DNA from: a virus
Reading direction: 5' to 3' (one strand)
IMG/VR virus record: IMGVR_UViG_3300044911_002386
Coordinates: 62,001-126,000 of that record
Length of the DNA stretch: 64,000 nt
The notes beneath the pieces were generated by a model. That model was given only the letters and a program-made list of their open reading frames with translations, had not been told where the DNA came from and did not search any database. Positions 1 through 64,000 of this stretch are shown here, one piece after another. The translations under genes were made by a program, and so were the position numbers. Within the stretch, counting starts at the first letter, position 1; every line of letters begins with the position of its first letter.

Positions 1-89
1 GATCTTGGTGCCGAATATGGCGGCGTGACGTCGCCCAGAATGGACGGCATACCTTTTGGGCTATTCGTTTGCGGCATGTTTGGTTTCAT
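1..89 (-). CDS. Partial tail-region protein (N-terminus only)
   Basis: The reading frame starts with an ATG that overlaps the TGA stop of the preceding hub-like gene (ATGA overlap) and stays open to the window edge. About 29 residues are visible, beginning MKPNMPQTNSPKGMPS, rich in Pro, Ser and Gly. Too little is present to assign a family. The coupling suggests it belongs to the same tail/baseplate operon. Confidence 0.5.
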   Translation of the reverse strand, partial: MKPNMPQTNSPKGMPSILGDVTPPYSAPR

Positions 90-1753
90 GTGTATTTAAT
101 TTTTGAGGAGAGCGGGCCGCCGGCCCAGCGTTCATTGTATAACGGCGGCGTGTCGGACCCAGCGATTAAACGATCGTCGTTTTCAGCAGGTGAACGAATA
201 TGTGATACGGAAAACGCCGTACCTGCGTTTGCGTTTTCAGCGTTAATGGAGAACGAAACTTGCACGACAGTTGCTATCATGTCCGTGTTATCTGACAACT
301 GCGGCATGTTTTCTGTGGGTGCTTTAATTTTAATGACGCTGCCCGGAGCTATATCAAAGCGTAACTTGCCGGAAAACTCGCCGTAACGCTGCTGCAGTAA
401 TTCTGTTTTAAACCACTGTTCGGCAAACCTGTCTAACACCGGACTGTCTTTTATATTTTGCTGCAGTTCAGATTCTTTTTTTGCTTTTTCTGTAGCGTCG
501 GCACCTTTGCTGGCGTCGTTATTAGCGCCTAGCACGCTACCGCTTAACCCGGCCGTCCGAGATGTATTCGATATTTTGCTCATGATGTTGCCGAACCAAC
601 TCGGTGGTTCTTTTACAAGCACAGTGCCCGGCCGCGTTTTGCGGGCTTCATGTGACGGAAAAAGACCTGGCGGGTCGCAAAACGACGGCGGGCGATAATC
701 GTTCTGTACCGGCGTGCCGGCGACTAAACCAGAGCCAAAACTTGCAGGCCAGATAATGTCTATGCCGCCAAGTGTTTGACGGGTGTTGCCCATAAAATTA
801 GCGTAGCCGTACTCGTCAGCGTAAACGACTTTGTCGCCGTCGCGCCACTTTAACCCGCCGAAGACAGGCACGACTTGTGCAAAGTCAACTCCGGGCGACA
901 GTGCGAACAAAAATTGCGGTGCGTATTCGCCGGTAAGTTTGCTCCAAAAAGTTGAGTAACTAAACGCTTGCACGCCAACTTTTGTTAAAGCATCGTTGAC
1001 GGAATCTCTAATGAGATCTCCCGTAAGCCCGCCGGGGCCGTCAAGGTTTAAGCCAAGTTTTACTTTGTTCGGTGCGGAGCCAGGCATCTTCTCTAAGGCC
1101 GCTTTGATCTTTTTTTCATGCTCGGTGTCTACGCCTGTGGCGCACTTATTCGTGCCCCAACCAGCAATAACTGTTAGAACAGGCTTCAGCACATCGCCCC
1201 ACAGGTCGTTCGTGATATTTGAATACGTTATGATTTGATTGTCAGGATCAATTGCCGGGGCCATTACAAAGCCAGAGCCCTGTGCCTGGTTCGTCGCCGT
1301 GTAGTAGCCCGCGTTATCGGCTACGTTAAACGGCGCCCCGGGGAACCACTGCCCGTTTAACATCGAGCCTATGTTTAAGTCATCGAGCCAGTGCACTAGG
1401 TGCAGCGTGTAATTTGCATTATTGTTCGAACGCTGAAAACCAAACCCCGCATAGTATCCGTCAAACACCATGAACGTTTTTTCGCTCGGCATTTTTTCCT
1501 TGTAGCCATCGGTCGTGTCTACTTCTAAGTACACGGACACGCGAGCACGTGACTTTATTTTGCCCATAATTTTTGAGTGGGCACTGGCCTGCGCGTTCGT
1601 TGTAGCGTTAATACCGCAAGCCAAAATGAGTGCAGCTGTTGGAATCGTGTTTAACGCAAAGTTGCCGGATATGGCGACAATATCGTCTACACGCCCGATG
1701 TCTTCTATCATGGCGTAAAGTTTAAACTGCGAGAATACGTAATTGTCAGGCAT
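86..1753 (-). CDS. Putative tail hub / baseplate protein
   Basis: This 555-residue protein lies two genes beyond the tape measure and spike in the transcription direction, where contractile phages encode baseplate hub proteins. Its C-terminal third contains a beta-rich segment (KLRFDIAPGSVIKIKAP, then a hydrophobic strand and FSVSHIRS) that resembles the final beta-barrel of gp27/gpD-like hubs. A low-complexity Lys/Glu/Ser stretch precedes that domain. No enzyme motif is visible. It overlaps the upstream gene by 8 bp (ATGCCTGA), so it is probably translated by coupling. The hub call is an inference from position and fold pattern; another baseplate role is possible. Confidence 0.5.
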   Translation of the reverse strand: MPDNYVFSQFKLYAMIEDIGRVDDIVAISGNFALNTIPTAALILACGINATTNAQASAHSKIMGKIKSRARVSVYLEVDTTDGYKEKMPSEKTFMVFDGYYAGFGFQRSNNNANYTLHLVHWLDDLNIGSMLNGQWFPGAPFNVADNAGYYTATNQAQGSGFVMAPAIDPDNQIITYSNITNDLWGDVLKPVLTVIAGWGTNKCATGVDTEHEKKIKAALEKMPGSAPNKVKLGLNLDGPGGLTGDLIRDSVNDALTKVGVQAFSYSTFWSKLTGEYAPQFLFALSPGVDFAQVVPVFGGLKWRDGDKVVYADEYGYANFMGNTRQTLGGIDIIWPASFGSGLVAGTPVQNDYRPPSFCDPPGLFPSHEARKTRPGTVLVKEPPSWFGNIMSKISNTSRTAGLSGSVLGANNDASKGADATEKAKKESELQQNIKDSPVLDRFAEQWFKTELLQQRYGEFSGKLRFDIAPGSVIKIKAPTENMPQLSDNTDMIATVVQVSFSINAENANAGTAFSVSHIRSPAENDDRLIAGSDTPPLYNERWAGGPLSSKIKYT

Positions 1754-2735
1754 GTTTATTCTTCCGCAATTCTTCCGTACGATAGATCAGGGCCATGGTC
1801 AGGCCGGCGAGGCGATACACCGGCGAATTATGGTCGCGCCATAAATTTCTAAACGTGGCGTAGGGTTCTTCATCCCCCAGCCCAAATAAGCCCAACATAA
1901 TTGGCTCGCCGAGCAGTTCGATCGTCGGAATGCCGGTTGTAATAATTGGCGATGGGACAGCACGTACAGTGACAAACCACTGGGCGATAACTTCCGCGAT
2001 GGGCGGAGCCGTCAACGCAATAGTTGTCGACATCTGATCGGATATAAGGTTGCCGGCACTATCACCGTAGATTTCGTGCATTAAAAAGTTGCCGGCTTCG
2101 GTTACGATGCTTGCGTACAAATCGTTTTCAGACTGATTAGCGAAATCGAGCAATACTTTTAAACCTGTGTTTTCAAGCCGCATAACTTCGGACTCTGCGG
2201 CTGTACCAACGTCTGCCGTAATTGGGGCAGCAGTTGTGCTCAGTTCTTGGGCTGTTGCAATGAGCGGGAGGTCGGTAGAGAACGCCAGGGCTTGCATGGG
2301 CAACGTTGGCGTTTCTGTGCCCGCACTAATCATGTACTGAAACAGTGACCGACCTACGCTGTTGTCTGCCTGATAGTCGCCGATAATCGTAAGGCGCTGC
2401 GGCGGGCCGTTTAGTTGCGTAACGGTTACTGTTTTTTTTGACGTGTCATAAAAATCAACGACGCTTAACGGCCAGTACGTCATCCGGTTATCGAGTGCAT
2501 GTACGTAATCCGCTAACTCTGTCTGATGGACGTAACTCATCAACTCGCGCACGCGCAGATTGATAAAACGCGCGTCCGGATTACTGCCAAAGAGCACCCG
2601 GCGTAACAATTTTAGTTCGTTAGATAACCGTACCGGCACAAACTCCAGTGGCACATATTCTGCCCCTGTGTCGCGTGTAATGTGATTGTCTTTGTAGGCT
2701 TTGTTAAGTAAAAGCGTTCTTGCGTGATTAATCAT
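1746..2735 (-). CDS. Tail/baseplate protein of unknown function
   Basis: The protein has 329 residues. I chose the ATG of MINHARTLLLNKAY because it overlaps the TGA of the upstream gene (ATGA); a longer in-frame start 15 codons upstream has no support. The sequence is a mix of helix and strand with no recognisable catalytic motif, signal peptide or membrane segment. Its place between two tail-region genes suggests a baseplate or hub-associated component, but I do not recognise the family. Confidence 0.6.
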   Translation of the reverse strand: MINHARTLLLNKAYKDNHITRDTGAEYVPLEFVPVRLSNELKLLRRVLFGSNPDARFINLRVRELMSYVHQTELADYVHALDNRMTYWPLSVVDFYDTSKKTVTVTQLNGPPQRLTIIGDYQADNSVGRSLFQYMISAGTETPTLPMQALAFSTDLPLIATAQELSTTAAPITADVGTAAESEVMRLENTGLKVLLDFANQSENDLYASIVTEAGNFLMHEIYGDSAGNLISDQMSTTIALTAPPIAEVIAQWFVTVRAVPSPIITTGIPTIELLGEPIMLGLFGLGDEEPYATFRNLWRDHNSPVYRLAGLTMALIYRTEELRKNKHA

Positions 2736-3232
2736 TTTGTTGTGTCTTGTGGCGGGATGACATGAAACCGCAGCGACCACTGCCCAATCGGCACACCGCT
2801 ATTGGCCGCGGTAACCTCTAAGCGCATTCCGGTAAGAAACGCCTGAAACGAGCCGCAATTGCTCGCGCCAATTTTAACTGCTTTTTTTAATTTGGACTGT
2901 TTCTTTTCAGCGTATAACTCGTACAGGTTGCAAATTGTCGGCGGCTTTGTACCCGCCGCAGCCGGACCGCATGGTGCTGCGGCAAAAGAAATACCAGACA
3001 CGGTAATCTCGCCGATGCGGTCACCAAACGAATAAAAATACACAAAGCGATCAAGGGCGTGAAGGAACTGATAGTTGCCCTGCATTTCATGCACAAAGCC
3101 GGTCACAGGTAAGGATATAGCGGCGCCGTCAATTGTTACGTTAAAAGTTCCGCCGCCGGTGCCGCCAGAACCTTCGCACAGGTTGACGCGCACAACTGCG
3201 CCTTCGCATGGTGTAAATACAGAGGTTGCCAT
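2732..3232 (-). CDS. Cysteine-containing tail-region protein, unknown
   Basis: A 166-residue protein directly downstream of the tape measure gene. It is beta-rich and has several cysteines, with a Gly-rich N-terminal turn (EGSGGTGGG). There is no signal peptide or transmembrane segment. In contractile phages this slot often encodes a small tail-tube initiator or baseplate protein (LysM- or gp53-like), but I do not see a LysM repeat. Its stop overlaps the start of the next gene, so it is part of the tail operon. Confidence 0.6.
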   Translation of the reverse strand: MATSVFTPCEGAVVRVNLCEGSGGTGGGTFNVTIDGAAISLPVTGFVHEMQGNYQFLHALDRFVYFYSFGDRIGEITVSGISFAAAPCGPAAAGTKPPTICNLYELYAEKKQSKLKKAVKIGASNCGSFQAFLTGMRLEVTAANSGVPIGQWSLRFHVIPPQDTTK

Positions 3233-3242
3233 TTTCGACTCG

Positions 3243-6200
3243 TCAGGTTTTTGCGATTGTTATACCGCCAGGGTTGGTTTGCATTTGAGGCATGGTGGCT
3301 GTCAGGATTGCCCAGTCGAGCCCTACGATATTTAAGCGCCCTGTAATTTGGGTTGTGCCGCCGTCTTTACCTGCCGGTGTCGGGGCTGGTGGTGGCGTAG
3401 CCGCAACATTTGTTCCCGCAGTTTTTGCCTGGGCCACTTGTGCCGCGGAGTCTTGCACTCCTGGCTGCTCACCCGCTGTGGGTTTTTGTGCTTTAATGAC
3501 AGCAATTAGCTCGGTGAACGATTTGTTAAGTTCGCCGGCGGTCGTGGCCAGCAACTTGAACGACTCGTCAGTTGCCGCCGCAGTGTCTGCGGTTTTTTTC
3601 GTGCCGGCCTTATCGTCGACTTGTTCGCCCGTCGGCTGCCCGCTCGCCTCGCGGGCCTCTTTAACTTCCCGCTGCCGCGCGGTGTAATCTAGTACTTCTT
3701 TTTTCTTGTCGTCGCTTAAACCTAACGTGTCTAACTGCTTCAAGAACGCGTCAGAGTGTTTGCCGTCTGCACCTTTCTCTAAACTAGCGGTTACTAACTG
3801 TTCTAGTTTTTCGCCTTTTAGCGTGCCACCGGTAGCGTCTTCTAATACAGCTGCCGTGCCGCGTCGCTGATCTTCGACGGTCGCACCGATAATGCCCGCG
3901 GCCTTACGATCTTCGCGATCTGCTTTTCGGCGATTCTCCGCGATCTCGGCCTCTGTTTTACCGCGGCCTTTGCCCACCTCTGTCTCGGCGGCACTGCGCA
4001 TCTGCCCGACGGTATACTGCCCCTTATCGAGCAGATCTTGTTCACGTAAGCCGACTTCTTTAGACAGGTCAACGCCGGACGCCGACAACTCTTGTATCAT
4101 CTCGTCGTTTGTACGGCCGGTACGATCGCTGAATTTTCTTGAATAGACGGCTTTTAATTTAGCGTCGTCCATGCCTTTTAATGCTTCGGCACGTTTTGCT
4201 GATAGTTCCTGTTCGGTCACCAGCCCGTCGGCTTTCTCAAACCGCTTATCGCGGCGAGCGGCGATTGCACGGAGTTCTTCAGCCGCCGCGGCGCTTTCTT
4301 TTTTGTCGCCTGACCGGGTCTTCTGTTCGAGATCGTCTAGGTGCCGAGTGGTGACAAGGTGTTGATTTCCCGCGTCCCGCGAGGCGTTTAACTGCGGCAT
4401 CAGTTGGTCGGCCAGCGTCTCCCTAAACTTTTGATCGGGGATTATGCCAGCCAACTCTTTAATCAGGTTTTCTTTCGTAACGGCTTCGCCAGTCATACCG
4501 GTCTCAGCCAGATAATCCGACAGTCGGCCGAGCGGTGAACTATCTAATCCAAAGCCAAGCTTATATCGGCGATCGGCTTCTTCTTTTCGGGCTGTCTGTG
4601 CGTTGGCAAATTGTGCTTGCTGATCCTTGCTAAAAAGTTGATATGTGGCCACAGTGCCGCGGCCAGTTAACTGCTCAGACGAGGTGTTGAAACCCGCCAG
4701 CCGTGACTGCAGTGTTTGGTCGCGGCGATTTGGGTCATCGCCCAAGATTCCACGCACCGCGAACTCTGCTTGTTTGTTGGCTTCTGCACGGGCAGCGTCA
4801 TCGATCGTAATGCCTTGGCGCTCGGCGTCTGCGATTAATGCTGCCGCAAACTCATCTTTGATTGTCTTATTGATGTGATCGACGCGCTCTTTTTCGTCCA
4901 TGTGTGCGGTGTCAAGTGCTATCTCCGCAAACTTAGTGGCGATAACATTACGACCACGCACTGCCGCAGCGTCGCGACCATCGAGTTTATTGTCCGGGTC
5001 TTTGATATTGTCGAGGCCCTGTGCCAAGAATCCGCCAAACGCGTTACCACCCACACGCTCTAAATATTCTTGCCGCATGGTTCGCATGGCAGCACCCGAC
5101 TGGCTGTACTCCATGGTGGCCGAGTCAGCATGTAACGTCATGAACTCTTGATGCGTCATGCCGCCGGTTGCCGCAATACGCGACGCCTCTCGGAAGCCGC
5201 CGGTGCCAAGTTGCTCGTAAATATTGCCGGTTTTTACAACGTTACCGCTAGCGTCTTTAACTTCGTAGTTACCGTCGCCGCCTTCCTTGAGCGAATTAAC
5301 AGCTGCTTCCAATTCTGTGCCGGCATACTTGCTCGGATCTAACTCGTACGCACGGACCAATGCGGCGACAGACTTGGCGTTTGACGAGCCTTCGCCGCGG
5401 GCGGCCAACATGCCCGCCTGCTGTAACGCCTCTTCTTGGCTCATTGCGCCGTAGCGTTCAATAGATAATGCACCGCTCTGTCGCATTGACTGCACCATAG
5501 TTAGTGCTTCATTGACGGCATTCATTTTTGACGGGCCGGACAATCCAAGTGTGTCGCCGTACGCGCCCACAGATGCGGAGAAGCCTGCCAACTGGTCAAA
5601 GCCCATGCCGATCTCTTTAGCTGTCCCGCGCATCTCACGCATAATGCCAGCAACTCTTCCCGCGCCGACTTGGTGCATCGAGCCATGGCTTAAGTGATCG
5701 AGAGCCGCAAGCAGGGCGGGCACGGGAGCGTTTGGATTACCGCTGTCTCCGAAAATCTCTCTAATCGCGGCTAATGCTTCTGTGTGCTTTTTGACCGCAT
5801 TACCCGCTTTACTTGCGTCGACCTGGTTAGCGACGACGTCCATGCCTTCAAGTTGCAGTAAATCTTCAGGGTTCGCCGTGCCGACAGCGCCCTTTAACTG
5901 CGACATATTAAATCGCAGTTGACCTTTGAAGTCTTCCGTGTTGTCATCAAGCACTTTATTTTGTTTAACGATATCTGTGCCTGCGGCTCTGAACGCGGCA
6001 CCGGCGTCTGAATTACGGCCACCGCCTTCTGTTAAATAGTGTCGCCCATATTCTTTGGCGAGCCTGGTAAGCGTCTCGTCATCCATATTTTGATCGGCCA
6101 GCACTTTGACGCGCTCAGCCGGCGACAAGGCGCCGATGCTTTGCGGTAACAAACCTTTTTGAAATAAGTTCTCAGTGACTGTTGCCGCCTGTGACGCGGA

Positions 6201-7115
6201 GAAGCCGTGCATGCTATCAAGCCCGGCACGCTTTGCTTTTCGCTCCATACCGCCGAACGTCACCTCGTCTGCCGAAAGAACGTTGGCGTCATTTACAGCA
6301 CGATCAAATTTTGTAAGGGCTGCCGCTTTATCGGTTACTGTTGTCGCGGTGCCGCTTGGCTGATATCGCTTATACAGATCATTTACGCGGTCTTCTCCCT
6401 GATCGATAAGACGCTGGCTTACTTCGTCGTCGCGTACAATTCTTGAACTCTCAGCACGAGCGGCTTTTTGTAACGCTGCAGTCTGAGTTGGATCACCTGC
6501 CCGAGCATCGGCCACCATTTTTTCTACGTCCCCGGCAGGTTCGTACATAGTCGCGTACATACCGCGGGAAAAAGACTCTAGCGACCGGGCACTCATTTTT
6601 TTCGCGCCAGTAAGTGCGTCAGGCCGGTAATACCCAATACGGTTCGCGGCAGCGGCCATAGCCATGGGGTCGCCGGCACTGCCGAACATAATTTGCTCAA
6701 GATTCTCAGGGCCGACCATCATGCCCACCAGACCTTTAACTGTGGGGTCGTTTAACATTTGGGCCATGTTTAAAGCCTGGCCTCGATTTAAATCAGAGGC
6801 CGGCTTGTCAGTAACCATGCCGCGGGTGCCTAATAGCACATTGGCAAACCGCTGGTCACCTGCGGCGTTTGTTCTGTATAAATTTTGCTGGCTGCGGTTA
6901 AAGTACTCCCGCATTATGAACTGGTCGGCTTTGGCCTGCCCGGGGAACTGATGCGGCAAAAAATTGGTGGGGCCAGCAAATTGCTGCAAATAACTCGTCA
7001 TTAACGGGCCCGCAATAGCACCAAAGCCAGACGGGTTAAAACCCATGCTCATAGCCGGGTTGTAGGGTGCGGCGTATGTCCACGGCACGGGGCCGGGTGC
7101 TTGGAACCCATTCAT
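3243..7115 (-). CDS. Tape measure protein (probable)
   Basis: This 1290-residue protein is the longest helical ORF in the tail block. It is rich in Ala, Gln, Glu, Lys and Asp, with long predicted coiled-coil stretches (roughly residues 180-480 and 780-1130) and a Gly/Met/Pro-rich hydrophobic N-terminus. It lies just downstream of the overlapping chaperone frames, the standard position of the tape measure gene. With the usual 0.15 nm per residue rule, the tail would be about 190 nm long. I see no lytic transglycosylase motif. Its start overlaps the stop of the preceding frame (ATGA). Confidence 0.72.
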   Translation of the reverse strand: MNGFQAPGPVPWTYAAPYNPAMSMGFNPSGFGAIAGPLMTSYLQQFAGPTNFLPHQFPGQAKADQFIMREYFNRSQQNLYRTNAAGDQRFANVLLGTRGMVTDKPASDLNRGQALNMAQMLNDPTVKGLVGMMVGPENLEQIMFGSAGDPMAMAAAANRIGYYRPDALTGAKKMSARSLESFSRGMYATMYEPAGDVEKMVADARAGDPTQTAALQKAARAESSRIVRDDEVSQRLIDQGEDRVNDLYKRYQPSGTATTVTDKAAALTKFDRAVNDANVLSADEVTFGGMERKAKRAGLDSMHGFSASQAATVTENLFQKGLLPQSIGALSPAERVKVLADQNMDDETLTRLAKEYGRHYLTEGGGRNSDAGAAFRAAGTDIVKQNKVLDDNTEDFKGQLRFNMSQLKGAVGTANPEDLLQLEGMDVVANQVDASKAGNAVKKHTEALAAIREIFGDSGNPNAPVPALLAALDHLSHGSMHQVGAGRVAGIMREMRGTAKEIGMGFDQLAGFSASVGAYGDTLGLSGPSKMNAVNEALTMVQSMRQSGALSIERYGAMSQEEALQQAGMLAARGEGSSNAKSVAALVRAYELDPSKYAGTELEAAVNSLKEGGDGNYEVKDASGNVVKTGNIYEQLGTGGFREASRIAATGGMTHQEFMTLHADSATMEYSQSGAAMRTMRQEYLERVGGNAFGGFLAQGLDNIKDPDNKLDGRDAAAVRGRNVIATKFAEIALDTAHMDEKERVDHINKTIKDEFAAALIADAERQGITIDDAARAEANKQAEFAVRGILGDDPNRRDQTLQSRLAGFNTSSEQLTGRGTVATYQLFSKDQQAQFANAQTARKEEADRRYKLGFGLDSSPLGRLSDYLAETGMTGEAVTKENLIKELAGIIPDQKFRETLADQLMPQLNASRDAGNQHLVTTRHLDDLEQKTRSGDKKESAAAAEELRAIAARRDKRFEKADGLVTEQELSAKRAEALKGMDDAKLKAVYSRKFSDRTGRTNDEMIQELSASGVDLSKEVGLREQDLLDKGQYTVGQMRSAAETEVGKGRGKTEAEIAENRRKADREDRKAAGIIGATVEDQRRGTAAVLEDATGGTLKGEKLEQLVTASLEKGADGKHSDAFLKQLDTLGLSDDKKKEVLDYTARQREVKEAREASGQPTGEQVDDKAGTKKTADTAAATDESFKLLATTAGELNKSFTELIAVIKAQKPTAGEQPGVQDSAAQVAQAKTAGTNVAATPPPAPTPAGKDGGTTQITGRLNIVGLDWAILTATMPQMQTNPGGITIAKT

Positions 7116-7507
7116 TTTTGTTCGTCTCCGCCGCCAAATTCGCGCTTATATTGCTCTACAAGTTTCTGCGTTTCTGCATCTAACATTGTATCGTTTTGAA
7201 GCAGTTGTTTAGGCTCAGTCTTTTCGACCCACGGCAAAATTAACTCCTGCAGGCGGTCGAGGGCCTCGTTCGCCTGGCTTTTTACGGAGTCAAAGCTTTC
7301 TGGCGTGAGCCGGCCGTGCGATATGTACGCCAGCCACTGCTGGTGTATCGCCGTGTGGATCTGCAGATCCTCTTGGCGCTGTATTTCACGCAGCACCAGG
7401 TTTTGCTTTAACCGCCAGTTTCTGTCCGTGGGATCGGCTCGGGAGTAGTCAATTGCCCCCGATACTGCAGCCCGCACCATGTAGGCTGCTATTCGATCCC
7501 GGTCCAA
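7112..7507 (-). CDS. Tail assembly chaperone, downstream (frameshift) frame
   Basis: A 131-codon, charged, helical frame that overlaps the end of the upstream chaperone gene by 19 bp and sits directly before the tape measure gene. The only early start is TTG without a Shine-Dalgarno sequence, and the first ATG (codon 10) also lacks one. The frame is -1 relative to the upstream gene, and a run of five T lies at the junction, where a Phe tRNA on TTT can slip back to TTT. This matches the gpG/gpGT type of arrangement, so it is more likely translated as a -1 extension than on its own. Independent initiation is the alternative. Confidence 0.6.
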   Translation of the reverse strand: MDRDRIAAYMVRAAVSGAIDYSRADPTDRNWRLKQNLVLREIQRQEDLQIHTAIHQQWLAYISHGRLTPESFDSVKSQANEALDRLQELILPWVEKTEPKQLLQNDTMLDAETQKLVEQYKREFGGGDEQK

Positions 7508-8496
7508 AAACTTGGTTCTAACGCCATGGCTTCAAGTGCCTCAACAAGCCGCTGAAATTGTCGGAGGTGCGTTCCGACAAGCCGCTTGGTGACTTCTTGT
7601 GCCAATACTTTTGTATTTACGTAATCCAGCGTTGCTACTAATGGTGTCGCCAGCGGGTTGTCCTTGTCAGGCGTAAACGGCATTTCAGCCATCTCCGGCA
7701 CGACCGAGATTAATTTGCCGTCTTTATCGGCAAGGCTCTCTACGGAACAAGCCAGCCGGTAGTCCATCATCTGCGCGAACCACTCCGCCTCAGAGTTAAC
7801 AACCCCCTGCTGCTGGTCGATAATTAACTGCTTATAAATGGCTTTGGTTTCTTCTGTCAGAAGTGCCCGTAGCGTCACCCTGAGTTTCCCGCCAAAGAGC
7901 TCAAAAGTTCGTTTAAATCGCGTGTTGCCCAGCAGGCAAGCCACAAAATCTTCTTTGTCCCTGTCGGTAGCGTTTACGTCATACTTCTGTCGCATGTCCC
8001 AGCCACAGCGCGGGCAAAACGGCATAAAGGCCATTGCCGGCATCAGGGCCTCGTCCACTGAATCGGGCACTACAGGTGCCTCTGGCTGCGGTGCGGGCTT
8101 TGGTGCCGGGGCTGCCTCTGCTGCTGGAGTGGAAGCCATCGTCGCCCGGTCATCTACGATTTGCGGGCCTAAAATTTGTTCAACGGCCGCGGCGACATTC
8201 GGCGCCATACCCTCGGTTACGCTTTGTAGTTCTTTCTGTCGCGCCTGCCGTGCCTTTTCTTTGTCGCCAATGACGCGGGCTTCGGCGAGCATCGCGTTCA
8301 CCTGTGCGACGGCCTCGGCAGGCATTTTTTCAGCGTCTATCAACACGTCAGTGCGCGAGGACGCTGGAATCGTTTCTTTAGTTTTCAACAGAAAATCGCC
8401 AAGCGTCGCCGGGATTGGATCGCCGTCTTTCCAATTAAACTGCAGCAGCGTTTTTTTTGTGAAATCCGACAGGTACGGGTTTTCAACCAGTTCCAT
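7489..8496 (-). CDS. Putative tail assembly chaperone, upstream frame
   Basis: The protein has 335 residues. The N-terminal part is helical, followed by a Pro/Ala linker (about residues 120-145), a CPRCGW half zinc-ribbon near residue 160, and a helical domain with FKRTFELFGGKLRVTLRAL. That last domain resembles the tail assembly chaperone/baseplate assembly proteins that precede the tape measure in T4-like and Mu-like phages. It ends with a short overlap into the next frame. The start has a GAGGAG-type ribosome binding site. Function rests mainly on position and the domain pattern. Confidence 0.6.
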   Translation of the reverse strand: MELVENPYLSDFTKKTLLQFNWKDGDPIPATLGDFLLKTKETIPASSRTDVLIDAEKMPAEAVAQVNAMLAEARVIGDKEKARQARQKELQSVTEGMAPNVAAAVEQILGPQIVDDRATMASTPAAEAAPAPKPAPQPEAPVVPDSVDEALMPAMAFMPFCPRCGWDMRQKYDVNATDRDKEDFVACLLGNTRFKRTFELFGGKLRVTLRALLTEETKAIYKQLIIDQQQGVVNSEAEWFAQMMDYRLACSVESLADKDGKLISVVPEMAEMPFTPDKDNPLATPLVATLDYVNTKVLAQEVTKRLVGTHLRQFQRLVEALEAMALEPSFWTGIE

Positions 8497-8511
8497 GTTT
8501 GCTCCTCGTTA

Positions 8512-11400
8512 TTAGTCGCGACCAATGATTGGGTACATGCCGTTGATTTTCTGTTTTTTAATCTCTTTGAATTCGGGATTACGGTACTCTTCCGCCAGCG
8601 TTCCTTGGTTCCCGCGATCTTTATCGCGCATGCTTCCGCCGGCGGACGTAACGATATTAAAGTCAACCATAGCGAAGCCCTCAGACTCCAGCCATTTCTT
8701 TCCCGGAAACGGATACGTCGGTCCGCAAGAAACATTCGTAACCGGTTTCTCGGTCCAACGTTTTGGAATGTCGCCCGTGAGGCGGGCCATCTGCTGCCAG
8801 CGATCTTCGAACAATAAGAAGTCTGGAATTTTGTATTGTTCGTCGGTACGGAACGAGAACTCCATGATGTCCATCGTTCCGGCATTGCCCGGCCGGCCAG
8901 TTTTGTACCAAAGTTGTTCCAGCATTTGATCGTCGATTTGATCAGCAATCTTTGGCAGTTCTTTTTCAATAAGTTGTTTCACCGTATCAAGTGCTGGCAA
9001 TGCTTGATCAGCACAGTCGCCGTCACATGGGGCAACGAAGATCATTCCCTTCGCGGCTTGGCCCGTAAAAATATGGCCATTTTGACTGGCACACAATATG
9101 CTGCCGTCCAAGATCATATTGCCGCCAGCAATAATGTCTCGGTCTGTCATGACTGGGCCGCAAAGCAGCGTGGCACTGCTTCTGAAGGCATTTGCTTTTT
9201 TCGTTTCGTCGTCGGCACCAGCACGGAAGAAGTGGAGGATCTGCCCGTTTTGCCCAACGTAGTTAAACAGGTTATTGGACTTTGTGACGATGTCTGCTTC
9301 GCCGCGGCCGGCGTCAATTGTGATATTGCCCGGTTTAATTTTGCTCCCGCCGCCGCCAGTGCGAAGGTAGATCTTTTCGCCCAGTGCGACGACTTCAGAC
9401 TTCGGCGCCCTAAGCACTATGCCGCCGAAGATAACGTCGTCGCCGCATTCTTCAAATTTGTATACGGGACTTTTTGCACGGCTTTCAATAAGCACGCCGC
9501 CCTCTTTTTGAGACGAGTCGTTGCCGGCGAGCAGCATGAGGTTTTGCTCGCTTTTAATACGCACGTTTTTCTCTGTCGTTGAGATGTCGACATCGTCTAC
9601 TGCTCGCACAATGCAGTCGGCTCCGGACCACAGTTGCGTAGAGCGACCAGACTTGAGCCACACGTCGCCGGGCGCGGACATCGTAAGACAGCCGGCAGAC
9701 ATCTTTATTTCTGCGCCGTAACCATCTGTAATTACAACACTGCCGTCTTCAAGCAACGAGATCGAACTTTCCGACTCGTAAAACTTTTGTGTTTTATAGC
9801 GGTGGTCTACGCGTATTTGCTTGGGTTGCGGCTCCGGCAAATACATTTTTGATTTAAGCGTTGAAAAACTTGGAATCTTGTGGTTATATTGTGCGTGCTT
9901 TAGCTCGCTTTGCTGCCACAGTTTGAAATCTTTCGTGTGCCAGTGGAACGGATGTATTCCAGCGTAATTAAACAAATACCCATGCAAGTCAAGAACAGCA
10001 CTAGCTCGTTGAAGATGGGGGTGATCACCGCTAGTCTTTATGTCGCCTGTTATCTCATGCTCTGGGCCTGCGCCTGTTTTGCCGCATGCCTTATAATTTG
10101 TCTCGGCATCGTCCCCTTTACTATCCTCCGGGCGGCGAAGACGTGTTGGCATAGGAAGCAACATTCGCTTCGCTAACACAATACCTTTTGCCGACGCAAT
10201 GAACCTGCGGCCGTCCATTGCGATATTGTCTTCGTGCAGACCAACACATGGCTTAAGTTCCATCGTGTTCGTGTCTGGATTGCTTCCGCCGCCGCCGGTA
10301 CACGGATTTTCGTAATCTTGGCTTCTTACCGTGGCCTCATATACCTTGCCCGCATCTCCGCCGCCTGTTTTTTCGTACGTCCATACGTTTACGCCTTCAG
10401 GTGGGGCGTGTAAAACATAGCGACCGCCTTGGCCGAGATAGCCGTAAAAATGTTGCGTCCGATGGTATGGCTGCTGGTAAAGATTTTTACTTTCCCAGTG
10501 CGCGAAGTATGGCTTAGCGTTCGGGCAGTGGATGTCTTCGAATTGAAACTCTTTAATGGTCGGCTGCCCTGGCGTAAGTATGCCGACAGCCTCCCACGGA
10601 AAAGCCGTGTAACCTTGAATGTCGTTGTACTCGGCTTGGTCCATGAACGCATCACGCTCATGGCCGGCAGTCCAAAGTTGGAATTGCGTGCCAGCAACAC
10701 GTAGCAAACTGTCATGATAAAAACTGAACACGCCGCAAAACTCATTCACCGATAACTGTGCCATAAAGTCATCGACAGTAACTGCAACACCTGTTGTGCT
10801 CACCGCACCCCACTCGCCTCCAAGCGTGGCGTCAAAAGGTTTCAGTGCACTGTAGTTAGCTAAGTTGCTGCTATTCGGCTGCTTGATGTGGACTTTGTGG
10901 GCTTCGTCTACGCGCTTTCTGGACGCTTGCGTAATGTAAGGATTAACAGCGCGTTTGCCGGTATCGTACGGGTCGGGAATAGCGCCGATGATGTAATACT
11001 TGTTTATCTTGTCGTGCCACATCACCATGACACATGTGCCAAGGCAATAGTGCTGCAGTTCTGTTGGGCCAAAGAAGCCCTGCGTTGTACCGCAAACGGC
11101 GGTCGCTAGAATCGGGCATATTGCTTTTTCAAGATGCACGCGATACGAATTTACAATTGGCGTGCCGTCAAGAATCCAGCCAATTAAAATACGCCCGCCT
11201 TCTTGCAGGCCGTTTTCGTAACTGCTAAGTTTTTGAAACGGGTCGGCTACGGAGTCAGTCTGCGCTCCGTACGCGGCGTTAGCGCCCTTAGCGGCGTACT
11301 GCGTATTGTTCTGAAGAATACGCGTGTGAATCGTGTTGTCGGTAAACTGGGCTGCCGGCGAAATGGGTCTAATACCCACTGGCGTAGGCTGATCACTCAT
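8512..11400 (-). CDS. Baseplate central spike protein (gp5/VgrG-like)
   Basis: A 962-residue protein; the chosen ATG (MSDQPTPVG) lies five bases after AAAGGTGG, and an ATG three codons upstream does not fit that site. The N-terminal region has an OB-fold-like pattern (about residues 70-165). Residues of about 555-780 show repeated short beta strands (SISLLEDGSVVITDGYG, then ADCIVRAVDDVDIS and similar) typical of the gp5/VgrG beta-helix. No lysozyme catalytic motif was seen, so this spike probably pierces rather than digests. It lies between tube and chaperone genes. Confidence 0.72.
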   Translation of the reverse strand: MSDQPTPVGIRPISPAAQFTDNTIHTRILQNNTQYAAKGANAAYGAQTDSVADPFQKLSSYENGLQEGGRILIGWILDGTPIVNSYRVHLEKAICPILATAVCGTTQGFFGPTELQHYCLGTCVMVMWHDKINKYYIIGAIPDPYDTGKRAVNPYITQASRKRVDEAHKVHIKQPNSSNLANYSALKPFDATLGGEWGAVSTTGVAVTVDDFMAQLSVNEFCGVFSFYHDSLLRVAGTQFQLWTAGHERDAFMDQAEYNDIQGYTAFPWEAVGILTPGQPTIKEFQFEDIHCPNAKPYFAHWESKNLYQQPYHRTQHFYGYLGQGGRYVLHAPPEGVNVWTYEKTGGGDAGKVYEATVRSQDYENPCTGGGGSNPDTNTMELKPCVGLHEDNIAMDGRRFIASAKGIVLAKRMLLPMPTRLRRPEDSKGDDAETNYKACGKTGAGPEHEITGDIKTSGDHPHLQRASAVLDLHGYLFNYAGIHPFHWHTKDFKLWQQSELKHAQYNHKIPSFSTLKSKMYLPEPQPKQIRVDHRYKTQKFYESESSISLLEDGSVVITDGYGAEIKMSAGCLTMSAPGDVWLKSGRSTQLWSGADCIVRAVDDVDISTTEKNVRIKSEQNLMLLAGNDSSQKEGGVLIESRAKSPVYKFEECGDDVIFGGIVLRAPKSEVVALGEKIYLRTGGGGSKIKPGNITIDAGRGEADIVTKSNNLFNYVGQNGQILHFFRAGADDETKKANAFRSSATLLCGPVMTDRDIIAGGNMILDGSILCASQNGHIFTGQAAKGMIFVAPCDGDCADQALPALDTVKQLIEKELPKIADQIDDQMLEQLWYKTGRPGNAGTMDIMEFSFRTDEQYKIPDFLLFEDRWQQMARLTGDIPKRWTEKPVTNVSCGPTYPFPGKKWLESEGFAMVDFNIVTSAGGSMRDKDRGNQGTLAEEYRNPEFKEIKKQKINGMYPIIGRD

Positions 11401-11459
11401 GTTGTCCACCTTTCGGTGTGGTTACGGGCCTAAGCCCCAGGCGTTGCCGCCTATACCAT

Positions 11460-11492
11460 AAACGGCGGCTGCGTAAAACGCAACCGCCGTTT
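11460..11492 (-). terminator. Hairpin after tube gene
   Basis: Nine-base stem AAACGGCGG/CCGCCGTTT continued by a TGCG/CGCA stem and a TAAAA loop. It lies in the short gap after the tube gene stop. The T-tract on the minus strand is short, so termination may be partial; the hairpin could also stabilise the highly expressed tube transcript. Confidence 0.55.
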
Positions 11493-11520
11493 TCTGGTTA
11501 TACGCTGTCTAATCTACTGC

Positions 11521-12027
11521 TTACGCCTTCTCGTAACCGAGATCCGTAAACATGAAACCGAGCGATTCGTTAATTACAACATCGTTCGCCGAAACCGACG
11601 CACCGACAGAGTTCAAAGTCGCACTAATGAGCGTGTACTTCACGCCACCAGCCTCGCCGCAGCTCTCGCCTTTGCAAGAAGCCTGCGCCGCGTTTAAATA
11701 AAGGTTCTTCGGATTGCAGATGTTGCCAAACTTTGTAGCCAAGTCGCGGAATGTGTCAGAGCCGGAAACGACGCGGTTAAACGTCGCGTTACCCTGCCGA
11801 CGACCGCCAACGTAGTACACAAGCGACGAGCCAATCTCGTACAGCATGTTTACATTACGTTGAATTTGAAACTGCACTTGTTGCACTAAAGCTCCGCCGT
11901 TTGCACCGCCGTTGCCCGCGCCGCCAGAATCCTGCGACCACGTGAGCTTAACGTTATCGGCTAAAAACGAACCGCCGTGCGTCTGGTCTTCACCGCATGT
12001 GTTTGCGAAAACACTTGTTTTTGCCAT
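11521..12027 (-). CDS. Tail tube protein
   Basis: A 168-residue beta-rich protein directly downstream of the sheath gene, the usual order in contractile phages. The segment VQFQIQRNVNMLYEIGSSL followed by a Gly-Arg turn and FNRVVSG matches the tube-fold pattern of gp19/FII-like proteins, which interact with a partly polar channel wall. Its start follows AAGGAG by seven bases. It has several cysteines, which is unusual for a tube protein and is shared with other structural proteins here. A hairpin follows the stop. Confidence 0.75.
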   Translation of the reverse strand: MAKTSVFANTCGEDQTHGGSFLADNVKLTWSQDSGGAGNGGANGGALVQQVQFQIQRNVNMLYEIGSSLVYYVGGRRQGNATFNRVVSGSDTFRDLATKFGNICNPKNLYLNAAQASCKGESCGEAGGVKYTLISATLNSVGASVSANDVVINESLGFMFTDLGYEKA

Positions 12028-12046
12028 ACCTTAACTCCTTGTGTAA

Positions 12047-15000
12047 TTAGACCACTAAGTGTAACTCGATGTTATTGAGCGGCGCCGGAACCGTGAGGTC
12101 GAGGATCACCTCGATCCGATCCTTTAACAGCGGATGGATACGCAGCACGCGGATGCTTCCATCAATGAGCTGCGAACCGACCTCCGCCGTTGTGCCGTTC
12201 GTAGCCAACGCAGAAATTGTCTCTGTCATCCGGTTACGCAACAGCGTTACCATCGACGGAGTCGCGTTAGTGCGGCCGATGTACGGACGCAGCCGACGCA
12301 GGAACAGATAAGACATCGAGTCAACATTGCGCCGAATCATTTCTTCACGACGGTTCAAGTCGAGATTGTCCGTGGTCAGAGCGTGCCGCGAGTGCGGCGT
12401 ACCGTCACGGTCTTCGGTCACAATCCACACGCCAGCTTCCGCAAGCCTGTTTAACTGTGTTTCGTTGAAGTACTTGTACGACCGAGTGAAATCGTCGAAC
12501 CCAGCTACTTCAACATTTGTTAAACCTTGCTGCGGCACTACGCCACTCGCGAGGCCAGCGATGGCCGCAGCGAGATAGTAGCCCGGCTGCAGGACGCCAG
12601 CCTCGCCGACCTGATCGGGCCATACGGCCACGACACGTCGGCTGCTGAGGGCACCGGCCTGCTGTGCAATGTCGTCAGCGATCTCATTCCGGTTGTTGTT
12701 GTGGTAGATCTCAACACGCTGCGCTGCGTTAACGGGAGCGTCAGCGCCCGAGTAAAGCCGCAGTGTGTTTTCAGAGAGAACCTCGTCAACAACAAATTCT
12801 TCGTACTGCTCTTCAGAAAATCCGTCTACGGTAAACAGGTAGCGAACAACGTCGCCGGGGCGAACATTGTTAGTGATAAAGTAACCAGAACCTGTCGGAA
12901 CACGCAGTCGTGTGTACTGCATATTTGTCGCGTTCGGATCATCTTCAAGCACCGCAAGCACGGGGTCAGCAATTACATTGCCAGAGACACCGGCGATAGC
13001 AGCGCCTTCACCGACAACCAGTACGGTCGGGCGAGACTTGAGGGCTACGACCGCGGCCTTCCAGTTATTAGCAAATTCATTGGACTCCGAAACGGTTTGA
13101 GCCGCCCAGAGGTTGTGCACGAGTGTGTTAAACGTCAGCGGAACAAGGTTGTAGAGATCATCGCGACCCTTGAGTCGTTCTAACACCTCAACCCAGCTAT
13201 CCAGATTTTCAGGGTTACGTACAGCGGTGTACTTCACAGCCGTGCCGTTCGAGTTCGACAGCGCTTTGTACACGCCCCACTTGAGCGGATTGTCCGGATC
13301 AAGTTGTCCCTTGATTTGATCAAGGTCGCCAGGGTTGTTGATAGCGTTAACTTCGTCGGCAAGATCAGCAAGCCATTCGCGGTACTGAACGTACATTGTG
13401 CCAGAGTACACAGGCAGCGGCTGTTCGGCGCCGGCAGCCGTCCACTCGGGGTGGTACGCTGTTACGCCTTCTTTGACGCAGATCTGTGTGGCTTCGGTTT
13501 CGTAATTTACGTCCGGAGCCGCCTCTACCCTGTTTTCGGCAACCTGGATGTTGTCTTTGATGAACAACTTCAGGTCGAGTTCCGTGGCTGAAGCCATCAG
13601 TGCCGGCAGGTCGTCGCGCAGGATTAAACGACGGACCGGACCAGCCTGGGACGATGTAACCGGAATGTACCACTTGTCGCCCTTACGAAGGCCGATGATG
13701 GTATCTGCGCCGGTTAATGTCGCTGTGGCTGTGGCTGTCGCATTTCCAGCACCAGCCGGAGGCGCAGAAATTGTGATCGTCGGGGCTGATGTATAACCAG
13801 CTCCGCGATTTGTCACAGTAATACTGACTACATTATCGCTGTCAGCACCGGTTCCCAGCACCGCTGTGCCGGTCGCGGTAACGCCGCCAGCCGGAGCCGC
13901 AGAGAATGTAACGGTAGGTGCGGAGGTGTAACCAACACCGGGCGAAGTAACGGTTATGATGGGATTAACAGACGTGGCTAAAGCACCGCCGGTATCGCCA
14001 ACGAATTTGACCCGCACACCGCTAGAACCCACCGACACGCCAGTCGCATAAGTGCTAGAAGTTACAGACGTCGGGCCAGAATAATCTAAGCCCTTCGCTG
14101 TCCGCACAGAGATCTCAGGCTGCGTGGCCCACGTGCCGCCCTTCGTGCACTCAATGATATAAGTGTCATTTTTGGCGCCAGTATACTGTCCATAAATCTT
14201 TCCAGCCGAAACAGTGTTCGGCGACGTGGCAACGATTGCAGCCTCTACGTTATCGTAAGCCTGCCCGACAAGCACACGCCACTTTTGGCCGACCACAAAA
14301 CTTGTTGCCGGGATGCCGTTCGTTGTAGCAGTGGCGGCACAGGGGCCGGCACTGGCGTTGCTGAACACCAATTTTAAGCCACGCGTGCCGACTGCAACCT
14401 CATCACCAAAATCGCCCGGGTCGAGTTCCGCTACGTTGTCGCGACCGCTGGCACTTGTGACGCGCAGCCGAGCAGCCTGACATGTCGCAACAGAACTTTT
14501 AATAACTTCGACTAAATACTCTTCTACAACGTCACCGCTGGCTAAACCGTTATAACCGTTATAGCCCACAGCAGCCGACTCGGCGACAGTAACACAGTTA
14601 ACGAGCGTGCTACCGTGTACGACGCTGATGTTAGCGGCAGCCGCGGCACCGGAAACAGGATCTTGGTTATCGTCATCGGCATAAGCCGCTTCAATTACAG
14701 AGTTCGTGGCTTCACTTGCAAAACCGGCGACCGTTGTCGTCAGTTCAGTCTCGACGCATGAATCTGCTGTGTCCGTGACCGATCGCAGATAAACAACGTC
14801 GCCGAGTTGCACGTCGCGGTCATTAAATACGTCGCTGCGTGTCTCGCCGCCGTTGGTCTTGAACTTGAGAACGTTCGACTGAATCCAGTTAGTCTTGCCG
14901 GCAACTGGCGTAACGTTGTGGTTCGCAGGATCGCCGACATTATGCGAGTAATAAAGTAACAGAGCGTCGTCGATGTAGAGTTTTGTGTAACTCGGATCGA

Positions 15001-15217
15001 CAAGGCTGCCGGGCTCGCGGCCAGGCCACGAATAGCAAGTGTCGTCTAACCGATTATAAAGTCCAAGGCGAGTATCGTTTTTCTCAGCCAGAACGTTATA
15101 TCGGTGGAGCATCGCATGCGGACCAGCAATGTGGGCACGCAGCGGCTCAGTGATCTCCGTGGGGACGATCGAGAACTCTTGGAAAACAAGAACTTGTGGT
15201 TTTACGTAGCTCGACAT
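12047..15217 (-). CDS. Tail sheath protein, enlarged
   Basis: The C-terminal ~250 residues carry the conserved sheath core: a GYYLAAAIAGLASG helix, the NVEVAGFDDFTRSY region, an AGVWIVTEDRDG strand, LNRREEMIRRNVDSM, and a final RIHPLLKDRIEVILDL strand. At 1056 residues it is far longer than usual (about 400-700). Much of the extra length is in beta-rich insertions, including two GYTSAP(T)-type repeats at about residues 420-505, which probably decorate the outer surface. It is followed by the tube gene. The start has a GGAGGCC-type site. Confidence 0.88.
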   Translation of the reverse strand: MSSYVKPQVLVFQEFSIVPTEITEPLRAHIAGPHAMLHRYNVLAEKNDTRLGLYNRLDDTCYSWPGREPGSLVDPSYTKLYIDDALLLYYSHNVGDPANHNVTPVAGKTNWIQSNVLKFKTNGGETRSDVFNDRDVQLGDVVYLRSVTDTADSCVETELTTTVAGFASEATNSVIEAAYADDDNQDPVSGAAAAANISVVHGSTLVNCVTVAESAAVGYNGYNGLASGDVVEEYLVEVIKSSVATCQAARLRVTSASGRDNVAELDPGDFGDEVAVGTRGLKLVFSNASAGPCAATATTNGIPATSFVVGQKWRVLVGQAYDNVEAAIVATSPNTVSAGKIYGQYTGAKNDTYIIECTKGGTWATQPEISVRTAKGLDYSGPTSVTSSTYATGVSVGSSGVRVKFVGDTGGALATSVNPIITVTSPGVGYTSAPTVTFSAAPAGGVTATGTAVLGTGADSDNVVSITVTNRGAGYTSAPTITISAPPAGAGNATATATATLTGADTIIGLRKGDKWYIPVTSSQAGPVRRLILRDDLPALMASATELDLKLFIKDNIQVAENRVEAAPDVNYETEATQICVKEGVTAYHPEWTAAGAEQPLPVYSGTMYVQYREWLADLADEVNAINNPGDLDQIKGQLDPDNPLKWGVYKALSNSNGTAVKYTAVRNPENLDSWVEVLERLKGRDDLYNLVPLTFNTLVHNLWAAQTVSESNEFANNWKAAVVALKSRPTVLVVGEGAAIAGVSGNVIADPVLAVLEDDPNATNMQYTRLRVPTGSGYFITNNVRPGDVVRYLFTVDGFSEEQYEEFVVDEVLSENTLRLYSGADAPVNAAQRVEIYHNNNRNEIADDIAQQAGALSSRRVVAVWPDQVGEAGVLQPGYYLAAAIAGLASGVVPQQGLTNVEVAGFDDFTRSYKYFNETQLNRLAEAGVWIVTEDRDGTPHSRHALTTDNLDLNRREEMIRRNVDSMSYLFLRRLRPYIGRTNATPSMVTLLRNRMTETISALATNGTTAEVGSQLIDGSIRVLRIHPLLKDRIEVILDLTVPAPLNNIELHLVV

Positions 15218-15312
15218 GCTTCAGGCCTCCATGCCTAAAATTTGTGTGCGGTTCAGCGCGTAACGAGTAGTATACACAACCACTCTAGCAACAAAAAACA
15301 CTTCTCCGCGAT

Positions 15313-16035
15313 TTAATAGGTCAGTAAATCCGATGCCTTGAAGACAATCCGCTTTAGGCGCGGCGCATACGGCTGGAGCGTCCAAGCCTCCTCGGCCATG
15401 TATGCTACGTTAACAGGTACGGCATAACCCTGTATAACTTCTTGGATTTCTCCTATACCGCCGACATCGCTTACAAAGAATCGGTGAAGATCCATTTGCT
15501 CGCGGATCATCGGCGAAAACTTGATTAAAAACTTAACTACTTCAGTGGCTAAAAATTCTGTTTCGGCGCCGTTCTGGGACAGGCAGAACAATGTGTGGCT
15601 GCCGTCCCATAAACCCGCATACGACGTGCTTCCAGTATAAGCATTGGTACTTGTAATGTCACCAATACCTTGTTTTTGCCACTTCCACCCGTTTCGTTTA
15701 ATAAGTATTGCGGGTCGTTTGTCTATTTGATTCGGCACCCAGCGTGTAATGCTCTCAATAAGGATAGGGCCGTATACCTTTTCGTACGTATCGTTTTCGG
15801 CCGGTTTCCAATCATTTAATTCTTGCAGTTGCTGCCGGAGTTTCGGGTCGTCGATATTGTCGGTGTCTGCGAAATGCCCGATAAGCAGTTGTCGAAGAAA
15901 ACCGGTCATAACGTGGGGGCGCATGCCGTACGAGCACAAGGCACTCACTTTCGGCAGGCGGTTTTCGGTCTCGCTGCCTTCCGGAAACAGGTCTTCAACT
16001 TCCGGCGGGTTTTGGTTTTGCGGGCAGTCGCTCAC
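15313..16035 (-). CDS. Putative neck / tail completion protein
   Basis: About 240 residues from a GTG start that follows GAGAG; a TTG start six codons upstream is possible and gives 246 residues. It is located directly upstream of the sheath gene, where tail terminator or neck proteins occur. The sequence is mixed alpha/beta with a conserved-looking SYGMRPHVMTGFLRQLLIGHF segment. No enzymatic motif is seen. The 5' end overlaps a short TAATG-coupled frame. Confidence 0.6.
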   Translation of the reverse strand: MSDCPQNQNPPEVEDLFPEGSETENRLPKVSALCSYGMRPHVMTGFLRQLLIGHFADTDNIDDPKLRQQLQELNDWKPAENDTYEKVYGPILIESITRWVPNQIDKRPAILIKRNGWKWQKQGIGDITSTNAYTGSTSYAGLWDGSHTLFCLSQNGAETEFLATEVVKFLIKFSPMIREQMDLHRFFVSDVGGIGEIQEVIQGYAVPVNVAYMAEEAWTLQPYAPRLKRIVFKASDLLTY

Positions 16036-16135
16036 GGGCTTCTCTCTTTTCAATAAGTTGTAACCGCGGCCAGAGTTGCAGTTTTTTATCGTTAAACACT
16101 ATCGGCGACGTGAGTTTAATCTTATCAAGAAACAT
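15995..16135 (-). CDS. Small basic protein, 46 residues (candidate)
   Basis: A short frame whose ATG overlaps the TAA stop of the upstream gene (TAATG). It encodes MFLDKIKLTSPIVFND followed by KKLQLWPRL, an EKREARERL helix and a Lys/Pro tail. It overlaps the 5' end of the next gene in another frame by about 40 bp. Tight coupling and a protein-like composition favour a real gene; its small size and overlap are arguments against. Confidence 0.42.
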   Translation of the reverse strand: MFLDKIKLTSPIVFNDKKLQLWPRLQLIEKREARERLPAKPKPAGS

Positions 16136-17400
16136 TAGATATCCCAGAATCCGTTCGTACGGTCTTTGCTGTTATTTAATGGTTTAATGTTAGGGCGTGG
16201 TGACGGTGCGGCTGCGGGCGCCATTTGCGGTAACGCTGGCACGGTCACTTCTATGTACGCTACATCCGGCCCATACTCGCCTAACTTCTCAAATAAGATA
16301 GCGTACTCGCCTGGGTCTAGTTTTAAAGACTCAGTCCATCGGCCATTTGCTCGAGTAGTTGTGCCCGCTACTGCCAAGTTTCGCGGAGTGTCTGTTTCTG
16401 CATCGTCAAACACGGCACGCGTAAACACGTACACAGAGGCACCAATTATCGGGCACCCGTCGATGCTTGCGGTGTATATTAAATTTTCTTGTCCGCCGTA
16501 ATTGTGGTCGATAGCGATGGCACCACAACCTTTCACAGGTAGCGTCGGGCCGGGTCGTGATTCAGGCTCGCCGCCGACCTCTAAACTGTACACCGAGTTA
16601 TTAAAAGGCACTAAACCCATTTTGACAGAATAAACAATTGGAACTCCGCGAATGCTCGCCGCCACCTGTATTGTCTCTACCCGCCAGCGCTCGTCACTAG
16701 CACCGTTTACCCATATATCGTTTTTATTGAGTGCCGGAAAACCAATTACACGGGCAGTGACATACGCGTTCTCTCGCGTCGAGCCCTTTACTTCATTGTT
16801 TACGTCTTCTTGAATAATTTCGGGTGATAGATCCCAGCACTGTAGGCCAAGCGGTGGATGGAACCCAATTTCAAACCCTGTGCCGCTACAGATGTCACAG
16901 TTGGCGTCTGTAATTTCTTGGGTCAACTGATCACGGCAACGTTTGCACGGCTTTCCGTAGCGATAAGGTTTAATTAGGTAGCCCGGAACAGATACAAGCC
17001 TGTTACGCAGTTGCTCTTTACGCATGATCTCACGTGCAAGGAGCCAGTCTTTTTCTGTCAGGTCGCCGTAGCAGTTGGCCGCCTGCGAAACGTATACGCC
17101 GACAGAAGTTGTTAATTTAACTCGGTAATGCGACAGAATATCGTACCCGCCCTCGCGCCACGCGGCATCTGCTGCCGTGTATGTATTGACGACAGGATTG
17201 CCGATATCTTTCCAATCAGGTGTGTCGCGAAGACCGGTGTGGCCGAACTGAAGTTGAAACGTATACGGGCCGGGGTCATTAAATAACGGCTCTAATTGCC
17301 ACCACACACGCGTTACGCCGCGAACCATGTGGTCGACTGAGATTCGGCGGAACGGGAAGACGCGCTGTTGGGTCATTTGATAACCTGTGCGGAATGACAT
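16135..17400 (-). CDS. Neck/connector-type protein with zinc site and Ig-like tail
   Basis: A 421-residue protein with three parts. The first ~130 residues are beta-rich (WWQLEPLFNDPGPYTFQLQF). A zinc-binding knuckle follows at about 152-173 (CKRC ... CDIC SGTG). The C-terminal part (about 310-395) resembles a carboxypeptidase-regulatory or Ig-like domain (CPIIGASVYVF, later GRWTESLKLDPGEYAI). The end is Pro/Ala rich. It lies between connector and tail genes, suggesting a virion neck or whisker role, which is an inference from position. Confidence 0.6.
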   Translation of the reverse strand: MSFRTGYQMTQQRVFPFRRISVDHMVRGVTRVWWQLEPLFNDPGPYTFQLQFGHTGLRDTPDWKDIGNPVVNTYTAADAAWREGGYDILSHYRVKLTTSVGVYVSQAANCYGDLTEKDWLLAREIMRKEQLRNRLVSVPGYLIKPYRYGKPCKRCRDQLTQEITDANCDICSGTGFEIGFHPPLGLQCWDLSPEIIQEDVNNEVKGSTRENAYVTARVIGFPALNKNDIWVNGASDERWRVETIQVAASIRGVPIVYSVKMGLVPFNNSVYSLEVGGEPESRPGPTLPVKGCGAIAIDHNYGGQENLIYTASIDGCPIIGASVYVFTRAVFDDAETDTPRNLAVAGTTTRANGRWTESLKLDPGEYAILFEKLGEYGPDVAYIEVTVPALPQMAPAAAPSPRPNIKPLNNSKDRTNGFWDI

Positions 17401-17470
17401 AACTTTTTTGATGCGTTCCGCACCAAACGTCCAGCCATTCTACATTTTACACATACCGCTGATATCTAAA

Positions 17471-17513
17471 AAAATGGGGCTAGGCGGTACTATGATCCGT
17501 CCAGCCCCATTTT
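17471..17513 (-). terminator. Strong intrinsic terminator of the MoxR/VWA unit
   Basis: An 11-bp perfect stem (AAAATGGGGCT/AGCCCCATTTT) with a 21-base loop. Read on the minus strand, it ends in seven T. It lies downstream of the VWA gene and upstream of the neck-protein gene, and would separate the two transcripts. Confidence 0.75.
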
Positions 17514-17970
17514 CCCTACGCTTTTCACTTGGGACGCATCCCAAGGCTACCGATTACTCGGCAGCGGCGGCCCACCGACTTTCGTCTTCCCGGTCGTGAC
17601 GGTAACACTTATATGACGCTGAGTGCCAGACGCGTGTGGCAGCCGACGTTATTATTTTAAAACAGCGTCTAAGTGGCTTGGTGGGAGGAGCATGTTATGT
17701 GGCCGTCAAGGGCCACACAACGTGACGCAATTGAGTGTGCACGCGGCACGCGGGTATACAGCATTTGCAATTGTCTTGACCTGCATGCAATGCCTAGTCC
17801 CCGCCACAAATGTGATGTGAGCGTTGAGAGCGGGCGGCGTTTCGAATTAATTACAACGGTAGTACTCCCGTTCTTTTTTCGACGTCCCGACCGACTCAAG
17901 CCGACATCTAAGGGTTTATTTGTGATTTACCCCCGAAATTGTTAACCCGACAAGGCGTTAACTTTTTTCT

Positions 17971-18086
17971 CCGGGCTGTATTCGGACAGCCTGTTTTTTC
18001 CGTTCGCAACCGCACGAATGCGGTCACTTACCGCGTGTTGCGAATACCCGCAGCTGCCGACGGAAAAAGCAGCAGCCCGGGTTTTT
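17971..18086 (+). ncRNA. Candidate structured RNA, plus-strand
   Basis: Nested complementary segments: 17971-17978 with 18073-18080 (8 bp), 17991-18002 with 18061-18072 (12 positions, one G-U), and 18003-18010 with 18037-18044 (8 bp perfect). Inside are two mutually exclusive hairpins (CCGCA-CGAA-TGCGG and GCGGT-CACTT-ACCGC). The last outer stem is followed by five T on the plus strand. The wobble pair forms only in the plus-strand transcript; on the minus strand it would be an A-C mismatch. A shorter hairpin at 17974-17991 followed by TGTTTTTT competes with the outer stems, as in an attenuator. No family was recognised. Confidence 0.5.
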
Positions 18087-18167
18087 AAAAAGGAACTGTA
18101 TCAGGGCCAGGTCATGAGGCACCTCCTTTCAGTACCGCGTGCCGGGAATGGTGCCCGTGCATCACGT

Positions 18168-19607
18168 TTACCGAAGACTTAAAGCAAGCCCTTTAAGCAT
18201 GCGCCGCTGACTGTGACAGCCCCAGATCAGCGACAACTTCTTAAGGGAGTCCGGTACCCACCCCGGACAGTCTTCGGGCGTCGATGTGACCACACGATTG
18301 CGCAGGCCGCCGTGGCGACCACTGGCGTTGTGCAGCCAAATCAACCTTGTTACCTGCCGCAATCCCGCCAGTTGTTCGTACATGTCTACCGCGTCATGGT
18401 CGCCGACGGCGATCACTACGCGGAGCTTGTACGAAGACTTGCCCGTAATAATGGTCCGGAACAGCGTCCTTAACGCCGTACCGCGAACATCAACGGGCCT
18501 GCCATTAAACCACGGCATGTACGCATCGACGTGTTCTTCGATGCAGCCGTTGCTATGTGGCAGAACGAGTACGTCGGAGCCGCTAACTCCTGCGTACCCG
18601 GCGGCATTGGCGATGTCACACGCGGCCTGTGCCTGCTTGGCACAAGACGGCGAAACATCAGGAAGGATTAACGTCACCGGTCGCCCGGAAATGACGTCCT
18701 CCTTCAGCGCGTTGGGTAGCGGTCGTTTGACGAGCAACCGCTTAACCAACCTACGACTGTCGTACACAGGAATCGGTCCGACGTTGCCGCCGGTATTTCC
18801 TGTGTTGCCCACGAGCCTGTTAAGCAACTCTGCCATCTGGCTTCGCAGCGCCGCGGGTACAGCCCGCAAGCGACCGTTAGCACTCGACAGGGCGTGCCGA
18901 GACGCCAGCGACGGCCCAGACGCCTCTGCGGCCTGACTAAACGACACAGCCTGGCGTGCCTTTTTAAGGGCTTGTTTGGCTCCGCAACGGCGGTAACCGC
19001 TCGGCTGTCGTTTGGCGTTCTGGGCGGCTTTCTTCGCTTCTGCCAAAGCCTTCGCCTTAGCAGCAGCAAGATTGTCTGCTAACTTCTTTCTTGCCGCCGC
19101 GGCCTGTGCCTCGGCTTCGGCTTGCCGCTGCCGTGCCGCTTCGTCTGCACGCCAGTCTTCGGCTGCTTCGCGGGCCTTAGCCATGTCCTTGGCTGAGGTG
19201 CTGGGCTCGGCCTGAGTCTCAGCATCTGCGTCCTCGTGGCCGTCCGCATCGGCGTCGCTGCCCTCGCCGCTTTCCGGCTTAGGCGGCTGCGGCGGTTGCT
19301 TGGCTGGCTGCTCCTGTTTAATTATGTCTTTAACAGAAGCATTGGGCCCGTACTTGCGGCACAAGCGGTCTACGGCGTGATGCGGGTCCAGGTAGGCATA
19401 CATCGCCCGCGTGCCGCGCGGTGCGAAGTTACTTGCTACGGACATCCAGAGATGCCCGTTGTGTACAGCCCCGACAGCCACAATATTCAAACCAACTAAG
19501 TGGTTTGCCAATTGGGCAATGTCTCGAACACCCTCTGCCACCAAGGTGTTCGGATTCGTCCTCGACTTATGCAGCAAACGCTGCACCTGCCGGATTGTTA
19601 AATCCAT
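18168..19607 (-). CDS. VWA-domain protein partnered with MoxR-like ATPase
   Basis: A 479-residue protein; the start MDLTIRQVQ follows AAGGAG by six bases. The N-terminal ~110 residues are a mixed domain, then a long Ala/Glu/Lys/Arg coiled coil (about 115-210). The C-terminal region is VWA-like: a LPDVSPSCAK strand-loop gives a DxSxS metal site at residues 317/319/321, and later strands end in VVIAVGDHDAVD. VWA proteins of this kind (CoxE/CobT/YehP groups) work with MoxR AAA ATPases to load metals or remodel complexes. The gene follows the ATPase gene by 69 bp and probably shares its transcript. The target is unknown. Confidence 0.72.
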   Translation of the reverse strand: MDLTIRQVQRLLHKSRTNPNTLVAEGVRDIAQLANHLVGLNIVAVGAVHNGHLWMSVASNFAPRGTRAMYAYLDPHHAVDRLCRKYGPNASVKDIIKQEQPAKQPPQPPKPESGEGSDADADGHEDADAETQAEPSTSAKDMAKAREAAEDWRADEAARQRQAEAEAQAAAARKKLADNLAAAKAKALAEAKKAAQNAKRQPSGYRRCGAKQALKKARQAVSFSQAAEASGPSLASRHALSSANGRLRAVPAALRSQMAELLNRLVGNTGNTGGNVGPIPVYDSRRLVKRLLVKRPLPNALKEDVISGRPVTLILPDVSPSCAKQAQAACDIANAAGYAGVSGSDVLVLPHSNGCIEEHVDAYMPWFNGRPVDVRGTALRTLFRTIITGKSSYKLRVVIAVGDHDAVDMYEQLAGLRQVTRLIWLHNASGRHGGLRNRVVTSTPEDCPGWVPDSLKKLSLIWGCHSQRRMLKGLALSLR

Positions 19608-19676
19608 GCAAACTCCTTGGCGGTAAGGGTAAGGGGGCACGATTCCCGCCACAGAATCGTGCCCCCTGAACAACCG

Positions 19677-20498
19677 TCACACCCGCTTGATTTCTCCAAG
19701 CAGGGCCGCACCCGGCGTGCGGATTTCCTTAACGATCGCCTCTCGGTCGCGCTTGGCCTTCACCAAGAACGCGTCGATCAGCATCTCAGCCTCGTCAATC
19801 GACGAGACGAGATCTCTGGCCCGCAGAAGTTCACGCAACTCCTGCAGCGAGGGCTTAGACTCGCCTCGCGTGCGGATAGTGTTAGCCATTCGCACGACGA
19901 GCCGGCACGCACCTCCCGGAGCACCCGTTGTCTTGCGGAGAACATCGATCTCGACGTTCTCCGGCAAGAACTCCATCGTCACCCGGAAGCAGCGGCGCTT
20001 AACCGCTTCCGGAATCTCCGCTTCTTCGTTCGCGGTTAGAACTACGAACAAATTGCGAAGAGTCGCCTGATGCATTTTGTGTCGTGCATCGGGCACCCGA
20101 CCGTGCTGAAGAAAGTCCAGCACAAGCGGGTAGAAACGACTGCCAGCCTTTTCCACCTCGTCAAGCACCAGCACGACCTTCTGTTCGTGGCTGGCACGAA
20201 CTGCACGCAGCAGTTGCCCGTCCAAGTAGGCGTCGTCAGCCTGTTGAACGCCGACCGCCACTTGGCCGATGTCGACACCCTGCTGCATCTCCTCAGCCGT
20301 CAACCATGGATGGCACGGCACAAACAGATGCATTGCGTTCATGCTTTTTGCAAAGCACTCGGCAAAGAACGTCTTGCCCGTGCCGGGGTCTCCGACGAGG
20401 AGAACCGCACGGAGCAGGTCCGTGATCGTCGCCAGCCATCGCGCGGCCAGCAGTTCACCCTTGCGGGCGTGGTATCCGGGCAACAGGTTTCCAACCAT
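19677..20498 (-). CDS. MoxR-type AAA+ ATPase
   Basis: A 273-residue ATPase. The start MVGNLLPG follows AAGGAG; an in-frame upstream ATG lacks such a site and lies within the promoter-like element. Walker A is GDPGTGKT (36-43), Walker B VVLVLDE (108-114), sensor 1 TAN (155-157), and an arginine pair at 168-169 is a finger candidate. Length and motif order match the MoxR/RavA/CoxD group. It is paired with a VWA gene downstream. In cells such pairs act as chaperones for enzyme maturation; in a phage they could act in virion assembly or host takeover. That last step is inference. Confidence 0.82.
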   Translation of the reverse strand: MVGNLLPGYHARKGELLAARWLATITDLLRAVLLVGDPGTGKTFFAECFAKSMNAMHLFVPCHPWLTAEEMQQGVDIGQVAVGVQQADDAYLDGQLLRAVRASHEQKVVLVLDEVEKAGSRFYPLVLDFLQHGRVPDARHKMHQATLRNLFVVLTANEEAEIPEAVKRRCFRVTMEFLPENVEIDVLRKTTGAPGGACRLVVRMANTIRTRGESKPSLQELRELLRARDLVSSIDEAEMLIDAFLVKAKRDREAIVKEIRTPGAALLGEIKRV

Positions 20499-20535
20499 GC
20501 ACATCTCCTTCTTAGGGAATGAATAGAACCGGGGA

Positions 20536-20551
20536 TACAAAAAATATGCCA
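20536..20551 (-). promoter_or_regulatory. Promoter-like element A (upstream of ATPase gene)
   Basis: Minus-strand core TGGCATATTTTTTGTA, followed by TCCC. It lies about 40 bases upstream of the ATPase start. The same core and its flank (CACCTAAATA, then CAATTT) recur at 21352-21367, upstream of the next unit. It sits just after a strong terminator. It does not look like a sigma-70 site. Confidence 0.5.
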
Positions 20552-20593
20552 TTAAATTGCGAATTATTTAGGTGCTCGCCAATAGCTAAAAAA

Positions 20594-20627
20594 AACACTC
20601 CGCGCGGCCGTAGCCAGGCGGAGTGTT
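20594..20627 (-). terminator. Intrinsic terminator
   Basis: A 10-bp perfect stem (AACACTCCGC/GCGGAGTGTT) with a 14-base GC-rich loop. On the minus strand it is followed by eight T, a textbook intrinsic terminator. It ends the single-gene unit at 20715-21263, just before promoter-like element A. Confidence 0.85.
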
Positions 20628-20714
20628 AAACTCGAAAGTTTTAAACAACACACCCTAGGGATGATCGCCCACGGCACCGCAAATGCGGCAGCAGCGCTAA
20701 CTGCCGCATAGGCG

Positions 20715-21263
20715 TCAGTTTGCCGACGGGTTCCATTTCTGGTTCAGCGGCGTTGCAGTGCCGCTGATGGGCTTTGCCTGCGGCGGCGTGGCAGCCCCGG
20801 CTTCTTCCGCCAGCAGTCTCGGAAGATGCGCGTCGTAGAGCGTCTCCACGATGTGCTCCATATCGGTGTGTTCCAGTGCGCACATCGACATAGCCTCAAG
20901 CACGCTCATCACCGCGGCCAACTTGTGGGCCGCCTCCATCGCTTTCTCCGCAAGTTCCTCCGGCGCGATCCGGCTCTCCGGCGGAACGTTATCCGGGTCC
21001 CCAATGCGGACGAGCACCCGGCCCGCCTGATTGAGAGCCTGCTGCACGCTGTGGATGGTCATCGTGACCAGCAGCGTGGTGCTCACCCCCAAGGCCGCCT
21101 TCATGGCGTCTTTGACATCTTTGTCGTGCAACGAGTCGCCGACATTTTTCCGTATCTCGTTGATATCGTCGAGCGGCGTCTTCTTGCCACTCTCTTGTTG
21201 CTCGGCGAACATCTTCTTCATCCCCCGCAGAAAAAACTGCGTGATGTCATTCACTGCCTTCAC
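20715..21263 (-). CDS. Helical protein of unknown function, own transcript
   Basis: I chose the GTG start (VKAVNDITQFF), seven bases after GGAG, over longer in-frame starts without such a site; the protein then has 182 residues. It is almost all helical, with a long amphipathic segment and a moderately hydrophobic stretch around MKAALGVSTTLLVTMTIHSV. There are no catalytic motifs. It has its own promoter-like elements upstream and a strong terminator downstream, next to the MoxR/VWA pair, so it may act with them. I do not recognise the family. Confidence 0.6.
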   Translation of the reverse strand: MKAVNDITQFFLRGMKKMFAEQQESGKKTPLDDINEIRKNVGDSLHDKDVKDAMKAALGVSTTLLVTMTIHSVQQALNQAGRVLVRIGDPDNVPPESRIAPEELAEKAMEAAHKLAAVMSVLEAMSMCALEHTDMEHIVETLYDAHLPRLLAEEAGAATPPQAKPISGTATPLNQKWNPSAN

Positions 21264-21351
21264 AGGTAGTCTCCACTTCTGTGAGCACACAAAAACCCAA
21301 AAACGCAAATGTGCGTGCCAACACAATTGCGTCTGACATGTAGCCCTGGGC

Positions 21352-21367
21352 TACAAAGAATATGCCA
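21352..21367 (-). promoter_or_regulatory. Promoter-like element B
   Basis: Minus-strand core TGGCATATTCTTTGTA followed by GCCC, about 90 bases before the GTG start of the next gene. It matches element A at 14 of 16 core positions or better, and the flank CACCTAAATA is shared exactly, with similar spacing. A short GTAGCCC/GGGCTAC inverted repeat follows directly. Confidence 0.5.
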
Positions 21368-21391
21368 GAAATTGGGCACGTATTTAGGTGT

Positions 21392-21407
21392 TACAGAACC
21401 TATGCCA
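21392..21407 (-). promoter_or_regulatory. Promoter-like element B2
   Basis: A third copy of the core, TGGCATAGGTTCTGTA, 40 bases upstream of element B. It keeps TGGCATA and TGTA with the same spacing but not the CAATTT flank upstream. A weaker relative (TGGAATATGTCGCTTGT) is at about 21459-21475. Tandem copies suggest a regulated or strong promoter region. Confidence 0.4.
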
Positions 21408-21549
21408 AAAAGATTTTGGACCGCGATTCTGTAACATGTCCACGGTTCGCGAACTGCGGACAAGCGACATATTCCAAATTCGCGAATTGCGAAAGTGCTA
21501 GGAAACAAAGCACTTACGTCAAATTTTCCAGTTTCCAGAATGAGATAGT

Positions 21550-22557
21550 TTAATAACGAATACGGATGGCGTCGGTGTAGGCGCTGTACTTATACGACGA
21601 CGTTACTTCACCGTAGCAACTCTCTAAGTTAATGCTGGCTTTCGTAGCTCGCACCCATTCTCGATACGCCTGCCACCTGGCCTGGCCGGCACGTTCGTAG
21701 GCTGCTTCTTTATTCTGGTCGTCTACCTGCAGCCCGCCAGCAGAATACGACAACTGATTACGCCTATACTGCTCCGCCACCATAAAAAACAGATTCGCAC
21801 AAATACCTTCAAGCCAGTGATAGCGGAACGGGAAATTTTGTGTGTTGTATGTCGTGTCGAGCGGCGGCGGGATTTCGTTCCAGTATTGCACAGGGCGCAC
21901 AATTGCCAATGCGATTTCTGCGTCGTCAAACATCAGATTATCCAGCAAGAAACTTTCGCCGGGGCTTGAGTCGCGAAGGTGCAGTCGAATCTCTGCAACG
22001 CTCGGGGGCCCGCCCACACGACCGGCTTCTTCGAATGTGCTGCGATTAATAACGACATAAAACAAGTTTGAAAACACAACGCACGGCTGGGCTGCATTCT
22101 CTGCTGCTACGTCAAGCAAAGCCATCTCGGCGTAGTAGATGCCGGGCAAACCAACCATTTGCTTTGTCAACGCTGCCCGGACAATGCCGTGCTCTGCGTC
22201 GTGCACTGTTGCTGTCACCTGCGTGACCGGATTCGTATTACCGAGGGCTAGCTGTTCTTTTAAACGCAACACAACTGTAAAAGATAACGGCGCTGTCACG
22301 CCGCCAAAGCCACACGGCCGTAAATCTACCGGCACGCCATCCTTGTTAATCATCTGCCATTCGACAGTTGAGCACTGGCCTTGTGTAACCGATATAGCCC
22401 GCATCTTTGACAACAATTGCTGCCCGTTCTGCGAAGTTACCGGGGCCTGCAACTTGTTCTGTATTGCACAAGATACGGGATTTAAAACTTGCGGCGTATT
22501 GGCGTTGTCGCAGCACTGAACTAACGGATGCGACGTCGGCGTTGCAATTACTACCAT
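21550..22557 (-). CDS. Head-tail connector-type virion protein
   Basis: A 335-residue protein with two parts. Residues of about 50-180 look like a beta-sandwich (QCSTVEWQMINKDGVPVDL onward), similar to the BppU-type N-terminal domain of baseplate proteins. The C-terminal part is helical (WLEGICANLFFMVAEQYRR, then AAYERAGQARWQAYREWV). It lies between capsid and neck genes. A head completion or adaptor role fits the position but is not proven by motif. A terminator hairpin lies upstream. Confidence 0.55.
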   Translation of the reverse strand: MVVIATPTSHPLVQCCDNANTPQVLNPVSCAIQNKLQAPVTSQNGQQLLSKMRAISVTQGQCSTVEWQMINKDGVPVDLRPCGFGGVTAPLSFTVVLRLKEQLALGNTNPVTQVTATVHDAEHGIVRAALTKQMVGLPGIYYAEMALLDVAAENAAQPCVVFSNLFYVVINRSTFEEAGRVGGPPSVAEIRLHLRDSSPGESFLLDNLMFDDAEIALAIVRPVQYWNEIPPPLDTTYNTQNFPFRYHWLEGICANLFFMVAEQYRRNQLSYSAGGLQVDDQNKEAAYERAGQARWQAYREWVRATKASINLESCYGEVTSSYKYSAYTDAIRIRY

Positions 22558-22593
22558 AAATCACTCCGTGTATAGTTCTAGTGTACAAACAGC

Positions 22594-22623
22594 AAGGGCT
22601 GGCCGCTTAAGCAGCCAGCCCTT
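22594..22623 (-). terminator. Hairpin between head operon and connector gene
   Basis: A perfect 10-bp stem, AAGGGCTGGC/GCCAGCCCTT, with a 10-base loop. The minus-strand T-tract is poor (GCTGTTTG). The hairpin separates the capsid gene group from the next gene and probably stops or processes the transcript. Confidence 0.6.
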
Positions 22624-22650
22624 GTAAAAATTCAAACCGATTTTTTTTAA

Positions 22651-22971
22651 TCAAGTCCACCCCGTCGGCGTCACTGTGCCGAGCGTGTTGTTATTGATCC
22701 GCAACTGATCAACGCTATTGTCGGTCGCGTCGAGCATGTAAACAGCGGGCGAACTTAAAATATCGATCTTGTTTGTCTCAAGGGCCTTTTCAAGAGCCTT
22801 GAATTGTCGCTGACTGCCCCTGCCGCCGTTACCAAGCTTAGCTACGAGGTCGCCCGCAACCGTGTAGGTTGCGTCCGCTTCAAGCCGCTTGCCGTGGGCG
22901 CCAAGGAAACCGAACACGCGGGCGGCGCCCGATGTGTTCTTAACTGTCGTGTATAAACCGGGTACTGGCAT
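22651..22971 (-). CDS. Small virion-region protein, unknown
   Basis: A 106-residue protein downstream of the capsid gene cluster, with an N-terminal beta domain (LYTTVKNTSGAARVFGFL) and a helix with many Lys/Glu residues (RQFKALEKALETNK). It has a GGAGTAA ribosome binding site. Size and place suit a capsid accessory or fibre-like protein, but I cannot name the family. Confidence 0.55.
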   Translation of the reverse strand: MPVPGLYTTVKNTSGAARVFGFLGAHGKRLEADATYTVAGDLVAKLGNGGRGSQRQFKALEKALETNKIDILSSPAVYMLDATDNSVDQLRINNNTLGTVTPTGWT

Positions 22972-22989
22972 TGTTAATTACTCCATTCT

Positions 22990-23376
22990 TCAGGATGCGT
23001 TCTGCATAGCAGCGGAAGCCGCGGCTTGCAGCGTCAGAACAGCATTGGCAATCGCCGGCTGCTCTGCCGCCACGTCAGCGGCCCCCTTGAAAGCGGCCAC
23101 TTTCTCAACCGGGCCAGAAAGGCCCGCCGCGGCGAGGACGGCGTCGAGTCGCTGGTTAGCAGCCGACAGTCCCGAAACCTGCGCCGCAGCGGCCTTTTCT
23201 TGTTCCGCCGTGTAGAGCACATGTAACTTGTTCGCAATCGACCACATTTCAGAGGCCTCCTGCTCCGACCGCGGGGCAACCCCGTGGGCGGCAAGTTTCT
23301 CGAAGAAATACGGCGCAGCAAGTTCAGCCACAATCGTGGCATAAGCCTGCTCAGCCGCTTGTTTAATCTGATCCAT
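22990..23376 (-). CDS. Ala-rich helical head-region protein
   Basis: The ATG of MDQIKQAAEQ follows AAAGGAG by seven bases, giving 128 residues. Almost all of it is helical and about one quarter is Ala, with AQVSGLSAANQRLDAVL as a coiled-coil-like stretch. It directly follows the major capsid gene. It could be an internal head protein or assembly factor; no motif decides this. Confidence 0.6.
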   Translation of the reverse strand: MDQIKQAAEQAYATIVAELAAPYFFEKLAAHGVAPRSEQEASEMWSIANKLHVLYTAEQEKAAAAQVSGLSAANQRLDAVLAAAGLSGPVEKVAAFKGAADVAAEQPAIANAVLTLQAAASAAMQNAS

Positions 23377-23408
23377 CTCTGTGCTCCTTTGGTTAGTTTT
23401 TACACGAC

Positions 23409-24335
23409 TCACTTGAAGTCAACACGGGCCAGACCGTTCGTATGACCGAACGAACCACCCTGCGTGTTGTAGGCAAAGTACTCAAGCATGTAAGCCTCAC
23501 GACGGATGTACATCGTGGTGGGTTCCAGCTCGTAGTTCTTGCCGATAAACTTCGGCGAAGCGAACATGAACAGCGAATCGTCCGGAACGAGGTCGCGCTT
23601 GATCGTGACGATCCAGCGGCAGTTCAGGAAGTTGGTTTCAGCCCAGCCATTCTTGATGATGTCCTGGCTGAAATCGCCACCCATTTCGTCGCGGCCGAAC
23701 TTGAGAAGTTCCTTGATCGTGATGTTATTCACGAGGCAGGTCTCAACTTCAAAGTGCGACGGCGTACGGGGCATAACCTTGAGGGCGTCAACCAGCGTTT
23801 CGCGGGTGATGCCACCAGAGATTTCCTCGTACTGAACCGTTTCCGACATCGTGACTTCGGTGCCAGGCGTCGGGAGTACGGCCTTGAAAGCGGCAATAAA
23901 CTTCGAGTCTTCCTCGGCGAGCATGTCCTTGATCATGTTGTCGCTGAGCACCTGACGGATGTCGATGACATACGTACGGAGTTCGTCGACGTCCTTCACA
24001 GCACGGGGCGACACGATCCGGTCAAACATGACGCGGTAGCGCGGGCCACGGATGTAAAAGTTGATCGGGAGTGTCGCAAACGGAAGCGACACAGCCGCCG
24101 GGGAATCGGGCTCCTTGTCCACAACCTTGACGGGCTTGTCAGTGTCAACCTGACGGTCGAGCTCGTCGTTGGTGATGGTCAGCGGCGGCATAATCCGCCG
24201 GTAGAACCCGTCTTCACGCATCTTGGTGCGCGTGAAGTCGTTAACAGCATCAATGGCCTGCTTCTGCATGCCGGGGGTATCAAGCTGTTCAAACAGCGTC
24301 TCGTTGAGCAGTTGAACTTCTTGCTGAGTGGGCAT
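23409..24335 (-). CDS. Major capsid protein (probable)
   Basis: A 308-residue protein in the middle of the head gene cluster, downstream of protease and scaffold-like genes, with an excellent GGAGG site. The order of an N-terminal helical arm (about 1-45), an extended loop, a long helix rich in Asp/Glu around VDELRTYVIDIRQVLSDN, and a final beta strand (YMLEYFAYNTQGG, HTNGLARVDF) matches the HK97-fold pattern. Size is typical for a mature-type coat protein. The (TTAG)n spacer lies directly upstream. Confidence 0.72.
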   Translation of the reverse strand: MPTQQEVQLLNETLFEQLDTPGMQKQAIDAVNDFTRTKMREDGFYRRIMPPLTITNDELDRQVDTDKPVKVVDKEPDSPAAVSLPFATLPINFYIRGPRYRVMFDRIVSPRAVKDVDELRTYVIDIRQVLSDNMIKDMLAEEDSKFIAAFKAVLPTPGTEVTMSETVQYEEISGGITRETLVDALKVMPRTPSHFEVETCLVNNITIKELLKFGRDEMGGDFSQDIIKNGWAETNFLNCRWIVTIKRDLVPDDSLFMFASPKFIGKNYELEPTTMYIRREAYMLEYFAYNTQGGSFGHTNGLARVDFK

Positions 24336-24356
24336 CGTTTGGAACCTCCATGTTCC

Positions 24357-24390
24357 TTAGTTAGTTAGTTAATTAGTTAGTTAAGGGTTA
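24357..24390. repeat. Short TTAG tandem repeat upstream of capsid gene
   Basis: About eight near-perfect TTAG/TTAA units in the spacer before the capsid gene. On the coding strand this reads CTAA repeats and places stop codons in every frame. It could be a slippage-prone spacer or a leader feature. Confidence 0.7.
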
Positions 24391-24392
24391 GA

Positions 24393-24959
24393 TCACGGAT
24401 CGATCGTCGCCGCGGTACCAGCCGGCAGCCAGACGCACCAGAACGAGAGCGACTGCACGTTGTTATGGTTCTTCTTCTTACCGCTCGACACTACGCCGCA
24501 AACCGGGTTCACGTACTGAACCACGGACGCATTTGTAAGCACACCGCCTGTGGCGGCATTGGAGTTGCTGGCAGTCGCCGTGAGGAGATCGCCAGGAACG
24601 TAAGTTCGCGACGAATCAAACTCAGTCGACGAGATCTCGTAGCCACCAGTAGCCACCAGGCCCGACAACTTGCCCGTCGGCGAAATCGCCTTGTGCATGA
24701 AGTTGTTCGCAGCCGTCTGGCCGGGGTTGCTTACGTCAGCGTCTTCCGAACCGTTTAACAGGAAAATAGAAACACCAGTAGCGTGGCAGCCGGGACGGAA
24801 GTTACCGTCGGCATCGACGTGCACAACGCGACCACGCGGTACGGCAAACGTAACCACGTTAGAAGCAGCGAGCTTGGCGTCGTAATCGAGCGACGCCATA
24901 TCGAACCAGCCCTTCTTTACGTCAAGGCCGTGTTCAAACATCAGATCGGGAGCAGGCAT
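24393..24959 (-). CDS. Capsid decoration-type protein (candidate)
   Basis: A 188-residue beta-rich protein directly upstream of the major capsid gene, with a GGAGG site. It contains SNVVTFAVPRGRVVHVDADG and later SRTYVPGDLLTA, the strand pattern of head decoration or capsid-stabilising proteins. No signal peptide or membrane segment. The call depends on position and beta composition; it could be another small virion protein. Confidence 0.52.
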   Translation of the reverse strand: MPAPDLMFEHGLDVKKGWFDMASLDYDAKLAASNVVTFAVPRGRVVHVDADGNFRPGCHATGVSIFLLNGSEDADVSNPGQTAANNFMHKAISPTGKLSGLVATGGYEISSTEFDSSRTYVPGDLLTATASNSNAATGGVLTNASVVQYVNPVCGVVSSGKKKNHNNVQSLSFWCVWLPAGTAATIDP

Positions 24960-25020
24960 TGTTAGACCTCCATGTCTTTGTCAATTTGGGACGTTGTATC
25001 CCGGGGTTTCGTTATCGAGC

Positions 25021-25446
25021 TCAGGCTGTGGGCGGATTCAAACCAAGGCCCGTGAACAACTTCACGTCAGAAGCCTTGAGGCGACCATCGCGGGCACCCA
25101 CATACCCGCTCGTCAGGCTGCCCGCAGGGTCATAACCGGCAGTCTTTGTAGCGACCGGCGTGCCGAGACGGGCCAACTCAGCGGCGTTTTTATGCGTCGC
25201 TAACTTGATGACCAGTTCCATTGTGCGAGCCGGGTCACTTAAGGCGGCGGCAAGCGCTTCCTTCTGGTGCGGCTCGATGCGCTCGTTGTCCACGCAAGCC
25301 TGAACGGCTTCGGGAATAAGACGGGCGACCTTTTCAGTTTGCTCGTCCCGCTCCTGCAGTACCGCAGCAGCCTTCGTCATCGCCGCATCGGAGTAACCGA
25401 TGTAGTCGATGATGTTTTGAACAAGCGCGTTATTGTTTTTCGACAT
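25021..25446 (-). CDS. Helical head-region protein, unknown
   Basis: A 141-residue protein between scaffold-like and decoration candidate genes, GGAGG start site. The first ~100 residues are helical, the end is Gly-rich (TSGYVGARDGR, then FTGLGLNPP). No motif recognised. It is likely part of the head morphogenesis operon. Confidence 0.58.
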   Translation of the reverse strand: MSKNNNALVQNIIDYIGYSDAAMTKAAAVLQERDEQTEKVARLIPEAVQACVDNERIEPHQKEALAAALSDPARTMELVIKLATHKNAAELARLGTPVATKTAGYDPAGSLTSGYVGARDGRLKASDVKLFTGLGLNPPTA

Positions 25447-25465
25447 TAGAAAACCTCCGTGTATA

Positions 25466-26854
25466 TCAACGGTTTACGAGTTCGATGACGTGCTGCTTCA
25501 TGATGTCCCGAAGTTGCCGAGACCGCTTGGTGCGGGCCTCTTTGACCTGGAACTTACCAGCACGTTTAAAATTCATTACAGCAGCACCAATGGACCGCAG
25601 TTCGCTGGCTCGCTTGGCAGCGGCCATCTTGGGTGCCATGCCAGCGGCTTCCGGCGGCATACCAGCGGCTTCCGGCGGCATACCAGCGGCTTCCGGCGGC
25701 ATTCCGCCTGCAGCACCACCGCCCTCGCCGCCAGCAATGGCCTCAAGCAGCGCTTCCGGCGGAATGCCGAGTTCTTCCAGCGCCATAGCCAGTTCTTGTA
25801 CAGCCTCGTCTTCCGAAGGGCCAGCACCTTCCATGCCGGCGCCTTCCATGCCAGCACCACCAGCCGCAGCCGGATCGCCACCCTCAGCACCGAGCATTTC
25901 TTCCAGGCCGGCCGGAGCCGCACCGGAACCAACGTCAGCCGGGGCACTGTGATCCTCACCTTCCGACGCTTCCTCTGTCGGGTCCGCGGCGGCCTGCTTT
26001 GAACTTAAAAAACCCATGAACAGGTCGGCCATTTCGTCAGCCTCGCGGAGAGTGTTCGCGCACACCTCGCGCACCGAAGCCTCGGCCGCGGCTTTGTCCA
26101 TCCCAAAGTGTGCGGCTAACTCATAGCCCGCCTTAAACGCAGCCGCTTTCTCGTCGCCAGCGTCGGACTTTTCTTCCTTCTCATCACCGGCGTCGGACTT
26201 CTCGTCGCTGTCTTCGCTGCCGGCTTCGGAACCGGCTTCGGCCTTGCCGCTGCGGAGCGCAGCGAGATCCGAGCCGTCGATCTTGCCGTTGTCATTAACG
26301 TCTAACTTTTTTTGGCCGCCTATTAGGTGGTCGTCAGACTTCTTTGTTAACTTGTCCGTGCCAAAGTTGATAAGGTTCGCGAGGATGTCGTTGCCGAGGT
26401 TACCGCAGTGATTGCGTGCTTCCTTGAACGAGGCCGACGAGTACTTCTCGCCGTCGTTGGTCTTGGCGGGATGCGATGTGCCCGGGTCATCCTTCGTGCC
26501 CTTGAAATCCTTTTCGGCAGCGGGATCTTCGCCGGTCGACTTGGCATTTGTATTGATGTTTAACTGCACTTCGTTCTGCCGACCCTCTTGCGACATTTCC
26601 GGAGTGTTGTCTACAGCTAACGCACCCTGCTGCTTCTTGATGTCGGTCTCGTACTCGGAAGCACGCGCACCGGTGTCAGCATTCTGCACACTGTTATCAA
26701 CGCTGGTCGTCGGGTGCGAAGAGGCGCCCTGATAGCCGCCCGGATCAGAAGGCGTGGGGCCAGCTACTTTTTCAGCAGCGGCTTTTGTGCTCTGCGAAAT
26801 TTCGTCAGCAAGAGCATTGAGTTGAGCGAAAAGGGAACGTTGCATCCGTGCCAT
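25466..26854 (-). CDS. Scaffold-like acidic protein with EF-hand loop
   Basis: A 462-residue, highly acidic protein with a short basic, helical C-terminus (about 405-462, many Lys/Arg). That charge layout is typical of capsid scaffolding proteins, whose basic end binds the coat protein. Near residues 185-195 is DVNDNGKIDGSD, a single EF-hand/dockerin-type calcium loop. Later are SDEKSDAGDEKEEK repeats, a Glu/Gly/Ala-rich middle, and three MPPEAAG repeats. It lies between protease and capsid genes. Scaffold is an inference. Confidence 0.6.
   Translation of the reverse strand: MARMQRSLFAQLNALADEISQSTKAAAEKVAGPTPSDPGGYQGASSHPTTSVDNSVQNADTGARASEYETDIKKQQGALAVDNTPEMSQEGRQNEVQLNINTNAKSTGEDPAAEKDFKGTKDDPGTSHPAKTNDGEKYSSASFKEARNHCGNLGNDILANLINFGTDKLTKKSDDHLIGGQKKLDVNDNGKIDGSDLAALRSGKAEAGSEAGSEDSDEKSDAGDEKEEKSDAGDEKAAAFKAGYELAAHFGMDKAAAEASVREVCANTLREADEMADLFMGFLSSKQAAADPTEEASEGEDHSAPADVGSGAAPAGLEEMLGAEGGDPAAAGGAGMEGAGMEGAGPSEDEAVQELAMALEELGIPPEALLEAIAGGEGGGAAGGMPPEAAGMPPEAAGMPPEAAGMAPKMAAAKRASELRSIGAAVMNFKRAGKFQVKEARTKRSRQLRDIMKQHVIELVNR
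25641..25703. repeat. Three 21-bp tandem repeats in scaffold-like gene
   Basis: Three almost identical copies of CCAGCGGCTTCCGGCGGCAT plus one base, encoding GMPPEAA units on the minus strand. An in-frame unit length means copy number can vary without breaking the gene. Confidence 0.85.
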
Positions 26855-26872
26855 TGTTATCTCCTTTGGGGC

Positions 26873-26891
26873 CTAATCGTTGTGCGATTAG
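26873..26891. terminator. Short hairpin between protease and scaffold-like genes
   Basis: A 7-bp perfect stem CTAATCG/CGATTAG with a five-base loop, in the 43-bp gap before the scaffold-like gene. There is no T-tract on the minus strand, so it is more likely an RNA-stability or processing hairpin than a full terminator. Confidence 0.4.
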
Positions 26892-26897
26892 TTTCCG

Positions 26898-28352
26898 TTA
26901 CATGATGTAATTTTGCAGTACACAGTGGTTTGCTGTCAACAAGTTATTTCCGTATTTATCACAAATGGCGGCGAAAGCGGCAATCTTATACAACGCGTAA
27001 TGTTGCGCAAGTGCTGTTTCTGCGTTCCCAGTTGCTTGTTTCTCACACGGAATGTTATCTAACCGAGCGTTACGAATCGCGGCTAAGTATGCACGCTTTT
27101 CGATGTTACTCGGTAATACGCTGTGGGTTTGCGCTACTTTCTCTGCCCACACCCTAACAGCAGCCGGAGCCACACTCGAAGGGTAGTAAACATTATTCTC
27201 CAAAAGCGTCGCCATGTCTAGATCATTTGCAACTTTTGTAAAAATATTGGGCAGGGCTTTCGCAACAGCCCCGACGAGGTCCTCACTTGCTGTCTTTAAA
27301 GTCAGTGCTAAAAAGTCGCGCAGCGGCAGGATAACACCGGCGTCAGCCAGCCCACGCAACACGTCTGACATTTTAACAAATGAGCACGCACTTACATCAA
27401 TAGGCGGCTGTACTTCCGGCGATGAAGCCAGGGCAAGTTTGGTCCACTCAGCACTGTTCTGGGTGGCTTCGGCTTGGACAAGTAAGTTTAAAGCCTCTAA
27501 CTGTGCGTGAGCCCGCTTGCTTGAGTTACCATCTAAGTTAAATCCAATCGGTGCGGTGACGCCAAGGTGCTCAGCCAATTCAGCGCCAGAAAGAATGGCT
27601 GTACCAGCGGCTTTTTCAAGCCGGCCAGATACATACGCAATTCGGTCAGCCGGGCGAAACACGTGAGAAATGTCAAAAAACGCACACTTCGTATTGTCGG
27701 CGTGTAGCACGTGACCGTCCGCCAGCACCCGACCGATGTTGTGCTTTAAACCGCCCGCCTTGCAGTGCCCGCCGTTCTCTGGTGAGTCGCAATACTCAGC
27801 CCGGGTACGAGCCGTGTTGCCGCAAGAAGAGCATTTGTCGAAAGGAATTTTGCAGGCCATCGATACCGGGATCTCTTTCCCGTTGGCCAGTTTCTCAAGT
27901 TCTTTGTCAGCAATTAAACCGCCATTGCGATCGGCCGCTTCTTTTGTGCCATTTAACGCGCAGACAAGTTCAATTCGGTGCATGGGCTCGTGGTAGGCAC
28001 TGGCCTTCACGATGCCGAATGACTTGGCCGGATTCTTGTTGGCGTGGTCCCGATAGAACCTGGCTAACTTTTCAAACGTGTTGTGATCTTTACGGCATGT
28101 GTCTCGTGTAAAGCCGTCGCCGTTGCGGTTCGGGCCGTAGTCCTCTGTGGCACCAATCGCGATCATGTGCACAGGAACTTCATCTTTTGCAAACTTAATG
28201 TTTTCAAGTTTATGGGCAAACTCCGCACCGGCTCGTTTAACGAATGCCTGCTTGTCGGCACCGATGAGGCCGCGGCTTGAGATCTTAATAATCTCCGCGA
28301 CTGGCTCACTAAAGTCTTGAGCGTGCGGCTGAATAACTTTGATCATGCTCAT
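26898..28352 (-). CDS. Prohead maturation protease (probable)
   Basis: A 484-residue protein upstream of scaffold and capsid genes. The first ~250 residues match the prohead protease pattern: an early GATEDYGPNRNGDGF loop, a histidine in RFYRDHANKN (about 101), a SAYHEPMHRIELV strand, and a serine in IPVSMACKIPF (about 161) like the SMG-type nucleophile region. A cysteine cluster follows (CSSCG, YCDSPENGGHC), seen in similar large-phage proteases. The C-terminal part is helical and may be a fused scaffold-like region. Catalytic residues are inferred by pattern. Confidence 0.68.
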   Translation of the reverse strand: MSMIKVIQPHAQDFSEPVAEIIKISSRGLIGADKQAFVKRAGAEFAHKLENIKFAKDEVPVHMIAIGATEDYGPNRNGDGFTRDTCRKDHNTFEKLARFYRDHANKNPAKSFGIVKASAYHEPMHRIELVCALNGTKEAADRNGGLIADKELEKLANGKEIPVSMACKIPFDKCSSCGNTARTRAEYCDSPENGGHCKAGGLKHNIGRVLADGHVLHADNTKCAFFDISHVFRPADRIAYVSGRLEKAAGTAILSGAELAEHLGVTAPIGFNLDGNSSKRAHAQLEALNLLVQAEATQNSAEWTKLALASSPEVQPPIDVSACSFVKMSDVLRGLADAGVILPLRDFLALTLKTASEDLVGAVAKALPNIFTKVANDLDMATLLENNVYYPSSVAPAAVRVWAEKVAQTHSVLPSNIEKRAYLAAIRNARLDNIPCEKQATGNAETALAQHYALYKIAAFAAICDKYGNNLLTANHCVLQNYIM

Positions 28353-28376
28353 TTGCTAGTTCCTTATCCGTTAATT

Positions 28377-29366
28377 TTATCGTGCATTTACGGCGCCACG
28401 GCTGCCGGCGTAACCAAAACGACTAGCCTGTTGGCGCGCTTGTTCTGCCGCAGTGTTTTGTATCCACGCTATCGTTTTTGCCATATCGCGGTCGTTGTTC
28501 AAATAAAACTCTTCCCCGCCCGGAAACTCACGAATCCTATTAATCATTTGTAGCAAGTTAGTTTTGTCTTGCGGGTTTGTCATCGCAATCGGCTGGCCGC
28601 TAGGTGTTTTCGTGTAGATATCTAAATCGTCTTTTGGCAATAAACCAGTCTCCCGCAGTTCAGCCATGCTCGTTGCCGGTTTTCCAGTTTTACGTTCATA
28701 CGACTCTAATAAACCACGAAAACGGTCTTGATACTGCGTCGTTCGCCCGGTTAATTTCTTATACCACGGCATTTTGCCGGTTTGCACCCAATTTAAAAAA
28801 TCACTCCCGCCGGCGTTTGGCGACACGCCGTCAGCTAACGGATGCCGAGACGGGCCCTGTTTGTATAAATCAGTTTCCATGTGGGGTTTAATAGCGTCTG
28901 GCCTGTAGCCCTTATACGGCACAACGCTTACTGTGCCGTCAGCGTTTGTTGTCAGCGCAACTTGCTCGGTCGGCTTATCGGCTACGCGCATTGGCGTCGT
29001 TTCTACTCGCTGTACGTCTTTTGGTTTGACAGCGGCAGGCGCAGCCGACGGTGTAATTTTAGCCGTCGGGGTAGTTGACGGCGTCGGGGCAGCGCTGTTA
29101 CCGCCGTTCATAAAGTGGGCGAGGCCAAGGCCGCCAAGGCCGCCGAGCGTGCCGTAATAAAGGGCGTTGCGTTTCTTATTGCGGCCCTGCGTCGCACCAA
29201 TGAGTGCGCCGATACCCGCCCCGCCAAGGCCGCCAAGTAAATAACGCCCGGCGTCACCACCGACGAACGCGGTTTTAATTTGCATTAAGTTTGATGGCAG
29301 TGTTTCGCCAGTAACGGCGCTGCGGGCTAACTGACCTGCCAATTTTTCAAAGTCGTTGTTGTTCAT
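28377..29366 (-). CDS. Glycine-zipper membrane/virion protein
   Basis: A 329-residue protein. Residues of about 41-60 and 69-88 are two glycine-rich hydrophobic helices (LLGGLGGAGIGALIG; YGTLGGLGGLGLAHFM) separated by a basic turn GRNKKRN, a helical hairpin that could insert in a membrane. A Pro/Ala/Thr linker and a mostly helical C-terminal domain follow. It lies among head genes, so it may be packaged and used at DNA entry; that is inference. At least six proteins in this window share such hairpins. Confidence 0.55.
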   Translation of the reverse strand: MNNNDFEKLAGQLARSAVTGETLPSNLMQIKTAFVGGDAGRYLLGGLGGAGIGALIGATQGRNKKRNALYYGTLGGLGGLGLAHFMNGGNSAAPTPSTTPTAKITPSAAPAAVKPKDVQRVETTPMRVADKPTEQVALTTNADGTVSVVPYKGYRPDAIKPHMETDLYKQGPSRHPLADGVSPNAGGSDFLNWVQTGKMPWYKKLTGRTTQYQDRFRGLLESYERKTGKPATSMAELRETGLLPKDDLDIYTKTPSGQPIAMTNPQDKTNLLQMINRIREFPGGEEFYLNNDRDMAKTIAWIQNTAAEQARQQASRFGYAGSRGAVNAR

Positions 29367-29369
29367 GTC

Positions 29370-30980
29370 TTACGCAAGTTCTTCTTGGAGTTTGCGGGCC
29401 GAAAGCATTGTTTGATCCCGCTCGGCTTTGAGTTTATCCATTTCAAGTAATTGTTTCGCGTCAAAATCGGCAAGTTGTCCGGCCTCTAAACGTTTCCGAA
29501 GCATGGCACGTAAGACAGCCGGGGACTGCACGACGTTTGGCGCCGCGTCGGCTACTTCATTAAACGCCAATGCTACTTCTTGAGGGCTATAACCAGAGAT
29601 GACGTCGTCATTAAGCATCAAGTCGTGAAGCGTGGCTTGAGCGCGAATATTTTTAAGCGTCAGTTCGTGGTCGGGCGAGGAGATCTCTTTCAACATCTTT
29701 AAACCAATGTCGCGCGGCTCTTTGTCTAAGCCAAGAATGCTTTTAGCCATCCCGGCTGGCGAGGCAGCACCAGCAAGACCAATTTGTTCACCAACAGTGT
29801 TGACTGGCCGGTTAGCACTCTCAAAAAACGTTTGTAAGTTTTTTTCGTAATTGCTGGCACCACCCTTGCCGCCACCGCCACCACCACGATTACCGCCGCC
29901 ACCGCCGCCACGGTTGCCCTGCGGCTTCTTCTCTTCCGGCTTTTCGGGCTTAGGAGATGGCTTTGCCGGCGGTGCAGGCGGTGCAGGCGGAGCAGGCGGG
30001 TTAATGCCGAATAATGTCGCCGCAAGACTCGGCGGTAATCCTGGCCCGGCAGATACAGGAAAATGCCCGCCACGCGGGCCTGCTGCTTGCTTTAAAGTTA
30101 CGCCGTTAGAGAAGTCTACCGGCGCCTGCAGCACCGAACCTGTAAGAAAAGTGGCTACTTTCTTATTACTAATTACTGGCGTCTTTTTTTTTAAGTCCGC
30201 GCTCGCTTTGACATATTCTTCCGTCAGGATAACAACATTTTGTACGCGGGCGTACAGGGGGTTATCGCCAAAGTGGTTGTTGTTCGTTGCCGCTTGCTTT
30301 TTAAACTGAGGATAAACTTCGGCCACCTTGTGCAGCACCGAAACACCCTCGTCGCCGAAACGTAAGCCAACCTGACGAACAGCGTCGGCGAACGACATGT
30401 TTCCCGGAGTGCGGAAATACTCAACTACGCCGTCAAGCGCCGCGGCGGCTTTAGAGTACGCAGCCGTAGCGATGCGGCGCCGCTCCTCGTCAGCCAACTG
30501 CTCGGCACGTTTGACGCTATAGGCCCGCTCAGCGGCGAATTGCTCGTCACGCGGATACGGCACATATGTCTTTGCCGGTAATGCCACTTGAGCCGCTGCG
30601 GCCTTCTCCTGCTCAGCCACGCGGCGAGCGAGCATGCCGGCAGGCGAAACGGCGTAGTCCGTAGATACAATTTCTTGCCGCACGATTTCTGCCGACGTTT
30701 TAACAGCCTTGGGGTACAGAGCATCTAAAACCGTGGGGGCGTCAGCCAGTTGGAAATCAGCCGACTTTTCAGTCGTGTTTTCGCCTTGTTCGCGTTGCTT
30801 GGTGGTGCGGCCTGTGTTGTACGCATGCACCATAAGGTTAATATGCCCCGCGGGAATATCGGCGGCGGCGGCACTCTTAATGATTGCAGCGTTTGGCGAT
30901 AGCCCTTCGTTGACTAATGCTGCAGCTTTTTCAATCGCAGCAATTAACTTTTGTTCGGCTTCTTTGCTCAATGTCTGCAT
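29370..30980 (-). CDS. Virion-region protein with RGG/Gly-rich linker
   Basis: A 536-residue, mainly helical, Ala/Lys-rich protein. Around residues 330-375 it has PAPPAPPAPPAKP, then a Lys/Glu/Pro segment and two GNRGGGGGG units, an unusual low-complexity linker similar to RNA-binding RGG stretches. The C-terminal ~150 residues are helical (QATLHDLMLNDDVISGYSP and onward). No catalytic motif. It has a GGGAG site and overlaps nothing. It is probably a virion or internal head protein. Confidence 0.58.
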   Translation of the reverse strand: MQTLSKEAEQKLIAAIEKAAALVNEGLSPNAAIIKSAAAADIPAGHINLMVHAYNTGRTTKQREQGENTTEKSADFQLADAPTVLDALYPKAVKTSAEIVRQEIVSTDYAVSPAGMLARRVAEQEKAAAAQVALPAKTYVPYPRDEQFAAERAYSVKRAEQLADEERRRIATAAYSKAAAALDGVVEYFRTPGNMSFADAVRQVGLRFGDEGVSVLHKVAEVYPQFKKQAATNNNHFGDNPLYARVQNVVILTEEYVKASADLKKKTPVISNKKVATFLTGSVLQAPVDFSNGVTLKQAAGPRGGHFPVSAGPGLPPSLAATLFGINPPAPPAPPAPPAKPSPKPEKPEEKKPQGNRGGGGGGNRGGGGGGKGGASNYEKNLQTFFESANRPVNTVGEQIGLAGAASPAGMAKSILGLDKEPRDIGLKMLKEISSPDHELTLKNIRAQATLHDLMLNDDVISGYSPQEVALAFNEVADAAPNVVQSPAVLRAMLRKRLEAGQLADFDAKQLLEMDKLKAERDQTMLSARKLQEELA

Positions 30981-30982
30981 TG

Positions 30983-31912
30983 TTATTCTCCCGGGAATCG
31001 CAGATTTTCGATCAGGGGCTGATTTTCTAGTTTACCACCAGTCGCCACAATGATCATTTCGCTGTTGTTTAATTCTGCCGCGCCACTATCAAAGGGTACC
31101 ATTTTTATAGCTTCAGAATCCAGTTTCGTCCCAACGCGGAATGGCAGGGCCGTCAACATAGCCCCGATATTCTCCACAATGGATACCTGCGCTTTAGTAG
31201 CGTTTTCTGTCGTTCTTTCAATTTCAACATATTTGGCGAACGAGTCGATAAGCGGTAATTGTGTATGCGTGTTGGCCTGCACGGTAAGCGTCGCCAGTGC
31301 CGCCTTGTACTTCATGGCACTAATTGCAAAATCCTGGAAAAAGCCAGAGACGTTCTCAGGGTTTTGCGGGCGGCTGACCGGGCAAAATCTGTTAATGACG
31401 GCATCTAGCACCATCGGGCCGCCGTGATAACCCATTAACTTCCAGAGCAAGTCGTAGTGTCGTTCCTGCAATCCGCGAGTAACGGCATCACCCATCACGA
31501 CATTCACAACATAATCGGTGTGGGCCATCTTTTCGCGAACATCAAAAAATACGTTGATATACGCGTTAATAATCTCTGGCGTCGTGCCGACCTTAGCAGC
31601 AATCTCGGCGTCCGTTTCTCCTGCTAATACACGGGCTTCCACGGCCCACTTTGACGGTGCTTTATCCTCCACCCACAGTGAGTGGGCCCAGAACAATTCC
31701 GGGTCGCGGAGATGCAGGGCGTACAATGCTTGCGGCCTGCTGCCAGCTAACTCAAAATGCCGTTTCAGCCGGCTAGCACGGCGTACCCACTTAAAGCCTT
31801 CCGCACCGTCTAATTTGCGAGACGCCTTGGGCCCGCCGGCATCAATATTTACCGCCCGCAGCCACCGCCAACTAGGCGACCGTCGAGGGTTATCGCGAAG
31901 GGCGTTTAGCAT
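30983..31912 (-). CDS. HTH-containing conserved protein
   Basis: A 309-residue protein, start TAATG-coupled to the upstream gene. At about residues 90-130 is a helix-turn-helix-like stretch (EARVLAGETDAEIAAKVG, then TTPEIINAYINVFFDVREKM). I recall similar LAG-x-T-D-x-x-I ... FFDVR sequences from phages and from Planctomycetes genomes, but not a function. The N-terminus is basic. A DNA-binding or small-terminase-like role near head genes is possible but unproved. Confidence 0.55.
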   Translation of the reverse strand: MLNALRDNPRRSPSWRWLRAVNIDAGGPKASRKLDGAEGFKWVRRASRLKRHFELAGSRPQALYALHLRDPELFWAHSLWVEDKAPSKWAVEARVLAGETDAEIAAKVGTTPEIINAYINVFFDVREKMAHTDYVVNVVMGDAVTRGLQERHYDLLWKLMGYHGGPMVLDAVINRFCPVSRPQNPENVSGFFQDFAISAMKYKAALATLTVQANTHTQLPLIDSFAKYVEIERTTENATKAQVSIVENIGAMLTALPFRVGTKLDSEAIKMVPFDSGAAELNNSEMIIVATGGKLENQPLIENLRFPGE

Positions 31913-32295
31913 TAGCGCAGCGTCGGCGTGTCTACGGTGACAGAGAACACAAAGTTTTTAACTGCCGCCGTCGTAATTTTAAGATACAGGTAGCGCTGCG
32001 GATTAGTCGGCGAGCCGTCACGATTGAGATACGACACGTTTAAGTCGTTTTTAAAAGCCGCAGCCTGGTCAAACGTCAGCACTTTGAATGTGTCTGCCGG
32101 TAACGCGTTGTTCGGCGCCTTATCCTGCTTGCTCGAATACAGCGTGGCAGTGAAGTTACCTGTTGCACCACCAGCCGCCTCGACGAGGTTGTAGCCTTTT
32201 AAAACGCCACGATGCGGCATTGGAATGGCCACCGTCGTTGCCGACCCGGCATTCGTCGTAAACTCTTTACTGCCTGACCAAACTGTGCTGGGCAT
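31912..32295 (-). CDS. Beta-rich structural protein, unknown
   Basis: A 127-residue protein made of alternating strands (TVAIPMPHRGVLKGYNLVE, FTATLYSS, YLYLKITTAAVKNFVFSVTV), like a jelly-roll or Ig-like capsid accessory protein. Start after AGGTGA. It lies in the head block and overlaps the next start. Function not known. Confidence 0.55.
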   Translation of the reverse strand: MPSTVWSGSKEFTTNAGSATTVAIPMPHRGVLKGYNLVEAAGGATGNFTATLYSSKQDKAPNNALPADTFKVLTFDQAAAFKNDLNVSYLNRDGSPTNPQRYLYLKITTAAVKNFVFSVTVDTPTLR

Positions 32296-32305
32296 AGTTC
32301 ACCTA

Positions 32306-34699
32306 TTAAGAGTTGGCAACGGGACCTAAGTCGACGTCGCTGTTGGCTTCTTCTGGATACGGCTCGATTGTCTTTTGCTTCAGGAACAAGATGACGTCGC
32401 CAAGCATCTCAAATGCGTTACGCAGCGAATCTTCCAGTTCCGGCATGTCGGCCTTGCCATAACGATCGGCAAACCGGTCGCCATGCCAATAAAACATAAA
32501 CAAGATGCGCCCCAGTTTGTCGAGGCCCTTTGTCAGTTCACCCATGTAGCGATCTACCATGCCGTCGTCGCGTACAGTTCGCAACATGGAGCCAATCATC
32601 GCTGTGTCAAATACTTCGCGTTGACCGCTTTGAGCGGCGTCGATTACCGAGCGTAAATCTTTTTGATCTAACTCAGTGTTCGGGTTGTAAACGCTGCGAT
32701 CCGTCTGACTAGCAGCCATGCCCGACACAGGCATACCGACGTCAATACCGAGTTGTGTTGGAACGCTCGTGCCCATGATGCTTTCGCCGCCCATGACCGC
32801 GCCGGGATCACTCGGAGCGTTCGGGGCACTGTTGATCATCATCGGGCTGCCGTACGGCTCGGCATATTTTACGCGGCACTCAAACTTTCGTTTATCAGCC
32901 GCTTGTTTCAGAATGTCGCGGGCGGCTTCTTCTCGTAAACCGTGCTGCCGTACTAACGACACCAGTGCCTGCTTTTCAGACAGTTCTTTTTCAACGAGTT
33001 GTTTTTGCCCGCTGTGAATCTCTACAGCGTGACCGTTATTTGTCACAGTTAAAGACGATGTTTTTTGCATCAACTCCATCTGGGCGTCAAGCAGGTTGCC
33101 CGGCATCAGCGGCGGATCTTTGCTTTCGCCGCAACCGCATGCACCCTGCCCTTCAGCCGAATCGACGTCGTCTTCGCCCGGCTCGCACTTCAGCATCTTG
33201 AACCCTTCCGGCACAAAGATGTCGCCCATGCTGGCACGCAGCGACGAACCCTTTTTACCGTTTAAATGCAGCCGCACGCCGTCGCGGTACTTGTCGTAAT
33301 TAAGCGGGTCAGAGTAGCAACACGGAGAAATGCTGCCCTTGGGCGGAAACTTTGTGTAATCCTCGAGATGCACTTCGTACACCGTCGAGCCATTTGTTTC
33401 GCCATATTCGCGAAGGCTCCGAACCGGGGCGGTAGTGTCGCCGCGCTTGTTAAGCAGCATTACGCGCGAGCGACCGGACGGAAGGCTTTTGGCTTCCGGA
33501 AGACCGTCATACCATTTGTCAAACTCTTCGCCCTCTACGCGGGAAAGTGCAAAAACATGGTCAGCCCGTGTGTTAATCCAGTCGGCTTTACCGTCAATGC
33601 GAACGACCGTGACGAAGTTAGACCGCTTGGCGGCACCCATCGGGAATACGGCCACGTAGCAGCGTTCAATATTGCCCGGCTTGACGAGGATTTCGTACAG
33701 ACCGCTCTCGGTCGGATTAAACAGCCGCTTCTCGACTTGGATATGGTAGGGAATCGAAACGTTGTCGCGATCCCGCTTGTCGAGAATCAGCACGCCGTCC
33801 CGCAAAAGTTTTTCCTGGTCTTCTTCTGTGTGACCCGGCGGTAACTTAGTCTGCACCGTCGTATCGAGCGTAATGACTTCAAGCGACTTTTCAGCCGCTG
33901 GCGTTTTGGGAGCCTCAGACAACACGCTCGCCACTTTTGTGCGGCTTACGCGAGCCGACGCCTGTGCTACGGCCTCTTTGACGATATTTAAACCGTGGAA
34001 CGAGTCGATGGCCTCGGCGAGTTCGGGGGCTTTCTTGCAGCTGTTAACCAGCGTGCTTAACATTTGCATGCTGGCTTCTTTTAAGAACGCCGGCAGGTTG
34101 ATCGCACTGCCAAGTTCGGCAAAAGCCTGGGCGGTATTCATCGTGGCCGATTTCGCAAATGCCGGCATGGCCGCAGTCATCATCTCTTTGAGCGTGGGCT
34201 GCGCCGAGCCGAACTTTGACGGGCTGCGGGAAAGTTGCGTGAAGTCCGGCTGCCGTTGGCCAAGATTCGACAGATTTCGATCGACGCCGTTGCCAAGGAT
34301 GTTCGGCTTTCGATTGATTAAATAGTTGATCCAGTTTTCTTTGAGCGGTACGAACATATCCTGATTTTTGATGTACAGGAGTTCGTGCCCTTTCAAGTCG
34401 CCGTTTAAAAAGAATACCGGGGCGTAAAGCCACTGGGCACCGACTTTAAAAGCAAATACGCCAACGGCTTTTGTGTTCTCGCGGTTGCGGTCCAATAATT
34501 GGAAACCGACTTCGTGATCAAGCAATTTGGGCGCTGAGTCACGCAAGTAAGCGTGGGCCAGGTTAGAAAACGCCTGTTCAAAAGAAGTGTCATCGCCACG
34601 GCCGCCAATTTCGGCCTGTTTGACTTGGCTGCGGTCGTGAGACCTAACTACCTTCAGCCAGTGCTGCCACGACGCTTCTTTTTTGCTTTTGTTGTACAC
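32306..34699 (-). CDS. Large virion-type protein, unknown
   Basis: About 797 residues from a GTG that lies five bases after GGAGG; an ATG four codons upstream overlaps that site and is less likely. The N-terminal ~140 residues form a domain (AFKVGAQWLYAPVFFLNGDLK) that I recall in hypothetical proteins of large phages. A CGCG cysteine cluster lies around residue 530. The C-terminal part is helical (MVDRYMGELTKGLDKLGRIL). It lies between the RNA polymerase and head genes. A virion role is possible, since it precedes RNA polymerase genes that might be packaged. Confidence 0.55.
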   Translation of the reverse strand: MYNKSKKEASWQHWLKVVRSHDRSQVKQAEIGGRGDDTSFEQAFSNLAHAYLRDSAPKLLDHEVGFQLLDRNRENTKAVGVFAFKVGAQWLYAPVFFLNGDLKGHELLYIKNQDMFVPLKENWINYLINRKPNILGNGVDRNLSNLGQRQPDFTQLSRSPSKFGSAQPTLKEMMTAAMPAFAKSATMNTAQAFAELGSAINLPAFLKEASMQMLSTLVNSCKKAPELAEAIDSFHGLNIVKEAVAQASARVSRTKVASVLSEAPKTPAAEKSLEVITLDTTVQTKLPPGHTEEDQEKLLRDGVLILDKRDRDNVSIPYHIQVEKRLFNPTESGLYEILVKPGNIERCYVAVFPMGAAKRSNFVTVVRIDGKADWINTRADHVFALSRVEGEEFDKWYDGLPEAKSLPSGRSRVMLLNKRGDTTAPVRSLREYGETNGSTVYEVHLEDYTKFPPKGSISPCCYSDPLNYDKYRDGVRLHLNGKKGSSLRASMGDIFVPEGFKMLKCEPGEDDVDSAEGQGACGCGESKDPPLMPGNLLDAQMELMQKTSSLTVTNNGHAVEIHSGQKQLVEKELSEKQALVSLVRQHGLREEAARDILKQAADKRKFECRVKYAEPYGSPMMINSAPNAPSDPGAVMGGESIMGTSVPTQLGIDVGMPVSGMAASQTDRSVYNPNTELDQKDLRSVIDAAQSGQREVFDTAMIGSMLRTVRDDGMVDRYMGELTKGLDKLGRILFMFYWHGDRFADRYGKADMPELEDSLRNAFEMLGDVILFLKQKTIEPYPEEANSDVDLGPVANS

Positions 34700-34778
34700 G
34701 GCCACCTCCATGCGGCACTAAACGTAACGAAACGCTGACTGTTTACTACTTTAGCGTGTTACAGCCTATTATCCTACA

Positions 34779-36662
34779 TTAAACGCCTTCCGGCTTCCAC
34801 CCGCTTGTAACACCTGTAACGCCAAATTGCTCGCCGCGGGCTAAAGCCGGGACGTAACTGCTGCCGGCCGCGTCGCTCGTTAAACCGCGGTGTACGCTGT
34901 TCAGCAGGCCTTTTTCTTGATACGACCCCAGCATGCGCGTCATCCAGTCCGGGTCGTGTGAGATGTTTGACATTCCGCGAATCATTTCAGGCTGAAACGG
35001 TGGGGGTTCTTTGTGCGCCTGCACGCTCGCGATGTTGTACTTTTTTAAGTTTTCGTTGACAGATTTACTTATTTTTGTGCCGATAGAATAATGCAGCACG
35101 GGCCGCTCAAGATAATGCCCTGTTAACGTTGTAGGGTTGCCCGCAACGCTCCCCGGGCGCGGCTGCCAGTTGCGCTCCAGCATCGAATACGGCACAACGT
35201 CTTCTGGCGCGTGGTCGCCGTATTCGTCGAGCATGCGGACATGATTCACAATGCCTCGCGACAGCAATTCGATATTTCGGCGGTGCGGGCTCATGCCGCT
35301 GTTTTTCATAACTTGCCGCATAGCTTGCGTAAAGTAACGCCGGCCCTCGCCAATACCCTTGTGCTTAACAATCTCGGCCGGATTCGGCATGCCGTCTGAA
35401 ATCGCGTCGCCGGCTTCAAGTGTGTCGCCCTTTTTAACGGCGACAGTGCGGTCGGCCCCGACGTAGTGTTCTTCGCCGTCGATGGTGACGTATACGCCGC
35501 CTTGCGGTGCTTGGCGGATCTCCTGCACTTTGCCGTCGCGCTGGGCGTGAGCGGCGCCATCCGGGTATGTCTTCGGCACCTGTACCAAGGCATTTAACGC
35601 CTTGAAGCCAGAAATAGACCCGGCACCGCCGACACCGCCAGAATGCTTCGACGACAATTGCCCCTGCGATACCGGCTCGGAGAGCGCCTGAACTGCTGCA
35701 ATTCCAACGTAGTCACCGGCCGGCGGTAGCCGGCCCTTTTCGCGAAATCCGACGTCTTTAGCGAAAACTCCGCCGTCACTCGGACCGCCCACAGTCGGGC
35801 TGCGGACAAGAATATCCTTGACGCCCATTTTTTTAATGTCTTGCAGGATTTTGGGCGTCAGGACCGTGTTTCGTTTATACGGCCCCGCAGGTCGCGAAAG
35901 CAGGGCACCTTCGTTATCCGGGTCATCGACGTCTGTAGGGAAGCCACGCTCGCTCGCTGTGCTGTTCCATTCTTCGTCATCGTCATCGTCGGCGGTAACG
36001 AGCAGGCGGTGCGCCATTTGGGTCAATTGCTTGCCGTAAAAGCCGGCGTCTGCCGTAGCCGTCTTAGTATCAATTACACCCTTGCGGGCGCCGAAGGCGC
36101 CCGCAAAATACTCGGCGGGTCTTAAGCCTCGGCTGTAACTGTGCAGCACCGGCAAAGGAATCGGATCGTTTTTGTGGTCGACATATTGCATGTCGGCACC
36201 AATGATCGAATTCAGCGAGTATTTATTGCCGACACCAGACCCCAACACCTGGTGCATCAAAGGATTATCATTACCTTTAGCCTCGGCATAAACGTCCTCT
36301 ACTAGTTTCTGCTGAATAGTTGAGGCTAGTTCTAGGATCTTCTGCGTTCGCTGTTCTTCGGAGAATTTGCCGTTCGCCATGATCGCACGCAGACCGGCAC
36401 GAGCCTTTATCTGGGCATGGCGAGCGGCAAGCGTCTGCTTAATATCTTTGAGCCCGAAAGACAGGCCGCCGGTCGTATGGGCCGACTCGTGAGCGACGTC
36501 GTGCAGCCGCTTCATGACATCTCGATATTTGTCTGGGTACTGCTCGGCTAGTTTTGTCGCCAAGGCACCCATCGTCTTTTTATCTAAGACACGATCGTAG
36601 TCCCGCAGATCTTCCGGGAGTGCGTCGTTAATCAGAATTTGACCAAGCGTGGTTTTTAACAT
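34779..36662 (-). CDS. RNA polymerase beta-prime subunit, C-terminal part
   Basis: A 627-residue protein starting at an ATG coupled by TGATG to the upstream stop. It opens with LKTTLGQILINDALPEDL, equal to the TTVGRAILWMIVP strand that follows the catalytic site in bacterial beta-prime. The bridge helix region is at about 180-221 (EYFAGAFGARKGVIDTKTAT). The trigger loop follows VGIAAVQALSEP (319-330); its His (340) matches E. coli H936, while positions equal to M932 and R933 are Leu and Ser. It completes the fused protein encoded at 37552-41925. I expect the two to form the phage RNA polymerase core. Confidence 0.88.
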   Translation of the reverse strand: MLKTTLGQILINDALPEDLRDYDRVLDKKTMGALATKLAEQYPDKYRDVMKRLHDVAHESAHTTGGLSFGLKDIKQTLAARHAQIKARAGLRAIMANGKFSEEQRTQKILELASTIQQKLVEDVYAEAKGNDNPLMHQVLGSGVGNKYSLNSIIGADMQYVDHKNDPIPLPVLHSYSRGLRPAEYFAGAFGARKGVIDTKTATADAGFYGKQLTQMAHRLLVTADDDDDEEWNSTASERGFPTDVDDPDNEGALLSRPAGPYKRNTVLTPKILQDIKKMGVKDILVRSPTVGGPSDGGVFAKDVGFREKGRLPPAGDYVGIAAVQALSEPVSQGQLSSKHSGGVGGAGSISGFKALNALVQVPKTYPDGAAHAQRDGKVQEIRQAPQGGVYVTIDGEEHYVGADRTVAVKKGDTLEAGDAISDGMPNPAEIVKHKGIGEGRRYFTQAMRQVMKNSGMSPHRRNIELLSRGIVNHVRMLDEYGDHAPEDVVPYSMLERNWQPRPGSVAGNPTTLTGHYLERPVLHYSIGTKISKSVNENLKKYNIASVQAHKEPPPFQPEMIRGMSNISHDPDWMTRMLGSYQEKGLLNSVHRGLTSDAAGSSYVPALARGEQFGVTGVTSGWKPEGV

Positions 36663-36901
36663 CACGGTGTCCAGATAATATCTTGAAGCGGCTTGGGTTT
36701 AAATTCTGTTATTTTTACAGTCTTAGTAATGCCGAGAGATCGAAGCACGGACTGGAAGTCGGGGTCATTTACCGTGGAAAACACAATTGACTCGGTCAGT
36801 TGTGTTGCCACGATAATTGGATTACCCATGTCGTCTTCAATTACGACGCTATGGGCCGGCGTGTCCGCTGGTTGCAGGTTAAATTGCGTTTTAACCCGCA
36901 T
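36662..36901 (-). CDS. Small protein between RNA polymerase genes
   Basis: A 79-residue acidic protein with beta/alpha pattern (HSVVIEDDMGNPIIVATQL, then SVLRSLGITKTVKITEF). It is coupled on both sides by overlaps, so it is co-translated with the beta-prime C-terminal part. It could be an accessory subunit of the phage polymerase; I see no omega-like motif. Confidence 0.58.
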   Translation of the reverse strand: MRVKTQFNLQPADTPAHSVVIEDDMGNPIIVATQLTESIVFSTVNDPDFQSVLRSLGITKTVKITEFKPKPLQDIIWTP

Positions 36902-37535
36902 TGCTCTCTAAACTCCTCCGTAACGCCTTGATCGCCGACGCCTTGGTATGCAGATCTAAAATCTGACCGGCATTCCAGTTGGCACCTTTCGCCATCTCAG
37001 GCGGCATAGCCTCGGGAGGCATACCACCGGGAGGCATACCAGCCGCGGCAGGGTCTTGCGGCGGAGGCGGAGCCATAGGACCGCCGGGGAGAGCCGATTC
37101 GGCAGGCGGGGCACCAGTCGTGCCCGGAGGAAGAACAAGCGACTCAGGAGCGACTTGCACGCCCATGGCGTTCATAATCGATGTTAACTGCTGTTGCATG
37201 TTGTACAGCCGCATATCGATCATCTGCATCATCTGCTCAGGCTTTAACTTCTGGCCGCCGGCCGGCGCAGCGGGAGCGGGCGCAGCCGCAGGCATCGCAG
37301 CGGGGGCGGGAGCACCTCCCATTGCAGCCATCGCGGTGGCCGGATCAACCGGTGCAGCCGGGCCGGCGGGTGGAACGGCACCCATAGCAGCCGGGTCCAT
37401 AGGCGGCGCACCGCCCATAGAAGGATCAACAGGCGGGGCTGCACCCATAGACGGGTCACCGCCGCCAGGCGGAACGACGGCCGACTTCTCGAATTGATCG
37501 CGGGCCATCGACATTAAATACGGGTTGATCGCCAT
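36891..37535 (-). CDS. Pro/Met/Ala-rich protein between RNA polymerase genes
   Basis: The start MAINPYLMSMARDQF follows GGGAGG by six bases, giving 214 residues. Residues of about 25-95 are repeats of the PPMDPSMGGA type, followed by a helix (LKPEQMMQMIDMRLYNMQQQL), another Pro/Gly-rich stretch and a basic helical end. This is the layout of a flexible linker protein with two short binding helices. Its location between the two polymerase genes suggests a role with the enzyme or its packaging; no function is known. Confidence 0.58.
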   Translation of the reverse strand: MAINPYLMSMARDQFEKSAVVPPGGGDPSMGAAPPVDPSMGGAPPMDPAAMGAVPPAGPAAPVDPATAMAAMGGAPAPAAMPAAAPAPAAPAGGQKLKPEQMMQMIDMRLYNMQQQLTSIMNAMGVQVAPESLVLPPGTTGAPPAESALPGGPMAPPPPQDPAAAGMPPGGMPPEAMPPEMAKGANWNAGQILDLHTKASAIKALRRSLESNAG

Positions 37536-37551
37536 GAAAGCCTCCCTGTGT

Positions 37552-40500
37552 CTATTTATCTTCCACAATGTGTACGGGCGTGTCTACGTTGATTTCGCCG
37601 CGCCGGTAAGCCGCCACAGCCTCTAGTTTGCTTTTAAACACGCGTGGTTTACTGCGTTGATTTATTCTACTCGATGCTAGGTACAGCCCAGTCTGGTAAT
37701 CCTTGTTTGGAACGTAGTGAGCCTTGAAGCTGGACGTACTAAACAAGTTCTTACTAGGTAACATCTTATCAAGTGCTTCTTTTGCCGCCTCATTTGTGCT
37801 GGGAACGTGATATTGCATAGCGTCCCCGTCAAAATCTGCACCAAACCCCTTCGTGATTACCGGGTTAACCTCCATGACCTTATTTTTGGTCAAGCGCGGT
37901 TTAAATGCCATCACGCCGTAGCGGTGCAAGACGGGCGCCCGGTTAATTACAATGGGCTTAGCGTTCATCTGGGTGTTTAATTCGTCGAAGGCGGCTTTGT
38001 TTTTGTCTTCAACAGCCTGGAGTGCCTGCATTCGAGGTAAGCCACGACGAACAAGGCCGCGAATAACAAACGGCTTGTAGATATCCCAGGCTTTCTCTTC
38101 AGGCAGGGCTACTTCGTCCATATCCAGATCAGAGTTCGGCGTAATGACAGCGCGGCCGACCAAGTCAACAGTGCTCGAAAGCAGTTTTCGCTGCATGGTG
38201 CCGAATTTAGGACTGTCGCCGAAGATCTTGGCTAAAAACCCCTGGACGTTCTTTTCGACGTTCTTGGGGTTAGTCGGAGCACCTAAGCCAGTCACACCCT
38301 TCATTGAGTTGTAAACAGCCAGCCGCTCGTCGCCATAGTCTGATAAGGCCCCAGATGCTTCTTTCAGTGTTGAATTAGCATCAAATAACTCTTTGTAAAG
38401 GTAATTGGGGTTATCTACGAGCGGGAGCTTCTTTGGCCCCATCGTCGACACAGGGCGGAAAGCAGGCGGAATAACTGGAACCTGATTAATCATCCAGTCT
38501 TTCGGATGGATATTGGTCGATTCGGCTGACTTAAGGAATCCAAGGCGCCGAACAGCCTCATCCCGAACTGTCTTCCGACCAGACTTGATGTCTTCCCTTG
38601 CCTGCTCGATGGCTTTAGGGAGATTAATGCTGGCCAGGGCTTGTTGAATAGCCTTGGGGCCTGTTGCGTCACCCAGTTGTTCCCGGCCGGCCAAGATCCC
38701 CAGGAATTTCTTCTCTGTCAGGCCCAAGACGCGGCGAATAGGTTCTTCCATGACGGGATTGGGCATCGGCTCTTGAAGCGTAATCTTTGCCCACCGACTG
38801 CCGCCATGACCGCCCGTAAGTGACTCATCAAACAAGCCGCCTTTAATGGGCTTGAGATTTCCCTTCCAATCGACAGTCTCGGCGCTCTTGAGTTCCCGGT
38901 CGCCTGTAAGGGCCGCGGCGTCTTTGTCTGTCATGGCCATAATGTGCGTCTTGGTTCCAGTCCGCACAGTATTGATGCCAGCACCCTTTAATTGATTTAC
39001 GAACTTCTCATACACGTGTGGAACCTTGGGCAGCGGAGCGTCATACCCGGCCATGAATTGCGACCAGTACTCAGGGTTCGCTTGGCCACGTACCATCTTG
39101 GCGTCGCGGATTACTTTGCCAGCACCGTGCGAAAGCAAAGCCCCCAGTTCCAGCATGCCGACACGCTTTGCACCCTCAGAGCCGCCTTTGGCCGGTGTAC
39201 CTTCGGCTGTATAACCCGCCATCGCTCGGCCCTGGCCTTTGGATTCAGCCGTGTGGTGCAGTTTCATGAAAAACCGCTGGCCAGTTAATATTCCAGGAAT
39301 TTTATGGCCGCTCTCTGGGTTAATAACTTCTTCGGTGTCAGATAACCCGTGCTTGGCGAGTTCCTGCTGTGCAAACTCGACCAGGTCTTTCTCACTGTCG
39401 AAATCTTTGATCTTGTACGGTTTACCGGTCTTAGCCGCGACTTTACCCAACGCTGCTTCAATAATCTGGGCAGGGTTCACGCGTGAAATTAAACCAAGCG
39501 GGCTGACAAGCACTTCAAATGGGTTGCCGTCTTTGTCGTGCGGCATTTGATTATCCGGCACAACTTCCGCAATGACGCCCTTATCCCCGTAGCGACCAGT
39601 TAACTTATCGCCCGACTCCATCTGGGCCTGGCTCTTTACAACCACGGACACGCCCTTCTTTGTGTGCTCGACGTCAGTGACAATACCTGGCGAATGATGG
39701 TCCCAGGTCAGCGTGTCATTCGAGAAACTACCTGCCCGGCCGCGGTGCACTTTTCCGTACACCTGTTCTTTCTTTTTGGCGACTAGCACTAACGGGTCGC
39801 CGAAGTTGACGGTCGTGCCTTTTTTGATCGCGCCCTGGTCGTCAAAGTTATCGAGCAGTTTTTTGTCGTACTCACTGGGAAACAGACTGACAAACGCCTT
39901 TTTACCGACGTGCGTGTTGTCGTCCCACTCGGCCTCGTTCTGGTACATGTGCTCAGACGTTAGGCGCTTGGCCGCGGATTCCGAGATCACGATGGCGTCT
40001 TCGTAGTTCTTGCCGCGGAAAGGCACATACGCCACACGCATATTCATGCCGAGGGCTGCCGCTCCGCTCTTATCGGTAAAGTTGCTTGTGGCGATAATCT
40101 GGCCGGGTTTAATCACGTCGCCGGGCTGAACGGCTGCTTTTTGCGTCCAGAACGTCTTCCGATTAAACGGCATGTCGTTGTACAAGTCGACGGTCTTTTT
40201 CGTACCGTCACGCAGCCGAAGAACAATGTTGTCGGGTGTAACCTGTAGCACCTCGGCAGGCTCGTCTGCTTTAACCGTGCCCATCTTGGCGCCGATCAGA
40301 TCTTCGTGCGATATGTTCTCGTCGTCATTTGTAGCAGACTGTACGAGCGGGGCTTCGGCGTTTACGAGCGGCAAAGCCTGTGTAAACATTCGAGCGCCCA
40401 TGATCACGCGCTGCCCTTTGACCATAGACTTCATCGGCACCATGTTTGTAAGTGCCGAGAAAGTGTTGTCCATGTTCGGAACGGTGTACTGTGCGTCTTT

Positions 40501-41925
40501 CCGCGGTACATACTTAATCTTGCCGCCAACTAGTGCCGCAACCATCGGAAGATCTGACTTGTCTTCACCGGGGAACATCAGCGGCATGTCCGTAAGTTCT
40601 TGCGGCGTTTTGTATTCGGTTTTCCCGGTGTTTGCATTCCGCACCGGGATTACGAACGTATGTAAGTTTTTCCCGCTTTTTCGTGCCCCGGCGGCAAAGC
40701 GCATGTCCACGCCGACCTTGCCAGATTCCGGCGTACGCAAATAGTCAATGAATCCGAAATGGCTTGGCTGCACCGAGCGCGATTCGGCCGGGATGGCGTC
40801 CATGCTGCCGATCCCGCCTTCGCCGAGCCGGGTGACGCGCGTTTGGTGGTCAAAGATTTCGGCCGGGTTGATTTCTTCAAGACTTGATCCAAGGCCGGAC
40901 CCTAAAAGAGCGGCCTGAATCGACTTATTGAACACGCCAGTCGGAATGTGGTCTAAAGATTTTTTTGCCGTGGCTTTCCAGAGCAGTTGCCGCAGCACCG
41001 AGCGGTCTTTAACGAAACGCTCTGCCAGCAGGTCCTCGGGGCCGAACACAGACTGAAACGCCATGCTGTCTCGATCGTCCGAGTCCGCCTCTTTGCGATT
41101 AACGGCAATCAGTTTTTTCGTGATGTCGAGAATGGCGTCAGGCGTTAAATTTTTGTACGGCTTGCCCAGCGTTCGACTAGTGACTTCTTCGTCGAACTCT
41201 GTTTTGTTGAACTCAGTGGCAATAGCCTTGATCTTCGCCAGTTCATCCGCTTTCGGATCTGGCGAGTACACAAGGCGCTGATAAAGTTTGTCGAGTGTTC
41301 CGGCGTCACCTTGCTGCATGTTGACAGCAGTGATCTCGTTACCCCAGGTATCACGCAGTTGTTTGTCTGTGACACCAAGAGTTTTCAAAAGCGGCATCAG
41401 CGGAATCTGCGCCTGCCCAATTTGAATTTTGAACACACCAGTTTGCGGGTCTAAGTAGTACCGGTGCGAACGGCCTTTACCTGGAAGCGTGTTAACGTGG
41501 GCCTCTAACTCGCCGTTGTCTTTTTGTCTGGTAAACACGCCGGGACGCAAACGTAATTGATGAGCCAGCGTGTATTCGACGCCCTTGTTCACGAATGTGC
41601 CGGAGTCCGTTAAGTACGGCACACTGGCTAACGTGACGGGCCGATTGGCGACGGGCGTATTCGTCTTGTTATCCGTCAGCGTCCATGTGCCACGGAGTTT
41701 TCGCGACAGGTTGCCGCGTGTAAGCACAGCACGCTTTTGATCGGCTTTGGTAAACGCTTCCGGGCCGTCGTACGCTACGTCGTTTAATTGCAGCGTGTAC
41801 AGATCGTTTTTAATTGGCTCGATGCTCTGTGCACTCTGCAAAGCATTGTTAAAAATGCTTTGACGCAAAGCGGGAACATCGCCAAATTCGCGGGGCTGTT
41901 CTTGAGGCGCGTTTAAGGGCAGCAC
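37552..41925 (-). CDS. RNA polymerase beta / beta-prime N-terminal fusion
   Basis: A 1457-residue protein; the GTG start lies six bases after GGAGG. Residues of about 1-1000 align in order with bacterial beta: PYLTDSGTFVNKGVEYTL (103-120), fork region, NYEDAIVISE (640-649), and GDKLTGRYGDKGVI (772-785) with both active-site lysines. At about 1010-1031 beta-prime begins (LKPIKGGLFDESLTGG), then the PPAFRP region and NRAPVLHRYG. The metal site is GADFDGD (1362-1368): the three Asp are present, but the usual first Asn is Gly. It ends soon after, where the separate C-terminal gene takes over. No intein is visible. Enzymes of this kind let a phage transcribe its genes independently of the host. 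Confidence 0.93.
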   Translation of the reverse strand: MLPLNAPQEQPREFGDVPALRQSIFNNALQSAQSIEPIKNDLYTLQLNDVAYDGPEAFTKADQKRAVLTRGNLSRKLRGTWTLTDNKTNTPVANRPVTLASVPYLTDSGTFVNKGVEYTLAHQLRLRPGVFTRQKDNGELEAHVNTLPGKGRSHRYYLDPQTGVFKIQIGQAQIPLMPLLKTLGVTDKQLRDTWGNEITAVNMQQGDAGTLDKLYQRLVYSPDPKADELAKIKAIATEFNKTEFDEEVTSRTLGKPYKNLTPDAILDITKKLIAVNRKEADSDDRDSMAFQSVFGPEDLLAERFVKDRSVLRQLLWKATAKKSLDHIPTGVFNKSIQAALLGSGLGSSLEEINPAEIFDHQTRVTRLGEGGIGSMDAIPAESRSVQPSHFGFIDYLRTPESGKVGVDMRFAAGARKSGKNLHTFVIPVRNANTGKTEYKTPQELTDMPLMFPGEDKSDLPMVAALVGGKIKYVPRKDAQYTVPNMDNTFSALTNMVPMKSMVKGQRVIMGARMFTQALPLVNAEAPLVQSATNDDENISHEDLIGAKMGTVKADEPAEVLQVTPDNIVLRLRDGTKKTVDLYNDMPFNRKTFWTQKAAVQPGDVIKPGQIIATSNFTDKSGAAALGMNMRVAYVPFRGKNYEDAIVISESAAKRLTSEHMYQNEAEWDDNTHVGKKAFVSLFPSEYDKKLLDNFDDQGAIKKGTTVNFGDPLVLVAKKKEQVYGKVHRGRAGSFSNDTLTWDHHSPGIVTDVEHTKKGVSVVVKSQAQMESGDKLTGRYGDKGVIAEVVPDNQMPHDKDGNPFEVLVSPLGLISRVNPAQIIEAALGKVAAKTGKPYKIKDFDSEKDLVEFAQQELAKHGLSDTEEVINPESGHKIPGILTGQRFFMKLHHTAESKGQGRAMAGYTAEGTPAKGGSEGAKRVGMLELGALLSHGAGKVIRDAKMVRGQANPEYWSQFMAGYDAPLPKVPHVYEKFVNQLKGAGINTVRTGTKTHIMAMTDKDAAALTGDRELKSAETVDWKGNLKPIKGGLFDESLTGGHGGSRWAKITLQEPMPNPVMEEPIRRVLGLTEKKFLGILAGREQLGDATGPKAIQQALASINLPKAIEQAREDIKSGRKTVRDEAVRRLGFLKSAESTNIHPKDWMINQVPVIPPAFRPVSTMGPKKLPLVDNPNYLYKELFDANSTLKEASGALSDYGDERLAVYNSMKGVTGLGAPTNPKNVEKNVQGFLAKIFGDSPKFGTMQRKLLSSTVDLVGRAVITPNSDLDMDEVALPEEKAWDIYKPFVIRGLVRRGLPRMQALQAVEDKNKAAFDELNTQMNAKPIVINRAPVLHRYGVMAFKPRLTKNKVMEVNPVITKGFGADFDGDAMQYHVPSTNEAAKEALDKMLPSKNLFSTSSFKAHYVPNKDYQTGLYLASSRINQRSKPRVFKSKLEAVAAYRRGEINVDTPVHIVEDK

Positions 41926-41928
41926 GGC

Positions 41929-42951
41929 TTACCTCCCTGAAAGGGCGGCGAGTGCGTCCGGATCTACGTACGGCGTTTGATTCAGTTCCTGCAGGCGGGC
42001 TTTCGAGTTGCGTGCCCGCATTAAATTCTCCGCCTTGGTGCGTGACTTTGTCTGGTCATACATGTACTTTGCCCCGAGTGCGCCGGTGCCAAGTGCAGTT
42101 AACAAAGCGGCGGTCCACGCATTGTTGCCAGTTTCTTGTACGGTACGTGCGGCGGCAATCCCTGCATTTTCAAGTGCTCCGGGCCCGCCTGGTTTGCTCA
42201 AACCCAACCCCTGCGACATACGAGAGAAAAAGCCCGGAGGTGCCGGTGGTGCTTCGGCTTGCTTCATACAGGCGTAAACATTGTCAAGTTCCGCCGCTTC
42301 TTTGCCGGTTAACGCATTAAAGTAAGCACGGCGAGCCGTTTCGACTTCGTCTTCAATATCTTTTTTACGCTTATCAGCCGACATCGAGTTAACAAGTTGC
42401 ATGCCGCCGTAGCCACCGCCCATCGCCGCAATAATGTTCGCGGCTTGCCGCCAGCCGTGCTGTGCAGTATTTAGACTCGGTGGTGCATTTGGGTCAAAAG
42501 TCGGCCAGATGGCAGAAGGGATAAATTGCGTCGGGATTAAATTTTTCGACAGCGATTCTTGAAAGTTCGCCATTAGTCCGCCGGCAGACGCATCCGCGGC
42601 TAACTTAAATGACGGCATCGTCATATTTTTCGGCAGCCAACTGGTCTCTTGTTTTTTGGCTACTTGTTTCCGTTTACTGATTTTTTGCTTTTTTTGCGGG
42701 GCCGCTTCGGGAGACGGGTTGTGCAGCAGTCCTTGTAACTCAGACAACTGCGAAGAACCAGCACCATTAATAAGGTGATACAGTGCCGTACCACCAGCAC
42801 CAAGCCCAAGCCCCCAGAGAGCGCTATTTATTAACTCTTTACCGTATTGCTGGTGATACGGCCGCGCGGCTTCCGAGTCGGCCGGCACGCCTACGTTAAA
42901 TTTTGCACCTTCGGCGTACTCGGCCAAATTTTCAGCGTGTTTCGTAGTCAT
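41929..42951 (-). CDS. Glycine-zipper membrane/virion protein
   Basis: A 340-residue protein with a glycine-rich hydrophobic helix near residues 43-62 (ALWGLGLGAGGTALYHLI), a Lys-rich stretch (KKQKISKRKQVAKK), a second Gly-rich segment near 175-190, and a C-terminal hydrophobic helix (AALLTALGTGALGAKYMY). It ends four bases before the polymerase fusion start, whose ribosome binding site lies inside its last codons. Its topology is similar to other glycine-zipper proteins here. It may be a virion protein that inserts in the host membrane. Confidence 0.52.
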   Translation of the reverse strand: MTTKHAENLAEYAEGAKFNVGVPADSEAARPYHQQYGKELINSALWGLGLGAGGTALYHLINGAGSSQLSELQGLLHNPSPEAAPQKKQKISKRKQVAKKQETSWLPKNMTMPSFKLAADASAGGLMANFQESLSKNLIPTQFIPSAIWPTFDPNAPPSLNTAQHGWRQAANIIAAMGGGYGGMQLVNSMSADKRKKDIEDEVETARRAYFNALTGKEAAELDNVYACMKQAEAPPAPPGFFSRMSQGLGLSKPGGPGALENAGIAAARTVQETGNNAWTAALLTALGTGALGAKYMYDQTKSRTKAENLMRARNSKARLQELNQTPYVDPDALAALSGR

Positions 42952-42954
42952 GCA

Positions 42955-43308
42955 TCAACTCTTTTTTGTTGGCAACATTCCGTATACCTGGAACCACTCT
43001 AACCAGACGCGGTAATGATTATTTTCCTCGTCCCAGTGGTCGCTGCGTTTAAGCAGCCTATACCAGCCGTTTACTATTTTATCGTTTATCTCGTCAAACT
43101 CTGCTTTTTGCTTTTCGTCCCACAAAACAAACATTTTTGACTTAAAGTCGTACTGCAGTTCAAGATTTTCAACCTCATCCTGCTTAAGATTTCCAAGTGC
43201 AGCATCACTACCAATAACCGGAAAACCGTCCATCGTGCCCGGCCAATTCAGAGCATGCTGCCCGTGCTGGCCGCCACCAACTTCTGCGTGATATTTACGC
43301 GTGCTCAT
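42955..43308 (-). CDS. Conserved-looking protein, unknown
   Basis: A 117-residue, aromatic-rich, acidic protein. The C-terminal half (KIVNGWYRLLKRSDHWD, then YRVWLEWFQVYGMLP) has many Trp/Tyr. No signal peptide or known motif. Start overlaps the stop of the upstream gene (ATGA). I do not recognise it. Confidence 0.58.
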   Translation of the reverse strand: MSTRKYHAEVGGGQHGQHALNWPGTMDGFPVIGSDAALGNLKQDEVENLELQYDFKSKMFVLWDEKQKAEFDEINDKIVNGWYRLLKRSDHWDEENNHYRVWLEWFQVYGMLPTKKS

Positions 43309-43697
43309 ATGCTCCTGCTTTGTCGGTATTTCTGTGCTTTCCGGTTAGCTTTAGCCCGGGCAGCGTAGATCTTGTAGGTGTCCGCAAGTTCCATAGCTTT
43401 AATGTCATCGGCTGAGATGTCGGGTTCTGTAACCCGTGCCGCGCCGTAACCAAGGCCAGCACCTATGCCCAGCCCGGCGGCAGCTGGCAGACCAAGTGCT
43501 GTACCCGTCACGCCAGGTGCCTGGCTCGCAAGCCCAATACCACCGCCAAGTAACAGCGTCGGTAAAATGTAGTTCATGTAGGCTTTTTTCTCAGCTGCCA
43601 GTTTAATGCGCTGCTGTAGTTGATCGCCGTTTAGACCCTCTTCGGCGCAGCGGGTAATGAACCCGAGCCGAAAAGCCTCGTTAGGGGTCATGTCCAT
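43305..43697 (-). CDS. Small glycine-zipper membrane protein
   Basis: A 130-residue protein with an N-terminal amphipathic region (NEAFRLGFITRCAEEGL) and two hydrophobic Gly-rich helices, about 42-58 (ILPTLLLGGGIGLASQA) and 68-84 (GLPAAAGLGIGAGLGYGAA), then a basic C-terminus. This is a two-helix membrane hairpin. Size could fit a holin, but the family resemblance is to other glycine-zipper proteins in the window. Confidence 0.55.
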   Translation of the reverse strand: MDMTPNEAFRLGFITRCAEEGLNGDQLQQRIKLAAEKKAYMNYILPTLLLGGGIGLASQAPGVTGTALGLPAAAGLGIGAGLGYGAARVTEPDISADDIKAMELADTYKIYAARAKANRKAQKYRQSRSI

Positions 43698-43698
43698 A

Positions 43699-44193
43699 TT
43701 AAAAATCTCCCGGCAAAATCAGTTTCTTTGGTGCGGATTGCCCGGCAGTAAAGTCCGGGGTTACGTGCTTTCCAGTATCTTTCCCGATCGGTAAAACACC
43801 GGGCAGTGCCGTATTAAAATTAGCACCGCTGGCCAAAGATATCTTACTCTTTTTGCCGGGGCGATGTCGCCTAAACCACTCGTCGACTACAGGGTCATTT
43901 CGGTCTCCCTGCTCGCGGGCCTCCTGGGTGCAGGCCACCATATTATCAATAGCCTGCTGTAAATCCATGCGATCCGCGGAAAGCCAGGAAGCTTTACTCG
44001 GGTTTGTGGCGGCAATGTGCCGCAGTCGCTTGGCTTCGTCGCTCAGTGCCTGCGCTCGCAAAAGAAACTCTTTGCGGGTTAGCACAAAAAAATCGCCGGT
44101 GTCTTCGTCATGAAGACAAACAAAGCCGTTCTGAGCGTAGAACTTTAACCCCCGGAAAGTGTAACACTTTCCAGTAATTTTCTGGACAGACAT
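43699..44193 (-). CDS. Unknown protein
   Basis: A 164-residue protein with a beta-rich N-terminus (CYTFRGLKFYAQNGFVCLHD), a central helical region and a Gly/Pro/Lys-rich C-terminal tail. The GGAAAT site is weak. No motif recognised. Confidence 0.57.
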   Translation of the reverse strand: MSVQKITGKCYTFRGLKFYAQNGFVCLHDEDTGDFFVLTRKEFLLRAQALSDEAKRLRHIAATNPSKASWLSADRMDLQQAIDNMVACTQEAREQGDRNDPVVDEWFRRHRPGKKSKISLASGANFNTALPGVLPIGKDTGKHVTPDFTAGQSAPKKLILPGDF

Positions 44194-44202
44194 GTAATTT
44201 CC

Positions 44203-44526
44203 TTACTGGGCGTCAGCCGAAACACTTCTAGCGGGCCAGCCTTTTCCGGGTGCCGTTAGTTTTTCCGCCGGGGCGTCAATAGCCCGCATGCCCGTGCGGT
44301 TTTCGCAGTCGGGGCATTTTGTCCAACCCTGGCCATCGCCAGATCGGACCCGGCCTGTGCCGTTACATGTCTTACAGTCTTTTGTGTCCGGCTTTGGTGC
44401 CGTATCCGGCGCGACGTGAATCAAAGACGCATAAGCGGCCTCGGCTGCCACTGCGGGAACAAAGTTTGGGTCGGCCGGCGCCGCCGCAGTAAAAAGGCTT
44501 AATAACCAAAAAAGCCAGTTAAACAT
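44203..44526 (-). CDS. Secreted protein with DnaJ-type zinc knuckle
   Basis: The ATG of MFNWLFWLLSLFTAAAPADP follows ACGAGG by five bases, giving 107 residues. The first ~18 residues are a clear signal peptide. Residues of about 50-75 carry CKTCNGTGRV and KCPDCENRTG, one pair of the CxxCxGxG units of DnaJ zinc fingers. It would act outside the cytoplasm, directly after the papain-like protease gene. It could bind unfolded or zinc-dependent partners there. Confidence 0.6.
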   Translation of the reverse strand: MFNWLFWLLSLFTAAAPADPNFVPAVAAEAAYASLIHVAPDTAPKPDTKDCKTCNGTGRVRSGDGQGWTKCPDCENRTGMRAIDAPAEKLTAPGKGWPARSVSADAQ

Positions 44527-44536
44527 AAAAACCTCG

Positions 44537-45562
44537 TTAAATGTTGCCGCGAGCGCCGTAGCTCTTGAGTTTCTTAGGCGGCCAACCGGCCGCACCAGAC
44601 ACCGCAATCATGTCGCGATTCTTGATGTCCGACCATCGCGACCAAAATGAGCCGACGGGAATACTGATGTTTGTACCGTAAATAATTCTCGGACCATCGT
44701 TCCAATCACCCCAAGAATTTTGGACCAGCACCAGCGGTTCTTTGTAGAGTTTAATAATTTCCGGCCGGTCGTCTACAGCGATATACGCCATCGCGTGCGC
44801 CCATTGTTTTGTGCGGCGGCTGACGCCATTAGCGTCACGATTTGATTCAAAGCCCTCACTACCGCACGAGCTAATCCCATAACCGTTCGCCAGCATGTCG
44901 CGGAGTTCTTCATATGTATGAAGCACTGTCGCTGTGCGGATAAGATGATCTTTGCCGATTTGCCGCCACGCTTCCGGCGGCGTTTTATTGCCATACAGCC
45001 CCGCGTTACGCGAACTGTAACGGGTCAGATCTACACCAATTTCGTCATACTTTTTTCGCAGCCACATGCCGCTGTCGTTCATCGCGACTTTAACAGCGTC
45101 AGAGCAGAACCAACCGTCGCCGGAGTGCCGGCGCCAATTATAAAATGCTTCCGTGCTCAACACGCCGTTTAAGCGTGCCTCGTCACTAACCTCGGGTGCA
45201 CCCTCAAGCCGGCCTGAAACTTCGTCAGGCTGCCCACTTGTGATGTCTGTGCACATCGTGGTTAAGCACGCGTTACGCGTCGACCAACTTACGCAGTCGC
45301 CGCGCCCCTGTGCTCCGCCCGGCAAACAGTCCGGGTACAGTTTAAGAATTTCAAGAAACGTCAGGCTGAGTTTGTCTTTACCTGAGTCTTCCAGGCCAAA
45401 GGTAGAGCACGCCATGGCTCCGTCGGGAAGGCCGCCCGCAGCAGCAATTTCTGCCTGAAGCTGGGCTGTTTTTTCGGGATCGCATAATGCACCCAAAAAG
45501 CCCGCTTCATATGCTGCCACAACGTCATAGACGTTTGCAAACAACTTCTCTTCGAAAGCCAT
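44537..45562 (-). CDS. Papain-like cysteine protease (C1-type)
   Basis: A 341-residue protein. The triad is visible in papain order: Cys90 in RGDCVSWSTRNA with Gln85 before it as oxyanion residue, His256 in QWAHAMAYIAVD, and Asn282 in LVQNSWGDWNDGP, the classic NSWG motif. There is no signal peptide at the chosen start, which has a GGAGAGA site. About 70 N-terminal residues precede the domain and could be a propeptide. It lies in a block with secreted and metalloprotease genes. Possible roles are processing of virion or host surface proteins; papain-type enzymes are rare in phages. Confidence 0.82.
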   Translation of the reverse strand: MAFEEKLFANVYDVVAAYEAGFLGALCDPEKTAQLQAEIAAAGGLPDGAMACSTFGLEDSGKDKLSLTFLEILKLYPDCLPGGAQGRGDCVSWSTRNACLTTMCTDITSGQPDEVSGRLEGAPEVSDEARLNGVLSTEAFYNWRRHSGDGWFCSDAVKVAMNDSGMWLRKKYDEIGVDLTRYSSRNAGLYGNKTPPEAWRQIGKDHLIRTATVLHTYEELRDMLANGYGISSCGSEGFESNRDANGVSRRTKQWAHAMAYIAVDDRPEIIKLYKEPLVLVQNSWGDWNDGPRIIYGTNISIPVGSFWSRWSDIKNRDMIAVSGAAGWPPKKLKSYGARGNI

Positions 45563-45577
45563 GGCGTCTCTCCAAAA

Positions 45578-46090
45578 TCAAGCGTCAGCGTCAGGGGTGA
45601 CTTCCGGTTCCGGCGTTACTTCCGGTTCCGGCGTTACTTCCGGTTCCGGCGTTACTTCCGGTGCTGCTTTTTCGCCAACCAGCGTGATCACAAAACCACC
45701 AGGCTGGCCCGGCGGCAGCGTGTCTACCGCTACGAAGCGGTGAAATGCCGGTACCGACGAGTTACCCGCATCGTCAACGTCGACGAGCGTTAAGACAACC
45801 TCAGCGTTCTGCGGAACAGTTACTGTGCCGAGATCAACCGAGTTGCCAGCAAAAGAAGTCGCACCCTTGTTTTCACCGTTAACGTCAACAGAGAAAACGC
45901 GTGTTACTACGTCAGAATCGGTCGGCGGTGCTACGACAACCGCATATGTTAAAAGATCTGCCATGTATTCTCTCCTTACTTGGATACAACGTAAATACTG
46001 CGGGGCCACGGGCGGTTCTTGTCCTCGCAGTATAAGGACAAGCCACGCAACTAAACATACTACAACAAAAAGTGTAAACAACGAAGGCAT
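45578..46090 (-). CDS. Membrane-anchored beta-domain protein with two possible starts
   Basis: The long form has 170 residues and starts TAATG-coupled to the upstream gene. Its N-terminus is one strong transmembrane helix (LFTLFVVVCLVAWLVLIL). An in-frame ATG at 45964 (MADLLTYAVVV) follows AAGGAG with good spacing and would give a soluble 128-residue form. The body is an Ig/FN3-like beta domain (to about residue 140), then TPEPEV repeats. Both products may be made from one gene. Function unknown. Confidence 0.62.
   Translation of the reverse strand: MPSLFTLFVVVCLVAWLVLILRGQEPPVAPQYLRCIQVRREYMADLLTYAVVVAPPTDSDVVTRVFSVDVNGENKGATSFAGNSVDLGTVTVPQNAEVVLTLVDVDDAGNSSVPAFHRFVAVDTLPPGQPGGFVITLVGEKAAPEVTPEPEVTPEPEVTPEPEVTPDADA
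45597..45665. repeat. 18-bp tandem repeats
   Basis: Almost four copies of GTTACTTCCGGTTCCGGC, encoding VTPEPE units at the C-terminus of the anchored beta-domain protein. In-frame copy-number change is possible. Confidence 0.88.
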
Positions 46091-46527
46091 TATTTGGCCG
46101 AGTTAATGATGACGTCGCACGCTTCAACAATCTTTGAGCGCGTCTGTTCGTTGCCCGGCAGCACGTCGTCTGTTCCGAGCGTGGTCAAAAATACTTGCTC
46201 AATTGCCTCATCTAATCCTGGATACTTATTCACCTGTGTGATTGCGAGTTGCAGCGTGTTCTCCTGCAGATCGCTCCACTGCTCGGTCGTTACGACGCGC
46301 TTGCCGGCATCGCGATTAACGACAGCCCGTAATGCTTTGTATATGCCGCGAACGTCCGCCTTGTCAGCAGCTGCAGCGTCGGCAAGCAATTTTTGGATTG
46401 TCGGATCAGTCTTGTCAGTGCTGCTGTCTTCGACAACAACCGGCGCCTGCTGATATGTGCCGCGAATATACGGCTCAGCAAACGAGGCCAACAGTACTAG
46501 ACCGGCCAACCAAACTAACCTTTTCAT
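46090..46527 (-). CDS. Secreted protein, unknown
   Basis: A 145-residue protein with a signal peptide (MKRLVWLAGLVLLASFAEP). The mature part is helical and acidic. It is ATGA-coupled with the gene before and TAATG-coupled with the gene after, so it is one unit with the neighbouring membrane proteins. Near a metalloprotease and holin candidates, a spanin-like or periplasmic lysis role is possible, but no lipobox is present. Confidence 0.6.
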   Translation of the reverse strand: MKRLVWLAGLVLLASFAEPYIRGTYQQAPVVVEDSSTDKTDPTIQKLLADAAAADKADVRGIYKALRAVVNRDAGKRVVTTEQWSDLQENTLQLAITQVNKYPGLDEAIEQVFLTTLGTDDVLPGNEQTRSKIVEACDVIINSAK

Positions 46528-46802
46528 ACAACACCTTTCGACGGTTGCTTGTGCTCAACAATAACGCGAAGAAGATTCGTGCACGCCTCAACGCCTTCGG
46601 GGCAGTCTTCGGCAGAAAGTTTATCGCGCAGGTTTGTAACCGCAACGATATCGTTAACGAGCATAACGGCGATCGATTGCTGTACTTCCGGTGCCCTCTC
46701 TGCACCGACAGTTTTAGTCAGCAACGACGCAATCTGCTGTCGGTATGCCGCCAGCATTACAGCAACAAACACTACACTCGCTACTATTTGAAACGCAGTC
46801 AT
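46524..46802 (-). CDS. Small membrane-anchored protein
   Basis: A 92-residue protein with an N-terminal transmembrane helix (TAFQIVASVVFVAVMLAAY) and a helical exterior part. GGAGG site. The layout, one N-terminal anchor with a soluble helical domain, is compatible with an inner-membrane spanin or holin accessory protein. Unproved. Confidence 0.58.
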   Translation of the reverse strand: MTAFQIVASVVFVAVMLAAYRQQIASLLTKTVGAERAPEVQQSIAVMLVNDIVAVTNLRDKLSAEDCPEGVEACTNLLRVIVEHKQPSKGVV

Positions 46803-46828
46803 AGGTTACCTCCAAAACAGTTATTCTA

Positions 46829-47650
46829 TCAAGTTTGCGGCACGAGCACGTACGGCCGCCCATTAATGACTAATGTACCGTGAATATGCGGCGCAGCGTC
46901 TTTTGTAATTGCGTATTTTTCTTTACGCTTACCGTATAGTTTGACAATTTCTTTAATGTCGCCCTTTTGTGGGCCAGTTACATTTGGATCGTAATAAGGC
47001 GCCATTAAATTGCCAGAATTTAAATGTGGCAAACCAAGCGCGTGCCCAAGTTCGTGGCAGATCACCGCTACGGCCATATTAAATGACCACGGCTCGGCCT
47101 CGTCGAACATCTGATCTAATTGCACGTTTTCAGTTACGCCGCACGGTAATTCGCTCCAGGCCAGCGTGCCGCCCTTGTTATCTAATCCGCTAGCACGGCC
47201 AACGCCTGATCGAGCATAAATGTTTGCTTTATCTGAGCCGTCAACGCGGGTCGGCTCAATATCGCAAACTTCGGCCCACTGCGAAAAAGCAATGTCGTAC
47301 GCTTCTTTAACCTGCTCGTCTGTTACGCCTGGAAGCGTAATGTCGTGATAGTACGTAATCTTTTTATGCAGCCACTTGCACGGAGCACCGCCAGGCGCCG
47401 TCAGATTAAAATCTGGTAGCCCGCATCGCGGCCTGTGAATGCGACTAGCAGTGCGTGGCTCAACGGCGCCGGTCGGCTCCAGGCCGTTAAACTCCTGATA
47501 GGCTTTTACAGCCCGCGATAAATCGGCCCCGCGAATTGTCTTAACCTTCGCCCACGGTGTTTCACCAAAGTAACCAAGGTCAAAGAGTTTTTTCAGTGTT
47601 TCATTAGCGGAGAGAATTTCGTTTTTTTGTTTTTTTGGCGTCCTTGCCAT
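46829..47650 (-). CDS. Matrixin (M10-type) metalloprotease with cysteine switch
   Basis: A 273-residue protein in three parts. Residues of about 12-72 match a peptidoglycan-binding-like helical domain (LKKLFDLGYFG ... AVKAYQEFNGLEPTG). PRCGLPD at 74-80 is the cysteine-switch motif of matrix metalloproteases, whose Cys (76) blocks the zinc in the zymogen. The catalytic domain holds HELGHALGLPH (199-209), with His199, Glu200, His203, His209 and a downstream Met216 turn (NLMAPYY). No signal peptide is seen, so export would need a holin or lysis. It probably cleaves envelope or host proteins; the substrate is unknown. Confidence 0.87.
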   Translation of the reverse strand: MARTPKKQKNEILSANETLKKLFDLGYFGETPWAKVKTIRGADLSRAVKAYQEFNGLEPTGAVEPRTASRIHRPRCGLPDFNLTAPGGAPCKWLHKKITYYHDITLPGVTDEQVKEAYDIAFSQWAEVCDIEPTRVDGSDKANIYARSGVGRASGLDNKGGTLAWSELPCGVTENVQLDQMFDEAEPWSFNMAVAVICHELGHALGLPHLNSGNLMAPYYDPNVTGPQKGDIKEIVKLYGKRKEKYAITKDAAPHIHGTLVINGRPYVLVPQT

Positions 47651-47662
47651 ACTGTGTCACCT

Positions 47663-48067
47663 TTATTGTTCTTTCGCTAGTTCGATTAATTCGTCCAGCG
47701 TGGCGTCATCAGCCGACTCGCCCAGTTCGTAAAGTGCCGTCAAAATAGGGTTAGCGTCGTGCCGGCTGTCCTGTTTGTCCGCACAACAGTCGCGCCACAA
47801 AAGGTTTGCCCGGCGCCGCAAACGAATTAGTTTGCGGGCGGGCAACGATCGAATGTCTTTGATGTCTTGTTTAATCTCGTCGGGTTTTCGCAACTCTCGG
47901 CAGTAATAGATAATCTGCAGCATCAACGAAATAATCGCGAGTACCAAAAGCGGGTCGAACTGAACTGAGTTGTCAGCCCGAAACACCAACTCGTTTGTAA
48001 GTCGATCCCGCAGTGCCGACAAACGCGGCGAAGCATCGACCCGCTTTTGGAGATCTCCGTTTGTCAT
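47663..48067 (-). CDS. Single-span membrane protein
   Basis: A 134-residue protein with one hydrophobic segment at about 38-55 (FDPLLVLAIISLMLQIIYY) followed by a basic region (ARKLIRLRRRANLLW), then an acidic end. It lies between a two-span membrane protein and the matrixin. A lysis accessory role is possible. Confidence 0.57.
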   Translation of the reverse strand: MTNGDLQKRVDASPRLSALRDRLTNELVFRADNSVQFDPLLVLAIISLMLQIIYYCRELRKPDEIKQDIKDIRSLPARKLIRLRRRANLLWRDCCADKQDSRHDANPILTALYELGESADDATLDELIELAKEQ

Positions 48068-48068
48068 G

Positions 48069-48443
48069 TTATTGCTGTGCGGTCATCCGCATTTTTTCAA
48101 TGGTGGTCGCTTCCAAATAGTGGTAGCGATGGCTCAGGATAGTCGCCCGCAGTTGATTGCGGTTCGACAGATACTTCCACACCAATGCCGCGTTCACAAC
48201 AATGACCTGCGTCGCACCCACGACGGCGGTCAACGCCTGCGTCAGCTCAGCAGCTGTTGTGTTGCTGACCCAGCCAATAAGCACAGCCACAGCCACAAGA
48301 TTAGCCACAGCCGAACCAGCCATTGTCCAAAAATCAGACGACATCCAGTTTCCAACGCCCGTTTCGGCGGTGTTGTTGGCCGCCTCATTTAACATCCGCA
48401 TTTCTTCGCGGACAGTATCAACGCTTACTTTACGTGTCGACAT
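48069..48443 (-). CDS. Holin-like two-span membrane protein
   Basis: A 124-residue protein with two transmembrane helices (MAGSAVANLVAVAVLIGWV and LTAVVGATQVIVVNAALVW) and a charged N- and C-terminus. Size and topology fit class II holins. GGAGG site, preceded by a hairpin. It is near the matrixin gene, which would need an exit route. Holin is a topology-based guess. Confidence 0.5.
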   Translation of the reverse strand: MSTRKVSVDTVREEMRMLNEAANNTAETGVGNWMSSDFWTMAGSAVANLVAVAVLIGWVSNTTAAELTQALTAVVGATQVIVVNAALVWKYLSNRNQLRATILSHRYHYLEATTIEKMRMTAQQ

Positions 48444-48462
48444 AGAGCCTCCTAGAGTAAAA

Positions 48463-48481
48463 GCACAACACTATATTGTGC
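48463..48481 (-). terminator. Hairpin before holin-like gene
   Basis: Six-base stem GCACAA/TTGTGC with a seven-base loop, followed on the minus strand by TTTT. It lies in the 65-bp gap between the glycine-zipper gene and the holin-like gene, and could end the upstream unit. Confidence 0.45.
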
Positions 48482-48508
48482 CTTAACAGTTACAAATTCG
48501 CAAGCACG

Positions 48509-49501
48509 TCAGCGCATGCCTAACATAGATGGCACAATAGCGTGCATCATTCCGCCCCATAACCCCATGTCCTGGAGTTTCTCTTGGGCTAGCGGCGTTA
48601 AGCCGGCCATTGCAGACAACGCTTTGCCGGCCATCGTCGCGGTGGCTAGGCCAACGCCGGCGGACGCGATACCGTTAATAACATCAGACGGCCTGATAAT
48701 CGGCGACTGTAGACCAGTGCCTAAACCAGTCATCATGCCGCTTGCCGCAGCGGCATAAGCCGGCGGTGTGTGATTTTCAAACCCGTTATAAAAACCTTTA
48801 CGGGCGTCGTTCCAAACTGCGTTGTTAAATTGTTGGATATTAACCGACGGCGCCATGATGCCCGAGTCACCGGGAATAGCCGGATTCAATTCTGGCGCGT
48901 AAACGCCAAACTGCGAGTTTTTAATTGTCCAGCCACGCAAAAAACTTGTATTTTTGGCTCGCGCATTCGCTGCCGCATTGTTCGCCCCAAGGCCAACGCC
49001 GCCCAAGCCGCCGATAAGCGCCAGCGTATTTCGCAGCTTACCGCGCTCTAAGTAGCGCTCCGGGAATAAGTTTTCAATCAGTGTGCCGGCACCATACCCA
49101 AGACCGCCAGCAGCCAAGCCCGTAACAATAGCGTTGGTCAGAGGGGTTGGCCCGCCAAGCGCGTTTTGTGCGGCATCAAATGTTGGCGCGATACCGGTAA
49201 TGCCTGCTTTTTTTACAACAATCTCTTCGGCAATGTTCAGGGGCGCTAAACGCTGAAATACACACGACCATTGCGGCATAGCCGCTGCGTACTTTTGTTG
49301 GGTTTCGCTGCTCGGGTCGTGACTCGCGTACACAGTCAGTGTATTGGTCGCCGGACGCCACGTGACAAAACTGGTGCTCAGTAAGCCGGTGTCTTTTACG
49401 GCGTCAACGTGGGCGGCTTTAATGTGTGCCACAACAGGCAGCAACGCAGCCACCCTGTTGGGTACCTGTTCCCACGCGGAAATATCGTGCGACGGCTGCA
49501 T
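48509..49501 (-). CDS. Glycine-zipper protein with N-terminal domain
   Basis: A 330-residue protein; the ATG overlaps the upstream TGA (TGATG), one codon after a GTG. The N-terminal ~100 residues form a small alpha/beta domain (TSFVTWRPATNTLTVYAS). Then come Gly-rich hydrophobic helices, about 125-145 (IVTGLAAGGLGYGAGTLI) and 157-170 (LALIGGLGGVGLGANN), and later GMMTGLGTGLQS. It is one of the glycine-zipper set of this window. Role unknown, perhaps membrane insertion. Confidence 0.53.
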   Translation of the reverse strand: MQPSHDISAWEQVPNRVAALLPVVAHIKAAHVDAVKDTGLLSTSFVTWRPATNTLTVYASHDPSSETQQKYAAAMPQWSCVFQRLAPLNIAEEIVVKKAGITGIAPTFDAAQNALGGPTPLTNAIVTGLAAGGLGYGAGTLIENLFPERYLERGKLRNTLALIGGLGGVGLGANNAAANARAKNTSFLRGWTIKNSQFGVYAPELNPAIPGDSGIMAPSVNIQQFNNAVWNDARKGFYNGFENHTPPAYAAAASGMMTGLGTGLQSPIIRPSDVINGIASAGVGLATATMAGKALSAMAGLTPLAQEKLQDMGLWGGMMHAIVPSMLGMR

Positions 49502-49746
49502 CACGTTAACACTCGAAATAACTGCACGGCAAAAGCCAGAATTACGACAATCCAGGCAATCAGACCGCTGAGAGCTAAAAAAACAATAAACGACGTCAGA
49601 GTCAATGCCGGGAACAATTTCTGAATAGGTATTTTACGAAACAGCAGCAATGCACGCATCCATTGCGGCGACGGCTTGTCCGGCGTTACGTCTGGTGTCG
49701 GCGAAGGTTTCGGCTTTGGCTGCCAGGGCCAGTTTATTTTGCTCAT
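49501..49746 (-). CDS. Small membrane protein with Pro-rich N-terminus
   Basis: An 81-residue protein. The N-terminus is Pro/Lys-rich (PKPKPSPTPDVTPDKPSP), the C-terminal half is one or two hydrophobic helices (LTLTSFIVFLALSGLIAWIV). Coupled by overlap on both sides. Could be a lysis or membrane accessory protein. Confidence 0.6.
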   Translation of the reverse strand: MSKINWPWQPKPKPSPTPDVTPDKPSPQWMRALLLFRKIPIQKLFPALTLTSFIVFLALSGLIAWIVVILAFAVQLFRVLT

Positions 49747-51590
49747 CGCGGTGTTCCTAAAAAGTTGCCGCCAAACCGCTCGATTGTTTGATCTACGATT
49801 GATGGCTGCGGCATATTGCCGTGAAAAGCCTGCAGGGCTAATTGATGGCGATAAGCCGGGTTAATAAACGCCTGATACGACTGATTATTCCGCTGGGCTT
49901 GCAGCATCCAGTCGCCCCGTCTTTTAATTTCAGCCATGTGATTACGGATGTTCTCAAACACAGGCTTCTGCATGTCATACGCGAAAGGACCGCGGCCAAA
50001 TACCGAGTTCCGCAGTTCATTTAAATACACGCTGTTCGCCGCGGCTTTTACGCCAGCCGGAATAACGGTCGGATCTATGTGGAGCCTGAAATTCGTGGGC
50101 CGGTGGGTAATGCCTTTGTATTTCGGCTTAGCGTCGTCGATTACCCAGTCATCAGGCGATTGTGCCATCAAGCGCCGAATGATCGCGGCCTTGTGGTCGT
50201 AGCGCTTGTTATCCGAATGTTCTTTTGCCGCTAAAAGGTCTTTGAGGATTTCGGGCTGCGCGGCTTTCTCTATTTTTTCTTGCTTGTCGTAGTAGGCCGC
50301 GTCTTCGGACAAGTGATCCTTGGCAATTTCTTTGGCGATTTGATCGTTGTCGGTGTGCTCGTGCTCATGCCGTGTTCCCCTAGTTAATTCTTTTTTCAAA
50401 AACTTATTATCGGCCTTGCCGTCGGCTTCGCCACCAGATAACAGATCCGCCTGTTTCTGCTGGCTTTGCAGTTTTTGCAGTAGGGCCGAAAGGTCTTGCC
50501 CTGGTTTGTATTTCAGCGTGCCCGGAAGTTTGTCATACGCCGCAATCGTGGGCGTGTGAAACTTATAGACAAGATCGGCAATACGCTTTTTTTCTTGCTC
50601 GACGTCCGGCGTCCATTTTTTTGCGGGGTCTTTTTCGTACCGCTGTTTTGTGCGGCTAAGGCGTTGTTCGTACGCCTGCTCGACAGGCGGGTTTACATGC
50701 ACCCTTTTGTATTTGCTTAAAATCTCAGGCGGAAGATACGACAGCTGCACACCCTCGACCACGGCGGGCCCGTCGTTTTTCTCCAACGTTTGCATAGCCG
50801 TTTGCCGCATCAGTGCCCGAAAGTCTTGTTCTTTGGGCGAGCCGGCTGGCAAATGATTATCCGGCGTATTGTCGTCAAGAAACTTTTGAAAATTGGGATC
50901 TTGATCGACCGATACGCGCGGCAGTTTTAATTTTTCGGCTAGGGCTTTTGACAGCGTAGATTTGCCGGCCCCAGAATGCCCGCTTACGAGCACAACCTGG
51001 CTCGGGTCCGCGGCAGCGGCTTTGCGTACCTCATTGTCGCCGAGCACGTTCTTTTTTCGTACTGCGACCGTGATGTGAAACGGATGGCCCTTCGGCAGCG
51101 GCGACAATCCGTAACTCTTGCGAATTGCGGTTAAGCCGGGGCTCGAGACTTGCACGGCCCAAACTTTGCTTACGCCGCTAATGCCTCGGACGGTTATTTC
51201 TTTTAACGGCCCAAGTGTGTAGCCAAAGTTGTGGCCACGCTCATTGATCTTATCGGCACCCACCGACTGCACTTCGTCGGCAGTCATCACAGAAATATGG
51301 GCGTTCAAAAGATCTGCGTCAACGTTGGGCACATTCATCGCGCCGGCCAACGGCAGTTCTGCCCCGGGCGCCACCAAGGCGTCAAATAATCCACGGACTA
51401 ACGCGTTTGGCACAGATAGCAGAAGCCATCCGCTTTTTGCCAGATACAAGCGGCCAGATAATGAATGATTTGCAGCCGTCTTTGTTCCCGTGCGGCCAAG
51501 CCAGCCAATGGCGTTGCCAAGCTGGTACACGGTTTGATCTTCCAACGATGTTTCCCACAACAGCGGATCAAGACTGAATAAGCTGTTCAT
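49743..51590 (-). CDS. 2H phosphoesterase - P-loop kinase fusion
   Basis: A 615-residue protein. Residues of about 90-180 show the two 2H-superfamily signatures AHISV (His98) and FHITV (His172), as in cyclic phosphodiesterases and RNA end-processing enzymes. A P-loop kinase domain follows at about 195-370: Walker A GHSGAGKST (204-212), VSVDQDP, a Walker B-like strand AVVEGVQL, and an Arg-rich lid. It resembles polynucleotide kinase-type domains. The C-terminal ~240 residues are helical and unknown. The domain pair recalls RNA-repair proteins such as tRNA ligase modules. The start lies 17 bp from a tRNA gene. Activity is inferred, not shown. Confidence 0.75.
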   Translation of the reverse strand: MNSLFSLDPLLWETSLEDQTVYQLGNAIGWLGRTGTKTAANHSLSGRLYLAKSGWLLLSVPNALVRGLFDALVAPGAELPLAGAMNVPNVDADLLNAHISVMTADEVQSVGADKINERGHNFGYTLGPLKEITVRGISGVSKVWAVQVSSPGLTAIRKSYGLSPLPKGHPFHITVAVRKKNVLGDNEVRKAAAADPSQVVLVSGHSGAGKSTLSKALAEKLKLPRVSVDQDPNFQKFLDDNTPDNHLPAGSPKEQDFRALMRQTAMQTLEKNDGPAVVEGVQLSYLPPEILSKYKRVHVNPPVEQAYEQRLSRTKQRYEKDPAKKWTPDVEQEKKRIADLVYKFHTPTIAAYDKLPGTLKYKPGQDLSALLQKLQSQQKQADLLSGGEADGKADNKFLKKELTRGTRHEHEHTDNDQIAKEIAKDHLSEDAAYYDKQEKIEKAAQPEILKDLLAAKEHSDNKRYDHKAAIIRRLMAQSPDDWVIDDAKPKYKGITHRPTNFRLHIDPTVIPAGVKAAANSVYLNELRNSVFGRGPFAYDMQKPVFENIRNHMAEIKRRGDWMLQAQRNNQSYQAFINPAYRHQLALQAFHGNMPQPSIVDQTIERFGGNFLGTPR

Positions 51591-51606
51591 GGGTTTTCCT
51601 TGTACG

Positions 51607-51678
51607 CTGCTCGGCTAGGATTCGAACCTAGAACCATCGCATTAACAGTGCGCCGCGCTACCGTTGCGCCACCGAGCA
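51607..51678 (-). tRNA. tRNA-Asn (GTT)
   Basis: A 72-nucleotide cloverleaf: acceptor TGCTCGG/CCGAGCA (7 bp), D-arm GCGC-AACGGTA-GCGC, anticodon loop CTGTTAA with anticodon GTT, T-arm CTAGG-TTCGAAT-CCTAG, and discriminator G as in other tRNA-Asn. The top anticodon stem pair (27-43) is G-A. No CCA is encoded, so the host must add it. It is the only tRNA I found and lies between a small membrane protein gene and the 2H/kinase gene, probably cut out of their transcript. Confidence 0.93.
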
Positions 51679-51683
51679 ATAAT

Positions 51684-51848
51684 TCAACGCGAGCCGCCGA
51701 TCGCTTCAGCACTCGTGGCCGAAGACGCGTGGACAGCGGACACGCAATGGTTGACCATGGCCTGTGCGGACAGCAGCAGCAACACCGCACAGAACGCACT
51801 GGCGCCCCACGCGGCGACACTCAATTGTTTACGGACGTTCATTGTCAT
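51684..51848 (-). CDS. Small membrane protein, 54 residues
   Basis: Starts at the ATG of MTMNVRKQLSVAAWG, about ten bases after AGGAG and overlapping the end of the holin-like gene. Residues of about 8-30 form one hydrophobic helix (AAWGASAFCAVLLLLSAQAM). The stop is six bases before the tRNA gene. Position after a holin candidate suggests a lysis-related membrane protein. Confidence 0.55.
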   Translation of the reverse strand: MTMNVRKQLSVAAWGASAFCAVLLLLSAQAMVNHCVSAVHASSATSAEAIGGSR

Positions 51849-52185
51849 GTTGATGCAACTCCTCATGATCACGTTCATGGTGGATGATGACTTTAATACC
51901 GGCACCAGATAACAACGAAATCGCCAAATCGGTTAGCGTCGAGCCGCCCATGCCGGCCAGCACGCAAATCCCAATTAGGCCGTATACATTTTCTGTCCGG
52001 CAGTAATTTTGATACCAAATCAGTGCGATGGCTAACCCCAGAAAACCGGCGTTAAGCATCGAGCTGATGACATTAAGTTTAGACAGTTTTTTGGCAAACC
52101 GCAAAAGAGTTGCCAAGCCTGCGAAGCCCGCGGCCCCGAAAGCACTGATAAATACGGCAATAGCGTGCAAATTTTCGTCAGACAT
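51829..52185 (-). CDS. Holin-like membrane protein
   Basis: A 118-residue protein with three hydrophobic segments, about 8-28 (AVFISAFGAAGFAGLATLL), 43-58 (LNAGFLGLAIALIWY) and 68-92 (YGLIGICVLAGMGGSTLTDLA), and a charged His/Glu-rich C-terminus. The GMGGSTLTDLA segment resembles LydA-type holins. A terminator and a non-coding stretch lie upstream, so it begins a new unit. Confidence 0.6.
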   Translation of the reverse strand: MSDENLHAIAVFISAFGAAGFAGLATLLRFAKKLSKLNVISSMLNAGFLGLAIALIWYQNYCRTENVYGLIGICVLAGMGGSTLTDLAISLLSGAGIKVIIHHERDHEELHQHDNERP

Positions 52186-52235
52186 GATGATAACCGCTTG
52201 ATATTGCTTGCTTTATGTTAAATGCGTCAAAAGCC

Positions 52236-52256
52236 CTCGCGATCCCCTTCCGCGAG
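52236..52256 (-). terminator. GC-rich hairpin
   Basis: Six-base stem CTCGCG/CGCGAG with a nine-base loop, followed on the minus strand by GGCTTTTG. It could end the transcript coming from the actin-like/GDPD-like gene group. Confidence 0.4.
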
Positions 52257-52296
52257 ACCGACCCTGATTTAAACCAGGGTTTTACGACGACTTACA

Positions 52297-52313
52297 AAAG
52301 TAAAATTTACTTT
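52297..52313. repeat. Perfect 17-bp AT-rich palindrome
   Basis: AAAGTAAA-A-TTTACTTT, a perfect inverted repeat with a single central base. It overlaps the short 17-codon frame. A dimeric repressor operator is one reading; a weak RNA hairpin is another. Confidence 0.4.
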
Positions 52314-52550
52314 GTGTGGCATTCGCCGTACCTCCAACCGCGCTCACGACTATATCTGACCGCGGAACCTGCCGAACTTTGCCGCATCCCTGCGGTAAAA
52401 AACGACCCTAACCAGCCGGCCACCACGACTAACTTTTGACGCACTTCAATTTTAACAGTATTACCCTGGCCGCGATAATCGGGCTGGCAATAAAGATAGG
52501 TTGTCAAAGATCGGTGGCTGGCAGTCTTTTACCGCCCGGCTGTCAGTACG

Positions 52551-53012
52551 TTAGATATATCGCATCGGCTCGTTGCTGCACAGGCCGGCTGGCTCGTAAA
52601 GTGCTAGCCAGTCTTCGCCGGCTGTCTCTGGAAATACAGCAATTGACCGAGATGTTAACTCGTGCCCCGGGAGCGTCCATACAAATTGTGCACTTGTTAA
52701 CGCCAAGCCCTGCGTATCTAAAAACGAGTGGGCGCTGACGTTACATAAAGCGTCCAGGGTGGCCGGATCGTGAGCGCGGCACCAGACGCGCTGCTTGGAT
52801 AGCAGGGCAGGTGGCGCGGGATTAAAGCCGCCGTCGTAGGGCAAGATAAAAGTGCCGCAGTGGAATACGACATCGACACAGACATGCCAGCCGGCTTTGA
52901 GGGCTTTTTGAATATAGGCAAGTTTATTTTCATTGTCTGGCTGTCGCCCGTCGATGTTCCCGAGGTGCGAAATAATAATACCGTCAAACGGCGTCCTACT
53001 TCTTGCCGCCAT
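52551..53012 (-). CDS. GDPD-like protein with altered active site
   Basis: The ATG of MAARSRTPFDG follows AAGGATG, giving 153 residues. The segment IIISHLGNIDGRQPDNENK, then IQKALKAGWHVCVDVVF, follows the start of glycerophosphodiester phosphodiesterases and relatives, where I expect HRGN and E-x-D. Here HRGN is HLGN (16-19) and the ExD motif is CVDVV, so key catalytic residues are changed. It is also short for a full barrel. It may bind rather than cut its ligand. Confidence 0.58.
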   Translation of the reverse strand: MAARSRTPFDGIIISHLGNIDGRQPDNENKLAYIQKALKAGWHVCVDVVFHCGTFILPYDGGFNPAPPALLSKQRVWCRAHDPATLDALCNVSAHSFLDTQGLALTSAQFVWTLPGHELTSRSIAVFPETAGEDWLALYEPAGLCSNEPMRYI

Positions 53013-53089
53013 ATAACATCCTTGTAGCCAAAGCAGAAAACAACGGAGCCATCGTAGCGACCGACTTGCGGCCTGTCTACGGCCCTGCG

Positions 53090-54124
53090 TCAGAGAATCT
53101 TGGCTGCAATTAAGCAACCACGCGCGACGGCATGCAGGGGGTCATTGGCGTGCCGCACTTCTTTAATTGGTAATGGAAATCCGTTGTCGTCCAATTTTTT
53201 TGCGAACACGTCAATAAAGCCTTTGGCCTGGCTGGTCCCTCCGGCAATTACAACCGGCAACGGATCTTTAAATTTGGGTAACGCCTTGTGGCCAGCAATC
53301 GCGTGCGCCAGCATTTTGGTCGTGTAGTCAATCAACCGCTCGTAATACGCACTTACAGCAGCCAGCACCGGATTATCGTTCTGTTCGCCAATCGTGAAGT
53401 CACCCTGCTCTTTCTCGGCCTGTACCACCGAGTCTTTTTCACCAGTAGCGACGGCGGCCATACGGTCAATCCAGTCGCCGGATTTGGTGGTGCTAAACAT
53501 GACTGTCGGCTCACCATTGAGCATGATGCAGCAGTTCACCATGCCAGCGCCGCATGACAGTGCCACGCCGGTGTAGTCATCTTTCTCGAGTTCGGAATAG
53601 CACAGCGCCTCGGCTTCGTTGATCGCCCGGGCCATGTACCCGCATTCGGCCAAAATGGTCATAACCACGTCTTCGTGATACCCAACGTCAAAGTCTTCGT
53701 CTTCTTGGTCGACGGGCTGGGCCGGAACGCAAAACACAAGTTTTTCGTGGGGTTCGCTGGCCGTGCCGACGACTTCTTTCAGGATGTACGCCAGGATGCG
53801 CCGAGCGTCTTTTTCCTTGGCCGAAACAACGCCCCGGAACATGGGCCGTTTGGCTGACTCGTTGCGCTCGATGGCTTTTTCAATAGCGTCTTGCCCAAGA
53901 AGAATAAACGTGCCGTCAGCGTCTTTGACGAATAACTTGCCCTGCAGGCCTTTCTCAATCATCTTCGTGGCCACGGGGGTCGTCGGCTTGATGGCAAAGA
54001 ACGCGTCACGCAGTTCCTTGTACTTCACGTAGTCGAACTTATCGTCGCTGGTGTAGCTAACGGGGGCTTCGGAGTCTGAAGCCAGGACAATGAATGAAGT
54101 ACCAACGTCTAAACCTTTGGCCAT
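53090..54124 (-). CDS. Actin/Hsp70-superfamily ATPase (ParM/MreB-like)
   Basis: A 344-residue protein with the superfamily motifs in order: phosphate-1 GLDVGTSFIVLAS (4-16), phosphate-2 LSCGAGMVNCCIM (about 189-201), and adenosine motif VVIAGGTSQAKGF (about 303-315). The length fits actin-like filament proteins rather than full Hsp70, since no substrate-binding domain is present. Phage relatives form filaments that segregate DNA or position replication centres. It has an AAGGG site. The filament role is inference. Confidence 0.75.
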   Translation of the reverse strand: MAKGLDVGTSFIVLASDSEAPVSYTSDDKFDYVKYKELRDAFFAIKPTTPVATKMIEKGLQGKLFVKDADGTFILLGQDAIEKAIERNESAKRPMFRGVVSAKEKDARRILAYILKEVVGTASEPHEKLVFCVPAQPVDQEDEDFDVGYHEDVVMTILAECGYMARAINEAEALCYSELEKDDYTGVALSCGAGMVNCCIMLNGEPTVMFSTTKSGDWIDRMAAVATGEKDSVVQAEKEQGDFTIGEQNDNPVLAAVSAYYERLIDYTTKMLAHAIAGHKALPKFKDPLPVVIAGGTSQAKGFIDVFAKKLDDNGFPLPIKEVRHANDPLHAVARGCLIAAKIL

Positions 54125-54125
54125 T

Positions 54126-54455
54126 TTATTTACCCTTTAATTGTGCCAGTTTGGAAACCGAGGCATTAATGGTGTCTTGTTTTGCCGTGGTTGTCCCGAG
54201 CTCCACGTCCGAGGCTTTCTGCAGCCCGTCTGTATTAATCTTTGTCACGACTTTTGTTTCATTGATGTCAATTGTACTGATGTCTGGCTGCAGCACGGGC
54301 GTGGGCCGTCCAGATCGCGATGGCTTCGCGAGCGGAGATTGATATACCGGCCCAGCCGGGCCCGTAAGCCGACTCGCAATAATATCGAGGCGCCCAAGAA
54401 TATAGCCAAGTGCGAAAGCCAGCAAAATGGACACATGTATGATGTAACTATCCAT
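54126..54455 (-). CDS. Membrane-anchored small protein
   Basis: Starting at [16 protein letters not shown] it has 109 residues. One N-terminal transmembrane helix ([20 protein letters not shown]) is followed by a polar, Pro/Ser/Thr-rich and helical region. The start overlaps the end of the upstream gene by eight bases. Located directly upstream of the actin-like gene, it could anchor that protein; this is speculative. Confidence 0.6.
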
Positions 54456-54885
54456 GAGACTCTGGTACCACAAGTTTCGGTTCCCAGACAGTATAAGGGT
54501 TTACGGCTTTAGGCATAAATAACGGCAGCGTTTCGCAGACGTCAAACTGATCTTCTAGTTTTTTAAACTCTCGCGGATCTGTGGCACCGACGCCCTCCGG
54601 CAGGTCGTCAATCCAAATGTCGATTTTGTAGCCGCGTTGTAACGTCATTGCCCGCTTTGGACCGTGATTACAGAAAATACAGTCCTTTAAAAGTTTAAAA
54701 GTGTCTTCGCCAAATACGTGCAGAAGTTGCAGCCTATTAGCCGGCGAATCAGTACGCCCTGTCACGCAGATCACTGTGTGTCCGCGGCTCACAAACAACC
54801 GCAACATATACCGCCACATTTCCACGTCGCTGGTGAACGTGCGGTCAAAATCAATAGCGATCGTGGTGAGCCTGTACGGCGTCAT
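54448..54885 (-). CDS. HAD-superfamily phosphatase
   Basis: The ATG overlaps the upstream TGA (ATGA), giving 145 residues. Motif I is AIDFDRTFT (Asp12, Asp14), motif [10 protein letters not shown], a Lys follows in GPKRAM, and motif III is [10 protein letters not shown]. It lacks a large cap domain. Such small HAD enzymes in phages act on nucleotides or polynucleotide 3' ends. Substrate unknown. Confidence 0.75.
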
Positions 54886-55142
54886 GCGTGCCAGTTGCTC
54901 ATGTATTTCACGGCAATGTACGTGCCGATAAACGCCCCGCACGCTAGCGGAATGAGATACCACGGGTTGTGCAGATAGTTCATGACACCGTAAGCGCCCA
55001 AACTATACAACACGGCGCTAATTCCGCTGGCTTTCAAAGCCTGCTGACGACTGACGCAAATCACGTACAGGGCGTACAAAATGTCAAACAAAATGTAGAC
55101 GACAAATACTGTTCCGGCGGTGGCCCAACTGAAGTTTTCCAT
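54882..55142 (-). CDS. Three-span membrane protein
   Basis: An 86-residue protein with three hydrophobic helices ([52 protein letters not shown]). No charged catalytic motif. ATGA overlap with the HAD gene. I have seen similar small membrane proteins in phages but no function. Confidence 0.65.
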
Positions 55143-55161
55143 GGCAGTACTGTCTCGTGTG

Positions 55162-55638
55162 TTAAGGTCGCGAGTTGACCGCCCGGAAAGCGTGCGCCAG
55201 CGTATCGCCTAAAATCTGTCGAATACGCTCACAGTCTTCATAACTATCTTGCAACTGATCTTCATAAAAAATACGCAAGTACGTCGCCTCGATGGGGTTG
55301 TTGATCATCAGTGCGTCAAGTTGTGCAAGACGCGTGGCGTAGTTCTTGATGACTTCTTCTTCTAGCTTTAAAGCCTCAACCAGTGCCGACTCCGTATTAC
55401 GACAAAGCGGAAACTGTTTGCCGCTGGAATTTGGCAGATTAAAGTGCAGCCCAAACAGCCGATCTAGAAACTGCTGGACATGCTGCATTTCCCCTTTGGC
55501 GGACTCCAAGAAAAACTCTCGGTATTCGGCCGCGTGGATGCCGATTACAGATGACGCGTGATAAAGATAAAACTGCAAATGCGTCCATTCGTTCTGTAAG
55601 TCCGCGTTCATCAGGTCTAAAAACTGCGGGAGCGTCAT
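55162..55638 (-). CDS. Ferritin-like di-iron protein
   Basis: A 158-residue four-helix protein. Ligand candidates are Glu17 (NEWTH), Glu50 and His53 (EMQHV), Glu94 (KLEEEV) and Glu126 (YEDQLQ). The usual His in the last ExxH is Gln129. The order and spacing match bacterioferritin-like or rubrerythrin-like proteins. It could store iron or protect against peroxide during infection. GGAG site. Confidence 0.68.
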   Translation of the reverse strand: MTLPQFLDLMNADLQNEWTHLQFYLYHASSVIGIHAAEYREFFLESAKGEMQHVQQFLDRLFGLHFNLPNSSGKQFPLCRNTESALVEALKLEEEVIKNYATRLAQLDALMINNPIEATYLRIFYEDQLQDSYEDCERIRQILGDTLAHAFRAVNSRP

Positions 55639-55668
55639 GCTGGTCTCCTATTTAATAGCGTGTTAAAG

Positions 55669-55914
55669 TCAGTCAATGTCGGTGTCGTTATCCAATTCGC
55701 CGTTCGAGACGACGTGCTCAAAGATGTCCATGGTTTTTTTGCAGCGCATCTCGTGCAGCAACTCGATGCCCATTACCGCGTTGGCAATTTTGTCCGTGTC
55801 CAGTGCGTCTTCTGTGACCATCTCAGATAAGAGCTGCAGGTCGTCTACCGTCTGCCAGCACGCCATGAGGGCCTGCTCTAAATCAAACCGGTCGTACGTT
55901 GCTTTAATTGACAT
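55669..55914 (-). CDS. Small acidic phage protein, unknown
   Basis: I prefer the ATG of MSIKATYDRFDLEQ, ten bases after AGGAG; a GTG three codons upstream is too near to that site. The 81-residue protein is helical and acidic with ELLHEMRCKKTMDIF in the middle. It overlaps the nuclease gene. I have a sense that this type occurs in other phages, without known role. Confidence 0.62.
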   Translation of the reverse strand: MSIKATYDRFDLEQALMACWQTVDDLQLLSEMVTEDALDTDKIANAVMGIELLHEMRCKKTMDIFEHVVSNGELDNDTDID

Positions 55915-56404
55915 GATGTTCACGCTCCTTTTTTAAAACCCACCACGCATTTTGCCATTGCTGCCGCACACTATCGCTGAATGTCACTGATGTCTGGCCG
56001 GGCAAGATTTTACTGGCCGGAAGAATATAAAACAGCCGTAGTTCCGTATGCACAAAAATAAATGCGTCTAGTTCGTTTTTGCGATAACTCGTCGTAACGC
56101 CGTTTGTACTTCGCCGCAGGTCGAATACGTAACTCTTGTCTGTGCGACGTTTCTTGGTTTCCTGCCCTTTAACCTGCACGCGTTTAATTACGTCGCCAAA
56201 GTACGTGATGCGGTCGACGCCGATATCAAACCGCGGCACGCAAGGCATAATGCCGTGGCGGAACATCTCGTTCTCCGCCATGTTTTCCGCAATTGCCGCG
56301 ATCACATGCGCGTCTGGCAATTTAGAAAAGTTTGGCCCCAGCGTCTCGACGTCTGGCACCGGCGGCACGAGCACCTTCGACGTGAACCGGTTTTTTGCAT
56401 CCAT
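55904..56404 (-). CDS. PD-(D/E)XK-like nuclease (candidate)
   Basis: A 166-residue protein with the pattern of a small PD-(D/E)XK enzyme: a helix with Glu (IAENMAENEMFRHG), then FDIGVDRITYF (Asp) and RVQVKG, where QxK stands for the E/QxK pair. Such proteins include homing-type endonucleases and repair nucleases. The start has no good ribosome binding site. Catalytic assignment is by pattern only. Confidence 0.55.
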   Translation of the reverse strand: MDAKNRFTSKVLVPPVPDVETLGPNFSKLPDAHVIAAIAENMAENEMFRHGIMPCVPRFDIGVDRITYFGDVIKRVQVKGQETKKRRTDKSYVFDLRRSTNGVTTSYRKNELDAFIFVHTELRLFYILPASKILPGQTSVTFSDSVRQQWQNAWWVLKKEREHHVN

Positions 56405-56420
56405 GCAAAACGACCAGGGG

Positions 56421-56717
56421 TTATTTGTAGGTGTAACGTTTCGTTGGATCGCGGGGCGGTGGATCTGTGAAACAAACCGTCAGTAAATCAAACACGGCCG
56501 ACGTAAGGATCGGGGCCAGGCAAAACAACATCACACCGCCGCAAATAAAAGCACCGATGTCGCCGAAGAATAACACCAACGGAAAAAACGTTAGTACGCA
56601 AAGCAGCATGCAACCAAATGCCCGTCGGTGCAGCCGTTCTCGCTGTGCCCACCTTTTGTTTTTTTTGACGGTCGCATGTTCGTCGAGCAAGCGGTCGAGT
56701 TCAGGTACGGCGCTCAT
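56421..56717 (-). CDS. Two-span membrane protein
   Basis: A 98-residue protein with a basic helical N-terminus and two hydrophobic segments (MLLCVLTFFPLVLFFGDIG and FICGGVMLFCLAPILTSAVF). No known motif. Confidence 0.62.
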   Translation of the reverse strand: MSAVPELDRLLDEHATVKKNKRWAQRERLHRRAFGCMLLCVLTFFPLVLFFGDIGAFICGGVMLFCLAPILTSAVFDLLTVCFTDPPPRDPTKRYTYK

Positions 56718-56720
56718 GAG

Positions 56721-57290
56721 TCATCTGCGTGCAAATACTAAGGCTGACCGCGCAATGTGGTGGGCACTATCAAGTGCCGAGTACTGCCGCACACGCGCAC
56801 TGTCTTCGGGAAGCATATTAAACCCGGCAACGTTAAATTGGTCAACCCAATATTTATCGTCTTTACAGTTTACATGGTGGTAACCGCCCTGCTCCGGAAC
56901 GGCGTGCGAAAGCATGACAAACTTCGCCCCCTGAAACGTCGCCATTAAGTTCGGCACGTACGGCTCAGCAATGTGCTCGACGACTTCGACGCAGTAAATT
57001 AAATCTACAGCACAGTACAGCGGGGCATGCGTTATGTCATGTAAAATTGTTGGAAAACTTGACATTTCGACGTTCTTTTTTAACCCGTCGACGGCTACGA
57101 CTAGCGGCCCAAGTTTGGAGAAAAAATGGGCACTGTAGCCCAGTCCGGAGCCTAAATCCAACAGCGTCCGCACAGCAAACCGGTCTACGAGATACCGCCA
57201 CGTCGTCGGAGAATATGTAAACGGATCGCCTTCGTTGATATTGCCGCCCAGGTGCGGATTAGCGTCGTCTGTAACGAACGTGTAGGTCAT
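56721..57290 (-). CDS. SAM-dependent methyltransferase 1
   Basis: A 189-residue Rossmann-type methyltransferase. Motif I is LLDLGSGLGYSAHF (about 45-58), with a Val-Asp acidic end in VVAVDG, and motif IV region IYCVEVVEHIAEP. It resembles the small class used on sugars or lipids (Methyltransf_11/23 type). ATGA overlap links it with the second methyltransferase gene. Target unknown. Confidence 0.78.
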   Translation of the reverse strand: MTYTFVTDDANPHLGGNINEGDPFTYSPTTWRYLVDRFAVRTLLDLGSGLGYSAHFFSKLGPLVVAVDGLKKNVEMSSFPTILHDITHAPLYCAVDLIYCVEVVEHIAEPYVPNLMATFQGAKFVMLSHAVPEQGGYHHVNCKDDKYWVDQFNVAGFNMLPEDSARVRQYSALDSAHHIARSALVFARR

Positions 57291-57886
57291 GCCTGCTCCG
57301 GCCGGCTAAAGACGCCGACATAAAACTCGCCGTTGAGGCCATCGGCATCGGCGACACCTTGAAAATGGAAGTCTGTGTGCCAGCCTGCTTCTTTGAACGG
57401 TGCCATAAGCATGGGCGCCGTGAGCGTGTGCAAATGCCCTGTGTATGGCGGCAAATTAATCCACTCAAATAGCCGTACTCGTTTGGCTACTCGGATTGAC
57501 TGCTGAAGGACGGCAGTCGGATCTTCGACGTGCTGCAAGCAGTTGTAGATCCATGCCTCGTCAAACTTGGCACCAGGAAGTATGTCGCTGAGTTCTTCCC
57601 CGCGGCAGAACACACGCGAAATAGCTGCCGCCGTATAGCCCAGCTCCAAAGAGCCGTAATTAATCGGGTCAACCGCACAGCCAAACCCGACCTGGACGCG
57701 CTGCAGAATAGAGAAGGGCCCGCAGCCAATATCGACCACAGCCAGGTCGGGAGAATCTTTGATACCCAGCCAGCCGGCAACCGTGTCGCCCTTTTTAATT
57801 TCTACACTGTACTGCTGCGGTGTGTTCAACCACCAGTCGCGCTCCCATTTCTGCGCCTTCTCCCACTCAACCTGATTGGGTCGCAT
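57287..57886 (-). CDS. SAM-dependent methyltransferase 2
   Basis: A 199-residue Rossmann-type enzyme. Motif I is VVDIGCGPFSILQR (about 51-64), then CAVDPINY and YNCLQHVEDPTAV as motif IV region. The start follows GGAG. It is coupled to methyltransferase 1, so the pair may act on one substrate, perhaps a glycan or a DNA/RNA modification. No sequence feature decides the substrate. Confidence 0.78.
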   Translation of the reverse strand: MRPNQVEWEKAQKWERDWWLNTPQQYSVEIKKGDTVAGWLGIKDSPDLAVVDIGCGPFSILQRVQVGFGCAVDPINYGSLELGYTAAAISRVFCRGEELSDILPGAKFDEAWIYNCLQHVEDPTAVLQQSIRVAKRVRLFEWINLPPYTGHLHTLTAPMLMAPFKEAGWHTDFHFQGVADADGLNGEFYVGVFSRPEQA

Positions 57887-57949
57887 GTGTACTCCGTTGC
57901 GGGGTGTGCCGTAATCTACAGCGGTCCACCCAAACTAGTCAACGGGGCA

Positions 57950-58663
57950 TTACAACTTTTTCAAGATAGCGGCTACAAGCGGATGGCGCACCACGTCATT
58001 TGTTGTGAATTTAATCGTGCTAATGCCGGCCACATCCTGAAGTCTAGCCACGACGTCGACCAGCGGCGGCGGGCTATACGGCAGGTCACTTTGAAACGGG
58101 TCACCGGTAACAATGACCTGGGTATTCTGCCCAAAGCGCGAAAGAAATAACTTGAGTTGCTGGTAGCTCGCGTTCTGCGCTTCGTCAAAAATGCAAATAG
58201 CGTTATTGAATGTTCGCCCGCGCATGTAGCACAGCGGCGCTAGCATAATGCTCTTATTGATGATTTCCCGTTTGGGGCCGCACTTACCAATCAAAGCGTC
58301 CATCGTGTCATACAACGGAGCCATGTACGGATTAACTTTCTCGCCGAACGTGCCGGGAAGATAACCCAGCCGCTCGCCCGCTTCAACGATGGGCCGCGTT
58401 AACACGATGAATTCGCGGCGCTTGTTTAATACTTCGTTGAGCGCATACGCCATAGCCAAGAACGTTTTGCCAGAGCCAGCCGACCCTAGCAAAAACGTCA
58501 TGGGGCTTTTGCTCATCGTATTCCAGGCATGCTTCTGACTGGCGTTGCGCCACTCAATAATCAGCGATGCGCTTTTGTCTTGTTTCTCCAGTTGTTCTAC
58601 TGCTTTGACTTTCCTCTTTGCTTTTCGCTCAGCCTTTCGAACCGACTTGTTGTTTGTTCGCAT
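57950..58663 (-). CDS. phoH: PhoH-like ATPase
   Basis: A 237-residue protein with Walker A LLGSAGSGKT (58-67), RPIVEAGERLGYLPG (PhoH signature), Walker B AICIFDEAQN, and the following QTQVIVTGDPFQSD. The N-terminal ~30 residues are Lys/Arg-rich. PhoH-like genes are common in phages; members bind ATP and probably act on RNA. AAGGAA site. Confidence 0.9.
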   Translation of the reverse strand: MRTNNKSVRKAERKAKRKVKAVEQLEKQDKSASLIIEWRNASQKHAWNTMSKSPMTFLLGSAGSGKTFLAMAYALNEVLNKRREFIVLTRPIVEAGERLGYLPGTFGEKVNPYMAPLYDTMDALIGKCGPKREIINKSIMLAPLCYMRGRTFNNAICIFDEAQNASYQQLKLFLSRFGQNTQVIVTGDPFQSDLPYSPPPLVDVVARLQDVAGISTIKFTTNDVVRHPLVAAILKKL

Positions 58664-58710
58664 TGCGGCGTTCCTTGCCTATTTTTTATCGCGGCTGGTT
58701 GTGCAATAAG

Positions 58711-60537
58711 TTACCTTACCGGTGTGGGTACTTTTGTTTTTACCGGCGTGACGCTTGCTACGCTGTTCGCCGGGGCCGTTGATTGCACAGGTTGTGGCTT
58801 AATGTTTGGCTGCAGCGGCGCAGGTGGCAAATAACCGTGATGCGCCCCAACCATAGATTGAAACGGGTTCATTTTTTGCCCCGGCCGCACTGTACCTTTT
58901 CGGGTGTACAGGTTGTACAACTGCTGATCAGTGCTTTTTGGATTAAAGTGAATTCCGTGCTGCTTAAACGCGGCTTCGGCGTACGGGCGATCGAACGCCG
59001 TTTGGCTGAATTGTGATACTGGTTGTGCCGCCTTCTTCTCAGTCTTTTTTTTCTTGCTCTTACTTCCAGCCGGGCGGCACGAATTATTGCTATACGGCTT
59101 CTTCCCTGGAACCGGCTCGTAACCTTCCCAACACCGTGCGGCTTTTAAAGCAGCGTGTTTCAGTACAATTTTTTGTGCGATGTTCATAGAGGCACGTGTT
59201 TCCTTCCCTTCTGTTGGCGCGAAAAATCCTCGTTCAGCCAGTTCAGCGTGCATGGCTGCGTCAGCGGCGGCATCAGTGTCGACGCCGAAAGCATTGCCCA
59301 GTGCCATGCCCCAGCTACCTTTGCCGCCGCTTCTCGCTTCTTGCAGTCGTGCGTCGCGTTCTTTTTGTGCGGCTTGCAATGCTTGGTTGTACAAATAGCC
59401 TTGCTGCCCCGTCTCGTCATACTGTTGCTGAAGGCGTGCGAATAACGCCGCGGCTTCTTCTCGGGTCTTGGGCGCGTATTCGCCGTGCATGCCCATTAAA
59501 TAACTATTGGCAAGTTCTGGGTTGGTAGCGTGCAGTTGCCGCAACTGCTCAAACTTCGCCCGTTCAGCGTCGAGCATCCGTTGACCAACAGCCGCACCCT
59601 GGCCTTGTGGTGCCGCCTTAATAGCATCTTGAATTTTTTGCTTTACAGCCGCGTCCGCACCGGGGGCAAACATACTTGAGTCCCGGGCTTCTTCAGGAAT
59701 AGCGCCGAAAAAATTAGCAGCGTCGCCCAGCATGCGGCCCATACCAGCCTGTGTGTTTTCACCAAGCATGCCCATGGCACCGGCACCGACACCAAGAGCG
59801 CCGATGCCAAGACCGCCTAAGATCCCCATCAGCCCGTCACCCGATAAAAGACTGATTAATGCCGCAGGCACGCCGACCATAAACGCGGCCTGACCTGTCG
59901 GACCTAACCCGTCCCACATTCCCATGGCCTGGCCGTACCATGTCGGGTCTTGTGTTTTCGTAGGATCTCCGCCGGCCTGATCTGTAATAAAGTTATCGCG
60001 GGCAGGTGCGGCGGCTTCGGTGTCGCCTTGCATGACACGGCTCGCCGCATCTAACGTCTCGGGTGTGGCGGTTGCTTTAACTTGTGCTGTCACATTCGGT
60101 ACTAATTGTTTTTCAATTTCCGCTTTGGCTTCTGGTGTTTTAGCCGCAGAAAGCGTCGCCTGAGCGTGCTCGATTAACTTCGGCATCTTGTCATTAGCCG
60201 GAGACGTTTGCGGGGCTTGATTAGCCGGCTGTGTCGGGGCAGGCGTTGGTGGTGCCTGCGGCGGCTTCATAACGTTCGGTACGGGTGCCGCGGGCGCTGG
60301 TGCAGGTGCTGGTGCTGGGGCAGGCACAGGCGGCATTGGTGCTGGTGCTGGGGCAGGCACAGGCGGCATTGGTGCTGGTGCCGGCGCGGGTGCCGCGGGA
60401 GGTAAACTCGCGGCGTTATTTCCAGCACCTGCCGGCGGGGCACCTAATGGTTTGATCGGTTGTGTACCGGCAGTCGGTTGAACTACCGGCTCGGCATACT
60501 TCTCAAGACCGCGACTAAGAATCTGCTTAATCTTCAT
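58711..60537 (-). CDS. Large Pro/Ala-rich glycine-zipper protein
   Basis: A 608-residue protein. Residues of about 30-115 are Pro/Ala repeats. About 215-265 is a hydrophobic glycine-rich hairpin (LMGILGGLGIGALGVGAGAM). Then come helical regions rich in Gln/Ala. Near residues 470-500 is ARCWEGYEPVPGKKPYS followed by a Lys-rich stretch, a cysteine motif that I recall from virion proteins of large phages and giant viruses. It overlaps the cupin gene by 11 bp. Probably a virion protein. Confidence 0.55.
   Translation of the reverse strand: MKIKQILSRGLEKYAEPVVQPTAGTQPIKPLGAPPAGAGNNAASLPPAAPAPAPAPMPPVPAPAPAPMPPVPAPAPAPAPAPAAPVPNVMKPPQAPPTPAPTQPANQAPQTSPANDKMPKLIEHAQATLSAAKTPEAKAEIEKQLVPNVTAQVKATATPETLDAASRVMQGDTEAAAPARDNFITDQAGGDPTKTQDPTWYGQAMGMWDGLGPTGQAAFMVGVPAALISLLSGDGLMGILGGLGIGALGVGAGAMGMLGENTQAGMGRMLGDAANFFGAIPEEARDSSMFAPGADAAVKQKIQDAIKAAPQGQGAAVGQRMLDAERAKFEQLRQLHATNPELANSYLMGMHGEYAPKTREEAAALFARLQQQYDETGQQGYLYNQALQAAQKERDARLQEARSGGKGSWGMALGNAFGVDTDAAADAAMHAELAERGFFAPTEGKETRASMNIAQKIVLKHAALKAARCWEGYEPVPGKKPYSNNSCRPAGSKSKKKKTEKKAAQPVSQFSQTAFDRPYAEAAFKQHGIHFNPKSTDQQLYNLYTRKGTVRPGQKMNPFQSMVGAHHGYLPPAPLQPNIKPQPVQSTAPANSVASVTPVKTKVPTPVR
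60305..60384. repeat. 33-bp tandem repeats in Pro/Ala-rich gene
   Basis: Two identical 33-bp units and a partial third, encoding Pro/Ala/Met repeats. The unit starts GGTGCTGGTGCTGGGGCAGG on the plus strand. Confidence 0.88.
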
Positions 60538-60928
60538 CGCTATCCTCAGCCGCGGGGTCGCCGTTGGAGTAGACGTCTTTGTCGTTATGGTGCGTGCTCA
60601 ACTCAAGCAGCCGCGCCTCACTTGTTGCCTTAATGCTGTGATACATTCCAGGCGGAACGTGAAACGCAGCATCCGGCCCAAGTGTTAAATTTGACGCCGT
60701 TGCAGTGTTTTCGTCATAGCCATATGTTAACACAACGTTCCCAGATTCGACGTACAGGACTTTGTCTTTAACGCGGTGATACGACCATGGCGTCGTTTTG
60801 CCCGCTTTAATGAGCAACTTTTTCCCGCAATACCGTCCGTTCCAAATCCAATCCTCGTGGCCCCAATCTTCTGCGACATAAACACGCTGCTCGGCGTTGA
60901 GAATAAACTTCTTGGCAGATTCAGCCAC
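60527..60928 (-). CDS. Cupin-domain protein (sugar isomerase-type)
   Basis: The GTG start lies seven bases after AGGAG and overlaps the upstream TGA, giving 133 residues. The cupin motifs are TPWSYHRVKDKVLYVESG and FHVPPGMYHSI, ending with LELSTHHNDKD. This resembles the cupin half of type II mannose-6-phosphate isomerases; His residues would bind a metal. No other enzyme domain is fused. It may isomerise or only bind a sugar phosphate. Confidence 0.75.
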   Translation of the reverse strand: MAESAKKFILNAEQRVYVAEDWGHEDWIWNGRYCGKKLLIKAGKTTPWSYHRVKDKVLYVESGNVVLTYGYDENTATASNLTLGPDAAFHVPPGMYHSIKATSEARLLELSTHHNDKDVYSNGDPAAEDSDED

Positions 60929-61136
60929 GAGTGCACTCCTCTTGGGTGTTCTGGACTTTTGACATATACGCTTGTCGTGCCGGGGCCGTCTCTTCGACAA
61001 GTTTTTTCCAGCCTGCTACCGCCGGCCGACATTCACCGCCGTCGCAGCACGTCTCGACGATGATGTGGCAAAACGGACAGACGTGTTTTGAGCGAATCTC
61101 GACTAATGCGGATTCACATGCGGGGCAAAGTGCCAT
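60921..61136 (-). CDS. Small zinc-ribbon protein
   Basis: A 71-residue protein with CPAC (4-7) and CPFC (20-23) plus CCDGGEC (30-36). This pattern (CPFC ... ETCCxGG) occurs in small phage proteins. The start is TAATG-coupled to the upstream gene. Role unknown; a nucleic acid or protein contact is likely. Confidence 0.7.
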   Translation of the reverse strand: MALCPACESALVEIRSKHVCPFCHIIVETCCDGGECRPAVAGWKKLVEETAPARQAYMSKVQNTQEECTRG

Positions 61137-61762
61137 TACAGTTTAGCCTGTGCAAGAACTGAAGATGCCGGGACAGCCGACGCTATGTTTTTAACAACCT
61201 CTGTCGGTCGCGGCAATGTCGGATACAAGCCAGACGTCCATCCGCTCGGGGCGCCCGTGACTGCGTTCATAGACGGCGGTTTCATACCAACCGCGCCCCA
61301 GTTCGGGCCTTTAATTCTGTCAAAGTTTCCCGTGCCCGCCGCATATAAATCATGGGCTGCGTCTCCCGGGCCGTAACCAACTCGCCGCAGAGCCGGCTCG
61401 ACGCGCGACGAGTATGTGTGTGCGGCGTTTTGAGCCATGGCCGGCAAACGTTGCATTAGGTTTTGCCCCGCGGGTGTTTGCGAGGCTATGACGCCGCCAG
61501 TACCCGCAGTCGCCGCCGTACCGGTGCCCATGCCAGCAATCGTCGGGGCCGCAGCAACACCACCGGCCGCAGCACCTGCTGCCGCTCCAATTCCCATCGC
61601 GGCTTGGCCGGCCCGCATTAAACCCTTTTCACCGCGTTCGTAATTGCGCTGTTTTGTAAACGGGTTATACCAGCGGTCTAAGACATTACCGTAAGACCGC
61701 AAAAAACTCGGCTCGGCAGCCAGTTTTTCGCCGAGGGCACGGCCAAAAGAAAAAGCCTGCAT
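61136..61762 (-). CDS. Glycine-zipper protein, paralogue 1
   Basis: A 208-residue protein. The N-terminus MQAFSFGRALGEKLAA is followed by SYGNVLDRWYNPFTKQRN, a basic stretch, and an Ala/Gly helix (AMGIGAAAGAAAGGVAAA). About 48 residues are nearly the same as in the next gene, at DNA level with many silent changes. A membrane-active virion protein is likely. Confidence 0.55.
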   Translation of the reverse strand: MQAFSFGRALGEKLAAEPSFLRSYGNVLDRWYNPFTKQRNYERGEKGLMRAGQAAMGIGAAAGAAAGGVAAAPTIAGMGTGTAATAGTGGVIASQTPAGQNLMQRLPAMAQNAAHTYSSRVEPALRRVGYGPGDAAHDLYAAGTGNFDRIKGPNWGAVGMKPPSMNAVTGAPSGWTSGLYPTLPRPTEVVKNIASAVPASSVLAQAKL

Positions 61763-61811
61763 GTTATTTCTGCCCAGCGATTAATTTAAATGTATTGACT
61801 GTATTCACAAC

Positions 61812-62627
61812 CTAGTGCACACCCGCATGCTCAACGCCACCGTGCCCGTGTCCGCCGCCTACAAAGTTATGCAGTGTGTGGTGTAAGCCGTGCGCCCCTT
61901 CATGCATACCTTCGTACGGCAGCGTAACGGAGTGCGGCAACAGCCCCATTAAATTACCAGACGTGTTCACCGGGTTCATGTGTTTTGCGATACCCGTGTT
62001 GGGGTCCAAGGCTTGAGCAAAAGGATGGTGCTCTATCGTCTCATGAAACTCGCGTGCCGAGTGCGGCAATTTTTTCCATAGTGTGTTCTTCAGATCATTG
62101 ACCCGCATCGCCCCGTCAGTCGCAAATCGGTTAAAAGAGTTTGCCGCACTTGAAGCCGCGTTCGCCATCGTCGGGAACATTCGCTGTGCCGTGGGACTTT
62201 GTGTCGCAGCAGCACCGCCGGCCCCTGCACCGGCTACGGTGCCTGCCGCAGCGGCATTACCGGCAAAATACGCCGGCAGGCTGCTAACTGGCGTGGCGGC
62301 CAACGTGGGCGCGGCGGCAGCGACACCACCGGCCGCAGCCCCAGCTGCAGCACCAATACCCATAGCAGCCTGACCGGCCCGCATTAAACCTTTTTCGCCG
62401 CGCTCGTAATTACGCTGTTTTGTAAACGGGTTGTACCAGCGGTCTAAAACATTGCCGTAGGACTGCATAAAACTAGGGTTCGTGCTAGCCGACGGTTTAG
62501 AACCCATTGGCTTGGGGCTCATTGGATTAGGGCCTTGAAGAGGCTTAGAGCCGCTGGTAATTAATCCGCCGGCTGGGCCAGCGGCTACTTTTTCTGCTAC
62601 AAACCGCCCAAACGAAAATGCATTCAT
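61812..62627 (-). CDS. Glycine-zipper protein, paralogue 2
   Basis: About 271 residues from MNAFSFGRFVAEKVAAG; a TTG five codons upstream is the only longer start. It shares the SYGNVLDRWYNPFTKQRN block and Ala/Gly helix with its neighbour, plus a second hydrophobic helix (YFAGNAAAAGTVAGAGAGG). The C-terminus is His-rich (GGGHGHGGVEHAGVH), which may bind metal. No ribosome binding site is clear. Confidence 0.55.
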   Translation of the reverse strand: MNAFSFGRFVAEKVAAGPAGGLITSGSKPLQGPNPMSPKPMGSKPSASTNPSFMQSYGNVLDRWYNPFTKQRNYERGEKGLMRAGQAAMGIGAAAGAAAGGVAAAAPTLAATPVSSLPAYFAGNAAAAGTVAGAGAGGAAATQSPTAQRMFPTMANAASSAANSFNRFATDGAMRVNDLKNTLWKKLPHSAREFHETIEHHPFAQALDPNTGIAKHMNPVNTSGNLMGLLPHSVTLPYEGMHEGAHGLHHTLHNFVGGGHGHGGVEHAGVH

Positions 62628-62647
62628 GGTGTTGTTCCGCAATTGTA

Positions 62648-62764
62648 TTACAGTTTGTATATCAGGTTGACACGCAACGGCACGAAGTTACGCGGGGGCA
62701 AAGTCACAGTATAGCATTCCGCGCCCCGCCAAGGGACCGTATCAGCAGCCGGATTACTTAGCAT
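62648..62764 (-). CDS. Short ORF, 38 residues (candidate)
   Basis: Begins at an ATG that overlaps the end of the HNH gene by 11 bp and encodes MLSNPAADTVPWRGAEC then a beta-rich end. It fills the gap before the glycine-zipper gene. Composition is protein-like, but no ribosome binding site is clear. Confidence 0.35.
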   Translation of the reverse strand: MLSNPAADTVPWRGAECYTVTLPPRNFVPLRVNLIYKL

Positions 62765-63134
62765 AACCCGTGTCCGTTTTGTACAGGCAAAATTTGCGGT
62801 GCTTGGCCCGACGATACTCAGCCACCATCTTGCGTACTTGTAAATTACAGCAATGATAGTCCATGTAATGACCGAATACAATGTGGCAAGGATCTTTGCA
62901 CAGCGTCAGTAAATTGTCTGGGTCCAGTTCACGCTTCGGATCAAAACTCACCGGGATCACATGGTGCACGATTAAATTTTTCGTTCTCCCGCAGGCTTGG
63001 CAGCACGGCTCTTTCGCTAGATGTGCTTTCCGCACAGTAAGCCACTCACCAGCCCGTTGTCGCTGAGCAAGGATGTACCGCGGACGCCAAGACATCGGTA
63101 TCCGCTGCCACAACCATGCCAGGACGTTTTTCAT
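62754..63134 (-). CDS. HNH endonuclease
   Basis: A 126-residue protein. CQAC near 45-48 and CKDPCH near 79-84 make a zinc site; HHVIPVSF (57-64) and DNLLTLC give the HNH core. The N-terminus is basic and aromatic. ATG overlaps the upstream TGA. Such genes may be homing elements or packaging nucleases; with no terminase in sight, this one may be free-standing. Confidence 0.85.
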   Translation of the reverse strand: MKNVLAWLWQRIPMSWRPRYILAQRQRAGEWLTVRKAHLAKEPCCQACGRTKNLIVHHVIPVSFDPKRELDPDNLLTLCKDPCHIVFGHYMDYHCCNLQVRKMVAEYRRAKHRKFCLYKTDTGYAK

Positions 63135-63256
63135 GGCGGAACCTTTGTGCTGCCTTTTACATGCTTCGGCTCATAAGGACAATTAACGCATCGGCGACCA
63201 CAACAGGATTTCTTGGCCAATAAAACTTCGCGGGGCAATGGCTTGTATTTTCCCAT
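63131..63256 (-). CDS. DUF5522-like small cysteine protein, 41 residues
   Basis: Encodes MGKYKPLPREVLLAKKSCCG then RRCVNCPYEPKHVKGS. The CCGxxCxNCPY motif is that of small DUF5522-type proteins. It is TAATG-coupled to the metallopeptidase gene upstream and ATGA-coupled to the HNH gene downstream, which makes it a real gene despite its size. The cysteines probably bind a metal. Confidence 0.75.
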   Translation of the reverse strand: MGKYKPLPREVLLAKKSCCGRRCVNCPYEPKHVKGSTKVPP

Positions 63257-63606
63257 TATTTCAAGGCTTGCGTAAAGTGCTGCTCGTAGGCTGAATAAAT
63301 TTCAGCGTACGCCACACCCCACGCCGCATCATGAGATAACTTGTTGAACTGCTCGTCAGTCGTGGCGGAATCCAGCCGATGATTCCAAGCCCGTGCGTGG
63401 GCCCATTCGTGAACCAGCACGTCCATGGCTTTGTTTTCATCCAATCGAGAGTCGATCTGGATATGAAACTGTTTGCCCGTCTTCCAGCACCGACCCTCAA
63501 GCCGCGACGGAATTCGCAGGCGCCGGACTGAGACAGGGAAGCCGGCCGCAAACTTGGTCTTGAGCAGCCGCAACAATGCGTGATAATTCTTGTACCGTGC
63601 CGCCAT
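63256..63606 (-). CDS. Small zinc metallopeptidase (HExxH)
   Basis: The ATG of MAARYKNYHALL follows AGGGAGG by eight bases, giving 116 residues. Motif VLVHEWAHARAW gives HEWAH; a third ligand could be Asp/Glu/His in HDAAWGVAYAEIYSAYE. This is the compact minigluzincin/ImmA-like layout. No signal peptide, so it acts in the cytoplasm or inside virions. Substrate unknown. Confidence 0.7.
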   Translation of the reverse strand: MAARYKNYHALLRLLKTKFAAGFPVSVRRLRIPSRLEGRCWKTGKQFHIQIDSRLDENKAMDVLVHEWAHARAWNHRLDSATTDEQFNKLSHDAAWGVAYAEIYSAYEQHFTQALK

Positions 63607-63662
63607 ACCGCAGTCCTCCCTGACTGACGCTGTAGGCGACATCCATGCCGCCGGAGCGTTAA

Positions 63663-63956
63663 TTATAACTGGGAGGGCGTCGCTTGTCGGCCTGCCTTTT
63701 GGGCGGCGGCTTTTTGCTGTAAAAATGGGATGTTAATTTTGCTCAAATCTGGCTGAAGGTCTTTTAATGCTGGCAACGACCAGGACTCTTCATCCTCCGT
63801 GCCGCCCGACTCATTGTTTTCTGGCTTTGTCACTGGTTTACGGGTCGCCCGGCGGAGCACGCGCTTTTTCGTCTTTTTGACCTTCCCTGCCGCCGGTTTC
63901 CGTTTTCGACGGACCACCTTCTTCACGGCTTCTTCCTCGGCGGTCTGGTTGTTCAT
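63663..63956 (-). CDS. Basic/acidic two-part protein, possibly partial
   Basis: From MNNQTAEEEAV it has 97 residues: a Lys/Arg-rich histone-tail-like part (about 12-45, KKVVRRKRKPAAGKVKK) and an acidic then helical end. The frame remains open upstream to the window edge (NALGKKLYQRVLGA), so this may be the C-terminus of a longer protein. A competing frame ends in TGA overlapping this ATG, which would support the short form. DNA or RNA binding is likely. Confidence 0.5.
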   Translation of the reverse strand: MNNQTAEEEAVKKVVRRKRKPAAGKVKKTKKRVLRRATRKPVTKPENNESGGTEDEESWSLPALKDLQPDLSKINIPFLQQKAAAQKAGRQATPSQL

Positions 63957-64000
63957 GGCACCGAGCACCCGCTGATACAGTTTTTTACCCAGTGCATTGC

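What the first reader, a model, noticed from the sequence alone, without database searches (positions are those of the whole stretch)
34779..41925. Phage RNA polymerase: beta fused to beta-prime N-terminus, beta-prime C-terminus separate
One gene holds all beta landmarks (NYED, GDK...DKG) then beta-prime up to the DFDGD metal site; bridge helix and trigger loop are in a second gene. phiKZ-type phage enzymes split both beta and beta-prime, and Helicobacter-type fusions are not split. The split point lies just before the TTVGR strand, close to the rpoC1/rpoC2 boundary of cyanobacteria. I do not know a described phage enzyme with this exact layout.
Basis: partly seen in the sequence, partly recalled or inferred. 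Interest (0 to 1): 0.9.

Follow-up and report, generated by a model that had tools for sequence, protein, structure and literature searches.

The report
Fused-then-split phage RNA polymerase
This phage encodes its own bacterial-type RNA polymerase cut into an unusual pair of pieces, one long protein holding all of the beta subunit plus the first part of beta-prime and a second protein holding the rest; the same layout recurs in dozens of related phages, and in one cultured relative both pieces are abundant in purified virus particles.

Summary
ORF 37552-41925(-) (1457 aa) carries beta fused, without a linker, to the N-terminal part of beta-prime up to the catalytic GADFDGD. ORF 34779-36665(-) (628 aa) carries the rest, with bridge helix and trigger loop. 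The break falls in a short loop just before the TTVGR strand and removes no catalytic domain.

It is not a one-off: 71 distinct complete fused genes were found, 61 with a complete separate beta-prime-C gene on the same stretch, none with both in one ORF. Four phages in the GenBank collection share it (Salmonella phage Arash; Vibrio phages D69, D148, D181). None of 80 bacterial control contigs is both fused and split.

All 20 large genomes surveyed have one such polymerase; 19 encode a sigma-70-type protein; no alpha (0/20) or omega (0/15) homolog was detected. In the published Arash virion proteome the two chains and a sigma factor occur at similar spectra per residue, and the polymerase genes are collinear with the capsid block here.

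Best reading: a sigma-dependent polymerase with a two-chain core, packaged in the virion and delivered for early transcription. Catalysis and delivery are inferred. A new, clade-wide variant of a known kind.

The parts
37552..41925 (-). Fused beta + beta'-N chain (BB), 1457 aa, GTG start
   Evidence: Pfam Rpb2_6, Rpb2_3, Rpb1_2; PDB profile search
38959..41925 (-). Beta part of BB (about residues 1-989); catalytic lysines K774 and K782 near 39606-39580
   Evidence: alignment to E. coli RpoB
37552..38958 (-). Beta'-N part of BB (from about residue 990), with GADFDGD metal site at about 37822-37842
   Evidence: alignment to E. coli RpoC; Rpb1_2
36891..37568 (-). Pro/Ala-rich ORF between the two polymerase genes (likely ATG start near 37535); conserved in the window's subclade, not found in Arash or D69; role unknown
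34779..36665 (-). Beta'-C chain (BC), 628 aa, from the TTVGR strand onward
   Evidence: Pfam Rpb1_5; PDB profile search; AlphaFold2 model and Foldseek
36012..36119 (-). Bridge helix, BC residues 183-218
   Evidence: model secondary structure, alignment
35640..35708 (-). Trigger-loop helix, BC residues 320-342, with the conserved His at BC341
32306..34711 (-). Homolog of Arash virion protein gp218
   Evidence: profile search; gp218 in virion proteome
30983..31912 (-). Homolog of Arash gp219
29370..30980 (-). Weak homolog of Arash virion protein gp220
26898..28352 (-). Homolog of Arash virion protein gp222
23409..24335 (-). Homolog of Arash major capsid protein gp226
1..95 (-). Start of the phage sigma-70-type gene (record 61268-62095), homolog of Arash virion sigma gp10; most of it lies outside the window
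   Evidence: phmmer; Sigma70_r3 and Sigma70_r4
63666..64000 (-). 3' end of a Snf2-type helicase gene (record 125666-129205), homolog of Arash virion helicase gp217

Best explanation
This is a bacterial-type multi-subunit RNA polymerase whose catalytic core is two polypeptides. Chain 1 (beta fused to beta'-N) brings both double-psi barrels, and so the three metal-binding aspartates and both catalytic lysines, into one molecule. Chain 2 (beta'-C) supplies bridge helix, trigger loop and the rest of beta'. They assemble non-covalently across a hairpin loop. The fusion plausibly replaces the alpha-dimer/omega platform that joins beta and beta' in cells; no alpha or omega homolog was found in these phages. 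Promoter recognition is probably by the phage's own sigma-70-type protein. The enzyme is made from the capsid gene block, packaged in the virion, and delivered with the DNA to transcribe early genes. Shown here: domain content, active-site residues, clade-wide conservation, one detected polymerase per genome, an encoded sigma-type protein, no detectable alpha or omega, and collinearity with capsid genes. Shown by others for one relative: both chains and a sigma factor detected in purified virions. Inferred: catalysis, sigma use, delivery, early transcription.
For: Domain and residue mapping. Models and Foldseek. Conservation: 71 distinct complete fused genes, 61 with a complete separate beta'-C gene, 0 with both in one ORF; 80 bacterial control contigs, none both fused and split. 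One clade in the tree (bipartition UFBoot 95 in the newick). One Rpb2_6 polymerase in each of 20 genomes of 176-224 kb; sigma region 3 in 19/20; alpha 0/20; omega 0/15, of which 11 belong to this family. Own sigma and Snf2 helicase homologs. Arash virion proteome (PMC10585845): gp206 3516 spectra (the most of any protein), gp216 1210, sigma gp10 467; per residue 2.31, 2.00 and 2.00, against portal 1.51 and capsid 4.34. Collinear order RNAP - gp218 - gp219 - gp220 - gp222 - gp225 - capsid in both phages.
Against: No activity, virion or expression data for this uncultivated phage. The Arash authors themselves offer carry-over of abundant proteins as an alternative. Spectral counts are a rough measure of stoichiometry. 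Arash and the window chains share only about 32% and 25% identity. The host could supply alpha or omega. Beta' Asn458 is Gly here, the beta' N-terminal zinc ribbon is missing, the second zinc site is lost in the window (kept in Arash), and the flap tip is shortened, so promoter and transcript handling may differ. The two chains could not be modelled together, and the BB model is moderate (mean pLDDT 71.8).
Confidence: 0.8

Rival explanations
1. A functional two-chain RNA polymerase that is not a virion enzyme: it is made during infection for middle or late transcription and only contaminates purified particles because it is abundant.
For: The Arash authors name this possibility (PMC10585845). 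Enzymes such as ribonucleotide reductase also appear in that proteome. The presence of a phage sigma would suit a late-gene programme.
Against: The fused chain is the most detected protein of the particles and both chains and sigma gp10 exceed the portal per residue, unlike ribonucleotide reductase (0.87). The genes sit in the capsid block in both lineages. No second polymerase that would serve early genes was found, although the host enzyme could do so.
Confidence: 0.15
2. The two chains work only together with host alpha and/or omega subunits, as a hybrid phage-host enzyme.
For: The phages encode no detectable alpha or omega, and the beta part is bacterial-like enough to be aligned over nearly its whole length.
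Against: A covalent beta-beta' fusion makes the alpha platform less needed; phiKZ/AR9-type phage polymerases work without alpha and omega (PMC7598289). Conservation of alpha-contacting residues was not analysed.
Confidence: 0.1
3. The genes are remnants or a domesticated non-catalytic virion protein, no longer a polymerase.
For: Loss of a zinc ribbon, shortened flap tip and N458G; very high copy in Arash particles.
Against: Aspartates, lysines and trigger-loop His are conserved in a clade with identities down to about 31%; no second polymerase was found.
Confidence: 0.03
4. The fusion or the split is an assembly or annotation artefact.
For: The window is a metagenome-derived record.
Against: The same boundaries appear in 71 distinct complete genes from many assemblies and in separately sequenced phages; in Arash the two genes are 4.8 kb apart with opposite-strand genes between them.
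Confidence: 0.01

Closest known systems
Salmonella phage Arash gp206 + gp216 (OQ632216; PMC10585845) and Vibrio phages D69, D148, D181
   Same: Same fused-then-split layout and domain boundaries; sigma-type gene present (Arash, D69); capsid-block synteny (Arash, in part D69)
   Different: About 32% and 25% identity; Arash keeps the second beta' zinc site; the Arash paper calls the chains beta and beta' and, in the passages I read, does not describe the fusion; in D181 the fused gene is interrupted by a group I intron with a homing endonuclease gene
phiKZ/AR9-type jumbo phage vRNAP and nvRNAP
   Same: Phage-encoded multi-subunit RNAP without alpha/omega; beta' split after the catalytic barrel; a virion form exists
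   Different: Beta is also split; 4-5 core polypeptides; two polymerases per phage; no recognisable sigma gene (PMC7598289, PMC7824862)
mReC phages (PMC7481178) and other msRNAP phages with Gp23 capsids (Cobetia Carin-5, Rhizobium RHph_Y65, Yersinia YerA41, Vibrio Va2)
   Same: Bacterial-type beta/beta' in a tailed phage
   Different: Beta and beta' in separate genes (seen in Carin-5 and YerA41); beta' intact, or split in YerA41; Gp23 capsid match, absent in this family. That these four phages are mReC members was not shown
Helicobacter/Wolbachia rpoBC fusion (from general knowledge)
   Same: Beta C-terminus joined to beta' N-terminus
   Different: Beta' not split; cellular
Cyanobacterial rpoC1/rpoC2 split
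   Same: Beta' divided after the catalytic barrel
   Different: Split roughly 15-30 residues further on, after the TTVGR-equivalent strand; beta separate
crAss-like and Thermus phage P23-45 single-chain RNAPs
   Same: Phage RNAPs with beta- and beta'-like parts in one polypeptide; P23-45 has a virion form fused to its tape-measure protein (PMC10770324)
   Different: Very divergent from cellular subunits; single chain rather than fused plus split

Membership tests
Bacterial-type multi-subunit (double-psi barrel) RNA polymerase | Beta and beta' Pfam domains with DxDxD aspartates, two beta lysines, bridge helix and trigger loop | tested here: met
Bacterial-type multi-subunit (double-psi barrel) RNA polymerase | RNA synthesis activity | not testable with these tools
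   no biochemistry available
Arash-type fused/split RNAP clade (defined here) | One ORF through beta and beta'-N, separate beta'-C starting at the TTVGR strand | tested here: met
phiKZ/AR9-type jumbo phage RNAP | Beta split into separate polypeptides | tested here: not met
   beta intact and fused
phiKZ/AR9-type jumbo phage RNAP | Two paralogous RNAPs (virion and non-virion) | tested here: not met
   one Rpb2_6 polymerase in the window record and in each of 20 relatives; a highly divergent paralog could be missed
phiKZ/AR9-type jumbo phage RNAP | No sigma-70-type gene | tested here: not met
   sigma-type gene present
mReC (Weinheimer and Aylward 2020) | Gp23-type major capsid protein (PF07068) | tested here: not met
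   0 of 9 family genomes, 4 of 4 other msRNAP phages as positive controls, one of them below the cut-off
mReC (Weinheimer and Aylward 2020) | PF03237-type large terminase | tested here: inconclusive
   window TerL matches PF05876 instead; Arash and one relative match PF03237 weakly; the four Gp23-capsid phages do not match
mReC (Weinheimer and Aylward 2020) | RNAP sequence inside the published mReC clade | not tested
   the published sequence list could not be read here
Virion RNA polymerase | Present in mature virions | not testable with these tools
   reported for the Arash homologs (PMC10585845); inferred here from synteny
Cyanobacterial-type rpoC1/rpoC2 | Beta' split at the same point | tested here: not met
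   BC residue 24 aligns to residues 5-12 of rpoC2 chains, so BC starts earlier

The most novel reading that the evidence does not exclude
A sigma-dependent virion RNA polymerase whose entire core is two chains, in which the beta-beta' fusion replaces the alpha/omega assembly platform and the beta' split allows delivery through the tail as smaller chains. With no second phage polymerase, this one enzyme would serve both early and later transcription.
Probability: 0.4. Interest if true: 0.8.

Novelty: new variant of a known kind. Interest (0 to 1): 0.62.

Why it matters
It would add an architecture to the known ways of dividing the two catalytic subunits of RNA polymerase: joined where cells usually keep them apart and cut where most cells keep beta' whole, held stably over a deep phage clade. 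If the two-chain core works alone, it is a natural test of what alpha and omega are needed for. Because a cultured member exists with a published virion proteome that includes its sigma factor, virion packaging, delivery and sigma-dependent initiation can be tested now.

Tried and rejected
Remnant or second polymerase: one Rpb2_6/Rpb1_5 polymerase in the record and one per genome in 20 relatives; a search for a T7-type polymerase (PF00940) found none, but no control rang, so it proves little. Membership of mReC: not met on capsid type, not tested on RNAP sequence. phiKZ type: rejected on layout, copy number and sigma. Sigma by PF04542 alone gave nothing; the factor was found through Arash gp10. 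Promoter motif: a k-mer scan of 78 upstream regions gave nothing clearly above shuffles. Prediction of both chains as a complex was not available. One literature query was rejected for its syntax.
Full report
What is there. The window is bases 62,001-126,000 of a 167,811-base virus record. On its minus strand lie a 1457-aa ORF (37552-41925, called BB here) and a 628-aa ORF (34779-36665, BC). Pfam places Rpb2 domains 3 and 6 and Rpb1 domain 2 in BB and Rpb1 domain 5 in BC. Profiles built from window, Arash, Vibrio D69 and metagenomic homologs match bacterial polymerases in the PDB: BB covers beta almost to its end and then beta' to about residue 548, and BC resumes at about residue 568 of the same chain, 6wmr_D. 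So the cut falls in a short loop and no catalytic domain is missing.

Residue map. Against E. coli beta ends near BB989 and beta' starts at about BB990 with no added linker. Catalytic lysines (K1065, K1073), the three aspartates (460/462/464) and the trigger-loop histidine (936) are all present. Missing or changed: the beta' N-terminal zinc ribbon (absent in Arash too), the second zinc site (lost in the window, kept in Arash), lineage inserts, part of the flap tip, and N458G. BC folds well (mean pLDDT 80.8) into the beta' C-terminal part with a 36-residue bridge helix; BB residues 258-1457 fold moderately (mean pLDDT 71.8) and match beta.

Where it splits. In cyanobacteria the second gene starts further on: BC residue 24 aligns to residues 5-12 of cyanobacterial rpoC2 chains, while BC itself begins with the KTTLGQ strand. 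The two splits are neighbours, not the same, and lie on opposite sides of that strand. Yersinia phage YerA41 and Escherichia phage EP_H11 also have beta' in two ORFs; in YerA41 beta is a separate gene. A split beta' is therefore not new in phages; joined to a fused beta it is, as far as I could find.

How widespread. A viral-contig scan with BB gave 55 loci and a profile scan gave 80 (the two sets overlap). A layout survey found 71 distinct complete fused genes; 61 have a complete separate beta'-C gene on the same stretch, with 639 to 5874 bases between BB's stop and BC's open frame, and none has both in one ORF. Relatives in the GenBank phage collection are Salmonella phage Arash and Vibrio phages D69, D148 and D181. 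Of 80 bacterial contigs 76 have beta and beta' separate and beta' whole; none is both fused and split. A tree of the shared beta' regions puts the family in one clade, bipartition support 95 in the newick, with a deep split between the window's group and Arash's. Long branches call for caution. The simplest reading is that the layout predates that split.

What goes with it. Twenty genomes of 176-224 kb each have one Rpb2_6 polymerase, 19 have a sigma region 3 protein (two of these below the Pfam cut-off), and none a detectable alpha; omega was absent in all 15 records tested, 11 of them of this family. The window's phage has a sigma-type homolog of Arash gp10 at record 61268-62095 and a Snf2-type helicase homolog of gp217 at 125666-129205. 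Downstream of BC the order of gp218, gp219, gp220, gp222, gp225 and capsid homologs is the same as in Arash, which places the polymerase in the capsid gene block in both.

Virion evidence. In the Arash proteome (PMC10585845) gp206, the BB homolog, is the most detected protein (3516 spectra); gp216, the BC homolog, has 1210 and sigma gp10 has 467. Per residue these are 2.31, 2.00 and 2.00, with the helicase at 2.43, portal 1.51 and capsid 4.34. Similar values fit, but do not prove, equal copies. The authors allow that abundant enzymes might be carried over.

What it is not. It fails three features of the phiKZ type: beta is intact, only one polymerase is found, and a sigma-type protein is encoded (compare PMC7598289, PMC7824862). 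It lacks the Gp23 capsid reported for mReC phages (PMC7481178), which four other polymerase-bearing phages have; whether its RNAP sequence falls in the published mReC clade was not tested. In the searches I ran, covering open-licence papers only, I found no description of the fused-then-split layout, so I treat it as an unremarked variant, not as proven unpublished.

Mechanism and limits. I think the two chains form the usual crab-claw enzyme; the fusion makes the alpha platform unnecessary; sigma gives promoter choice; and the enzyme travels in the virion. The last three steps are inference. No activity data exist for this phage, and the two chains could not be modelled together.

Noticed in passing
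L055 (IMGVR_UViG_3300022723_000184), 2580-13648 and 15629-21640: The polymerase genes of this relative appear to carry nine inteins: six in the fused chain and three in beta'-C, the last two only about nine residues apart at the trigger-loop motif. They have Cys/Ser starts and Asn|Ser/Thr ends; Pfam finds intein or LAGLIDADG domains in each of the three ORFs but not at every site, and one frameshift lies near 9602.
   Followed up: partly
L029, L033, L034, L044 (at BB ~401); L013 (at BC ~328): Single in-frame intein-like insertions at sites shared with L055, suggesting repeated use of the same insertion points.
   Followed up: partly
L105, L111, L133, L143, L146, L127, L139: Further large in-frame insertions at other positions in either chain, probably inteins.
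   Followed up: no
L059 (Vibrio phage D181) 7440-7720 and 3643-3850: Two group I introns (Rfam RF00028, about 100 bits each); the first interrupts the fused chain at about BB500, next to a homing endonuclease gene.
   Followed up: partly
L155 (JAMOSO010000003.1, Planctomycetota MAG) 8657-16516: A 2620-aa ORF spanning rpoB and complete rpoC, a fused but unsplit cellular-type polymerase.
   Followed up: no
L101 (14823-18446) and L141 (15952-18762): Beta'-C ORFs of 1208 and 937 aa with long C-terminal extensions of unknown nature.
   Followed up: no
window 36891-37568: Pro/Ala-rich ORF between the two polymerase genes, conserved in the window's subclade, not found in Arash or D69.
   Followed up: partly

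Follow-up and report, generated by a model that had tools for sequence, protein, structure and literature searches.

The window analysed here, a stretch of 64,000 nucleotides corresponding to positions 62,001 to 126,000 of the IMG/VR virus record IMGVR_UViG_3300044911_002386, encodes on its minus strand a protein with the domain order of the matrix metalloproteases (MMPs). An earlier inspection of the letters and their translated reading frames (the sequence-only reading) had placed this open reading frame at 46829-47650 and had described a PG-binding-like prodomain, a PRCGLPD motif, an HExxHxxGxxH zinc site and a Met-turn; all of these are found there, exactly within those limits. The features of the gene and its product are as follows.

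46829-47650, minus strand: phage pro-matrixin of 273 aa, lacking a signal peptide (Pfam PF00413 and PF01471 above cut-offs; PDB matches to proMMPs)
47444-47587, minus strand: PG_binding_1-like prodomain, residues 22-69
47411-47431, minus strand: cysteine switch PRCGLPD, residues 74-80 (Cys76 codon at 47423-47425)
47378-47380, minus strand: Cys91, which co-varies with Cys170
46931-47377, minus strand: matrixin catalytic domain, residues 92-240 (full-length PF00413; Foldseek matches to MMP catalytic domains)
47141-47143, minus strand: Cys170, partner of Cys91 in a disulfide predicted from co-variation
47024-47056, minus strand: zinc site HELGHALGLPH, residues 199-209 (H199, E200, H203 and H209 invariant)
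47003-47005, minus strand: Met-turn methionine M216 (M in 29/29 close relatives, L in two divergent relatives)
46838-46879, minus strand: C-terminal segment, residues 258-271, ending INGRPYVLVP, a predicted beta hairpin of low pLDDT

By its domains the product is a matrixin of the MEROPS M10A type with an MMP-like domain order and putative protease activity. The profile search proposed along with the sequence-only reading found both domains above the Pfam cut-offs: Peptidase_M10 (PF00413) matches residues 92-240 over the whole profile (1-159/159) at 69.1 bits (cut-off 24), and PG_binding_1 (PF01471) matches residues 22-69 at 30.4 bits (cut-off 23). When compared with PDB sequences using phmmer, the protein matches proMMP-9, proMMP-1, proMMP-2, proMMP-7 and stromelysin-1 (best E value 8e-18), and the best of these (proMMP-9 and proMMP-1) align to it through the prodomain, the PRCGxPD motif and the zinc site. 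No PHROGs family was matched, and tblastn against the INPHARED phages gave no match. The N-terminus (MARTPKKQKN) contains no hydrophobic segment by hydropathy and hence no signal peptide of the kind carried by secreted animal MMPs; a hidden one is excluded by a near-identical locus, in which an in-frame stop lies two codons upstream of the ATG.

Relatives were recruited by two scans with patterns that lie outside the switch, giving 8 and 42 loci and 29 distinct proteins. R75-C76-G-L-P-D-F81 is invariant in 29/29 of these, and no other invariant run of the pro-region reaches its length (7 residues; permutation p 0.0017), other parts of the prodomain having diverged. In the C-terminal segment G258 (alignment numbering), I262, N263, G264, Y267, L269 and P271 are likewise invariant in the 29 relatives. 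Residue 74 varies, being R, K, H, L or A in relatives other than the window's phage, so that the conserved core is RCGLPDF and not the PRCGxPD of the sequence-only reading, although the cysteine switch that it proposed is indeed conserved. A pattern scan demanding both the switch and the zinc site (with a TGC codon and limited spacing in the case of the prokaryotic genomes) detected 75 viral stretches, as against 5 matches in 84,980 prokaryotic genomes, among which L046 (Bathyarchaeum) alone is clearly a pro-matrixin with PRCGLPDF. L044, L047 and L048, from the same prokaryotic scan, were rejected for want of a fitting frame.

Among divergent phage matrixins the motif decays by degrees, with persistence of the cysteine. 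Representatives that possess a prodomain have RFCSCPD, PRCGCAD or RRICALPD in place of the switch, and those without a PG-binding prodomain have RFCALPE or CGCKASE. It is improbable that Cys76 is kept for folding or metal binding in an enzyme that lacks cysteine-switch latency. Matrixin latency mechanisms do vary, since karilysin employs an aspartate residue (PMC6949598), but the phage cysteine is retained even where the remaining motif, and the prodomain itself, is degraded. The zymogen architecture is strongly indicated by these sequences, and the protein is very probably a cysteine-switch zymogen with predicted latency.

A structural model agrees with this assignment. AlphaFold, when supplied with 46 sequences, gave a pLDDT of 82.7, superseding an unusable run with five sequences (pLDDT 48.5), and confidence in the switch region is moderate (mean 70 for block 71-80 and 53 for block 81-90). 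The top 22 Foldseek matches in the PDB are all zymogen proMMP chains, the mature catalytic domains ranking after them, and the query TM-score is about 0.62-0.70 to most zymogen chains compared with about 0.50 for mature domains. This ranking implies that the prodomain is modelled at its proMMP position, subject to the caveat that AlphaFold has seen proMMPs and may recall them. The expectation that Cys76 would lie near the zinc is supported in part, in that the model appears closest to proMMP zymogens over both domains, but is tempered by the moderate confidence at residues 71-90 and by the possibility that the proMMP arrangement was learned.

Two further properties set the phage proteins apart. 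Cys91 and Cys170 vary together: in 67 sequences both are present in 48, neither in 18 and one only in 1, the exception being L242, where a cysteine lies close to the aligned position. In L069 and L079 the cysteines are shifted at both places. This co-variation suggests a disulfide, and hence a site of action outside the reducing cytosol despite the missing signal peptide. In addition, the positions of the structural-zinc histidines, which are typical of MMPs but do not strictly define matrixins, are occupied by W165 and M181 in the phage protein and mostly by histidine in human and cellular homologues. In a tree of catalytic domains the phage matrixins group together, the only intruder being L231, which has a very long branch; their monophyly is compatible with an AU test (p 0.20), and the human and most cellular matrixins fall outside. 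The phage proteins are in essence a single clade, distinct from the human and cellular matrixins, and their long divergence as one clade, with L231 alone intruding, led us to reject a recent capture from an animal host.

The genes that flank the matrixin are alike in order and orientation across 28 compared loci, with conservation of up to 28/28. They include the following.

44203-44526, minus strand: secreted-looking CxxC(x)n protein (23/28 loci; in L317 and L318 homologues adjoin the papain-like gene)
44537-45562, minus strand: papain-like protein of 341 aa (GDCV, WAH and NSWG, for C/H/N; motifs conserved in the family)
45578-46090, minus strand: protein with an N-terminal anchor and a repetitive tail of PEVTPE type (transmembrane (TM) segment; 24/28 loci)
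46090-46527, minus strand: 145-aa protein with a hydrophobic N-terminus (28/28 loci; homologue adjoins the papain-like gene in L317, E 2e-23)
46524-46802, minus strand: small single-TM protein directly downstream of the matrixin (hydropathy; syntenic in 28/28 loci)
47663-48067, minus strand: single-TM protein directly upstream of the matrixin (28/28 loci; related protein near the L194 matrixin, E 7e-5)
48069-48443, minus strand: two-TM protein, holin-like by topology only (28/28 loci)
51829-52185, minus strand: protein with two TM segments by prediction and a third on visual inspection, resembling holins in topology only (27/28 loci; no Pfam match)

The papain-like protein matches no Pfam family and has no match in the phage collection; a faint RecA match of its N-terminus was judged spurious. 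A scan for its gene recovered 66 viral loci, and a matrixin is encoded within 6 kb in 65 of them. In L318 (IMGVR_UViG_3300021092_000047), a distant phage, a module of matrixin, TM, papain-like and CxxC genes (4168-7688) is located between tail genes and adjoins a baseplate-J-like gene, the matrixin following directly after the latter. The presence of the same genes in this distant setting indicates that the cassette genes travel as a unit. L317 possesses the 145-aa, papain-like and CxxC genes together without a matrixin, and the two arrangements point to the papain-like set as the core and to the matrixin as a frequent companion. A third protease, of the S1 trypsin-like type and with a hydrophobic N-terminus, is encoded in the phage's own genome (L206:4373-5254), and a counterpart with a similar N-terminus is present in a relative (L220:4103-4966).

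The source record is a 167.8-kb IMG/VR virus with genes for a GpA-type terminase, a baseplate-J protein and a tail-sheath-like protein, and the phage is large, myovirus-like and tailed. Lengths of about 194-205 kb are shared by many of the related IMG/VR contigs, suggesting that these are near-complete genomes. The RNA polymerase is encoded by two genes (37552-41925 and 34779-36665), the former specifying a 1457-aa protein that fuses Rpb2-type and Rpb1-type parts and is 32% identical to that of Salmonella phage Arash. This phage and Vibrio phages D69, D148 and D181 are the nearest named relatives by polymerase and terminase (about 30% identity). A Volactin-family actin-like protein (53090-54124; E 1.9e-61), 34-36% identical to haloarchaeal plasmid proteins, occurs in this otherwise bacterial-looking phage. 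A 615-aa protein with 2H phosphoesterase-like and P-loop kinase-like domains is encoded at 49743-51590, and a single tRNA-Asn (gtt) lies just upstream of it within the block (51606-51678). Unrelated proteins encoded at 43305-43697, 61136-61762 and 61812-62642 share an xAFxxGxxxxxxAE-type start, which is possibly a targeting or processing signal.

The sequence-only reading had located the matrixin in a phage lysis region. The small TM proteins and the papain-like protein of the cassette make this description plausible, but no recognised endolysin or holin family is represented, and the cassette genes have no match to any known holin, spanin or endolysin family. The matrixin is not itself an endolysin by family, its catalytic domain being Peptidase_M10 and not a peptidoglycan-hydrolysing domain, and with TM proteins that resemble holins in topology alone no canonical cassette of recognised holin and endolysin is seen. 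In nine records there were no matches to SLT, Amidase_2 or Phage_lysozyme and none to M23 over the cut-off; M23 matches below the cut-off were rejected, since their frames (about 630 and 1460 aa) correspond to the RNA polymerase genes. Each of the nine related phage records contains exactly one PG_binding_1 match, which in the window's phage is the matrixin prodomain. In a 204.6-kb relative no Pfam peptidoglycan-hydrolase family was represented among 192 minus-strand ORFs of 88-1100 aa; ORFs of lesser length, the majority of those on the plus strand and a structural protein of 1554 aa lie outside this set. By contrast, an endolysin and cell wall hydrolases are annotated in a distant relative, Salmonella phage Arash.

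A lead to the host comes from the papain-like neighbour and not from the matrixin. A homologue of the former is encoded on pPLIM01 of Planctopirus limnophila (tblastn E 5e-3; profile E 1.6e-11), and is the sole plasmid match. pPLIM01 resembles a phage in having genes for terminase, portal and capsid, and no endolysin is annotated on it; the homologous gene (NC_014149.1 1184-2218) is unannotated and specifies an N-terminal hydrophobic segment. Divergent matrixin phages encode secreted CxxCH proteins, one of which is weakly similar to planctomycete cytochromes (E 0.0033). Small secreted cysteine-rich proteins with a GLFGRT motif are common to the phage (L202:19432-19791) and a relative (L225:6487-6813), in a style that we take to recall planctomycete proteins. 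This lead is weak, and we give a planctomycete host an even chance. Planctomycetes have been described as having protein walls (PMC3422733), and they possess lysozyme-sensitive peptidoglycan (PMC4432640), so that a muralytic enzyme is still to be expected, a part that the papain-like protein may play.

How might a phage use such a zymogen? We propose that synthesis of the matrixin would take place in the host cytoplasm, a reducing compartment in which the thiolate of Cys76 would cap the catalytic zinc and the prodomain would cover the cleft, keeping the enzyme inert during virion assembly. Late in infection the membrane would be opened, for which the 2-3-TM proteins of the matrixin block are candidates, and the matrixin could then reach the oxidising envelope. 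Loss of the Cys-Zn bond and cleavage of the variable linker (82-90) would yield the active protease, in which a disulfide can arise between Cys91 and Cys170. With the papain-like protein as its partner, this protease would degrade envelope protein, possibly of a protein-rich planctomycete-type wall, and virions would exit. Action after release, or otherwise outside the cytoplasm, is fairly probable, as the joint occurrence of Cys91 and Cys170 suits an oxidising site. A role in egress is an even proposition, and we give about the same even chance to the explanation as a whole, namely that of an egress-cassette pro-matrixin made in the cytoplasm, held latent by its cysteine switch and used as the cell opens.

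The genomic setting also suits a virion protein, which tells against egress, because the gene block adjoins RNA polymerase and structural genes. A virion-associated role, in which the packaged zymogen would be activated by exit from the capsid or by contact and would attack surface proteins of the host at entry, is rather unlikely; it would accord with the long same-strand block in which the gene lies together with those for RNA polymerase, the sheath and further structural proteins, with the position of the L318 matrixin directly after a baseplate-J-like gene and with the missing signal peptide, but most of the immediate neighbours encode small proteins of membrane or secreted type, some of which travel with the papain-like gene. 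These membrane proteins, and the poor suitability of a disulfide-bearing metzincin for the cytoplasm, also make it improbable that the enzyme trims phage structural proteins during assembly. Collagen-repeat fibres might be its targets in that case, since related genomes encode collagen-repeat proteins, a classical matrixin substrate class, but such repeats are also frequent in phages without matrixins. In the matrixin phages they are found at L208:3341-4513 and in the relative G007 (PF01391 to E 2.8e-78). Synthesis in the cytoplasm, expected in the absence of a signal peptide, would be compatible with a protease of host takeover or anti-defence inside the cell, yet latency and a cysteine pair would be of little use in the cytosol and no link to defence genes was seen, making this very improbable. 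As for egress, a broader scheme is put forward tentatively and is itself doubtful: large planctomycete phages without a recognisable murein hydrolase may open the envelope with a papain-like enzyme and a matrixin zymogen, the switch of which is freed once a membrane breach brings oxidising conditions. If the matrixin does serve egress, exit from a bacterial cell would be protein-directed, and the cassette would point to possible lysis genes for hosts with poorly known phages, which are perhaps planctomycetes.

The sequence-only reading regarded the latent protease as what would be a new kind of timing device, a putative role. The viral clade and its gene context are consistent with novelty, but cysteine-switch matrixins are known in animals and, rarely, in cellular prokaryotes, and a phage protein of similar fold is present in BFVD. 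We found no description of a phage cysteine-switch matrixin in the open-access literature, and a 2025 phylogenetic study of MMP transfer between animals and microbes has no discussion of viruses or phages in its text (PMC12587646). What appears new to us is not the kind of enzyme, which is known, but the clade of viral proteins, the absence of the structural-zinc ligands, the pair of cysteines and the cassette. The BFVD protein (A0A6J5RTD2, unannotated, from an uncultured Caudovirales phage) matches the fold of the phage matrixin over nearly its full length (TM 0.69/0.64) with only 16% identity. Insect viruses (granulovirus, iridovirus, ascovirus and entomopoxvirus) also encode proteins of matrixin fold; these are viruses of eukaryotes, and their identity to the phage protein is 12-24% among the fold matches listed.

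Karilysin, a bacterial MMP from Tannerella forsythia, shares the matrixin catalytic domain, but it has a 14-residue pro-peptide with an aspartate switch (PMC6949598) in contrast to the prodomain and cysteine of the phage protein. Closer in plan are the cellular prokaryotic pro-matrixins L046 (Bathyarchaeum; L046:2683-3792), L241 and L242, which combine a PG-binding-like prodomain, a cysteine switch and a catalytic domain and have no obvious signal peptide; they differ in retaining the structural-zinc ligands and in falling outside the phage clade. The switches of the two recovered by profile search are PRCGFPD (L241) and DRCGTLD (L242), and such proteins are rare (1/398 and 2/396 genomes; genome sets that overlapped were counted as one sample). 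The animal proMMPs (MEROPS M10A; e.g. proMMP-1, proMMP-9 and stromelysin-1) resemble the phage matrixin in domain order, RCGxPD, HExxHxxGxxH and Met-turn, and their zymogens are the closest to its predicted fold. In contrast to them, the phage protein has neither signal peptide nor hemopexin domain, has replaced the structural-zinc histidines (W165 and M181), carries an extra cysteine pair and belongs to a separate clade. The proMMP plan of PG-binding-like prodomain, cysteine switch and matrixin domain is therefore a regular component in one large phage lineage, and the separate viral clade bears on the origin of the cysteine-switch architecture.
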